Origin: Utricularia gibba
Taxonomy: Eukaryota > Streptophyta > Magnoliopsida > Lamiales > Lentibulariaceae
Assembly: GCA_002189035.1 (NCBI GenBank)
Contig: NEEC01000016.1
Span: 62,001 to 126,000, forward strand
Direction: 5' to 3'
DNA: 64,000 bases
The notes below the pieces were generated by a model. It had not been told where the DNA came from. It searched no databases and saw only the letters and a list, made by a program, of their open reading frames with translations. Positions 1 to 64,000 of the stretch are shown one piece after another (the first letter of the stretch is position 1; each line of letters starts with the position of its first letter). Made by a program: the position numbers and the translations under genes.

Positions 1-1101
1 ACCATTTTGTGACACCATTCAAGGCTAATATAGGCCATCCGTCGAGCTTCGAACTTTCCTCGGATGGGCGACTCCCAACACGAAAAACGACGTCTCAGAA
101 TGAGCTTCGAAACGGTATGCTGTGTGTCGCGTGACTCTAAACGGTTTGGACGATGTGGCGTCAATGGCGAAGGCTGCGCGAGGCCACCCCTTGGTGTAGG
201 AATTCCCAGGGCCCGAGCACACTCGGAGAAACGCATGAGAATGCCGCGAAATTCAAGATTTTGACATATATTAACGAATCACGCGTGTTTCGCAAGCCGA
301 GAATAATTTTCGCATAAAAACGAGCAAAGGAGTCGCGTGTCCCCAATGGCTAGACCATTTTGTGACACCATTGAAGGCTATATAGGCCATCCTTCGAGCT
401 TCGAACTTTCCTCGGATGGGCAACTCCCAACACGAAAAACGACCGTCTCAGAATGAGCTTCGAAACGGTATGCTGTGTGTCGCGTGACTCTAAACGGTTT
501 GGACGATGTGGCGTCAATGGCGAAGGCTGCGCGAGGCCACCCCTTAATGTAGGAATTCCCAGGGCCCGAGCACACTCGGAGAAACGCATGAGAATGCCGC
601 GAAATTCAAGATTTTGACATATATTAACGAATCACGCGTGTTTCGCAATCCGAGAATAATTTTCGCATAAAAACGAGCAAAGGAGTCGCAACGTCCCCAA
701 TGGCTAGACCATTTTGTGACACCATTCAAGGCTTATATAGGCCATCCTTCGAGCTTCGAACTTTCCTCGGATGGGCAAGCTCCCAACACGAAAAACGACC
801 GTCTCAGAATGAGCTTCGAAACGGTATGCTGTGTGTCGCGTGACTCTAAACGGTTTGGACGATGTGGCGTCAATGGCGAAGGCTGCGCGAGGCCACCCCT
901 TGGTGTAGGAAGTCCCAGGGCCCGAGCACACCGAGAAACGCATGAGAATGCCGCGAAATTCAAGATTTTGACATATATTAACGAATCACGCGTGTTTCGC
1001 AAGCCGAGAATTTTTTCGCATAAAAACGAGCAAAGGAGTCGCAACGTCCCCAATGGCTAGGCCATTTTGTGACACCATTGAAGGCTATATATAGGCCATC
1101 C

Positions 1102-1110
1102 ATAAAAACG
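1102..1110 (+). repeat. Short displaced copy of ATAAAAACG inside a monomer
   Basis: Between GGCCATCC and TCGAGCTTCG this unit contains ATAAAAACG, a word that normally lies near the end of the monomer (CGCATAAAAACGAG). The other monomers I compared have only one base (G or T) here. It looks like a short templated insertion or a consensus error. Confidence 0.7.
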
Positions 1111-1422
1111 TCGAGCTTCGAACTTTCCTCGGATGGGCGAACTCCCAACACGAAAACGACGTCTCGGACTTCGAAACGGTATGCTGTGTGTCGCGTGACT
1201 CTAAACGGTTTGGACGATGTGGCGTCAATGGCGAAGGCTGCGCGAGGCCACCCCTTAATGTAGGAATCCCATCGGAGAAACGCATGAGAATGCCGCGAAA
1301 TTCAAGATTTTGACATATATTAACGAATCACGCGTGTTTCGCAAGCCGAGAAAAATTTTCGCATAAAAACGAGCAAAGGAGTCGCAACGTCCCCAATGGC
1401 TAGACCATTTTGTGACACCATT

Positions 1423-1450
1423 GGCGTCAAGGCTGCGCGAGGCCACCCCT
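1423..1450 (+). repeat. Internal copied fragment in the 377-bp monomer
   Basis: After GTGACACCATT the unit jumps to sequence matching GGCGTC and then AAGGCTGCGCGAGGCCACCC, which normally lies about 150 bp further on. It then returns to AATATAGGGCC. The jump point has the word AAGGCT in both places (cattgAAGGCTaat and ggcgAAGGCTgcg), and the return point has TAAT.TAGG in both. The unit is about 24 bp longer than its neighbours as a result. The normal copy of this fragment is still present downstream, so this is a duplication and not a move. Confidence 0.8.
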
Positions 1451-3418
1451 AATATAGGGCCATCCGTCGAGCTTCGAACTTTCCTCGGATGGGCGAACTC
1501 CCAACGAAAAACGATCCGTCTCGAGAATGAGCTTCGAAACGGTATGCTGTGTGTCGCGTGACTCTAAACGGTTTGGACGATGTGGCGTCAATGGCGAAGG
1601 CTGCGCGAGGCCACCCCTTGGTGTAGGAATCCCAGGGGCCCGAGCACACCCGTAGAAACGCATGAGAATGCCGCGAAATTCAAGATTTTGACATATATTA
1701 ACGAATCACGCGTGTTTCGCAAGCCGAGAAAATTTTCGCATAAAAACGAGCAAAGGAGTCGCAACGTCCCCAATGGCTAGACCATTTTGTGACACCATTG
1801 AAGGCTAATATAAGGCCATCCTTCGAGCTTCGAACTTTCCTCGGATGGGCTAGAACTCCCAACACGAAAAACGACCGTCTCGAATGAGCTTCGAAACGGT
1901 ATGCTGTGTGTCGCGTGACTCTAAACGGTTTGGACGATGTGGCGTCAATGGCGAAGGCTGCGCGAGGCCACCCCTTGGTGTAGGAAGTTCCCAGGGCCCG
2001 AGCACACCGTAGAAACGCATGAGAATGCCGCGAAATTCAAGATTTTGACATATATTAACGAATCACGCGTGTTTCGCAAGCCGAGAATAATTTTCGCATA
2101 AAAACGAGCAAAGAGTCCCAACGTCCCCAATGGCTAGGCCATTTTGTGACACCATTCAAGGCTTATATAGGGCCATCCGTCGAGCTTCGAACTTTCCTCG
2201 GATGGGCGAACTCCCAACACGAAAAACGATCGTCTCAGAATGAGCTTCGAAACGGTATGCTGTGTGTCGCGTGACTCTAAACGGTTTGGACGATGTGGCG
2301 TCAATGGCGAAGGCTGCGCGAGGCCACCCCTTAATGTAGGAATCCCAGGGCCCGAGCACACCCGGAGAAACGCATGAGAATGCCGCGAAATTCAAGATTT
2401 TGACATATATTAACGAATCACGCGTGTTTCGCAAGCCGAGAAAAATTTTCGCATAAAAACGAGCAAAGGAGTCGCAACGTCCCCAATGGCTAGACCATTT
2501 TGTGACACCATTCAAGGCTAATATAGGCCATCCTTCGAGCTTCGAACTTTCCTCGGATGGGCGAACTCCCAACACGAAAAACGACTCTCGAATGAGCTTC
2601 GAAACGGTATGCTGTGTGTCGCGTGACTCTAAACGGTTTGGACGATGTGGCAATGGCGAAGGCTGCGCGAGGCCACCCCTTGGTGTATCCCAGGGCTGAG
2701 AATGCCGCGAAATTCAAGATTTTGACATATATTAACGAATCACGCGTGTTTCGCAAGCTCGCATAAAAACGAGCACGGTCCCCAATGGCTAGACCATTTT
2801 GTGACGGCTATATAGGCGTCGAGCTTCGAACTTTCCTCGGATGGGCGAAGAAAAACGACTCTCAGAATGAGCTTCGAAACGGTATGCTGTGTGTCGCGTG
2901 ACTCTAAACGGTTTGGACGATGTGGCGTCAATGGCGAAGGCTGCGCGAGGCCACCCTTGGTAGGAATTAGAAACGCATGAGAATGCCGCGAAATTCAAGA
3001 TTTTGACATATATTAACGAATCACGCGTGTTTCGCAGCCGAGACGCATAAAAACGAGCAAAGAGTCCAACGTCCCCAATGGCTAGGCCATTTTGTGACAC
3101 CATTCAAGGCTTATATAGGGCCATCCGTCGAGCTTCGAACTTTCCTCGGATGGGCGAACTCCCAACACGAAAAACGATCGTCTCAGAATGAGCTTCGAAA
3201 CGGTATGCTGTGTGTCGCGTGACTCTAAACGGTTTGGACGATGTGGCGTCAATGGCGAAGGCTGCGCGAGGCCACCCCTTGGTGTAGGAATCAGCGCGCA
3301 TGAGAATGCCGCGAAATTCAAGATTTTGACATATATTAACGAATCACGCGTGTTTCGCAAGCCGAGAATAATTTTCGCATAAAAACGAGCAAAGGAGTCG
3401 CATGTCCCCAATGGCTAG

Positions 3419-3760
3419 TTTTGTGACACCATTTCCTAGAAATTCCCAACACGAAAAACGATCGTCGAGCATGACCTCGGCGAAACGGTATCCGTCAAGC
3501 TTACGAACGTGATCGGATGAGGCTTCGAACGTCGGATGGGCGAAAAACGACCGTCTCAATGAGCTTCGAAACGGTATGACTCTAAACGGTTTGGACTTCG
3601 AATGTAGGAATTGTGTGTCGCGCGAGCTCGCACGAGTCCTTGGAGAATTCAAGGATATCCCAATGCGAAGAAATGCGAATTGACGAAAATGTAACGCCCA
3701 GGGCGAAATTTTCGATTTTGACATATATTAACGAATCACGCGTGTTTCGCAGCGCATGAG
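3419..3760 (+). repeat. Scrambled monomer mosaic
   Basis: Words of the unit occur in the wrong order and truncated: CCCAACACGAAAAACGATCG is followed at once by TCGAGC-like and GATCGGATGAGG sequence, GGATGGGCG runs straight into AAAAACGACCG, and ATGTAGGAATT runs into GTGTGTCGCG. Order is restored at about 3715 with ATTTTGACATATATTAACG, part of invariant block B. No open frame or known element explains the passage. Confidence 0.75.
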
Positions 3761-5164
3761 AATCGCAACGAATATTCAAGCGGGCCATCCGTCGAGCTTC
3801 GAACTTTCCTCGGATGGGCGAACTTAGAATGAGCTTCGAAACGGTATGCACTCTAAACGGTTTGGACGATGTGGCGTCAATGGCGAAGGCTGCGCGAGGC
3901 CACCCCTTTTGGAATGGGCCCGAGCACACAGAAACGCATGAGAATGCCGCGAAATTCAAGATTTTGACATATATTAACGAATCACGCGTGTTTCGCATCG
4001 CATAAAAACGTCCCAACGTCCCCAATGGCTAGGCCATTTTGTGACACCATTCAAGGCTTAACCATCCGTCGAGCTTCGAACTTTCCTCGGATGGGCGAAC
4101 TCCAACACGAAAAACGATCGTCTCAGAATGAGCTTCGAAACGGTATGCTGTGTGTCGCGTGACTCTAAACGGTTTGGACGATGTGGCGTCAATGGCGAAG
4201 GCTGCGCGAGGCCACCCCTCCCAGGGCCCGAGCACACGTAGAAACGCATGAGAATGCCGCGAAATTCAAGATTTTGACATATATTAACGAATCACGCGTG
4301 TTTCGCAAGCTTTTCGCATAAAAACGAGTTTCCCCAATGGCTAGACCATTTTGTGACACCATGTGGGCGAGCTTCGAACTTTCCTCGGATGGGCGAAAAA
4401 CGGTCTGCTTCGAAACGGTATGCTGTGTGTCGCGTGACTCTAAACGGTTTGGACGATGTGGCGTCAATGGCGAAGGCTGCGCGAGGCCAAGGAATCCCAG
4501 GGCCCGAGCATCCGCGAAATTCAAGATTTTGACATATATTAACGAATCACGCGTGTTTCGCAGCCGACGCATAAAAACGAGCAAAGGAGTCGCAACGTCC
4601 CCAATGGCTAGGCCATTTTGTGACACCATTCAAGGCTTATATAGGCCATCCGTCGAGCTTCGAACTTTCCTCGGATGGGCGAACTCCCAACACGAAAAAC
4701 GATCGTCTCAGAATGAGCTTCGAAACGGTATGCTGTGTGTCGCGTGACTCTAAACGGTTTGGACGATGTGGCGTCAATGGCGAAGGCTGCGCGAGGCCAC
4801 CCCTTAATGTAGGAATCCCAGGGCCCGAGCACACTAGAAACGCATGAGAATGCCGCGAAATTCAAGATTTTGACATATATTAACGAATCACGCGTGTTTC
4901 GCAATCCGAGAATAATTTTCGCATAAAAACGAGCAAAGGAGTCGCAACGTCCCCAATGGCTAGGCCATTTTGTGACACCATTCAAGGCTTATATAGGGCC
5001 ATCCGTCGAGCTTCGAACTTTCCTCGGATGGGCGAACACGAAAAACGATCGTCTCAGAATGAGCTTCGAAACGGTATGCTGTGTGTCGCGTGACTCTAAA
5101 CGGTTTGGACGATGTGGCGTCAGGCGAAGGCTGCGCGAGGCCACCCCTTTGTAGGAATCCCAGG

Positions 5165-5280
5165 GCCGAGCACACTTCGAAACGGTATATATCTGTGTCC
5201 GTCGCGTCGCACTGGCTAACTTTCGGTTGGGATGAACTGGAAACAACGAAAAACGACCGCTTCGAAACGGCTGCGCGTGA
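5165..5280 (+). repeat. Scrambled segment with partly unrecognised sequence
   Basis: Following CCGAGCACAC the sequence runs TTCGAAACGGTATATAT and then about 60 bases (5190-5250) in which only loose monomer resemblance is visible, including CGGTTGGGATGAACTGG. It re-enters the unit at ACGAAAAACGACCG and then jumps from CTTCGAAACGG to CTGCGCGTGACTC. The last two steps skip known parts of the monomer. Confidence 0.6.
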
Positions 5281-5444
5281 CTCTAAACGGTTTGGACGAT
5301 GTGGCGTCAATGGCGAAGGCTGCGCGAGGCCACCCCTTAATGTAGGAATTCCCAGGCCCGAGCACACGGAGAAACGCATGAGAATGCCGCGAAATTCAAG
5401 ATTTTGACATATATTAACGAATCACGCGTGTTTCGCAGAGAACG

Positions 5445-5525
5445 CATAAACGAGCAATCGCCGGCGAAATTGTGGCGTGAACATAAGATTAACGAATCAC
5501 GCGTGTAATGGCGCAGGAGCCCAGG
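5445..5525 (+). repeat. Scrambled segment repeating part of invariant block B
   Basis: After a normal end of block B (5429-5438) the words CGAATCACGCGTGT appear a second time near 5492-5506, preceded by AAGATTAACG. The intervening CGCCGGCGAAATTGTGGCGTG is a patchwork. The passage ends by joining CCCAGGGCCCGAGCACACTC, the normal linker 2. Confidence 0.65.
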
Positions 5526-6304
5526 GCCCGAGCACACTCGGAGAAACGCATGAGAATGCCGCGAAATTCAAGATTTTGACATATATTAACGAATCACGTG
5601 TTTCGCAAGCCGAGAAGCCGAGCAAAGAGTCGCAACGTCCCCAATGGCTAGGCCATTTTGTGACACCATTCAAGGCTTATATAGGGCCATCCGTCGAGCT
5701 TCGAACTTTCCTCGGATGGGCGAACTCCCAACACGAAAAACGATCGTCTCAGAATGAGCTTCGAAACGGTATGCTGTGTGTCGCGTGACTCTAAACGGTT
5801 TGGACGATGTGGCGTCAATGGCGAAGGCTGCGCGAGGCCACCCCTTTGTAGGACCCAGGGCCCGATGAGAATGCCGCGAAATTCAAGATTTTGACATATA
5901 TTAACGAATCACGCGTGTTTCGCAAGCCGCGCATAAAAACGAGCTCGCAACGTCCCCAATGGCTAGGCCATTTTGTGACACCATTCAAGGCTTATATAGG
6001 GCCATCCGTCGAGCTTCGAACTTTCCTCGGATGGGCGAACTCCCAACACGAAAAACGACGTCTCAGAATGAGCTTCGAAACGGTATGCTGTGTGTCGCGT
6101 GACTCTAAACGGTTTGGACGATGTGGCGTCAATGGCGAAGGCTGCGCGAGGCCACCCCTTAATGTAGGAATTCCCAGGGCCCGAGCACACTCGGAGAAAC
6201 GCATGAGAATGCCGCGAAATTCAAGATTTTGACATATATTAACGAATCACGCGTGTTTCGCAATCCGAGGCATAAAAACGAGCAAAGAGTCCAACGTCCC
6301 CAAT

Positions 6305-6370
6305 GGCTAGGCGTGAGGTTATGGCGTCGAAACTGGCGAAGCGACGTGCGAAACGGCTGTGTGACTCTAA
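6305..6370 (+). repeat. Scrambled segment after a unit start
   Basis: The unit beginning at 6298 departs from the monomer after GGCTAG and reads GCGTGAGGTTATGGCGTCG, CTGGCGAAGCGACGTGCG and so on, before resuming at GTGACTCTAAACGG. About 170 bp of the usual unit is missing, including the TATATA word and the stem-loop. Confidence 0.65.
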
Positions 6371-6466
6371 ACGGTTTGGACGATGTGGCGTCAATGGCGA
6401 AGGCTGCGCGAGGCCACCCCTTAATGTAGGAATTCCCAGGGCCCGAGCACACTCGGAGAAACGCAT

Positions 6467-6525
6467 GAGAATGCCGCGAAATTCAAGATTTTGACCGAGA
6501 ATGCCGCGAAATTCAAGATTTTGAC
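6467..6525 (+). repeat. 29-bp direct duplication within invariant block B
   Basis: GAGAATGCCGCGAAATTCAA plus the next nine bases occurs at 6467-6495 and again at 6497-6525, separated by one base. The second copy continues normally into ACATATATTAACG. It is a simple local tandem duplication or an alignment error. Confidence 0.85.
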
Positions 6526-6554
6526 ATATATTAACGAATCACGCGTGTTTCGCA

Positions 6555-6765
6555 AGCCGAGAACGCGAGCAATCGCAACGTCTGTGTGTCGCGTGACTCT
6601 AATGGCTAGGCCATTTTGTGACACCATTGCCGCGAAATTCAAGGCATATATAACGAATCACGGGCCAAACGTCTGGCTAGGCGTGACACCATTTTATATA
6701 GGGCCATCCGGAGCTGAACTTTCCTCGGCGAAACACGAAAAACGAGTCTCATGAGCTTCGAAACG
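6555..6765 (+). repeat. Mosaic joined at short shared words
   Basis: GTGACTCTAA joins directly to TGGCTAGGCC. ACACCATT joins to GCCGCGAAATTCAAGGC, combining the two places in the unit that contain ATTCAAG. GGCATATATAACGAATCACG mixes the TATATA region with block B. Then CTGGCTAGGCGTGACACCATT repeats the beginning of a unit once more. The unit resumes normally at about 6755. Confidence 0.75.
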
Positions 6766-7189
6766 GTATGCTGTGTGTCGCGTGACTCTAAACGGTTTGG
6801 ACGATGTGGCGTCAATGGCGAAGGCTGCGCGAGGCCACCCCTTAATGTAGGAATTCCCAGGGCCCGAGCACACAGAAACGCATGAGAATGCCGCGAAATT
6901 CAAGATTTTGACATATATTAACGAATCACGCGTGTTTCGCAAGCCGAGAATTTTCGCATAAAAACGAGCAAAGGAGTCGTCCCCAATGGCTAGGCCATTT
7001 TGTGACACCATTCAAGGCTTATATAGGGCCATCCGTCGAGCTTCGAACTTTCCTCGGATGGGCGAACTCCCAACACGAAAAACGATCGTCTCAGAATGAG
7101 CTTCGAAACGGTATGCTGTGTGTCGCGTGACTCTAAACGGTTTGGACGATGTGGCGTCAATGGCGAAGGCTGCGCGAGGCCACCCCTTA

Positions 7190-7645
7190 ATGGGAATGTA
7201 GGAAGAATGCCGCGAAATCCCGGGCCAAGAGCACACAAACGAGTTCGCGAAATGAGAATCTGCTTTTCGCATAAAAACGAGCAATCCCCAATGGCTAGTC
7301 CCATTCAAGGCTTATATAGGGCCATCCGTCGAGCTTCGAACCCTCGGATTCCCAACACGAAAAACGATCGTCTCAGACAAACGGTATGCTGTGTGTCGCG
7401 TGACTCTAAACGGTTTGGACGATGGCGTATGCGCGAGGCCACCCCTAATGTAGGAATTCCCACCGTTATATTAACGAATCACGCGTGTTTCGCAATCCGC
7501 TGTCTTCCCAACACGAAAAACGACGCTTCGAAACGGTATGCTGTGTGTCGCGTGACTCTAAACGGTTTGGACGATGTGGCGTCAATGAAGGCTGCGCGAG
7601 GCCACCCCTTGGTGTAGGAAGTCCCATTTTAACAGAGAAAGAGCA
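7190..7645 (+). repeat. Shortened and scrambled pair of monomers
   Basis: From 7190 the linker 2 region is broken up (TTAATGGGAATGTAGG, then AGAATGCCGCGAAATCCCGG), and block B is missing from the first unit. The unit starting at 7286 has lost CCATTTTGTGACA and parts of both invariant blocks, reads twice through ACGGTATGCTGTGTGTCGCG (near 7382 and 7535), and ends in an atypical GTCCCATTTTAACAGAG before the next start at 7658. Confidence 0.7.
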
Positions 7646-8589
7646 AACGAGCAACGTCCCCAATGGCTAGGCCATTTTGTGACACCATTCAAGGCTTATA
7701 TAGGGCCATCCGTCGAGCTTCGAACTTTCCTCGGATGGGCGAACTCCCAACACGAAAAACGATCGTCTCAGAATGAGCTTCGAAACGGTATGCTGTGTGT
7801 CGCGTGACTCTAAACGGTTTGGACGATGTGGCGTCAATGGCGAAGGCTGCGCGAGGCCACCCCTTAATGTAGGAATTCCCAGGGCCCGAGCACACCGGAG
7901 AAACGCATGAGAATGCCGCGAAATTCAAGATTTTGACATATATTAACGAATCACGCGTGTTTCGCAATCCGAGAATAATTTTCGCATAAAAACGAGCAAA
8001 GGAGTCGCATGTCCCCAATGGCTAGGCCATTTTGTGACACCATTCAAGGCTTATATAGGCCATCCGTCGAGCTTCGAACTTTCCTCGGATGGGCGAACTC
8101 CCAACACGAAAAACGATCGTCTCAGAATGAGCTTCGAAACGGTATGCTGTGTGTCGCGTGACTCTAAACGGTTTGGACGATGTGGCGTCAATGGCGAAGG
8201 CTGCGCGAGGCCACCCCTTGTGTAGGAAGTCCCAGGGCCCGAGCATAGAAACGCATGAGAATGCCGCGAAATTCAAGATTTTGACATATATTAACGAATC
8301 ACGCGTGTTTCGCAAGGTTTGGACCGAGAATAATTTTCGCATAAAAACGAGCAAAGGAGTCGCAACGTCCCCAATGGCTAGACCATTTTGTGACACCATT
8401 CAAGGCTTATATAGGGCCATCCTCGGATCGAGCTTCGAACTTTCCTCGGATGGGCGAACTTCCCAACACGAAAAACGATCGTCTCAGAATGAGCTTCGAA
8501 ACGGTATGCTGTGTGTCGCGTGACTCTAAACGGTTTGGACGATGTGGCGTCAATGGCGAAGGCTGCGCGAGGCCACCCCTTGGTGTAGG

Positions 8590-8725
8590 AAGTCCCATGA
8601 GAAACAAGCATGAGAATGCATGTGGGGCAAATTCCGGCAAAAAACGATCACTTCGAAACGGTATGCTGTGTGTCGCGTGACTCTAAACGGACCCCGAAAA
8701 CACCCGAGCTGAGAATGCCGCGAAA
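8590..8725 (+). repeat. Rearranged 439-bp monomer interval
   Basis: Linker 2 of the unit starting at 8369 is followed by CATGAGAATGCATGTGGGGC and AAATTCCGGC. A second copy of the block A start (CTTCGAAACGGTATGCTG, near 8652) then reads to CTAAACGG and stops. After ACCCCGAAAACACCCGAGC it joins GAGAATGCCGCG of block B. The interval to the next start at 8808 is therefore 439 bp. Confidence 0.7.
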
Positions 8726-9469
8726 TTCAAGATTTTGACATATATTAACGAATCACGCGTGTTTCGCAATCCGAGATCGCATAAAACGAGCAAACGAGTC
8801 CCAACGTCCCCAATGGCTAGGCCATTTTGTGACACCATTCAAGGCTTATATAGGCCATCCGTCGAGCTTCGAACTTTCCTCGCGAACTCCCAACACGAAA
8901 AACGATCGTCTCAGAATGAGCTTCGAAACGGTATGCTGTGTGTCGCGTGACTCTAAACGGTTTGGACGATGTGGCGTCAATGGCGAAGGCTGCGCGAGGC
9001 CACCCCTTGGTGTAGGAATTCCCAGGGCCCGAGCACACTCGGAGAAACGCATGAGAATGCCGCGAAATTCAAGATTTTGACATATATTAACGAATCACGC
9101 GTGTTTCGCAAGCCGAGAATTAATTTTCGCATAAAACGAGCAAAAGTTCCCCAATGGCTAGTTTTGTGACACCATTCAAGGCTTATATAGGCCATCCGTC
9201 GAGCTTCGAACTTTCCTCGGATGGGCGAACCCCAAAAAACGATCGTCTCCTTCGAAACGGTATGCTGTGTGTCGCGTGACTCTAAACGGTTTGGACGATG
9301 TGGCGTCAATGGCGAAGGCTGCGCGAGGCCACCCCTTGGTGTAGGAATTCCCAGGGCCCGAGCACACTTGAGAATGCCGCGAAATTCAAGATTTTGACAT
9401 ATATTAACGAATCACGCGTGTTTCGCAAGCCGAGAATAATTTTCGCATAAAAACGAGCAAAGGAGTCGC

Positions 9470-9550
9470 GAAATGGCTAGGGACCACTGTCCGACACTTT
9501 CCTCGGATTTCTCCGAATACACTCCGCGATCGTCTGGCGAACTTTAATGT
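9470..9550 (+). repeat. Collapsed monomer: start and end with a rearranged middle
   Basis: After GAGTCGCGAAATGGCTAG the sequence GGACCACTGTCCGACAC leads to CTTTCCTCGGATT, then TCTCCGAATACACTCCGCG and CGATCGTC. It then jumps to CTTTAATGTAGGAATTCCC, skipping all of block A. The next unit (9695) is also short, joining GGCTAG to TATGGCTTGTTCGAAACGG at about 9705-9735. Confidence 0.65.
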
Positions 9551-12500
9551 AGGAATTCCCAGGGCCCGAGCACACTCGGAGAAACGCATGAGAATGCCGC
9601 GAAATTCAAGATTTTGACATATATTAACGAATCACGCGTGTTTCGCAAGCCGAGAATAATTTTCGCATAAAAACGAGCAAACGAGTCCCAACGTCCCCAA
9701 TGGCTAGCTATGGCTTGTTCGAAACGGATTAATGGTGATATGCTGTGTGTCGCGTGACTCTAAACGGTTTGGACGATGTGGCGTCAATGGCGAAGGCTGC
9801 GCGAGGCCACCCCTTGGTGTAGGAATTCCCAGTAGAGAAACGCATGAGAATGCCTTCAAGATTTTGACATATATTAACGAATCACGCGTGTTTCGCAAGC
9901 CGCGCATTCGCAACGTCCCCAATGGCTAGGCCATTTTGTGACACCATTCAAGGCTTATATAGGGCCATCCGAGCTTCGAACTTTCCTCGGATGGGCGACT
10001 CCCAACACGAAAAACGATCGTCTCAGAATGAGCTTCGAAACGGTATGCTGTGTGTCGCGTGACTCTAAACGGTTTGGACGTCAATGGCGAAGGCTGCGCG
10101 AGGCCACCCCTCAGCACACCCGAGAAACGCATGAGAATGCCGCGAAATTCAAGATTTTGACATATATTAACGAATCACGCGTGTTTCGCAGGCCGCATAA
10201 AAACGAGCAAAGGAGTCGCTCCCCAATGGCTAGCCATGTGAGGAATTCCGTCGAGCTTCGAACTTTCCTCGGATGGGCCTCGAGCAATGAGCTTCGAAAC
10301 GGTATGCTGTGTGTCGCGTGAGGTTTGGACGATGTGGCGTCAATGGCGAAGGCTGCGCGAGGCCACCCCTGTAGGAATGCCCGAGCGAGAAACGCATGAG
10401 AATGCCGCGAAATTCAAGATTTTGACATATATTAACGAATCACGCGTGTTTCGCATTTTTCGCATAAAAACGAGCAAACGAGTCCCAACGTCCCCAATGG
10501 CTAGGCCATTTTGTGACACCATTCAAGGCTTATATAGGGCCATCCTCGAGCTTCGAACTTTCCTCGGATGGGCGATTTCCCAACACGAAAAACGATCGTC
10601 TCAGAATGAGCTTCGAAACGGTATGCTGTGTGTCGCGTGACTCTAAACGGTTTGGACGATGTGGCGTCAATGGCGAAGGCTGCGCGAGGCCACCCCTTGG
10701 TGTAGGAATTCCCAGGGCCCGAGCACACCCGTAGAAACGCATGAGAATGCCGCGAAATTCAAGATTTTGACATATATTAACGAATCACGCGTGTTTCGCA
10801 ATCCGAGAATAATTTTCGCATAAAAACGAGCAAAGGAGTCGCAACGTCCCCAATGGCTAGGCCATTTTGTGACACCATTCAAGGCTAATATAGGCCATCC
10901 TTCGAGCTTCGAACTTTCCTCGGATGGGCGAACTCCCAACACGAAAAACGATCGTCTCAGAATGAGCTTCGAAACGGTATGCTGTGTGTCGCGTGACTCT
11001 AAACGGTTTGGACGATGTGGCGTCAATGGCGAAGGCTGCGCGAGGCCACCCCTTGTGTAGGAATTCCCAGGGCCCGAGCACACCCGAGAAACGCATGAGA
11101 ATGCCGCGAAATTCAAGATTTTGACATATATTAACGAATCACGCGTGTTTCGCAAGCCGAGAATAATTTTCGCATAAAACGAGCAAAGGAGTCGCAACGT
11201 CCCCAATGGCTAGACCATTTTGGACACCATTGAAGGCTAATATAAGGGCCATCCGAGCTTCGAACTTTCCTCGGATGGGCAACTCCCAACACGAAAAACG
11301 ACCGTCTCGGAATGAGCTTCGAAACGGTATGCTGTGTGTGTCGCGTGACTCTAAACGGTTTGGACGATGTGGCGTCAATGGCGAAGGCTGCGCGAGGCCA
11401 CCCCTTAATGTAGGAATTCCCAGGGCCGAGCACACTCGGAGAAACGCATGAGAATGCCGCGAAATTCAAGATTTTGACATATATTAACGAATCACGCGTG
11501 TTTCGCAAGCCGAGAATTTTCGCATAAAAACGAGCAAACGAGTCCCAACGTCCCCAATGGCTAGGCCATTTTGTGACACCATTCAAGGCTTATATAGGGC
11601 CATCCTTCGAGCTTCGAACTTTCCTCGGATGGGCACTCCCAACACAAAAAACGACCGTCTCAGAATGAGCTTCGAAACGGTATGCTGTGTGTCGCGTGAC
11701 TCTAAACGGTTTGGACGATGTGGCGTCAATGGCGAAGGCTGCGCGAGGCCACCCCTTGGTGTAGGAATTCCCAGGGCCCCGAGCACACCGAGAAACGCAT
11801 GAGAATGCCGCGAAATTCAAGATTTTGACATATATTAACGAATCACGCGTGTTTCGCAAGCCGAATTAGTTTTCGCATAAAAACGAGCAAAGGAGTCCAA
11901 CGTCCCCAATGGCTAGGCCATTTTGACACCATTGAAGGCTAATATAAGGCCATCCTTCGAGCTTCGAACTTTCCTCGGATGGGCGAAGCTCCAACACGAA
12001 AAACGACCGTCTCAGAATGAGCTTCGAAACGTATGCTTGTGTGACTCTAAACGGTTTGGAAGTTGTGGCGTCAATTGCGAAGGCTGCGCGAGGCCACCCC
12101 TTAATGTAGGAATTCCCAGGGCCCGAGCACACTCGGAGAAACGCATGAGAATGCCGCGAAATTCAAGATTTTGACATATATAACGAATCACGCGTGTTTC
12201 GCAATCCGAGAATAATTTTCGCATAAAAACGAGCAAAGGAGTCGCAACGTCCCCAATGGCTAGGCCATTTTGTGACACCATTCAAGGCTATATAAGGCCA
12301 TCCGTCGAGCTTCGAACTTTCCTCGGATGGGCGAACTCCCAACACGAAAAACGACCGTCTCAGAATGAGCTTCGAAACGTATGCTGTGTGTCGCGTGACT
12401 CTAAACGGTTTGGACGATGTGGCGTCAATGGCGAAGGCTGCGCGAGGCCACCCCTTAATGTAGGAATTCCCAGGCCGAGCACACTCGGAGAAACGCATGA

Positions 12501-15257
12501 GAATGCCGAAATTCAAGATTTTGACATATATTAACGAATCACGCGTGTTTCGCAATCCGAGAATAATTTTCGCATAAAAACGAGCAAAGGAGTCGCATGT
12601 CCCCAATGGCTAGACCATTTTGGGACACCATTGGCTAATATAAGGCCATCCTTCGAGCTTCGAACTTTCCTCGGATGGGCAAACTCCCAACACGAAAAAC
12701 GTCTCGGAATGAGCTTCGAAACGGTATGCTGTGTGTCGCGTGACTCTAAACGGTTTGGACGATGTGGCGTCACCCGCGAGGCCACCCCTTGGTGTAGGAA
12801 GTCCCAGGGCCCGAGCACACCGTAGAAACGCATGAGAATGCCGCGAAATTCAAGATTTTGACATATATTAACGAATCACGCGTGTTTCGCAAGCCGAGAT
12901 TAGTTTTCGCATAAAAACGAGCAAAGGAGTCGCAATGTCCCCAATGGCTAGACCATTTTGTGACACCATTGAAGGCTAATATAGGGCCATCCTTCGAGCT
13001 TCGAACTTTCCTCGGATGGGCGAGTCCCAACACGAAAAACGACCGTCAGAATGAGCTTCGAAACGGTGCTGTGTGTCGCGTGACTCTAAACGGTTTGGAG
13101 TTGTGGCGTCAATGGCGAAGGCTGCGCGAGGCCACCCCTTGGTGTAGGAATTCCCAGGGCCCGAGCACACTCGGAGAAACGCATGAGAATGCCGCGAAAT
13201 TCAAGATTTTGACATATATTAACGAATCACGCGTGTTTCGCAATCCGAGAATAATTTTCGCATAAAAACGAGCAAAGGAGTCGCATGTCCCCAATGGCTA
13301 GGCCATTTGTGACACCATTCAAGGCTTATATAGGGCCATCCGTCGAGCTTCGAACTTTCCTCGGATGGGCGAACTCCCAACACGAAAAACGATCGTCTCA
13401 GAATGAGCTTCGAAACGGTATGCTGTGTGTCGCGTGACTCTAAACGGTTTGGACGATGTGGCGTCAATGGCGAAGGCTGCGCGAGGCCACCCCTTAATGT
13501 AGGAATTCCCAGGGCCCGAGCACACTCGGAGAAACGCATGAGAATGCCGCGAAATTCAAGATTTTGACATATATTAACGAATCACGCGTGTTTCGCAAGC
13601 CGAGATTAGTTTTCGCATAAAAACGAGCAAACGAGTCCCAACGTCCCCAATGGCTAGGCCATTTTGTGACACCATTCAAGGCTTATATAGGGCCATCCGT
13701 CGAGCTTCGAACTTTCCTCGGATGGGCGAACTCCAACACGAAAAACGACCGTCTCAGAATGAGCTTCGAAACGGTATGCTGTGTGTCGCGTGACTCTAAA
13801 CGGTTTGGACGATGTGGCGTCAATGGCGAAGGCTGCGCGAGGCCACCCCTTAATGTAGGAATTCCCAGGGCCCGAGCACACTCGGAGAAACGCATGAGAA
13901 TGCCGCGAAATTCAAGATTTTGACATATATTAACGAATCACGCGTGTTTCGCAAGCCGAGATTAGTTTTCGCATAAAAACGAGCAAACGAGTCCAACGTC
14001 CCCAATGGCTAGCCATTTTGTGACACCATTCAAGGCTTATATAGGGCCATCCGTCGAGCTTCGAACTTTCCTCGGATGGGCAACTCCCAACACGAAAAAC
14101 GATCGTCTCAGAATGAGCTTCGAAACGGTATGCTGTGTGTCGCGTGACTCTAAACGGTTTGGACGATGTGGCGTCAATGGCGAAGGCTGCGCGAGGCCAC
14201 CCCTTAATGTAGGAATTCCCAGGGCCCGAGCACACCGAGAAACGCATGAGAATGCCGCGAAATTCAAGATTTTGACATATATTAACGAATCACGCGTGTT
14301 TCGCAATCCGAGAATAATTTTCGCATAAAAACGAGCAAAGGAGTCGCAACGTCCCCAATGGCTAGACCATTTTGTGACACCATTGAAGGCTAATATAAGG
14401 CCATCCTTCGAGCTTCGAACTTTCCTCGGATGGGCAACTCCCAACACGAAAAACGACCGTCTCGGAATGAGCTTCGAAACGGTATGCTGTGTGTCGCGTG
14501 ACTCTAAACGGTTTGGACGATGTGGCGTCAATGGCGAAGGCTGCGCGAGGCCACCCCTTGGTGTAGGAAGTCCCAGGGCCCGAGCACACCGTAGAAACGC
14601 ATGAGAATGCCGCGAAATTCAAGATTTTGACATATATTAACGAATCACGCGTGTTTCGCAATCCGAGAATAATTTTCGCATAAAAACGAGCAAAGGAGTC
14701 GCAATGTCCCCAATGGCTAGGCCATTTTGTGACACCATTCAAGGCTTATATAGGGCCATCCGTCGAGCTTCGAACTTTCCTCGGATGGGCGAACTCCCAA
14801 CACGAAAAACGATCGTCTCAGAATGAGCTTCGAAACGGTATGCTGTGTGTCGCGTGACTCTAAACGGTTTGGACGATGTGGCGTCAATGGCGAAGGCTGC
14901 GCGAGGCCACCCTTGGTGTAGGAATTCCCAGGCCCGAGCACACCGGAGAAACGCATGAGAATGCGCGAAATTCAAGATTTTGACATATATTAACGAATCA
15001 CGCGTGTTTCGCAATCCGAGAAAATTTTCGCATAAAAACGAGCAAAGGAGTCGCAACGTCCCCAATGGCTAGACCATTTTGTGACACCATTCAAGGCTTA
15101 TATAGGGCCATCCGTCGAGCTTCGAACTTTCCTCGGATGGGCGAACTCCCAACACGAAAAACGATCGTCTCAGAATGAGCTTCGAAACGGTATGCTGTGT
15201 GTCGCGTGACTCTAAACGGTTTGGACGATGTGGCGTCAATGGCGAAGGCTGCGCGAG

Positions 15258-15430
15258 GCCAGGAAGTCCCGGGCCCGAGCACACCGAGAAACGCATGAGA
15301 ATGCCGCGAAATTCAAGATTTTGGAATCACGCGAATCCGAGATTATTTTCGCACGGTCCGTACTCGTGACGAAACGAAACTTTCCTCGGATGGGCGAACA
15401 CGAAAAACGACCGTGCTTCGAAACGATTGT
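15258..15430 (+). repeat. Scrambled junction within the regular block
   Basis: The interval between starts 15060 and 15641 is 581 bp. Linker 2 is shortened at 15261. Block B loses ACATATATTAACG at 15323 and is followed by GCGAATCCGAG. After TTTTCGCACGG the unit start is replaced by TCCGTACTCGTGACGAAACG at about 15356-15378, which joins the middle of a monomer at CTTTCCTCGGATGGGCG. Block A is then entered by GTGCTTCGAAACGATTGTG, a shortened version. The rest is normal from about 15430. Confidence 0.75.
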
Positions 15431-18400
15431 GTGTCGCGTGACTCTAAACGGTTTGGACGATGTGGCGTCAATGGCGAAGGCTGCGCGAGGCCACGTAGGA
15501 ATTCCCAGGGCCCGAGCACACTCGGAGAAACGCATGAGAATGCCGCGAAATTCAAGATTTTGACATATATTAACGAATCACGCGTGTTTCGCAAGCCGAG
15601 ATTAGTTTTCGCATAAAAACGAGCAAAGGAGTCGCAACGTCCCCAATGGCTAGACCATTTTGTGACACCATTGAAGGCTAATATAGGGCCATCCTTCGAG
15701 CTTCGAACTTTCCTCGGATGGGCGAGTTCCCAACACGAAAAACGACCGTCAGAATGAGCTTCGAAACGAAATTTTGTGCACGTGACTCTAAACGGTTTGG
15801 AGTTGTGGCGTCAATTGCGAAGGCTGCGCGAGGCCCACCCTTGGTGTAGGAATTCCCAGGGCCCGAGCACACTCGGAGAAACGCATGAGAATGCCGCGAA
15901 ATTCAAGATTTTGACATATATTAACGAATCTCGCGTGTTTCGCAATCCGAGAACAATTTTCGCATAAAAACGAGCAAAGGAGTCGCAACGTCCCCAATGG
16001 CTAGGCCATTTTGTGACACCATTCAAGGCTTATATAGGGCCATCCGTCGAGCTTCGAACTTTCCTCGGATGGGCGATTTCCCAACACGAAAAACGATCGT
16101 CTCGGAATGAGCTTCGAAACGGTATGCTGTGTGTCGCGTGACTCTAAACGGTTTGGACGATGTGGCGTCAATGGCGAAGGCTGCGCGAGGCACCCCTTGG
16201 TGTAGGAATTCCCAGGGCCCGAGCACACTCGGAGAAACGCATGAGAATGATGCGAAATTCAAGATTTTGACATATATTAACGAATCACGCGTGTTTCGCA
16301 AGCTGAGATTAGTTTTCGCGTAAAAAACGAGCAAAGGAGTCGCGATGTCCCCAATGGCTAGACCATTTTCTAAAACCATTGAAGGCTAATATAGGCCATC
16401 CTTCGAGCTTCGAACTTTCCTCGGATGGGCAAGCTCCCAACACGAAAAACGACCGTCTCGGAATGAGCTTCGAAACGGTATGCTGTTTGTCGCGTGACTC
16501 TAAACGGTTTTGGACGATGTGGCGTCATTGGCGATGGCTGCGCGAGGCCACCCCTTGGTGTAGGAAGTCCCAGTACCCGAGCACACCCGTTGAGAATGCC
16601 GCGAAATTCAAGATTTTGACATATATTAACGAATCACGCGTGTTTCGCAAGCCGAGAATAATTTTCGCATAAAAACGAGCAAAGGAGTCGCAACGTCCCC
16701 AATGGCTAGACCATTTTGTGACACCATTCAAGGCTTATATAGGGCCCGTCGAGCTTCGAACTTTCCTCGGATGGGCGCTCCCAACACGAAAAACGATCGT
16801 CTCAGAATGAGCTTCGAAACGGTATGCTGTGTGTCGCGTGACTCTAAACGGTTTGGACGATGTGGCGTCAATGGCGAAGGCTGCGCGAGGCCACCCCTTG
16901 CCCCAGGGCCCGAGCACACTGGAGAAACGCATGAGAATGCCGCGAAATTCAAGATTTTGACATATATAAACGAATCACGCGTGTTTCGCAAGCCGAGAAT
17001 TTTTCGCATAAAAACGAGCAAACGAGTCCCAACGTCCCCAATGGCTAGGCCATTTTGTGACACCATTGAAGGCTTATATAGGGCCATCCGTCGAGCTTCG
17101 AACTTTCCTCGGATGGGCGAACTCCCAACACGAAAAACGACCGTCTCGGAATGAGCTTCGAAACGGTATGCTGTGTCGTGACTCTAAACGGTTTGGACGA
17201 TGTGGCGTCAATGGCGAAGGCTGCGCGAGGCCACCCCTTGGTGTAGGAAGTCCCGGGCCCGAGCACACCCGTAGAAACGCATGAGAATGCCGCGAAATTC
17301 AAGATTTTGACATATATTAACGAATCACGCGTGTTTCGCAAGCCGAGAACAATTTTCGCATAAAAACGAGCAAAGGAGTCGCAACGTCCCCAATGGCTAG
17401 CCATTTTGTGACACCATTGAAGGCTTATATAGGGCCATCCTTCGAGCTTCGAACTTTCCTCGGATGGGCGAAACACGAAAAACGACCGTCTCAGAATGAG
17501 CTTCGAAACGGTGCTGTGTGTCGCGTGACTCTAAACGGTTTGGACGATGTGGCGTCAATGCGAAGGCTGCGCGAGGCCACCCCTTAATGTAGGAATTCCC
17601 GGGCCCGAGCACACTCGGAGAAACGCATGAGAATGCCGCGAAATTCAAGATTTTGACATATATTAACGAATCACGCGTGTTTCGCAAGCCGAGATTAGTT
17701 TTCGCATAAAAACGAGCAAAGGAGTCGCAACGTCCCCAATGGCTAGGCCATTTTGTGACACCATTCAAGGCTTATATAGGGCCATCCTCGAGCTTCGAAC
17801 TTTCCTCGGATGGGCGAACTCCAAACGAAAAACGACGTCTCAGAATGAGCTTCGAAACGGTATGCTGTGTGTCGCGTGACTCTAAACGGTTTGGACGATG
17901 TGGCGTCAATGCGAAGGCTGCGCGAGGCCACCCCTTGGTGTAGGAATTCCCAGGGCCCGAGCACACTCGAGAAACGCATGAGAATGCCGCGAAATTCAAG
18001 ATTTTGACATATATTAACGAATCACGCGTGTTTCGCAAGCCGAGAATAATTTTCGCATAAAAACGAGCAAAGGAGTCCAAGTCCCCAATGGCTAGACCAT
18101 TTTGTGACACCATTCAAGGCTTATATAGGGCCATCCGTCGAGCTTCGAACTTTCCTCGGATGGGCGAACTCCCAACACGAAAAACGATCGTCTCAGAATG
18201 AGCTTCGAAACGGTATGCTGTGTGTCGCGTGACTCTAAACGGTTTGGACGATGTGGCGTCAATGGCGAAGGCTGCGCGAGGCCACCCCTTGGTGTAGGAA
18301 GTCCCAGGGCCCGAGCACACCGGAGAAACGCATGAGAATGCCGCGAAATTCAAGATTTTGACATATATTAACGAATCACGCGTGTTTCGCAAGCCGAGAA

Positions 18401-21400
18401 AATTTTCGCATAAAAACGAGCAAAGGAGTCGCAACGTCCCCAATGGCTAGACCATTTGTGACACCATTGAAGGCTAATATAGGCCATCCTTCGAGCTTCG
18501 AACTTTCCTCGGATGGGCGATTCCCAACACGAAAAACGACCGTCTCAGAATGAGCTTCGAAACGGTATGCTGTGTGTCGTGACTCTAAACGGTTTGGACG
18601 ATGTGGCGTCAATTGCGAAGGCTGCGCGAGGCCACCCCTTAATGTAGGAATTCCCAGGGCCCGAGCACACTCGGAGAAACGCATGAGAATGCCGCGAAAT
18701 TCAAGATTTTGACATATATTAACGAATCACGCGTGTTTCGCAATCCGAGAATAATTTTCGCATAAAAACGAGCAAAGGAGTCGCAACGTCCCCAATGGCT
18801 AGACCATTTTGACACCATTGAAGGCTAATATAGGCCATCCTTCGAGCTTCGAACTTTCCTCGGATGGGCGAACTCCCAACACGAAAAACGACCGTCTCAG
18901 AATGAGCTTCGAAACGGTATGCTGTGTGTCGCGTGACTCTAAACGGTTTGGACGATGTGGCGTCAATGGCGAAGGCTGCGCGAGGCCACCCCTTAATGTA
19001 GGAATTCCCAGGGCCCGAGCACACTCGGAGAAACGCATGAGAATGCCGCGAAATTCAAGATTTTGACATATATTAACGAATCACGCGTGTTTCGCAAGCC
19101 GAGATTAATTTTCGCATAAAAACGAGCAAAGGAGTCGCAACGTCCCCAATGGCTAGGCCATTTTGACACCATTCAAGGCTAATATAGGGCCATCCTTCGA
19201 GCTTCGAACTTTCCTCGGATGGGCGAACTCCCAACACGAAAAACGACCGTCTCAGAATGAGCTTCGAAACGGTATGCTGTGTCGCGTGACTCTAAACGGT
19301 TTGGACGATGTGGCGTCAATGGCGAAGGCTGCGCGAGGCCACCCCTTAATGTAGGAATTCCCAGGGCCCGAGCACACTCGGAGAAACGCATGAGAATGCC
19401 GCGAAATTCAAGATTTTGACATATATTAACGAATCACGCGTGTTTCGCAATCCGAGAATAATTTTCGCATAAAAACGAGCAAAGGAGTCGCAACGTCCCC
19501 AATGGCTAGGCCATTTGTGACACCATTCAAGGCTTATATAGGGCCATCCGTCGAGCTTCGAACTTTCCTCGGATGGGCGAACTCCAACACGAAAAACGAC
19601 CGTCTCAGAATGAGCTTCGAAACGGTATGCTGTGTGTCGCGTGACTCTAAACGGTTTGGACGATGTGGCGTCAATGGCGAAGGCTGCGCGAGGCCACCCC
19701 TTGGTGTAGGAATCCCAGGGCCCGAGCACACTCGGAAAACGCATGAGAATGCCGCGAAATTCAAAGATTTTGACATATATTAACGAATCACGCGTGTTTC
19801 GCAAGCCGAGATTAATTTTCGCATAAAAACGAGCAAAGGAGTCGCAACGTCCCCAATGGCTAGGCCATTTTGTGACACCATTCAAGGCTTATATAGGGCC
19901 ATCCGTCGAGCTTCGAACTTTCCTCGGATGGGCGAACTCCAAACACGAAAAACGACGTCTCAGAATGAGCTTCGAAACGGTATGCTGTGTGTCGCGTGAC
20001 TCTAAACGGTTTGGACGATGTGGCGTCAATGGCGAAGGCTGCGCGAGGCCACCCCTTGGTGTAGGAATTCCCAGGGCCCGAGCACACCCGGAGAAACGCA
20101 TGAGAATGCCCGCGAAATTCAAGATTTTGACATATATTAACGAATCACGCGTGTTTCGCAAGCCGAGAATAATTTTCGCATAAAAACGAGCAAAGAGTCG
20201 CAACGTCCCCAATGGCTAGGCCATTTTGTGACACCATTCAAGGCTTATATAGGGCCATCCGTCGAGCTTCGAACTTTCCTCGGATGGGCGAACTCCAACA
20301 CGAAAAACGACCGTCTCAGAATGAGCTTCGAAACGGTATGCTGTGTGTCGCGTGACTCTAAACGGTTTGGACGATGTGGCGTCAATGGCGAAGGCTGCGC
20401 GAGGCCACCCCTTAATGTAGGAATTCCCAGGGCCGAGCACACTCGGAGAAACGCATGAGAATGCCGCGAAATTCAAGATTTTGACATATATTAACGAATC
20501 ACGCGTGTTTCGCAATCCGAGAATAATTTTCGCATAAAAACGAGCAAAGGAGTCGCGATGTCCCCAATGGCTAGGCCATTTTGTGACACCATTCAAGGCT
20601 TATATAGGGCCATCCGTCGAGCTTCGAACTTTCCTCGGATGGGCGAACTCCCAACACGAAAAACGATCGTCTCAGAATGAGCTTCGAAACGGTATGCTGT
20701 GTGTCGCGTGACTCTAAACGGTTTGGACGATGTGGCGTCAATGGCGAAGGCTGCGCGAGGCCACCCCTTAATGTAGGAATTCCCAGGGCCCGAGCACACT
20801 CGAGAAACGCATGAGAATGCCGCGAAATTCAAGATTTTGACATATATTAACGAATCACGCGTGTTTCGCAATCGAGAACAATTTTCGCATAAAAACGAGC
20901 AAAGGAGTCCCAACGTCCCCAATGGCTAGGCCATTTTGTGACACCATTCAAGGCTTAATAGGCCATCCTTCGAGCTTCGAACTTTCCTCGGATGGGCGAT
21001 TCCAACACGAAAAACGACCGTCTCAGAATGAGCTTCGAAACGGTGCTGTGTGTCGCGTGACTCTAAACGGTTTGGACGATGTGGCGTCAATGGCGAAGGC
21101 TGCGCGAGGCCACCCCTTGGTGTAGGAATTCCCAGGGCCCGAGCACACCGGAGAAACGCATGAGAATGCCGCGAAATTCAAGATTTTGACATATATTAAC
21201 GAATCACGCGTGTTTCGCAAGCCGAGAACAATTTTCGCATAAAAACGAGCAAAGAGTCCCAACGTCCCCAATGGCTAGGCCATTTTGTGACACCATTGAA
21301 GGCTTATATAGGGCCATCCTTCGAGCTTCGAACTTTCCTCGGATGGGCTCCCAACACGAAAAACGACGTCTCAGAATGAGCTTCGAAACGGTATGCTGTG

Positions 21401-22198
21401 TGTCGCGTGACTCTAAACGGTTTGGACGATGTGGCGTCAATGGCGAAGGCTGCGCGAGGCCACCCCTTGGTGTAGGAATTCCCAGGGCCCGAGCACACCC
21501 GAGAAACGCATGAGAATGCCGCGAAATTCAAGATTTTGACATATATTAACGAATCACGCGTGTTTCGCAAGCCGAGAACAATTTTTTCGCATAAAAACGA
21601 GCAAAGGAGTCGCAACGTCCCCAATGGCTAGACCATTTTGTGACACCATTCAAGGCTTATATAGGGCCATCCGTCGAGCTTCGAACTTTCCTCGGATGGG
21701 CGAACTCCCAACACGAAAAACGACCGTCTCAGAATGAGCTTCGAAACGGTGCTGTGTGTCGCGTGACTCTAAACGGTTTGGACGATGTGGCGTCAATGCG
21801 AAGGCTGCGCGAGGCCACCCCTTGGTGTAGGAATTCCCAGGGCCCGAGCACACTCGGAGAAACGCATGAGAATGCCGCGAAATTCAAGATTTTGACATAT
21901 ATTAACGAATCACGCGTGTTTCGCAAGCCGAGAATAATTTTCGCATAAAAAACGAGCAAAGAGTCCAACGTCCCCAATGGCTAGGCCATTTTGTGACACC
22001 ATTCAAGGCTTATATAGGGCCATCCGTCGAGCTTCGAACTTTCCTCGGATGGGCGAACTCCCAACACGAAAAACGATCGTCTCGGAATGAGCTTCGAAAC
22101 GGTATGCTGTGTGTCGCGTGACTCTAAACGGTTTGGACGATGTGGCGTCAATGGCGAAGGCTGCGCGAGGCCACCCCTTAATGTAGGAATTCCCAGGC

Positions 22199-22212
22199 CC
22201 GAGCACACTCGG
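22199..22212 (+). other. Small inverted repeat in linker 2 (CCGAG-CACA-CTCGG)
   Basis: Five-base arms with a four-base loop are perfect in units of the CACTCGGAG class, as here. Units of the CACCCGTAG, CACCCGAG or CACTAG classes lack the right arm. The pairing is therefore polymorphic between subtypes and lies in a linker that varies freely, which argues against a conserved role. Confidence 0.5.
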
Positions 22213-22328
22213 AGAAACGCATGAGAATGCCGCGAAATTCAAGATTTTGACATATATTAACGAATCACGCGTGTTTCGCAAGCCGAGAATAATTTTCGCA
22301 TAAAAACGAGCAAAGAGTCGCAACGTCC

Positions 22329-22371
22329 CCAATGGCTAGGCCATTTTGTGACACCATTCAAGGCTTATATA
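22329..22371 (+). promoter_or_regulatory. CCAAT and TATATA words in promoter-like spacing, once per monomer
   Basis: CCAAT at 22329-22333 is followed 33 bp later by TATATA at 22366-22371. The same pair occurs in most units of the gcttatatagg class; in the gctaatataagg class the second word is weaker. Such words arise easily by chance and no transcript evidence is available, so this is only a possible start region for satellite transcription. Confidence 0.2.
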
Positions 22372-22374
22372 GGG

Positions 22375-22407
22375 CCATCCGTCGAGCTTCGAACTTTCCT
22401 CGGATGG
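22375..22407 (+). other. Nested inverted repeat (potential stem-loop), once per monomer
   Basis: CCATCCG at 22375-22381 pairs with CGGATGG at 22401-22407. The 19-base loop begins with TCGAGCTTCGA, itself an inverted repeat (TCGA-GCT-TCGA). In units with the T variant the outer stem loses one pair (CCATCC) but the inner one gains a pair (TTCGA-GCT-TCGAA). Both arms are kept in nearly all regular units. It could form a cruciform in DNA or a hairpin in a transcript; the sequence alone does not show that it does. Confidence 0.6.
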
Positions 22408-22441
22408 GCGAACTCCCAACACGAAAAACGATCGTCTCAGA

Positions 22442-22533
22442 ATGAGCTTCGAAACGGTATGCTGTGTGTCGCGTGACTCTAAACGGTTTGGACGATGTGG
22501 CGTCAATGGCGAAGGCTGCGCGAGGCCACCCCT
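22442..22533 (+). other. Invariant block A of the monomer
   Basis: This 92-bp block runs from ATGAGCTTCGAAACGG through GTGACTCTAAACGG and GTGGCGTCAATGGCGAAGG to GGCCACCCCT. It is almost unchanged in the regular units. Exceptions are the occasional loss of GT from GTGTGTCG, GTCAATTGCG instead of GTCAATGGCG, and a minority subtype with GGAGTTGTGG. Its second GAGCTTCGAA (22444-22453) repeats the word at 22384-22393. Confidence 0.8.
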
Positions 22534-22567
22534 TGTGTAGGAAGTCCCAGGGCCCGAGCACACTCGT

Positions 22568-22635
22568 AGAAACGCATGAGAATGCCGCGAAATTCAAGAT
22601 TTTGACATATATTAACGAATCACGCGTGTTTCGCA
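22568..22635 (+). other. Invariant block B of the monomer
   Basis: This 68-bp block runs from AGAAACGCATGAGAATGCCG through TTCAAGATTTTGACATATAT to CACGCGTGTTTCGCA. It is the most constant part of the unit: most copies show no change, and it survives largely intact within the scrambled region (for example 3715-3752). It contains the ACGCGT palindrome and an A/T-rich centre. Confidence 0.8.
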
Positions 22636-25600
22636 AGCCGAGAATAATTTTCGCATAAAAACGAGCAAAGAGTCGCAACGTCCCCAATGGCTAGGCCATT
22701 TTGTGACACCATTCAAGGCTTATATAGGGCCATCCGTCGAGCTTCGAACTTTCCTCGGATGGGCGAACTCCCAACACGAAAAACGACCGTCTCGGAATGA
22801 GCTTCGAAACGGTATGCTGTGTGTCGCGTGACTCTAAACGGTTTGGACGATGTGGCGTCAATGGCGAAGGCTGCGCGAGGCCACCCCTTGGTGTAGGAAG
22901 TCCCGGGGCCCGAGCACACCCGTAGAAACGCATGAGAATGCCGCGAAATTCAAGATTTTGACATATATTAACGAATCACGCGTGTTTCGCAAGCCGAGAT
23001 TAATTTTCGCATAAAAACGAGCAAAGGAGTCGCAACGTCCCCAATGGCTAGGCCATTTTGTGACACCATTCAAGGCTTATATAGGGCCATCCGTCGAGCT
23101 TCGAACTTTCCTCGGATGGGCGAACTCCCAACACGAAAAACGATCGTCTCAGAATGAGCTTCGAAACGGTATGCTGTGTGTCGCGTGACTCTAAACGGTT
23201 TGGACGATGTGGCGTCAATGGCGAAGGCTGCGCGAGGCCACCCCTTGGTGTAGGAATTCCCAGGGCCCGAGCACACCCGGAGAAACGCATGAGAATGCCG
23301 CGAAATTCAAGATTTTGACATATATTAACGAATCACGCGTGTTTCGCAAGCCGAGATTAGTTTTCGCATAAAAACGAGCAAAGGAGTCGCAACGTCCCCA
23401 ATGGCTAGACCATTTTGACACCATTCAAGGCTAATATAGGCCATCCGTCGAGCTTCGAACTTTCTCGGATGGGCGAACTCCCAACACGAAAAACGATCGT
23501 CTCAGAATGAGCTTCGAAACGGTATGCTGTGTGTCGCGTGACTCTAAACGGTTTGGACGATGTGGCGTCAATGGCGAAGGCTGCGCGAGGCCACCCCTTA
23601 ATGTAGGAATCCCAGGGCCCGAGCACACTCGAGAAACGCATGAGAATGCCGCGAAATTCAAGATTTTGACATATATTAACGAATCACGCGTGTTTCGCAA
23701 GCCGAGAATAATTTTCGCATAAAAACGAGCAAACGAGTCCCAACGTCCCCAATGGCTAGGCCATTTTGTGACACCATTCAAGGCTTATATAGGGCCATCC
23801 GTCGAGCTTCGAACTTTCCTCGGATGGGCGAACTCCAACACGAAAAACGATCGTCTCAGAATGAGCTTCGAAACGGTATGCTGTGTCGCGTGACTCTAAA
23901 CGGTTTGGACGATGTGGCGTCAATGGCGAAGGCTGCGCGAGGCCACCCCTTAATGTAGGAATTCCCAGGGCCCGAGCACACGGAGAAACGCATGAGAATG
24001 CCGCGAAATTCAAGATTTTGACATATATTAACGAATCACGCGTGTTTCGCAAGCCGAGAATAATTTTTCGCATAAAAACGAGCAAAGAGTCGCAACGTCC
24101 CCAATGGCTAGGCCATTTTGTGACACCATTCAAGGCTTATATAGGGCCATCCGTCGAGCTTCGAACTTTCCTCGGATGGGCGAACCCAACACGAAAAACG
24201 ATCGTCTCAGAATGAGCTTCGAAACGGTATGCTGTGTGTCGCGTGACTCTAAACGGTTGGACGATGTGGCGTCAATGGCGAAGGCTGCGCGAGGCCACCC
24301 CTTGGTGTAGAATTCCCAGGGCCCGAGCACACTCGGAGAAACGCATGAGAATGCCGCGAAATTCAAGATTTTGACATATATTAACGAATCACGCGTGTTT
24401 CGCAAGCCGAGAAGTTTTCGCATAAAAACGAGCAAAGGAGTCGCAATGTCCCCAATGGCTAGACCATTTTGACACCATTGAAGGCTAATATAAGGCCATC
24501 CTTCGAGCTTCGAACTTTCCTCGGATGGGCAAGCTCCCAACACGAAAAACGACCGTCTCAGAATGAGCTTCGAAACGGTATGCTGTGTGTCGCGTGACTC
24601 TAAACGGTTTGGACGATGTGGCGTCAATGGCGAAGGCTGCGCGAGGCCACCCCTTAATGTAGGAATTCCCAGGGCCCGAGCACACTCGGAGAAACGCATG
24701 AGAATGCCGCGAAATTCAAGATTTTGACATATATTAACGAATCACGCGTGTTTCGCAATCCGAGAATAATTTTCGCATAAAAACGAGCAAAGGAGTCGCG
24801 ATGTCCCCAATGGCTAGATTTTGTGACACCATTCAAGGCTAATATAGGGCCATCCGTCGAGCTTCGAACTTTCCTCGGATGGGCGAACTCCCAACACGAA
24901 AAACGATCGTCTCAGAATGAGCTTCGAAACGGTATGCTGTGTGTCGCGTGACTCTAAACGGTTTGGAGATGTGGCGTCAATGGCGAAGGCTGCGCGAGGC
25001 CACCCCTTAATGTAGGAATTCCCAGGGCCCGAGCACACTCGGAGAAACGCATGAGAATGCCGCGAAATTCAAGATTTTGACATATATTAACGAATCACGC
25101 GTGTTTCGCAAGCCGAGAATTTTTTTCGCATAAAAACGAGCAAAGGAGTCGCAATGTCCCCAATGGCTAGACCATTTTGACACCATTCAAGGCTTATATA
25201 GGGCCATCCGTCGAGCTTCGAACTTTCCTCGGATGGGCGAACTCCCAACACGAAAAACGATCGTCTCAGAATGAGCTTCGAAACGGTATGCTGTGTGTCG
25301 CGTGACTCTAAACGGTTTGGACGATGTGGCGTCAATGGCGAAGGCTGCGCGAGGCCACCCCTTGTGTAGGAAGTCCCGGGGCCCGAGCACACCGTAGAAA
25401 CGCATGAGAATGCCGCGAAATTCAAGATTTTGACATATATTAACGAATCACGCGTGTTTCGCAAGCCGAGAACAATTTTCGCATAAAAACGAGCAAAGGA
25501 GTCGCAACGTCCCCAATGGCTAGGCCATTTTGTGACACCATTCAAGGCTTATATAGGGCCATCCTTCGAGCTTCGAACTTTCCTCGGATGGGCGATTCCA

Positions 25601-28600
25601 ACACGAAAAACGACGTCTCAGAATGAGCTTCGAAACGGTGCTGTGTGTCGCGTGACTCTAAACGGTTTGGAGTTGTGGCGTCAATGCGAAGGCTGCGCGA
25701 GGCCCCCCTTGGTGTAGGAATTCCCAGGGCCCGAGCACACTCGGAGAAACGCATGAGAATGCCGCGAAATTCAAGATTTTGACATATATTAACGAATCAC
25801 GCGTGTTTCGCAAGCCGAGAACAATTTTCGCATAAAAACGAGCAAACGAGTCCCGTCCCCAATGGCTAGGCCATTTTGTGACACCATTGAAGGCTTATAT
25901 AGGGCCATCCGTCGAGCTTCGAACTTTCCTCGGATGGGCAACTCCCAACACGAAAAACGACCGTCTCGGAATGAGCTTCGAAACGGTATGCTGTGTGTCG
26001 CGTGACTCTAAACGGTTTGGACGATGTGGCGTCAATGGCGAAGGCTGCGCGAGGCCACCCCTTAATGTAGGAATTCCCAGGGCCCGAGCACACTCGGAGA
26101 AACGCATGAGAATGCCGCGAAATTCAAGATTTTGACATATATTAACGAATCACGCGTGTTTCGCAAGCCGAGATTAATTTTCGCATAAAAACGAGCAAAG
26201 GAGTCGCAACGTCCCCAATGGCTAGACCATTTTGACACCATTGAAGGCTAATATAGGCCATCCTTCGAGCTTCGAACTTTCCTCGGATGGGCAAGCTCCA
26301 ACACGAAAAACGACCGTCTCGAATGAGCTTCGAAACGGTATGCTGTGTGTCGCGTGACTCTAAACGGTTTGGACGATGTGGCGTCAATGCGAAGGCTGCG
26401 CGAGGCCACCCCTTAATGTAGGAATTCCCAGGGCCCGAGCACACTCGGAGAAACGCATGAGAATGCCGCGAAATTCAAGATTTTGACATATATTAACGAA
26501 TCACGCGTGTTTCGCAATCCGAGATAATTTTCGCATAAAAACGAGCAAAGGAGTCGCGATGTCCCCAATGGCTAGACCATTTTGTGACACCATTGAAGGC
26601 TAATATAAGGCCATCCGTCGAGCTTCGAACTTTCCTCGGATGGGCGAACTCCCAACACGAAAAACGACGTCTCAGAATGAGCTTCGAAACGGTATGCTGT
26701 GTGTCGCGTGACTCTAAACGGTTTGGACGATGTGGCGTCAATGGCGAAGGCTGCGCGAGGCCACCCCTTAATGTAGGAATCCCAGGGCCCGAGCACACCC
26801 GTAGAAACGCATGAGAATGCCGCGAAATTCAAGATTTTGACATATATTAACGAATCACGCGTGTTTCGCAAGCCGAGAATAATTTTCGCATAAAACGAGC
26901 AAAGGAGTCGCAACGTCCCCAATGGCTAGACCATTTTGTGACACCATTGAAGGCTAATATAAGGCCATCCTCGAGCTTCGAACTTTCCTCGGATGGGCGA
27001 ACTCCCAACACGAAAAACGACCGTCTCGGAATGAGCTTCGAAACGGTATGCTGTGTGTCGCGTGACTCTAAACGGTTTGGACGATGTGGCGTCAATGGCG
27101 AAGGCTGCGCGAGCCACCCCTTGGTGTAGGAATCCCAGGGCCCGAGCACACTCGAGAAACGCATGAGAATGCCGCGAAATTCAAGATTTTGACATATATT
27201 AACGAATCACGCGTGTTTCGCAAGCCGAGAAAATTTTCGCATAAAAACGAGCAAAGGAGTCGCAACGTCCCCAATGGCTAGACCATTTTGTGACACCATT
27301 CAAGGCTTATATAGGGCCATCCGTCGAGCTTCGAACTTTCCTCGGATGGGCGAACTCCCAACACGAAAAACGATCGTCTCAGAATGAGCTTCGAAACGGT
27401 ATGCTGTGTGTCGCGTGACTCTAAACGGTTTGGACGATGTGGCGTCAATGGCGAAGGCTGCGCGAGGCCACCCCTTGGTGTAGGAATCCCAGGGCCCGAG
27501 CACACTCGGAGAAACGCATGAGAATGCCGCGAAATTCAAGATTTTGACATATATTAACGAATCACGCGTGTTTCGCAAGCCGAGAACAATTTTCGCATAA
27601 AAACGAGCAAAGGAGTCGCAACGTCCCCAATGGCTAGGCCATTTTGTGACACCATTCAAGGCTTATATAGGGCCATCCGTCGAGCTTCGAACTTTCCTCG
27701 GATGGGCGAACTCCCAACACGAAAAACGACGTCTCGAATGAGCTTCGAAACGGTATGCTGTGTGTCGCGTGACTCTAAACGGTTTGGACGATGTGGCGTC
27801 AATGGCGAAGGCTGCGCGAGGCCACCCCTTGGTGTAGGAATTCCCAGGGCCCGAGCACACGGAGAAACGCATGAGAATGCCGCGAAATTCAAGATTTTGA
27901 CATATATTAACGAATCACGCGTGTTTCGCAAGCCGAGAATAATTTCGCATAAAAACGAGCAAACGAGTCCCAACGTCCCCAATGGCTAGGCCATTTTGTG
28001 ACACCATTGAAGGCTTATATAGGGCCATCCGTCGAGCTTCGAACTTTCCTCGGATGGGCGAGCTCCCAACACGAAAAACGACCGTCTCAGAATGAGCTTC
28101 GAAACGGTATGCTGTGTGTCGCGTGACTCTAAACGGTTTGGACGATGTGGCGTCAATGGCGAAGGCTGCGCGAGGCCACCCCTTGGTGTAGGAATCCCGG
28201 GCCCGAGCACACTCGTAGAAACGCATGAGAATGCCGCGAAATTCAAGATTTTGACATATATTAACGAATCACGCGTGTTTCGCAAGCCGAGAACAATTTT
28301 CGCATAAAAACGAGCAAAGGAGTCGCAACGTCCCCAATGGCTAGGCCATTTTGTGACACCATTGAAGGCTTATATAGGGCCATCCGTCGAGCTTCGAACT
28401 TTCCTCGGATGGGAACTCCCAACACGAAAAACGACCGTCTCGAATGAGCTTCGAAACGGTATGCTGTGTGTCGCGTGACTCTAAACGGTTTGGACGATGT
28501 GGCGTCAATGGCGAAGGCTGCGCGAGGCCACCCCTTGGTGTAGGAATCCCAGGGCCCGAGCACACCCGTAGAAACGCATGAGAATGCCGCGAAATTCAAG

Positions 28601-28683
28601 ATTTTGACATATTTAACGAATCACGCGTGTTTCGCAAGCCGAGAACAATTTTCGCATAAAAACGAGCAAAGGAGTCGCAACGT

Positions 28684-30094
28684 CCCCAATGGCTAGACCA
28701 TTTTGTGACACCATTGAAGGCTAATATAGGCCATCCTTCGAGCTTCGAACTTTCCTCGGATGGGCGAACTCCAACACGAAAAACGACCGTCTCAGAATGA
28801 GCTTCGAAACGGTTGCTGTGTGTCGCGTGACTCTAAACGGTTTGGACGATGTGGCGTCAATTGCGAAGGCTGCGCGAGGCCACCCCTTAATGTAGGAATT
28901 CCCAGGGCCCGAGCACACCGGAGAAACGCATGAGAATGCCGCGAAATTCAAGATTTTGACATATATTAACGAATCACGCGTGTTTCGCAAGCCGAGAATA
29001 ATTTTCGCATAAAAACGAGCAAAGGAGTCGCAACGTCCCCAATGGCTAGACCATTTTGTGACACCATTCAAGGCTTATATAGGGCCATCCGTCGAGCTTC
29101 GAACTTTCCTCGGATGGGCGAGCTCCCAACACGAAAAACGACCGTCTCGGAATGAGCTTCGAAACGGTATGCTGTGTGTCGCGTGACTCTAAACGGTTTG
29201 GACGATGTGGCGTCAATGGCGAAGGCTGCGCGAGGCCACCCCTTGGTGTAGGAAGTCCCGGGCCCGAGCACACCCGTAGAAACGCATGAGAATGCCGCGA
29301 AATTCAAGATTTTGACATATATTAACGAATCACGCGTTTCGCAAGCCGAGAACAATTTTCGCATAAAAACGAGCAAAGGAGTCGCAACGTCCCCAATGGC
29401 TAGACCATTTTGTGACACCATTGAAGGCTAATATAAGGCCATCCTTCGAGCTTCGAACTTTCCTCGGATGGGCGAATCCAACACGAAAAACGACCGTCTC
29501 AGAATGAGCTTCGAAACGGTTGCTGTGTGTCGCGTGACTCTAAACGGTTTGGACGATGTGGCGTCAATGGCGAAGGCTGCGCGAGGCCACCCCTTAATGT
29601 AGGAATTCCCAGGGCCCGAGCACACTCGGAGAAACGCATGAGAATGCCGCGAAATTCAAGATTTTGACATATATTAACGAATCACGCGTGTTTCGCAAGC
29701 CGAGAATAATTTTCGCATAAAAACGAGCAAAGGAGTCGCAACGTCCCCAATGGCTAGACCATTTTGTGACACCATTGAAGGCTAATATAGGCCATCCTTC
29801 GAGCTTCGAACTTTCCTCGGATGGGCAACTCCCAACACGAAAAACGACCGTCTCGGAATGAGCTTCGAAACGGTATGCTGTGTGTCGCGTGACTCTAAAC
29901 GGTTTGGACGATGTGGCGTCAATGGCGAAGGCTGCGCGAGGCCACCCCTTGGTGTAGGAATCCCAGGCCCGAGCACACTAGAAACGCATGAGAATGCCGC
30001 GAAATTCAAGATTTTGACATATATTAACGAATCACGCGTGTTTCGCAAGCCGAGAACAATTTTCGCATAAAAACGAGCAAACGAGTCGCAACGT
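28684..30094 (+). repeat. Local two-monomer alternation (~707-bp period)
   Basis: Units 28684 and 29391 share attGaagg, atccTtcgag, AATG in linker 2, gaataatttt and the rare one-base loss giving ACGGTTGCTGTG (at about 28810 and 29517). Units 29037 and 29745 share ctcGg, GGTG and gaacaatttt. The spacing of 707 bp is twice the monomer. A second pair, 34992 and 35696, shares the rare linker end CACCCATAG at 704 bp. Confidence 0.6.
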
Positions 30095-33000
30095 CCCCAA
30101 TGGCTAGGCCATTTTGTGACACCATTCAAGGCTTATATAGGGCCATCCGTCGAGCTTCGAACTTTCCTCGGATGGGCGAACTCCCAACACGAAAAACGAT
30201 CGTCTCAGAATGAGCTTCGAAACGGTATGCTGTGTGTCGCGTGACTCTAAACGGTTTGGACGATGTGGCGTCAATGGCGAAGGCTGCGCGAGGCCACCCC
30301 TTAATGTAGGAATTCCCAGGGCCCGAGCACACTCGGAGAAACGCATGAGAATGCCGCGAAATTCAAGATTTTGACATATATTAACGAATCACGCGTGTTT
30401 CGCAATCCGAGAATAATTTTCGCATAAAAACGAGCAAAGGAGTCGCATGTCCCCAATGGCTAGGCCATTTTGACACCATTGAAGGCTAATATAGGCCATC
30501 CTTCGAGCTTCGAACTTTCCTCGGATGGGCAACTCCAACACGAAAAACGACCGTCTCAGAATGAGCTTCGAAACGGTATGCTGTTGTGCGCGTGACTCTA
30601 AACGGTTTGGACGATGTGGCGTCAATGGCGAAGGCTGCGCGAGGCCACCCCTTAATGTAGGAATTCCCAGGGCCCGAGCACACTCGGAGAAACGCATGAG
30701 AATGCCGCGAAATTCAAGATTTTGACATATATTAACGAATCACGCGTGTTTCGCAATCCGAGAATAATTTTCGCATAAAAACGAGCAAAGGAGTCGCGAT
30801 GTCCCCAATGGCTAGACCATTTTGTGACACCATTCAAGGCTAATATAAGGCCATCCTTCGAGCTTCGAACTTTCCTCGGATGGGCAAGCTCCCAACACGA
30901 AAAACGATCGTCTCAGAATGAGCTTCGAAACGGTATGCTGTGTGTCGCGTGACTCTAAACGGTTTGGACGATGTGGCGTCAATGGCGAAGGCTGCGCGAG
31001 GCCACCCCCTGTAGGAATCCCAGGGCCCGAGCACACTAGAAACGCATGAGAATGCCGCGAAATTCAAGATTTTGACATATATTAACGAATCACGCGTGTT
31101 TCGCAAGCCGATTTTCGCATAAAAACGAGCAAAGGAGTCGCAACGTCCCCAATGGCTAGACCATTTTGTGACACCATTCAAGGCTAATATAGGCCATCCT
31201 TCGAGCTTCGAACTTTCCTCGGATGGGCGAACTCCAACACGAAAAACGATCGTCTCAGAATGAGCTTCGAAACGGTATGCTGTGTGTCGCGTGACTCTAA
31301 ACGGTTTGGACGATGTGGCGTCAATGGCGAAGGCTGCGCGAGGCCACCCCTTGGTGTAGGAATCCCGGGGCCCGAGCACACCCGTAGAAACGCATGAGAA
31401 TGCCGCGAAATTCAAGATTTTGACATATATTAACGAATCACGCGTGTTTCGCAAGCCGAGAAAATTTTCGCATAAAAACGAGCAAAGGAGTCGCATGTCC
31501 CCAATGGCTAGACCATTTTGACACCATTGAAGGCTAATATAGGCCATCCTTCGAGCTTCGAACTTTCCTCGGATGGGCAAGCTCCCAACACGAAAAACGA
31601 CCGTCTCGGAATGAGCTTCGAAACGGTATGCTGTGTGTCGCGTGACTCTAAACGGTTTGGACGATGTGGCGTCAATGGCGAAGGCTGCGCGAGGCCACCC
31701 CTTAATGTAGGAATTCCCAGGGCCCGAGCACACTCGGAGAAACGCATGAGAATGCCGCGAAATTCAAGATTTTGACATATATTAACGAATCACGCGTGTT
31801 TCGCAAGCCGAGAACAATTTTCGCATAAAAAACGAGCAAAGAGTCCAACGTCCCCAATGGCTAGGCCATTTTGTGACACCATTCAAGGCTTATATAGGCC
31901 ATCCTCGAGCTTCGAACTTTCCTCGGATGGGCGAACTCCAACACAAAAAAACGATCGTCTCAGAATGAGCTTCGAAACGGTATGCTGTGTGTCGCGTGAC
32001 TCTAAACGGTTTGGACGATGTGGCGTCAATGCGAAGGCTGCGCGAGGCCACCCCTTAATGTAGGAATTCCCAGGGCCCGAGCACACTCGGAGAAACGCAT
32101 GAGAATGCCGCGAAATTCAGATTTTGACATATATTAACGAATCACGCGTGTTTCGCAAGCCGAGATTAGTTTTCGCATAAAAACGAGCAAAGAGTCGCAA
32201 CGTCCCCAATGGCTAGGCCATTTTGTGACACCATTCAAGGCTTATATAGGGCCATCCGTCGAGCTTCGAACTTTCCTCGGATGGGCGATTTCCCAACACG
32301 AAAAACGATCGTCTCAGAATGAGCTTCGAAACGGTATGCTGTGTGTCGCGTGACTCTAAACGGTTTGGACGATGTGGCGTCAATGGCGAAGGCTGCGCGA
32401 GGCCACCCCTTGGTGTAGGAATTCCCAGGGCCCGAGCACACTAGAAACGCATGAGAATGCCGCGAAATTCAAGATTTTGACATATATTAACGAATCACGC
32501 GTGTTTCGCAAGCCGAGATTAGTTTTCGCATAAAAACGAGCAAAGGAGTCGCAATGTCCCCAATGGCTAGACCATTTTGAAACCATTGAAGGCTAATATA
32601 AGGCCATCCTCGAGCTTCGAACTTTCCTCGGATGGGCAACTCCCAACACGAAAAACGACCGTCTCAGAATGAGCTTCGAAACGGTATGCTGTGTGTCGCG
32701 TGACTCTAAACGGTTTGGACGATGTGGCGTCAATGGCGAAGGCTGCGCGAGGCCACCCCTTGTGTAGGAATTCCCAGGGCCCGAGCACACCGGAAAAACG
32801 CATGAGAATGCCGCGAAATTCAAGATTTTGACATATATTAACGAATCACGCGTGTTTCGCAAGCCGAGATAGTTTTCGCATAAAAACGAGCAAAGAGTCG
32901 CAACGTCCCAATGGCTAGGCCATTTGTGACACCATTCAAGGCTTATATAGGGCCATCCTTCGAGCTTCGAACTTTCCTCGGATGGGCGATTTCCCAACAC

Positions 33001-33260
33001 GAAAAACGATCGTCTCAGAATGAGCTTCGAAACGGTATGCTGTGTGTCGCGTGACTCTAAACGGTTGGACGATGTGGCGTCAATGGCGAAGGCTGCGCGA
33101 GGCCACCCCTTGGTGTAGGAATTCCCAGGGCCCGAGCACACTCGGAGAAACGCATGAGAATGCCGCGAAATTCAAGATTTTGACATATATTAACGAATCA
33201 CGCGTGTTTCGCAAGCCGAGATTAGTTTTCGCATAAAAACGAGCAAAGGAGTCGCAATGT

Positions 33261-33613
33261 CCCCAATGGCTAGACCATTTCTGAAACCATTGAAGGCTAA
33301 TATAGGCCATCCTTCGAGCTTCGAACTTTCCTCGGATGGGCAAGCTCCCAACACGAAAAAAGACCGTCTCAGAATGAGCTTCGAAACGAAATGCTTTGTG
33401 CCACGTGACTCTAAACGGTTTGGAAGTTGTGGCGTCAATTGCGAAGGCTGCGCGAGGCCACCCTTAATGTAGGAATTCCCAGGCCCGAGCACACTCGGAG
33501 AAACGCATGAGAATGCCGCGAAATTCAAGATTTTGACATATATTAACGAATCACGCGTGTTTCGCAATCCGAGAATAATTTTCGCATAAAAACGAGCAAA
33601 GGAGTCGCGATGT
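33261..33613 (+). repeat. Diverged monomer subtype (E) with linked block A changes
   Basis: Block A here reads GAAACGAAATGCTTTGTGCC, then CACGTGACTC, GGAAGTTGTGG and GTCAATTGCG, with a start of CTGAAACCATTGAAGG. The unit at 15641 has a matching set (GAAACGAAATTTTGTGCACG, GGAGTTGTGG, GTCAATTGCG). Partial sets occur at 11904, 12939, 25511 and 37106. The co-occurrence marks an older, separate lineage of monomers, interspersed singly among the common type. Confidence 0.65.
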
Positions 33614-33940
33614 CCCCAATGGCTAGACCATTTTGGGACACTATTGAAGGCTAATATAAGGCCATCCGTCGAGCTTCGAACTTTCCTCGGATGGGCGAAC
33701 TCCCAACACGAAAACGACCGTCTCGGAATGAGCTTCGAAACGGTATGCTGTGTGTCGCGTGACTCTAAACGGTTTGGACGATGTGGCGTCAATGGCGAAG
33801 GCTGCGCGAGGCCCCCTTAATGTAGGAATTCCCAGGGCCCGAGCACACTCGGAGAAACGCATGAGAATGCCGCGAAATTCAAGATTTTGACATATATTAA
33901 CGAATCACGCGTGTTTCGCAAGCGAGAACAATTTTCGCAT

Positions 33941-33980
33941 AAAAACGAGCAAAAACGAGCCCGGGGTTGGGTGGGCGGCC
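33941..33980 (+). other. 10-bp duplication plus a 20-bp G-rich non-satellite insert replacing a unit start
   Basis: AAAAACGAGC occurs twice in tandem (33941-33950 and 33951-33960). Then 33961-33980 reads CCGGGGTTGGGTGGGCGGCC, which resembles no part of the monomer. The unit resumes at CATTCGAGCTTCGAAC. The usual start of the monomer (anchor word, GTGACACCATT and TATATA region, about 60 bp) is missing. The G runs of 4, 3, 3 and 2 with one- or two-base spacers are close to, but short of, a classical four-run G-quadruplex. Confidence 0.85.
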
Positions 33981-36900
33981 CATTCGAGCTTCGAACTTTC
34001 CTCGGATGGGCGAACTCCAACACGAAAAACGATCGTCTCAGAATGAGCTTCGAAACGGTATGCTGTGTGTCGCGTGACTCTAAACGGTTTGGACGATGTG
34101 GCGTCAATGGCGAAGGCTGCGCGAGGCCACCCCTTAATGTAGGAATTCCCAGGGCCCGAGCACACTCGGAGAAACGCATGAGAATGCCGCGAAATTCAAG
34201 ATTTTACATATATTAACGAATCACGCGTGTTTCGCAAGCCGAGATTAGTTTTCGCATAAAAACGAGCAAAGGAGTCAACGTCCCAATGGCTAGGCCATTT
34301 TGTGACACCATTCAAGGCTTATATAGGGCCATCCGTTCGAGCTTCGAACTTTCCTCGGATGGGCGTTCCCAACACGAAAAACGATCGTCTCAGAATGAGC
34401 TTCGAAACGGTATGCTGTGTGTCGCGTGACTCTAAACGGTTTGGACGATGTGGCGTCAATGGCGAAGGCTGCGCGAGGCCACCCCTTGGTGTAGGAATTC
34501 CCAGGGCCCGAGCACACTCGGAGAAACGCATGAGAATGCCGCGAAATTCAAGATTTTGACATATATTAACGAATCACGCGTGTTTCGCAATCCGAGAATA
34601 ATTTTCGCATAAAAACGAGCAAAGGAGTCGCAATGTCCCCAATGGCTAGACCATTTTGTGACACATTGAAGGCTATATAAGGCCATCCGTCGAGCTTCGA
34701 ACTTTCCTCGGATGGGCGAACTCCCAACACGAAAAACGACCGTCTCGGAATGAGCTTCGAAACGGTATGCTGTGTGTCGCGTGACTCTAAACGGTTTGGA
34801 CGATGTGGCGTCAATGGCGAAGGCTGCGCGAGGCCACCCCTTAATGTGGGAATTCCCAGGGCCCGAGCACACTGAGAGAAACGCATGAGAATGCCGCGAA
34901 ATTCAAGATTTTGACATATATTAACGAATCACGCGTGTTTCGCAAGCCGAGAATAATTTTCGCATAAAAACGAGCAAAGGAGTCGCGATGTCCCCAATGG
35001 CTAGACCATTTTGGGACACATTGAAGGCTTATATAGGGCCATCCGTCGAGCTTCGAACTTTCCGGATGGGCGATTTCCCAACACGAAAAACGATCGTCTC
35101 AGAATGAGCTTCGAAACGGTATGCTGTGTGTCGCGTGACTCTAAACGGTTTGGACGATGTGGCGTCAATGGCGAAGGCTGCGCGAGGCCACCCCTTGGTG
35201 TAGGAAGTCCCGGGCCCGAGCACACCCATAGAAACGCATGAGAATGCCGCGAAATTCAAGATTTTGACATATATTAACGAATCACGCGTTTTCGCAATCC
35301 GAGAATTTTCGCATAAAAACGAGCAAAGGAGTCGCAACGTCCCCAATGGCTAGGCCATTTTGTGACACCATTCAAGGCTTATATAGGGCCATCCGTCGAG
35401 CTTCGAACTTTCCTCGGATGGGCTTCCCAACACGAAAAACGATCGTCTCAGAATGAGCTTCGAAACGGTATGCTGTGTGTCGCGTGACTCTAAACGGTTT
35501 GGACGATGTGGCGTCAATGGCGAAGGCTGCGCGAGGCCACCCCTTAATGTAGGAATTCCAGGGCCCGAGCACACTCGGAGAAACGCATGAGAATGCCGCG
35601 AAATTCAAGATTTTGACATATATTAACGAATCACGCGTGTTTCGCAATCCGAGAATAATTTTCGCATAAAAAAACGAGCAAAGGAGTCGCATGTCCCCCA
35701 ATGGCTAGACCATTTTGTGACACCATTCAAGGCTAATATAAGGCCATCCTTCGACTTCGAACTTTCCTCGGATGGGCGAAGCTCCCAACACGAAAAACGA
35801 TCGTCTCAGAATGAGCTTCGAAACGGTATGCTGTGTCGCGTGACTCTAAACGGTTTGGACGATGTGGCGTCAATGGCGAAGGCTGCGCGAGGCCACCCCT
35901 TGGTGTAGGAAGTCCCAGGCCGAGCACACCCATAGAAACGCATGAGAATGCGCGAAATTCAGGATTTTACATATATTAACGAATCACGCGTGTTTCGCAA
36001 TCCGAGAAAATTTTCGCATAAAACGCCAAAGGAGTCGCAACGTCCCCAATGGCTAGGACCATTTTGTGACACCATTCAAGGCTAATATAAGGCCATCCTT
36101 CGAGCTTCGAACTTTCCTCGGATGGGCGAACTTCCAACACGAAAAACGATCGTCTCAGAATGAGCTTCGAAACGGTATGCTGTGTGTCGCGTGACTCTAA
36201 ACGGTTTGGACGATGTGGCGTCAATGGCGAAGGCTGCGCGAGGCCACCCCTTGGTGTAGGAAGTCCCGGGGCCCGAGCACCCGAGAAACGCATGAGAATG
36301 CCGCGAAATTCAAGATTTTGACATATATTAACGAATCACGCGTGTTTCGCAAGCCGAGAATAATTTTCGCATAAAAACGAGCAAAGGAGTCGCAATGTCC
36401 CCAATGGCTAGACCATTTTTTGACACCATTCAAGGCTAATATAAGGCCATCCTTCGAGCTTCGAACTTTCCTCGGATGGGCAAGCTCCCAACACGAAAAA
36501 CGACCGTCTCAGAATGAGCTTCGAAACGGTATGCTGTGTGTCGCGTGACTCTAAACGGTTTGGACGATGTGGCGTCAATGGCGAAGCTGCGCGAGGCCAC
36601 CCCTTAATGTAGGAATTCCCAGGGCCCGAGCACACTCGGAGAAACGCATGAGAATGCCGCGAAATTCAAGATTTTGACATATATTAACGAATCACGCGTG
36701 TTTCGCAAGCCGAGAATTATTTTCGCATAAAAACGAGCAAACGAGTCCCAACGTCCCCAATGGCTAGGCCATTTTGTGACACCATTCAAGGCTTAATATA
36801 GGCCATCCGTCGAGCTTCGAACTTTCCTCGGATGGGCTTCCCAACACGAAAAACGATCGTCTCAGAATGAGCTTCGAAACGGTATGCTGTGTGTCGCGTG

Positions 36901-39900
36901 ACTCTAAACGGTTTGGACGATGTGGCGTCAATGGCGAAGGCTGCGCGAGGCCACCCCTTGGTGTAGGAATTCCCAGGGCCCGAGCACACTCGGAGAAACG
37001 CATGAGAATGCCGCGAAATTCAAGATTTTGACATATATTAACGAATCACGCGTGTTTCGCAAGCCGAGAATTTTCGCATAAAAACGAGCAAAGGAGTCGC
37101 AACGTCCCCAATGGCTAGACCATTTTGTGACACCATTCAAGGCTAATATAAGGCCATCCTTCGAGCTTCGAACTTTCCTCGGATGGGCAAGCTCCCAACA
37201 CGAAAAACGACCGTCTCAGAATGAGCTTCGAAACGTATGCTTTGTGTCGCGTGACTCTAAACGTTTGGAAGATGTGGCGTCAATTGCGAAGGCTGCGCGA
37301 GGCCACCCCTTAATGTAGGAATTCCCAGGGCCCGAGCACACTCGGAGAAACGCATGAGAATGCCGCGAAATTCAAGATTTTGACATATATTAACGAATCA
37401 CGCGTGTTTCGCAATCCGAGAATAATTTTCGCATAAAAACGAGCAAAGGAGTCGCGATGTCCCCAATGGCTAGACCATTTTGGGACACATTGAAGGCTAA
37501 TATAAGGCCATCCGTCGAGCTTCGAACTTTCCTCGGATGGGCGAACTCCCAACACGAAAAACGACCGTCTCGGAATGAGCTTCGAAACGGTATGCTGTGT
37601 CGCGTGACTCTAAACGGTTTGGACGATGTGGCGTCAATGGCGAAGGCTGCGCGAGGCCACCCCTTAATGTAGGAATTCCCAGGGCCCGAGCACACTGAGA
37701 AACGCATGAGAATGCCGCGAAATTCAAGATTTTGACATATATTAACGAATCACGCGTGTTTCGCAATCCGAGAATAATTTTCGCATAAAAACGAGCAAAG
37801 GAGTCGCGATGTCCCCAATGGCTAGACCATTTTGACACCATTCAAGGCTTATATAGGCCATCCGTCGAGCTTCGAACTTTCCTCGGATGGGCGAACTCCC
37901 AACACGAAAAACGATCGTCTCAGAATGAGCTTCGAAACGGTATGCTGTGTGTCGCGTGACTCTAAACGGTTTGGACGATGTGGCGTCAATGGCGAAGGCT
38001 GCGCGAGGCCACCCCTTGGTGTAGGAATTCCCAGGGCCCGAGCACACTCGGAGAAACGCATGAGAATGCCGCGAAATTCAAGATTTTGACATATATTAAC
38101 GAATCACGCGTGTTTCGCAAGCCGAGAAAATTTTCGCATAAAAACGAGCAAAGAGTCGCAACGTCCCCAATGGCTAGGCCATTTTGTGACACCATTCAAG
38201 GCTTATATAGGGCCATCCGTCGAGCTTCGAACTTTCCTCGGATGGGCGACTCCCAACACGAAAAACGACCGTCTCGGAATGAGCTTCGAAACGGTATGCT
38301 GTGTGTCGCGTGACTCTAAACGGTTTGGACGATGTGGCGTCAATGGCGAAGGCTGCGCGAGGCCACCCCTTGGTGTAGGAATTCCGCCCGAGCACACTAG
38401 GAGAAACGCATGAGAATGCCGCGAAATTCAAGATTTTGACATATATTAACGAATCACGCGTGTTTCGCAAGCCGAGAATAATTTTCGCATAAAAACGAGC
38501 AAACGAGTCGCAACGTCCCCAATGGCTAGGCCATTTGTGACACCATTGAAGGCTTATATAGGCCATCCGTCGAGCTTCGAACTTTCCTCGGATGGCGAAC
38601 TCCCAACACGAAAACGATCGTCTCAGAATGAGCTTCGAAACGGTATGCTGTGTGTCGCGTGACTCTAAACGGTTGGAATGTGGCGTCAATGGCGAAGGCT
38701 GCGCGAGGCCACCCCTTAATGTAGGAATTCCAGGGCCCGAGCACACTCGGAGAAACGCATGAGAATGCCGCGAAATTCAAGATTTTGACATATATTAACG
38801 AATCACGCGTGTTTCGCAAGCCGAGAACAATTTTCGCATAAAAACGAGCAAACGAGTCCCAACGTCCCCAATGGCTAGGCCATTTTGTGACACCATTCAA
38901 GGCTTATATAGGGCCATCCGTCGAGCTTCGAACTTTCCTCGGATGGCGAACTCCCAACACGAAAAACGATCGTCTCAGAATGAGCTTCGAAACGGTATGC
39001 TGTGTGTCGCGTGACTCTAAACGGTTTGGACGATGTGGCGTCAATTGCGAAGGCTGCGCGAGGCCACCCCTTAATGTAGGAATTCCAGGGCCCGAGCACA
39101 CTCGGAGAAACGCATGAGAATGCCGCGAAATTCAAGATTTTGACATATATTAACGAATCACGCGTGTTTCGCAATCCGAGAATAATTTTCGCATAAAAAC
39201 GAGCAAAGGAGTCGCGATGTCCCCAATGGCTAGACCATTTGTGACACCATTCAAGGCTAATATAAGGCCATCCTTCGAGCTTCGAACTTTCCTCGGATGG
39301 GCGAGCTCCCAACACGAAAAACGATCGTCTCAGAATGAGCTTCGAAACGGTATGCTGTGTTGTCGCGTGACTCTAAACGGTTTGGACGATGTGGCGTCAA
39401 TGGCGAAGGCTGCGCGAGGCCACCCTTGGTGTAGGAAGTCCCAGCCCGAGCACACCCGAGAAACGCATGAGAATGCCGCGAAATTCAGATTTTGACATAT
39501 ATTAACGAATCACGCGTTTCGCAAGCCGAGAAAAATTTTCGCATAAAAACGAGCAAAAGGAGTCGCGTCCCCAATGGCTAGACCATTTTGTGACACCATT
39601 CAAGGCTTATATAGGGCCATCCTTCGAGCTTCGAACTTTCCTCGGATGGGCGAACTTCCAACACGAAAAAACGATCGTCTCAGAATGAGCTTCGAAACGG
39701 TATGCTGTGTGTCGCGTGACTCTAAACGGTTTGGACGATGTGGCGTCAATGGCGAAGGCTGCGCGAGGCCACCCCTTGTGTAGGAAGTCCCGGGCCCGAG
39801 CACACCGAGAAACGCATGAGAATGCCGCGAAATTCAAGATTTTGACATATATTAACGAATCACGCGTGTTTCGCAAGCCGAGAACAATTTTCGCATAAAA

Positions 39901-42900
39901 ACGAGCAAAGGAGTCGCAACGTCCCCAATGGCTAGACCATTTTGTGACACCATTGAAGGCTTATATAGGGCCATCCGTCGAGCTTCGAACTTTCCTCGGA
40001 TGGGCGAGCTCCCAACACGAAAAACGACCGTCTCGGAATGAGCTTCGAAACGGTATGCTGTGTGTCGCGTGACTCTAAACGGTTTGGACGATGTGGCGTC
40101 AATGGCGAAGGCTGCGCGAGGCCACCCCTTAATGTAGGAATTCCCAGGGCCCGAGCACACTCGGAGAAACGCATGAGAATGCCGCGAAATTCAAGATTTT
40201 GACATATATTAACGAATCACGCGTGTTTCGCAAGCCGAGAAACAATTTTCGCATAAAAACGAGCAAACGAGTCCCAACGTCCCCAATGGCTAGGCCATTT
40301 TGTGACACCATTCAAGGCTTATATAGGGCCATCCGTCGAGCTTCGAACTTTCCTCGGATGGGCGAACTTCCAACACGAAAAACGATCGTCTCAGAATGAG
40401 CTTCGAAACGTATGCTGTGTGTCGCGTGACTCTAAACGGTTTGGACGATGTGGCGTCAATGCGAAGGCTGCGCGAGGCCACCCCTTAATGTAGGAATTCC
40501 CAGGGCCCGAGCACACTAGAAACGCATGAGAATGCCGCGAAATTCAAGATTTTGACATATATTAACGAATCACGCGTGTTTCGCAATCCGAGAATAATTT
40601 TCGCATAAAAACGAGCAAAGGAGTCGCGATGTCCCCAATGGCTAGCCATTTTGGGACACCATTCAAGCTTATATAGGGCCATCCGTCGAGCTTCGAACTT
40701 TCCTCGGATGGGCGAACTCCCAACACGAAAAACGATCGTCTCAGAATGAGCTTCGAAACGGTATGCTGTGTGTCGCGTGACTCTAAACGGTTTGGACGAT
40801 GTGGCGTCAATGGCGAAGGCTGCGCGAGGCACCCCTTAATGTAGGAAGTCCCAGGGCCGAGCACACTAGAAACGCATGAGAATGCCGCGAAATTCAAGAT
40901 TTTGACATATATTAACGAATCACGCGTGTTTCGCAAGCCGAGAACAATTTTCGCATAAAAACGAGCAAACGAGCCAACGTCCCCAATGGCTAGGCCATTT
41001 TGACACCATTCAAGGCTTATATAGGGCCATCCGTCGAGCTTCGAACTTTCCTCGGATGGGCGAACTCCCAACACGAAAAACGATCGTCTCAGAATGAGCT
41101 TCGAAACGGTATGCTGTGTGTCGCGTGACTCTAAACGGTTTGGAATGTGGCGTCAATTGGCGAAGGCTGCGCGAGGCCACCCCTTAATGTAGGAATTCCC
41201 AGGGCCCGAGCACACTCGGAGAAACGCATGAGAATGCCGCGAAATTCAAGATTTTGACATATATTAACGAATCACGCGTGTTTCGCAAGCCGAGAATAAT
41301 TTTCGCATAAAAACGAGCAAAGGAGTCGCGATGTCCCCAATGGCTAGACCATTTTGTGACCATTCAAGGCTATATAAGGCCATCCTTCGAGCTTCGAACT
41401 TTCCTCGGATGGGCGAGCTCCCAACACGAAAAACGATCGTCTCAGAATGAGCTTCGAAACGGTATGCTGTGTGTCGCGTGACTCTAAACGGTTTGGACGA
41501 TGTGGCGTCAATGGCGAAGGCTGCGCGAGGCCACCCCTTGGTGTAGGAATTCCAGGCCCGAGCACACCCGAGAAACGCATGAGAATGCCGCGAAATTCAA
41601 GATTTTGACATATATTAACGAATCACGCGTGTTTCGCAAGCCGAGAAAATTTTCGCATAAAAACGAGCAAAGGAGTCGCAACGTCCCCAATGGCTAGACC
41701 ATTTTGTGACACCATTCAAGGCTATATAAGGCCATCCTTCGAGCTTCGAACTTTCCTCGGATGGGCGAACTCCCAACACGAAAAACGATCGTCTCAGAAT
41801 GAGCTTCGAAACGGTATGCTGTGTGTCGCGTGACTCTAAACGGTTTGGACGATGTGGCGTCAATGGCGAAGGCTGCGCGAGGCCACCCCTTGGTGTAGGA
41901 AGTCCCGGGGCCCGAGCACACCCTAGAAACGCATGAGAATGCCGCGAAATTCAAGATTTTGACATATATTAACGAATCACGCGTGTTTCGCAAGCCGAGA
42001 ATAATTTTCGCATAAAAACGAGCAAAGGAGTCGCAACGTCCCCAATGGCTAGACCATTTTGTGACACCATTGAAGGCTTATATAGGCCATCCGTCGAGCT
42101 TCGAACTTTCCTCGGATGGGCGACTCCCAACACGAAAAACGACCGTCTCAGAATGAGCTTCGAAACGGTATGCTGTGTGTCGCGTGACTCTAAACGGTTT
42201 GGACGATGTGGCGTCAATGGCGAAGGCTGCGCGAGGCCACCCCTTAATGTAGGAATTCCCAGGGCCCGAGCACACTCGGAGAAACGCATGAGAATGCCGC
42301 GAAATTCAAGATTTTGACATATATTAACGAATCACGCGTGTTTCGCAAGCCGAGAAATTTTCGCATAAAAACGAGCAAACGAGTCCCAACGTCCCCAATG
42401 GCTAGGCCATTTGTGACACCATTCAAGGCTTATATAGGCCATCCGTCGAGCTTCGAACTTTCCTCGGATGGGCGAACTCCCAACACGAAAAACGACCGTC
42501 TCAGAATGAGCTTCGAAACGGTATGCTGTGTGTCGCGTGACTCTAAACGGTTTGGACGATGTGGCGTCAATGGCGAAGGCTGCGCGAGGCCACCCCTTAA
42601 TGTAGGAATTCCCAGGGCCCGAGCACACTCGAGAAACGCATGAGAATGCCGCGAAATTCAAGATTTTGACATATATTAACGAATCACGCGTGTTTCGCAA
42701 GCCGAGAATTATTTTCGCATAAAAACGAGCAAACGAGTCCCAACGTCCCCAATGGCTAGGCCATTTTGTGACACCATTCAAGGCTTATATAGGGCCATCC
42801 GTTGAGCTTCGAACTTTCCTCGGATGGGCTCCCAACACGAAAAACGATCGTCTCAGAATGAGCTTCGAAACGGTATGCTGTGTGTCGCGTGACTCTAAAC

Positions 42901-45900
42901 TTTGGACGATGTGGCGTCAATGGCGAAGGCTGCGCGAGGCCACCCCTTGGTGTAGGAATTCCCAGGGCCCGAGCACACTCGGAGAAACGCATGAGAATGC
43001 CGCGAAATTCAAGATTTTGACATATATTAACGAATCACGCGTGTTTCGCAAGCCGAGAATTATTTTCGCATAAAAACGAGCAAAAGGAGTCGCAATGTCC
43101 CCAATGGCTAGACCATTTTGTGACACCATTGAAGGCTAATATAGGCCATCCTTCGAGCTTCGAACTTTCCTCGGATGGGCAAGCTCCCAACACGAAAAAC
43201 GACCGTCTCAGAATGAGCTTCGAAACGGTATGCTGTGTGTCGCGTGACTCTAAACGGTTTGGACGATGTGGCGTCAATGGCGAAGGCTGCGCGAGGCCAC
43301 CCCTTAATGTAGGAATTCCCAGGGCCCGAGCACACTCGGAGAAACGCATGAGAATGCCGCGAAATTCAAGATTTTGACATATATTAACGAATCACGCGTG
43401 TTTCGCAATCCGAGAATAATTTTCGCATAAAAACGAGCAAAGGAGTCGCAATGTCCCCAATGGCTAGACCATTTTTGGACACCATTGAAGGCTAATATAG
43501 GCCATCCTTCGAGCTTCGAACTTTCCTCGGATGGGCGAACTCCCAACACGAAAAACGACCGTCTCGGAATGAGCTTCGAAACGGTATGCTGTGTGTCGCG
43601 TGACTCTAAACGGTTTGGACGATGTGGCGTCAATGGCGAAGGCTGCGCGAGGCCACCCCTTGGTGTAGGAATTCCCAGGCCCGAGCACACGGAGAAACGC
43701 ATGAGAATGCCGCGAAATTCAAGATTTTGACATATATTAACGAATCACGCGTGTTTCGCAAGCCGAGAATAATTTTCGCATAAAAACGAGCAAAGGAGTC
43801 GCAACGTCCCCAATGGCCCATTTTGTGACACCATTCAAGGCTTATATAGGGCCATCCGTCGAGCTTCGAACTTTCCTCGGATGGGCAACTCCCAACACGA
43901 AAAACGATCGTCTCAGAATGAGCTTCGAAACGGTATGCTGTGTGTCGCGTGACTCTAAACGGTTTGGACGATGTGGCGTCAATGGCGAAGGCTGCGCGAG
44001 GCCACCCCTTAATGTAGGAATTCCCAGGGCCCGAGCACACTCGGAGAAACGCATGAGAATGCCGCGAAATTCAAGATTTTGACATATATTAACGAATCAC
44101 GCGTGTTTCGCAATCCGAGAACAATTTTCGCATAAAAACGAGCAACGAGTCGCAACGTCCCCAATGGCTAGGCCATTTTGTGACACCATTCAAGGCTTAT
44201 ATAGGGCCATCCGTCGAGCTTCGAACTTTCCTCGGATGGGCGAACCCAACACGAAAAACGACCGTCTCAGAATGAGCTTCGAAACGGTATGCTGTGTGTC
44301 GCGTGACTCTAAACGGTTTGGACGATGTGGCGTCAATGGCGAAGGCTGCGCGAGGCCACCCTTAATGTAGGAATTCCCAGGGCCCGAGCACACTCGAGAA
44401 ACGCATGAGAATGCCGCGAAATTCAAGATTTTGACATATATTAACGAATCACGCGTTTTCGCAAGCCGAGAATTATTTTCGCATAAAAACGAGCAAACGA
44501 GTCCCAACGTCCCCAATGGCTAGGCCATTTTGTGACACCATTCAAGGCTTATATAGGCCATCCGTCGAGCTTCGAACTTTCCTCGGATGGGCGACCCCAA
44601 CACGAAAAACGATCGTCTCAGAATGAGCTTCGAAACGGTATGCTGTGTCGCGTGACTCTAAACGGTTTGGACGATGTGGCGTCAATGGCGAAGGCTGCGC
44701 GAGGCCACCCCTTGGTGTAGGAAGTCCCAGGCCCGAGCACACCCGGAGAAACGCATGAGAATGCCGCGAAATTCAAGATTTTGACATATATTAACGAATC
44801 ACGCGTGTTTCGCAAGCCGAGAAATTTTCGCATAAAAACGAGCAAAGGAGTCGCAACGTCCCCAATGGCTAGGCCATTTTGTGACACCATTCAAGGCTTA
44901 TATAGGGCCATCCGTCGAGCTTCGAACTTTCCTCGGATGGGCGACTCCCAACACGAAAAACGATCGTCTCAGAATGAGCTTCGAAACGGTATGCTGTGTT
45001 CGCGTGACTCTAAACGGTTTGGACGATGTGGCGTCAATGGCGAAGGCTGCGCGAGGCCACCCCTTAATGTAGGAATTCCCAGGGCCCGAGCACACTCGAG
45101 AAACGCATGAGAATGCCGCGAAATTCAAGATTTTGACATATATTAACGAATCACGCGTGTTTCGCAATCCGAGAATAATTTTCGCATAAAAACGAGCAAA
45201 GGAGTCGCAATGTCCCCAATGGCTAGACCATTTTGTGACACCATTCAAGGCTAATATAAGGCCATCCTTCGAGCTTCGAACTTTCCTCGGATGGGCGAAC
45301 TCCCAACACGAAAAACGACCGTCTCAGAATGAGCTTCGAAACGGTATGCTGTGTGTCGCGTGACTCTAAACGGTTTGGACGATGTGGCGTCAATGGCGAA
45401 GGCTGCGCGAGGCCACCCCTTGGTGTAGGAAGTCCCGCCCGAGCACACCCTAGAAACGCATGAGAATGCCGCGAAATTCAAGATTTTGACATATATTAAC
45501 GAATCACGCGTGTTTCGCAAGCCGAGAAAATTTTCGCATAAAAACGAGCAAAGGAGTCCAACGTCCCCAATGGCTAGACCATTTTGTGACCATTCAAGGC
45601 TATATAAGGCCATCCTTCGAGCTTCGAACTTTCCTCGGATGGGCGAACTCCCAACACGAAAAACGACCGTCTCAGAATGAGCTTCGAAACGGTATGCTGT
45701 GTGTCGCGTGACTCTAAACGGTTTGGACGATGTGGCGTCAATGGCGAAGGCTGCGCGAGGCCACCCCTTGGTGTAGGAAGTCCCGGGCCCGAGCACACCC
45801 GAGAAACGCATGAGAATGCCGCGAAATTCAAGATTTTGACATATATTAACGAATCACGCGTGTTTCGCAAGCCGAGAATAATTTTCGCATAAAAACGAGC

Positions 45901-48900
45901 AAAGGAGTCGCAACGTCCCCAATGGCTAGCCATTTTGTGACACCATTCAAGGCTTATATAGGGCCATCCGTCGAGCTTCGAACTTTCCTCGGATGGGCAA
46001 CTCCCAACACGAAAAACGACCGTCTCAGAATGAGCTTCGAAACGGTATGCTGTGTGTCGCGTGACTCTAAACGGTTTGGACGATGTGGCGTCAATGGCGA
46101 AGGCTGCGCGAGGCCACCCCTTTGTAGGAATTCCCAGGGCCCGAGCACACTCGGAGAAACGCATGAGAATGCCGCGAAATTCAAGATTTTGACATATATT
46201 AACGAATCACGCGTGTTTCGCAAGCCGAGAAGTTTTCGCATAAAAACGAGCAAACGAGTCCCAACGTCCCCAATGGCTAGGCCATTTTGTGACACCATTC
46301 AAGGCTTATATAGGGCCATCCGTCGAGCTTCGAACTTTCCTCGGATGGGCGAACTCCCAACACGAAAAACGACCGTCTCGGAATGAGCTTCGAAACGGTA
46401 TGCTGTGTGCGCGTGACTCTAAACGGTTTGGACGATGTGGCGTCAATGGCGAAGGCTGCGCGAGGCCACCCCTTAATGTAGGAATTCCCAGGGCCCGAGC
46501 ACACTCGGAGAAACGCATGAGAATGCCGCGAAATTCAAGATTTTGACATATATTAACGAATCACGCGTGTTTCGCAAGCCGAGAACAATTTTCGCATAAA
46601 AACGAGCAAAGGAGTCGCAACGTCCCCAATGGCTAGGCCATTTTGTGACACCATTCAAGGCTTATATAGGGCCATCCGTCGAGCTTCGAACTTTCCTCGG
46701 ATGGGCGACTCCCAACACGAAAAACGATCGTCTCAGAATGAGCTTCGAAACGGTATGCTGTGTGTCGCGTGACTCTAAACGGTTTGGACGATGTGGCGTC
46801 AATGGCGAAGGCTGCGCGAGGCCACCCCTTAATGTAGGAATTCCCAGGGCCCGAGCACACTCGGAGAAACGCATGAGAATGCCGCGAAATTCAAGATTTT
46901 GACATATATTAACGAATCACGCGTGTTTCGCAATCCGAGAATAATTTTCGCATAAAAACGAGCAAAGGAGTCGCAACGTCCCCAATGGCTAGCCATTTTG
47001 TGACACCATTCAAGGCTAATATAAGGCCATCCTTCGAGCTTCGAACTTTCCTCGGATGGGCAACTCCCAACACGAAAAACGATCGTCTCAGAATGAGCTT
47101 CGAAACGGTATGCTGTGTGTCGCGTGACTCTAAACGGTTTGGACGATGTGGCGTCAATGGCGAAGGCTGCGCGAGGCCACCCCTTGGTGTAGGAATTCCC
47201 AGGGCCCGAGCACACCCTAGAAACGCATGAGAATGCCGCGAAATTCAAGATTTTGACATATATTAACGAATCACGCGTGTTTCGCAAGCCGAGAAAAATT
47301 TTCGCATAAAAACGAGCAAAGGAGTCGCAACGTCCCCAATGGCTAGACCATTTTGTGACACCATTCAAGGCTATATAGGGCCATCCGTCGAGCTTCGAAC
47401 TTTCCTCGGATGGGCGAACTCCCAACACGAAAAACGATCGTCTCAGAATGAGCTTCGAAACGGTATGCTGTGTGTCGCGTGACTCTAAACGGTTTGGACG
47501 ATGTGGCGTCAATGGCGAAGGCTGCGCGAGGCCACCCCTTGGTGTAGGAAGTCCCGGGCCCGAGCACACCCGAGAAACGCATGAGAATGCCGCGAAATTC
47601 AAGATTTGACATATATTAACGAATCACGCGTGTTTCGCAAGCCGAGAATAATTTTCGCATAAAAACGAGCAAAGGAGTCGCAATGTCCCAATGGCTAGAC
47701 CATTTTGTGACACCATTGAAGGCTATATAAGGCCATCCTTCGAGCTTCGAACTTTCCTCGGATGGGCAACTCCCAACACGAAAAACGACCGTCTCAGAAT
47801 GAGCTTCGAAACGGTATGCTGTGTGTCGCGTGACTCTAAACGGTTTGGACGATGTGGCGTCAATGGCGAAGGCTGCGCGAGGCCACCCCTTAATGTAGGA
47901 ATTCCCAGGGCCCGAGCACACTCGGAGAAACGCATGAGAATGCCGCGAAATTCAAGATTTTGACATATATTAACGAATCACGCGTGTTTCGCAAGCCGAG
48001 AAAATTTTCGCATAAAAACGAGCAAAGGAGTCCAACGTCCCCAATGGCTAGGCCATTTTGTGACACCATTCAAGGCTTATATAGGGCCATCCGTCGAGCT
48101 TCGAACTTTCCTCGGATGGGCGAACTTCCAACACGAAAAACGACCGTCTCAGAATGAGCTTCGAAACGGTATGCTGTGTGTCGCGTGACTCTAAACGGTT
48201 TGGACGATGTGGCGTCAATGGCGAAGGCTGCGCGAGGCCACCCCTTGGTGTAGGAATTCCCAGGGCCCGAGCACACTCGGAGAAACGCATGAGAATGCCG
48301 CGAAATTCAAGATTTTGACATATATTAACGAATCACGCGTGTTTCGCAATCCGAGAATAATTTTCGCATAAAAACGAGCAAAGGAGTCGCAACGTCCCCA
48401 ATGGCTAGGCCATTTTGTGACACCATTGAAGGCTTATATAGGGCCATCCGTCGAGCTTCGAACTTTCCTCGGATGGGCGACTCCCAACACGAAAAACGAC
48501 CGTCTCGGAATGAGCTTCGAAACGGTATGCTGTGTGTCGCGTGACTCTAAACGGTTTGGACGATGTGGCGTCAATGGCGAAGGCTGCGCGAGGCCACCCC
48601 TTGGTGTAGGAATTCCCAGGGCCCGAGCACACTCGGAGAAACGCATGAGAATGCCGCGAAATTCAAGATTTTGACATATATTAACGAATCACGCGTGTTT
48701 CGCAAGCCGAGAATAATTTTCGCATAAAAACGAGCAAAGGAGTCGCAACGTCCCCAATGGCTAGACCATTTTGGACACCATTGAAGGCTATATAGGGCCA
48801 TCCTTCGAGCTTCGAACTTTCCGGATGGGCGAACTCCCAACACGAAAAACGACCGTCTCGGAATGAGCTTCGAAACGGTATGCTGTGTGTCGCGTGACTC

Positions 48901-51900
48901 TAAACGGTTTGGACGATGTGGCGTCAATGGCGAAGGCTGCGCGAGGCCACCCCTTAATGTAGGAATTCCCAGGGCCCGAGCACACCGGAGAAACGCATGA
49001 GAATGCCGCGAAATTCAAGATTTTGACATATATTAACGAATCACGCGTGTTTCGCAATCCGAGAACAATTTTCGCATAAAAACGAGCAAACGAGTCGCAA
49101 CGTCCCCAATGGCTAGGCCATTTTGTGACACCATTCAAGGCTTTATTAGGGCCATCCGTCGAGCTTCGAACTTTCCTCGGATGGGCGAACTTCCAACACG
49201 AAAACGACCGTCTCAGAATGAGCTTCGAAACGGTATGCTGTGTGTCGCGTGACTCTAAACGGTTTGGACGATGTGGCGTCAATGGCGAAGGCTGCGCGAG
49301 GCCACCCCTTGTGTAGGAATTCCCAGGGCCCGAGCACACTAGAAACGCATGAGAATGCCGCGAAATTCAAGATTTTGACATATATTAACGAATCACGCGT
49401 GTTTCGCAAGCCGAGAACAATTTTCGCATAAAAACGAGCAAACGAGTCCAACGTCCCCAATGGCTAGGCCATTTTGTGACACCATTCAAGGCTTATATAG
49501 GGCCATCCGTCGAGCTTCGAACTTTCCTCGGATGGGCGACTCCCAACACGAAAAACGATCGTCTCAGAATGAGCTTCGAAACGGTATGCTGTGTGTCGCG
49601 TGACTCTAAACGGTTTGGACGATGTGGCGTCAATGGCGAAGGCTGCGCGAGGCCACCCCTTGGTGTAGGAATTCCCAGGGCCCGAGCACACTCGGAGAAA
49701 CGCATGAGAATGCCGCGAAATTCAAGATTTTGACATATATTAACGAATCACGCGTGTTTCGCAAGCCGAGAATATTTTCGCATAAAAACGAGCAAAGGAG
49801 TCGCAACGTCCCCAATGGCTAGCCATTTTGTGACACCATTGAAGGCTATATAGGGCCATCCTTCGAGCTTCGAACTTTCCTCGGATGGGCAAGCTCCCAA
49901 CACGAAAAACGACCGTCTCAGAATGAGCTTCGAAACGTATGCTGTGTGTCGCGTGACTCTAAACGGTTTGGACGATGTGGCGTCAATGGCGAAGGCTGCG
50001 CGAGGCCACCCTTAATGTAGGAATTCCCAGGGCCCGAGCACACTGAGAAACGCATGAGAATGCCGCGAAATTCAAGATTTTGACATATATTAACGAATCA
50101 CGCGTGTTTCGCAAGCCGAGAATAATTTTCGCATAAAAACGAGCAAACGAGTCGCAACGTCCCCAATGGCTAGCCATTTTGTGACACCATTCAAGGCTTA
50201 TATAGGCCATCCGTCGAGCTTCGAACTTTCCTCGGATGGGCGAACTCCCAACACGAAAAACGATCGTCTCAGAATGAGCTTCGAAACGGTATGCTGTGTG
50301 TCGCGTGACTCTAAACGGTTTGGACGATGTGGCGTCAATGGCGAAGGCTGCGCGAGGCCACCCCTTGGTGTAGGGTCCCGGGCCCGAGCACACCCGAGAA
50401 ACGCATGAGAATGCCGCGAAATTCAAGATTTTGACATATATTAACGAATCACGCGTGTTTCGCAAGCCGAGATAATTTTCGCATAAAAACGAGCAAAGGA
50501 GTCGCAACGTCCCCAATGGCTAGGCCATTTTGACACCATTCAAGGCTAATATAAGGCCATCCTTCGAGCTTCGAACTTTCCTCGGATGGGCAACTCCCAA
50601 CACGAAAAACGACCGTCTCAGAATGAGCTTCGAAACGGTATGCTGTGTGTCGCGTGACTCTAAACGGTTTGGACGATGTGGCGTCAATGGCGAAGGCTGC
50701 GCGAGGCCACCCCTTGGTGTAGGAATTCCCAGGGCCCGAGCACACCGGAGAAACGCATGAGAATGCCGCGAAATTCAAGATTTTGACATATATTAACGAA
50801 TCACGCGTGTTTCGCAATCCGAGAATAATTTTCGCATAAAAACGAGCAAAGGAGTCGCAACGTCCCCAATGGCTAGGCCATTTTGTGACACCATTCAAGG
50901 CTTATATAGGCCATCCGTCGAGCTTCGAACTTTCCTCGGATGGGCGAACTCCCAACACGAAAAACGATCGTCAGAATGAGCTTCGAAACGGTATGCTGTG
51001 TGTCGCGTGACTCTAAACGGTTTGGACGATGTGGCGTCAATGGCGAAGGCTGCGCGAGGCCACCCCTTAATGTAGGAATTCCCAGGGCCCGAGCACACTC
51101 GGAGAAACGCATGAGAATGCCGCGAAATTCAAGATTTTGACATATATTAACGAATCACGCGTGTTTCGCAAGCCGAGAATAATTTTCGCATAAAAACGAG
51201 CAAACGAGTCCCAACGTCCCCAATGGCTAGGCCATTTTGTGACACCATTCAAGGCTTATATAGGCCATCCTTCGAGCTTCGAACTTTCCTCGGATGGGCA
51301 ACTTCCAACACGAAAAACGACCGTCTCGGAATGAGCTTCGAAACGGTATGCTGTGTGTCGCGTGACTCTAAACGGTTTGGACGATGTGGCGTCAATGGCG
51401 AAGGGCTGCGCGAGGCCACCCCTTGGTGTAGGAATTCCCAGGGCCCGCACACTCGAGAAACGCATGAGAATGCCGCGAAATTCAGATTTTGACATATATT
51501 AACGAATCACGCGTGTTTCGCAAGCCGAATTATTTTCGCATAAAAACGAGCAAAGGAGTCCAACGTCCCCAATGGCTAGGCCATTTTGTGACACCATTCA
51601 AGGCTTATATAGGGCCATCCGTCGAGCTTCGAACTTTCCTCGGATGGGCGAACTCCCAACACGAAAAACGATCGTCTCAGAATGAGCTTCGAAACGGTAT
51701 GCTGTGTGTCGCGTGACTCTAAACGGTTTGGACGATGTGGCGTCAATGGCGAAGGCTGCGCGAGGCCACCCCTTGGTGTAGGAATTCCCGGCCCGAGCAC
51801 ACCCAGAAACGCATGAGAATGCCGCGAAATTCAAGATTTTGACATATATTAACGAATCACGCGTGTTTCGCAATCCGAGAATAATTTTCGCATAAAAACG

Positions 51901-54900
51901 AGCAAAGGAGTCGCAACGTCCCCAATGGCTAGGCCATTTTGTGACACCATTCAAGGCTTATATAGGGCCATCCGTCGAGCTTCGAACTTTCCTCGGATGG
52001 GCGAACTCCCAACACGAAAAACGATCGTCTCAGAATGAGCTTCGAAACGGTATGCTGTGTGTCGCGTGACTCTAAACGGTTTGGACGATGTGGCGTCAAT
52101 GGCGAAGGCTGCGCGAGGCCACCCCTTAATGTAGGAATTCCCAGGGCCCGAGCACACTCGAGAAACGCATGAGAATGCCGCGAAATTCAAGATTTTGACA
52201 TATATTAACGAATCACGCGTGTTTCGCAAGCCGAGAATAATTTTCGCATAAAAACGAGCAAACGAGTCCCAACGTCCCCAATGGCTAGGCCATTTTGTGA
52301 CACCATTCAAGGCTTATATAGGCCATCCGTCGAGCTTCGAACTTTCCTCGGATGGGCGAACTCCCAACACGAAAAACGACCGTCGGAATGAGCTTCGAAA
52401 CGGTATGCTGTGTGTCGCGTGACTCTAAACGGTTTGGACGATGTGGCGTCAATGGCGAAGGCTGCGCGAGGCCACCCCTTAATGTAGGAATTCCCAGGGC
52501 CCGAGCACACGAGAAACGCATGAGAATGCCGCGAAATTCAAGATTTTGACATATATTAACGAATCACGCGTGTTTCGCAAGCCGAGAATTTTTTCGCATA
52601 AAAACGAGCAAAGGAGTCCAACGTCCCCAATGGCTAGCCATTTTGTGACACCATTCAAGGCTAATATAAGGCCATCCTTCGAGCTTCGAACTTTCCTCGG
52701 ATGGGCAAGCTCCAACACGAAAAACGACCGTCTCGGAATGAGCTTCGAAACGGTATGCTGTGTGTCGCGTGACTCTAAACGGTTTGGACGATGTGGCGTC
52801 AATGGCGAAGGCTGCGCGAGGCCACCCCTTAATGTAGGAATTCCCAGGGCCCGAGCACACCGGAGAAACGCATGAGAATGCCGCGAAATTCAAGATTTTG
52901 ACATATATTAACGAATCACGCGTTTCGCAATCCGAGAACAATTTTCATAAAAACGAGCAAAGGAGTCGCAACGTCCCCAATGGCTAGGCCATTTTGTGAC
53001 ACCATTCAAGGCTTTATATAGGGCCATCCGTCGAGCTTCGAACTTTCCTCGGATGGGCGAACTCCCAACACGAAAAACGATCGTCTCAGAATGAGCTTCG
53101 AAACGGTATGCTGTGTGTCGCGTGACTCTAAACGGTTTGGACGATGTGGCGTCAATGGCGAAGGCTGCGCGAGGCCACCCCTTAATGTAGGAATTCCCGG
53201 GCCCGAGCACACGAGAAACGCATGAGAATGCCGCGAAATTCAAGATTTTGACATATATTAACGAATCACGCGTGTTTCGCAAGCCGAGATTATTTTCGCA
53301 TAAAAACGAGCAAACGAGTCCCAACGTCCCCAATGGCTAGGCCATTTTGTGACACCATTCAAGGCTTATATAGGGCCATCCGTCGAGCTTCGAACTTTCC
53401 TCGGATGGGCGAACTCCCAACACGAAAAACGACCGTCTCGAATGAGCTTCGAAACGGTATGCTGTGTGTCGCGTGACTCTAAACGGTTTGGACGATGTGG
53501 CGTCAATGGCGAAGGCTGCGCGAGGCCACCCCTTAATGTAGGAATTCCCAGGGCCCGAGCACACTCGGAGAAACGCATGAGAATGCCGCGAAATTCAAGA
53601 TTTTGACATATATTAACGAATCACGCGTGTTTCGCAAGCCGAGAATAATTTTCGCATAAAAACGAGCAAAGGAGTCGCAACGTCCCCAATGGCTAGGCCA
53701 TTTTGTGACACCATTCAAGGCTTATATAGGCCATCCTTCGAGCTTCGAACTTTCCTCGGATGGGCGAACTCCCAACACGAAAAACGATCGTCTCAGAATG
53801 AGCTTCGAAACGGTATGCTGTGTGTCGCGTGACTCTAAACGGTTTGGACGATGTGGCGTCAATGGCGAAGGCTGCGCGAGGCCACCCCTTGGTGTAGGAA
53901 GTCCCAGGGCCGAGCACACCCGAGAAACGCATGAGAATGCCGCGAAATTCAAGATTTTTGACATATATTAACGAATCACGCGTGTTTCGCAAGCCGAGAT
54001 TAGTTTTCGCATAAAAACGAGCAAAGGAGTCCCAACGTCCCCAATGGCTAGGCCATTTTGTGACACCATTCAAGGCTATATAGGGCCATCCGTCGAGCTT
54101 CGAACTTTCCTCGGATGGGCGACTCCCAACACGAAAAACGATCGTCTCAGAATGAGCTTCGAAACGGTATGCTGTGTGTCGCGTGACTCTAAACGGTTTG
54201 GACGATGTGGCGTCAATGGCGAAGGCTGCGCGAGGCCACCCCTTGGTGTAGGAATTCCCGGCCCGAGCACACCTAGAAACGCATGAGAATGCCGCGAAAT
54301 TCAAGATTTTGACATATATTAACGAATCACGCGTGTTTCGCAAGCCGAGAATAATTTTCGCATAAAAACGAGCAAAGGAGTCGCAACGTCCCCAATGGCT
54401 AGGCCATTTTGTGACACCATTCAAGGCTTATATAGGGCCATCCGTCGAGCTTCGAACTTTCCTCGGATGGGCGCTCCCAACACGAAAAACGACCGTCTCA
54501 GAATGAGCTTCGAAACGGTATGCTGTGTGTCGCGTGACTCTAAACGGTTTGGACGATGTGGCGTCAATGGCGAAGGCTGCGAGGCCACCCCTTAATGTAG
54601 GAATTCCAGGGCCCGAGCACACTCGGAGAAACGCATGAGAATGCCGCGAAATTCAAGATTTTGACATATATTAACGAATCACGCGTGTTTCGCAAGCCGA
54701 GATTATTTTCGCATAAAAACGAGCAAAGGAGTCGCAACGTCCCCAATGGCTAGACCATTTTGTGACACCATTCAAGGCTAATATAAGGCCATCCTTCGAG
54801 CTTCGAACTTTCCTCGGATGGGCAACTCCCAACACGAAAAAACGACCGTCTCAGAATGAGCTTCGAAACGGTATGCTGTGTGTCGCGTGACTCTAAACGG

Positions 54901-56154
54901 TTTGGACGATGTGGCGTCAATGGCGAAGGCTGCGCGAGGCCACCCCTTGGTGTAGGAATTCCCAGGGCCCGAGCACACTAGAAACGCATGAGAATGCCGC
55001 GAAATTCAAGATTTTGACATATATTAACGAATCACGCGTGTTTCGCAATCCGAGAATAATTTTCGCATAAAAACGAGCAAAGGAGTCGCAACGTCCCCAA
55101 TGGCTAGCCATTTTGTGACACCATTCAAGGCTTATATAGGGCCATCCGTCGAGCTTCGAACTTTCCTCGGATGGGCGAACTCCCAACACGAAAAACGACC
55201 GTCTCGGAATGAGCTTCGAAACGGTATGCTTGTGTCGCGTGACTCTAAACGGTTTGGACGATGTGGCGTCAATGGCGAAGGCTGCGCGAGGCCACCCCTT
55301 GGTGTAGGAATTCCCAGGGCCCGAGCACACCCGAGAAACGCATGAGAATGCCGCGAAATTCAAGATTTTGACATATATTAACGAATCACGCGTGTTTCGC
55401 AAGCCGAGAATAATTTTCGCATAAAAACGAGCAAAGGAGTCGCGTCCCAATGGCTAGACCATTTTGTGACACCATTGAAGGCTATATAAGGCCATCCTTC
55501 GAGCTTCGAACTTTCCTCGGATGGGCAAGCTCCCAACACGAAAAACGACCGTCTCGGAATGAGCTTCGAAACGGTATGCTGTGTGTCGCGTGACTCTAAA
55601 CGGTTTGGACGATGTGGCGTCAATGGCGAAGGCTGCGCGAGGCCACCCCTTAATGTAGGAATTTCCAGGGCCCGAGCACACTCGGAGAAACGCATGAGAA
55701 TGCCGCGAAATTCAAGATTTTTACATATATTAACGAATCACGCGTGTTTCGCAATCCGAGATTATTTTCGCATAAAAACGAGCAAAGGAGTCGCAACGTC
55801 CCCAATGGCTAGGCCATTTTGTGACACCATTCAAGGCTTATATAGGGCCATCCGTCGAGCTTCGAACTTTCCTCGGATGGGCGACTCCCAACACGAAAAA
55901 CGATCGTCTCAGAATGAGCTTCGAAACGGTATGCTGTGTGTCGCGTGACTCTAAACGGTTTGGACGATGTGGCGTCAATGGCGAAGGCTGCGCGAGGCCA
56001 CCCCTTAATGTAGGAATTCCCAGGGCCGAGCACACTCGGAGAAACGCATGAGAATGCCGCGAAATTCAAGATTTTGACATATATTAACGAATCACGCGTG
56101 TTTCGCAAGCCGAGAATAATTTTCGCATAAAAACGAGCAAACGAGTCCCAACGT

Positions 56155-58954
56155 CCCCAATGGCTAGGCCATTTTGTGACACCATTCAAGGCTTATATAG
56201 GGCCATCCTTCGAGCTTCGAACTTTGGATGGGCCCAAACAAAAAAACGACCGTCTCGAATGAGCTTCGAAACGGTATGCTGTGTGTCGCGTGACTCTAAA
56301 CGGTTTGGAGATGTGGCGTCAATTGCGAAGGCTGCGCGAGGCCACCCCTTGGTGTAGGAAGTCCCAGGGCCCGAGCACACCGAGAAACGCATGAGAATGC
56401 CGCGAAATTCAAGATTTTGACATATATTAACGAATCACGCGTGTTTCGCAAGCCGAGAATTATTTTCGCATAAAAACGAGCAAACGAGTCCCAACGTCCC
56501 CAATGGCTAGGCCATTTTGTGACACCATTCAAGGCTTATATAGGGCCATCCGTCGAGCTTCGAACTTTCCTCGGATGGGCGAACTCCCAACACGAAAAAC
56601 GACCGTCTCAGAATGAGCTTCGAAACGGTATGCTGTGTGTCGCGTGACTCTAAACGGTTTGGACGATGTGGCGTCAATGGCGAAGGCTGCGCGAGGCCAC
56701 CCTTAATGTAGGAATTCCCAGGGCCCGAGCACACTGGAGAAACGCATGAGAATGCCGCGAAATTCAAGATTTTGACATATATTAACGAATCACGCGTGTT
56801 TCGCAAGCCGAGATTTTCGCATAAAAACGAGCAAAACGAGTCGCAACGTCCCCAATGGCTAGGCCATTTTGTGACACCATTCAAGGCTTATATAGGCCAT
56901 CCTTCGAGCTTCGAACTTTCCTCGGATGGGCACAACACGAAAAACGACCGTCTCAGAATGAGCTTCGAAACGGTATGCTGTGTGTCGCGTGACTCTAAAC
57001 GGTTTGGACGATGTGGCGTCAATGGCGAAGGCTGCGCGAGGCACCCCTTGGTGTAGGAAGTCCCAGGGCCCGAGCACATAGAAACGCATGAGAATGCCGC
57101 GAAATTCAAGATTTTGACATATATTAACGAATCACGCGTGTTTCGCAAGCCGAGAATATTTTCGCATAAAAACGAGCAAAGGAGTCGCAACGTCCCCAAT
57201 GGCTAGACCATTTTGTGACACCATTCAAGGCTAATATAGGCCATCCTTCGAGCTTCGAACTTTCCTCGGATGGGCGAACTCCCAACACGAAAAACGACCG
57301 TCTCGGAATGAGCTTCGAAACGGTATGCTGTGTGTCGCGTGACTCTAAACGGTTTGGACGATGTGGCGTCAATGGCGAAGGCTGCGCGAGGCCACCCCTT
57401 AATGTAGGAATTCCCAGGGCCCGAGCACACGAGAAACGCATGAGAATGCCGAAATTCAAGATTTTGACATATATTAACGAATCACGCGTGTTTCGCAAGC
57501 CGAGAAAATTTTCGCATAAAAACGAGCAAACGAGTCCAACGTCCCCAATGGCTAGGCCATTTTGTGACACCATTCAAGGCTTATATAGGGCCATCCTCGA
57601 GCTTCGAACTTTCCTCGGATGGGCCTTCCAACACGAAAAACGACCGTCTCGGAATGAGCTTCGAAACGGTATGCTGTGTGTCGCGTGACTCTAAACGGTT
57701 TTTGATGTGGCGTCAATTGCGAAGGCTGCGCGAGGCCACCCCTTGGTGTAGGAAGTCCCAGGGCCCGAGCACACTCGGAGAAACGCATGAGAATGCCGCG
57801 AAATTCAAGATTTTGACATATATTAACGAATCACGCGTGTTTCGCAAGCCGAGATTATTTTCGCATAAAAACGAGCAAACGAGTCCCAACGTCCCCAATG
57901 GCTAGCCATTTTGTGACACCATTCAAGGCTTATATAGGGCCATCCGTCGAGCTTCGAACTTTCCTCGGATGGGCGAACTCCCAACACGAAAAACGACCGT
58001 CTCGGAATGAGCTTCGAAACGGTATGCTGTGTGTCGCGTGACTCTAAACGGTTTGGACGATGTGGCGTCAATGGCGAAGGCTGCGCGAGGCCACCCCTTA
58101 ATGTAGGAATTCCCAGGGCCCGAGCACACTCGGAGAAACGCATGAGAATGCCGCGAAATTCAAGATTTTGACATATATTAACGAATCACGCGTGTTTCGC
58201 AATCCGAGAATAATTTTCGCATAAAAACGAGCAAAGGAGACGTCCCCAATGGCTAGACCATTTTGTGACACCATTCAAGGCTTATATAGGGCCATCCGTC
58301 GAGCTTCGAACTTTCCTCGGATGGGCGAACTCCCAACACGAAAAACGATCGTCTCAGAATGAGCTTCGAAACGGTATGCTTGTGTCGCGTGACTCTAAAC
58401 GGTTTGGACGATGTGGCGTCAATGGCGAAGGCTGCGCGAGGCCACCCCTTGGTGTAGGAAGTCCAGGGCCCGAGCACACCCGAGAAACGCATGAGAATGC
58501 CGCGAAATTCAAGATTTTGACATATATTAACGAATCACGCGTGTTTCGCAAGCCGAGAATAATTTTCGCATAAAAACGAGCAAAGGAGTCGCAATGTCCC
58601 CAATGGCTAGACCATTTTGTGACACCATTGAAGGCTAATATAAGGCCATCCTTCGAGCTTCGAACTTTCCTCGGATGGGCAAGCTCCCAACACGAAAAAC
58701 GACCGTCTCGGAATGAGCTTCGAAACGGTATGCTGTGTGTCGCGTGACTCTAAACGGTTTGGACGATGTGGCGTCAATGGCGAAGGCTGCGCGAGGCCAC
58801 CCCTTAATGTAGGAATTCCCAGGGCCCGAGCACACTCGGAGAAACGCATGAGAATGCCGCGAAATTCAAGATTTTGACATATATTAACGAATCACGCGTG
58901 TTTCGCAAGCCGAGAACAATTTTCGCATAAAAACGAGCAAACGAGTCCCAACGT
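56155..58954 (+). repeat. Four-monomer higher-order repeat, two consecutive copies
   Basis: Subtypes repeat a-b-c-d: a at 56155 and 57543, b at 56498 and 57893, c at 56850 and 58244, d at 57194 and 58598. Type a is marked by GTCAATTGCG, GGTG with aaGtccc, GATTATTTT and aaaCgag. Type d is marked by taGacc, atccTtcgag, ctcGg, AATG and aaaCgagtcC. Types b and c are less sharply defined here. Spacing of matching types is 1388-1404 bp. After 58955 the order is interrupted by units 58955-60014 that do not fit the pattern cleanly. Confidence 0.6.
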
Positions 58955-58997
58955 CCCCAATGGCTAGGCCATTTTGTGACACCATTCAAGGCTTATA
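58483..58997 (+). repeat. 515-bp segment identical to 60606-61120
   Basis: Read by eye, the segment from AGAAACGCATGAG in the unit starting 58244, through the whole 357-bp unit at 58598, to GGCTTATA in the following unit is the same as 60606-61120. The offset is 2123 bp, six monomers. Identity ends on the left at CCGAG against CCGTAG and on the right where 58997 lacks TATA present in the other copy. No two other neighbouring monomers that I compared are identical over this length. Confidence 0.7.
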
Positions 58998-60366
58998 GGG
59001 CCATCCGTCGAGCTTCGAACTTTCCTCGGATGGGCGAACTTCCAACACGAAAAACGATCGTCTCAGAATGAGCTTCGAAACGGTATGCTGTGTGTCGCGT
59101 GACTCTAAACGGTTTGGACGATGTGGCGTCAATGGCGAAGGCTGCGCGAGGCCACCCCTTGGTGTAGGAAGTCCCGGGGCCCGAGCACACCCGTAGAAAC
59201 GCATGAGAATGCCGCGAAATTCAAGATTTTGACATATATTAACGAATCACGCGTGTTTCGCAAGCCGAGAATTATTTTCGCATAAAAACGAGCAAACGAG
59301 TCGCAACGTCCCCAATGGCTAGGCCATTTTGTGACACCATTCAAGGCTTATATAGGGCCATCCGTCGAGCTTCGAACTTTCCTCGGATGGGCGATCCCAA
59401 CACGAAAAACGATCGTCTCAGAATGAGCTTCGAAACGGTATGCTGTGTGTCGCGTGACTCTAAACGGTTTGGACGATGTGGCGTCAATGGCGAAGGCTGC
59501 GCGAGGCCACCCTTGGTGTAGGAATTCCCAGGCCCGAGCACACGGAGAAACGCATGAGAATGCCGCGAAATTCAAGATTTTTGACATATATTAACGAATC
59601 ACGCGTGTTTCGCAATCCGAGAACAATTTTCGCATAAAAACGAGCAAAGGAGTCGCAACGTCCCCAATGGCTAGGCCATTTTGTGACACCATTCAAGGCT
59701 TATATAGGGCCATCCGTCGAGCTTCGAACTTTCCTCGGATGGGCTCCCAACACGAAAAACGATCGTCTCAGAATGAGCTTCGAAACGGTATGCTGTGTGT
59801 CGCGTGACTCTAAACGGTTTGGACGATGTGGCGTCAATGGCGAAGGCTGCGCGAGGCCACCCCTTAATGTAGGAATTCCCGGGCCCGAGCACACTCGGAG
59901 AAACGCATGAGAATGCCGCGAAATTCAAGATTTTGACATATATTAACGAATCACGCGTGTTTCGCAATCCGAGAATAATTTTCGCATAAAAACGAGCAAA
60001 GGAGTCGCAATGTCCCCAATGGCTAGCCATTTTGTGACACCATTCAAGGCTAATATAAGGCCATCCTTCGAGCTTCGAACTTTCCTCGGATGGCGAAGCT
60101 CCCAACACGAAAAACGACCGTCTCAGAATGAGCTTCGAAACGGTATGCTGTGTGTCGCGTGACTCTAAACGGTTTGGACGATGTGGCGTCAATGGCGAAG
60201 GCTGCGCGAGGCCACCCCTTGGTGTAGGAAGTCCCAGGGCCCGAGCACACCGGAGAAACGCATGAGAATGCCGCGAAATTCAAGATTTTACATATATTAA
60301 CGAATCACGCGTGTTTCGCAATCCGAGAAAATTTTCGCATAAAAACGAGCAAAGGAGTCGCAACGT

Positions 60367-63300
60367 CCCCAATGGCTAGACCATTTTGTGACACCATTCA
60401 AGGCTAATATAGGCATCCGTCGAGCTTCGAACTTTCCTCGGATGGGCGACTCCCAACACGAAAAACGATCGTCTCAGAATGAGCTTCGAAACGGTATGCT
60501 GTGTGTCGCGTGACTCTAAACGGTTTGGACGATGTGGCGTCAATGGCGAAGGCTGCGCGAGGCCACCCCTTGGTGTAGGAAGTCCCGGGGCCCGAGCACA
60601 CCCGTAGAAACGCATGAGAATGCCGCGAAATTCAAGATTTTGACATATATTAACGAATCACGCGTGTTTCGCAAGCCGAGAATAATTTTCGCATAAAAAC
60701 GAGCAAAGGAGTCGCAATGTCCCCAATGGCTAGACCATTTTGTGACACCATTGAAGGCTAATATAAGGCCATCCTTCGAGCTTCGAACTTTCCTCGGATG
60801 GGCAAGCTCCCAACACGAAAAACGACCGTCTCGGAATGAGCTTCGAAACGGTATGCTGTGTGTCGCGTGACTCTAAACGGTTTGGACGATGTGGCGTCAA
60901 TGGCGAAGGCTGCGCGAGGCCACCCCTTAATGTAGGAATTCCCAGGGCCCGAGCACACTCGGAGAAACGCATGAGAATGCCGCGAAATTCAAGATTTTGA
61001 CATATATTAACGAATCACGCGTGTTTCGCAAGCCGAGAACAATTTTCGCATAAAAACGAGCAAACGAGTCCCAACGTCCCCAATGGCTAGGCCATTTTGT
61101 GACACCATTCAAGGCTTATATAGGGCCATCCTTCGAGCTTCGAACTTTCCTCGGATGGGCAACTTCCAACACGAAAAACGACCGTCTCAGAATGAGCTTC
61201 GAAACGGTATGCTGTGTGTCGCGTGACTCTAAACGGTTTGGACGATGTGGCGTCAATTGCGAAGGCTGCGCGAGGCCACCCCTTGGTGTAGGAAGTCCCA
61301 GGGCCCGAGCACACGAGAAACGCATGAGAATGCCGCGAAATTCAAGATTTTGACATATATTAACGAATCACGCGTGTTTCGCAAGCCGAGAATATTTTCG
61401 CATAAAAACGAGCAAACGAGTCCCAACGTCCCCAATGGCTAGGCCATTTTGTGACACCATTCAAGGCTTATATAGGGCCATCCGTCGAGCTTCGAACTTT
61501 CCTCGGATGGGCGAACTCCCAACACGAAAAACGACCGTCTCGGAATGAGCTTCGAAACGGTATGCTGTGTGTCGCGTGACTCTAAACGGTTTGGACGATG
61601 TGGCGTCAATGGCGAAGGCTGCGCGAGGCCACCCCTTGGTGTAGGAATTCCCAGGGCCCGAGCACACCCGAGAAACGCATGAGAATGCCGCGAAATTCAA
61701 GATTTTGACATATATTAACGAATCACGCGTGTTTCGCAATCCGAGAAAAATTTTCGCATAAAAACGAGCAAAGGAGTCGCAACGTCCCCAATGGCTAGAC
61801 CATTTTGTGACACCATTCAAGGCTAATATAGGCCATCCTTCGAGCTTCGAACTTTCCTCGGATGGGCGACTCCCAACACGAAAAACGACCGTCTCAGAAT
61901 GAGCTTCGAAACGGTATGCTGTGTGTCGCGTGACTCTAAACGGTTTGGACGATGTGGCGTCAATGGCGAAGGCTGCGCGAGGCCACCCCTTGGTGTAGGA
62001 AGTCCCGGGGCCCGAGCACACCCGTAGAAACGCATGAGAATGCCGCGAAATTCAAGATTTTGACATATATTAACGAATCACGCGTGTTTCGCAAGCCGAG
62101 AATTAATTTTCGCATAAAAACGAGCAAAGGAGTCGCAACGTCCCCAATGGCTAGCCATTTTGTGACACCATTGAAGGCTTATATAAGGCCATCCTTCGAG
62201 CTTCGAACTTTCCTCGGATGGGCAACTCCCAACACGAAAAACGACCGTCTCGGAATGAGCTTCGAAACGGTATGCTGTGTGTCGCGTGACTCTAAACGGT
62301 TTGGACGATGTGGCGTCAATGGCGAAGGCTGCGCGAGGCCACCCCTTAATGTAGGAATTCCCAGGGCCCGAGCACACTCGGAGAAACGCATGAGAATGCC
62401 GCGAAATTCAAGATTTTGACATATATTAACGAATCACGCGTGTTTCGCAAGCCGAGAAAATTTTCGCATAAAAACGAGCAAACGAGTCCCAACGTCCCCA
62501 ATGGCTAGGCCATTTTGTGACACCATTCAAGGCTTATATAGGGCCATCCTTCGAGCTTCGAACTTTCCTCGGATGGGCGCTCCCAACACGAAAAACGACC
62601 GTCTCAGAATGAGCTTCGAAACGGTATGCTGTGTGTCGCGTGACTCTAAACGGTTTTGATGTGGCGTCAATTGCGAAGGCTGCGCGAGGCCACCCCTTGG
62701 TGTAGGAAGTCCCAGGGCCCGAGCACACCGAGAAACGCATGAGAATGCCGCGAAATTCAAGATTTTGACATATATTAACGAATCACGCGTGTTTCGCAAG
62801 CCGAGAATATTTTCGCATAAAAACGAGCAAACGAGTCCAACGTCCCCAATGGCTAGACCATTTTGTGACACCATTCAAGGCTTATATAGGGCCATCCGTC
62901 GAGCTTCGAACTTTCCTCGGATGGGCGAACTCCCAACACGAAAAACGACCGTCTCGGAATGAGCTTCGAAACGGTATGCTGTGTGTCGCGTGACTCTAAA
63001 CGGTTTGGACGATGTGGCGTCAATGGCGAAGGCTGCGCGAGGCCACCCCTTGGTGTAGGAATTCCCAGGGCCCGAGCACACCCGAGAAACGCATGAGAAT
63101 GCCGCGAAATTCAGATTTTGACATATATTAACGAATCACGCGTGTTTCGCAAGCCGAGAATAATTTTCGCATAAAAACGAGCAAAGGAGTCGCAACGTCC
63201 CCAATGGCTAGACCATTTTGTGACACCATTCAAGGCTAATATAGGCCATCCTTCGAGCTTCGAACTTTCCTCGGATGGGCGAGCTCCCAACACGAAAAAC

Positions 63301-64000
63301 GACCGTCTCAGAATGAGCTTCGAAACGGTATGCTGTGTGTCGCGTGACTCTAAACGGTTTGGACGATGTGGCGTCAATGGCGAAGGCTGCGCGAGGCCAC
63401 CCCTTTGTGGAAGTCCAGGGCCCGAGCACACTCGAGAAACGCATGAGAATGCCGCGAAATTCAAGATTTTGACATATATTAACGAATCACGCGTGTTTCG
63501 CAAGCCGAGAATAATTTTCGCATAAAAACGAGCAAAGGAGTCGCAACGTCCCCAATGGCTAGACCATTTTTGGACACCATTGAAGGCTAATATAAGGCCA
63601 TCCTTCGAGCTTCGAACTTTCCTCGGATGGGCAAGCTCCCAACACGAAAAACCGTCTCGGAATGAGCTTCGAAACGGTATGCTGTGTGTCGCGTGACTCT
63701 AAACGGTTTGGACGATGTGGCGTCAATGGCGAAGGCTGCGCGCGAGGCCACCCCTTAATGTAGGAATTCCCAGGGCCCGAGCACACTCGGAGAAACGCAT
63801 GAGAATGCCGCGAAATTCAAGATTTTGACATATATTAACGAATCACGCGTGTTTCGCAAGCCGAGAATAATTTTCGCATAAAAACGAGCAAACGAGTCCC
63901 AACGTCCCCAATGGCTAGGCCATTTTGTGACACCATTCAAGGCTTATATAGGGCCATCCTTCGAGCTTCGAACTTTCCTCGGATGGGCAACTCCCAACAC
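60367..64000 (+). repeat. Four-monomer higher-order repeat (~1.41 kb), about 2.5 copies, running off the window
   Basis: Order: c 60367, d 60721, a 61078, b 61430, c 61786, d 62142, a 62496, b 62844, c 63199, d 63550, a 63906. Matching types are 1408-1421 bp apart, four times the monomer. Type a units at 61078 and 62496 share atccTtcgag, GTCAATTGCG, aaGtccc, the short linker GAATATTTTCGC and aaaCgagtcC. Type b units at 61430 and 62844 share atccGtcgag, gcgaactccc, ctcGg, GGTG and CACCCGAG. Type c units share taGacc and ggctaatatagg. Type d units share attGaagg, atccTtcgag, ctcGg, AATG and CACTCGGAG. Differences between copies are small indels in the linkers. Confidence 0.75.
60606..61120 (+). 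repeat. Partner copy of the 515-bp identical segment
   Basis: This is the second copy of the segment at 58483-58997, containing the full unit 60721-61077. It sits inside the four-monomer repeat as its type d unit, and the first copy is also a type d unit. The offset is six monomers, so two extra units lie between them relative to a strict four-unit period. Confidence 0.7.

Follow-up and report, generated by a model that had tools for sequence, protein, structure and literature searches.

Higher-order repeats (HORs), in which blocks of several satellite monomers recur as a unit, have been termed widespread in plants and animals, and among 171 species with Sanger data 76 showed clear HORs (PMC4053949); this count does not support the suggestion in the original prediction that such structures are less often documented in plants. 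Long HORs of 792 and 1,131 bp have been reported in switchgrass (PMC4053949), and in poplar they occur in centromeric (Palv156) and non-centromeric (Palv148) arrays alike (PMC12046899). These plant HORs, with those of Arabidopsis CEN178, share with the Utricularia gibba locus described here local multi-monomer blocks of varying unit size and similarity across consecutive monomers, while our locus differs in having a 353/357-bp monomer and in apparently occupying one to few loci. Human alpha-satellite HORs likewise have same-position monomers of successive units that are more alike than neighbours; here, in contrast, there are three units only and the unit length varies along the array. The CENP-B box (TTCGNNNNANNCGGG) had no match with one mismatch or fewer on either strand of the satellite consensus. 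Plant subtelomeric satellites of ~350 bp, which include rice TrsA and the rye 350-bp family, are similar to ours in monomer length and head-to-tail arrangement. Because HORs are well documented in plants (PMC4053949; PMC12046899), the patch reported below is a further case of a known structure.

The window analysed is a stretch of 64,000 nucleotides (C402:62001-126000) from an assembly of 100.1 Mb in 516 contigs; positions below are window positions unless a contig is named, and all satellite features lie on the plus strand. The entire window (1-64000) is a head-to-tail satellite array with monomers of ~353 bp as assembled, and a search of the window found no minus-strand copies. The array extends on C402 from base 1 to ~140.5 kb and covers at least 139 kb, and the satellite on the five contigs where it was seen (C74, C382, C385, C402 and C410) sums to ~381 kb, a total that counts all of C385 and drops by ~13 kb when its gene-bearing end is excluded. 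Within the window, an irregular stretch (2365-10386) has monomer spacings of 172-1025 bp and 86-93% identity to the consensus, and no piece of it longer than 82 bp is unmatched to the satellite. Monomer identity to the consensus falls toward both array edges, from 92 to 69% on the right and from 79 to 66% on the left, as is usual when exchange homogenises the core of an array. The consensus shows no ~176-bp internal similarity indicative of a half-monomer structure, the longest stop-free stretch in the tandem consensus is 94 codons, and Rfam gave no match for the window, the right flank or two other end loci.

We read the right end of the window as a small HOR patch within a large, homogenised plant satellite array, where a block of four monomers was duplicated in tandem, and we assign this reading a probability of about 80%. 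Eleven monomers (60253-64000) form a four-monomer order with about three repeats (11-12 copies when the next monomer is included), and monomers four apart are spaced 1409-1420 bp, in agreement with the predicted order and its spacing of ~1.41 kb (1408-1421 bp). Unit 1 (60253-61669) comprises four ~353-bp monomers starting at 60253, 60604, 60962 and 61315, and unit 2 (61670-63083) comprises monomers starting at 61670, 62024, 62381 and 62730. Unit 3 (63084-64000, monomers at 63084, 63434 and 63790) is truncated by the window end, its fourth monomer lying at 64144-64495. Agreement at single-nucleotide polymorphism (SNP) columns between units 1 and 2 is 0.96, 0.88, 0.96 and 0.96 at lag 4 (4, 2, 2 and 1 substitutions), and that between units 2 and 3 is 0.82, 0.87, 0.91 and 0.79. 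The left edge of the patch is abrupt at 60253, the preceding monomer (59898) having a lag-4 agreement of 0.58. On the right the register of unit 3 is gone from 63434 on, and the edge falls at 63434-64144 (0.59, 0.72 and 0.42), beyond which similarity appears at lags 7 and 11. The second monomer type of the block is found at 58482, 60604, 62024, 63434, 64496 and 65893; judged from spacing and similarity, these recurrences would correspond to intervals of 6, 4, 4, 3 and 4 monomers. The pattern had been expected to continue past the right end of the window, where instead the following interval is three monomers and the register is broken.

Across the eleven monomers, full-sequence identity is 97.24% at lag 4, compared with 94.6-95.1% at lags 1, 2, 3 and 5, which is the lag-4 excess that the original prediction called for. 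When the comparison is restricted to 27 polymorphic columns, which uses substitutions alone and sidesteps indel noise, agreement is 0.909 at lag 4 (z 4.0) and 0.845 at lag 8 (z 2.1), and 0.55-0.69 at the remaining lags (1-3 and 5-7). Same-position monomers of successive units are therefore closer to each other than adjacent monomers are. Nine consecutive lag-4 pairs (agreement of at least 0.79) exceed all 400 shuffles of monomer order (200 global and 200 local within 30-monomer blocks, with runs scored at lags 1-12), whose maximum was seven, so that the three units form a tandem multi-monomer repeat beyond chance. In sliding 16-monomer windows the patch reached permutation p values of 0.004-0.008, uncorrected for 70 windows. 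Taken together, the identity, SNP agreement, shuffle and sliding-window results confirm that the four-monomer pattern in the patch is real, in a small sample of three units that was picked out by a reader.

The lag-4 signal is present in substitutions alone, the units differ from one another by 1-4 substitutions in each monomer and hence are not the same set of reads entered twice, and like blocks occur on another contig (C74), all of which makes it unlikely that the pattern arose, or was inflated, when noisy reads from a nearly identical array were collapsed or misjoined in assembly. Signs of such an assembly do exist: C402 begins within the array, the satellite is fragmented over five contigs, and deletions strongly favour polymorphic positions. 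The deletion rate per monomer is 7.8% (0.078) in common-SNP columns versus 0.64% (0.0064) in near-invariant columns, a 12-fold difference, and deletion-hot columns coincide with SNP columns with an odds ratio of 43 (p 2e-15). Concentrations of deletions are seen at monomer columns 79, 110, 112, 130, 156, 200-205, 222, 229, 335, 340 and 355-357. Near-identical monomer pairs (two substitutions or fewer) differ at 6.9 indel columns in C402 versus 0.44 near the unique flank of C385, where monomers have lengths of 356-358 bp and few deletions; this control is imperfect, as its monomers belong partly to another subfamily and are mostly 90-94% identical to the consensus. Independent evolution would not be expected to remove the polymorphic bases selectively, and a consensus caller working on mixed reads from several near-identical copies plausibly does so. 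Based on the deletions at SNP columns and the cleaner C385 control, most single-base indels in the window look like consensus noise, and the true monomer is probably ~357 bp and the true unit ~1.43 kb, as opposed to the assembled 353 bp and ~1.41 kb. Since the indels between unit copies look like assembly noise, they are unusable for dating. In this noisily assembled core, a consensus drawn from reads of several copies could likewise weaken linkage or produce mosaic monomers.

The same noise bears on one of the two markers that matching monomer types had been said to share and that had been taken to be rare. The first, GTCAATTGCG (61252-61261, also 62666-62675 and nine further window sites), is a real substitution class at monomer column 298; the window has 11 copies of it and the C402 array 24, which is hardly rare. 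The second, GAATATTTTCGC (61390-61401, also at 62805, 57154 and 49770), looks like an unreliable one-base deletion beside polymorphic columns; it occurs four times in the window and five times in the C402 array, and ten times genome-wide inside a 45-mer. Caution is warranted where a satellite array was assembled with noisy long reads, as indels there can mimic monomer markers.

With the four-monomer patch taken as real, its extent within the array can be considered. A four-monomer HOR running through the whole array, as in many human alpha-satellite arrays, would fit another lag-4 patch, located at C402:49.4-57.6 kb (z 4.5; 8 consecutive monomers, window position -12232), which lies 72 kb from the first, and a weak lag-4 excess on C410 (z 2.5), but is very unlikely given that the excess is absent in the window at 17-57 kb (z -0.2) and on C74 and C382, that the register is lost just past the window, and that lags 11, 22 and 34 are as strong as lag 4 or stronger elsewhere. 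In the assembled sequence no single HOR unit thus runs throughout as in a homogenised alpha-satellite-type array; other lags dominate elsewhere, and the pattern is one of several local periods and not a satellite-wide property. The array contains a run of 23 consecutive monomers alike at lag 22, and shorter ones of 13 (lag 34), 9-16 (lag 10) and 7 monomers (lag 7). Left of the window (C402:9968-42000), duplications of ~7.8 kb (lag 22, 23 monomers) and ~11.9 kb (lag 34, 13 and 10 monomers) exceed the four-monomer pattern in size. Near the left array edge, C385 (reverse complement, 18352-34408) carries monomers of mainly 356-358 bp in recurring blocks, and at lags 4-11 several pairs show zero substitutions, an HOR-like organization in a diverged subfamily. 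Chance likeness of monomers chosen by eye is hardly credible, for although monomer types recur often and distant monomers commonly match, the ordered runs top every shuffle, including those within 30-monomer blocks, and none of the 400 reached nine.

Tandem duplication of a local block, which remains our preferred reading, is accompanied by related blocks in other places. A four-monomer block at 58133-59544, in another register, resembles unit 1 at lag 6 (agreement 0.91, 0.96, 0.83 and 0.82; 4, 1, 4 and 5 substitutions). Unit-1-like blocks are found at contig positions 49.8-55 kb, at window positions 47218 and 58133, and on C74; their substitutions total 11-18, compared with a background median of 47. 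Four neighbouring monomers would have been duplicated in tandem, probably twice, to give three units, after which point mutations and conversion over short tracts would have made the copies diverge. Unequal exchange between copies out of alignment, or whole-monomer slippage during break repair, probably drove this, and the runs at lags 7, 10/11, 22 and 34 would stem from the same kind of event elsewhere in the array and at other times. While period, boundaries and copy number are observed directly, a mechanism of unequal exchange and conversion is suggested by whole-monomer duplications of varied size, by the decay toward the edges and by short-range linkage. Register shifts in the array come in whole monomers. 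Linkage between SNPs, strong at distances from a few bases to tens of bases (r up to 0.84), weakens farther apart within the monomer, which is consistent with short-tract exchange. The beaten shuffles, the sharp edges and the related blocks elsewhere accordingly support the predicted amplification of a local block of several monomers, and the description of this amplification as recent holds in a relative sense only, unit copies differing by 1-4 substitutions per monomer. The patch is without evident function of its own and represents ordinary satellite turnover; the array as a whole may serve as structural chromatin, in the form of a knob-like block or a centromere.

PMC8333044 mentions a PacBio assembly of U. 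gibba of ~100 Mb with four putatively complete chromosomes and, citing the genome paper, links putative centromere features to absent satellite repeats, a statement that concerns putative centromeric regions only. An apparently one-locus array of ~381 kb conflicts with the idea that this species lacks satellites altogether. Genome-wide counts made with short patterns (a core 25-mer, not the whole monomer) gave 877 occurrences, and all 349 copies in forward orientation are on C402. Among the matches listed, the 25-mer was on C74, C382, C385, C402 and C410 and on none of C1-C73, so that no satellite was seen on the telomere-bearing contigs C1-C3, of which C3 has telomere repeats at both ends. 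The satellite thus seems restricted to a single locus or a few in the ~100-Mb genome, which is not the distribution of a centromeric satellite present on most chromosomes. It is possible, though on balance doubtful, that one chromosome, on which the telomere would be followed by 0.94 Mb, then by at least 0.38 Mb of satellite and then by 2.63 Mb, has this array as its centromere, the other centromeres having been described as satellite-free. If so, a satellite centromere would be forming or surviving on one chromosome, and the local HOR patches would mark its ongoing turnover.

The setting of the array is more useful than the patch itself, as the array is directly flanked by genes and is missing beside the homeologous copy of one flank. 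On the right a gene starts within a few hundred bases of the array (first exon C402:140711-140977), which we take to be EDR2-like; Pfam had no match for its two exon pieces, and the sole other genome match of the first exon is weak (23% identity, C413). On the left, C385 leaves the array at ~28.4 kb into dense genes (C385:31445-41444), the first ~3 kb from the edge, which include glycosyltransferase, EMP70/TM9SF, KNOX1 and PB1 genes. C411 starts in the array edge of C385 (99.98% identity) and reaches a TTTAGGG telomere 943 kb on. A subtelomeric satellite was considered and rejected, since at least 0.94 Mb of C411, with genes in it, separates the array edge from the telomere, which sets the array apart from the plant subtelomeric satellites of similar monomer length. 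We infer that C385 and C402 bound one and the same array, and the most economical order is a telomere, 0.94 Mb of sequence, the array and a further 2.63 Mb, with the array interstitial. A region of C505 is homeologous to the C385 flank (EMP70 90% identical), and the adjacent 10 kb (C505:2926001-2936000) contains no satellite. Its open reading frames are presumably pectate lyase-, NBP35- and HPPD-like, and the NBP35- and HPPD-like genes, which lie beyond the left flank on C505, are single copy in the genome. The array therefore offers a small system in which to watch satellite growth and to ask about a one-chromosome satellite centromere. The C402 end at 2.63 Mb is not telomeric; this far end (C402:2624908-2629907), for which Rfam gave no match, carries a different tandem repeat of ~2.33 kb, with copies 98.9% identical and internal units of 62-63 bp.
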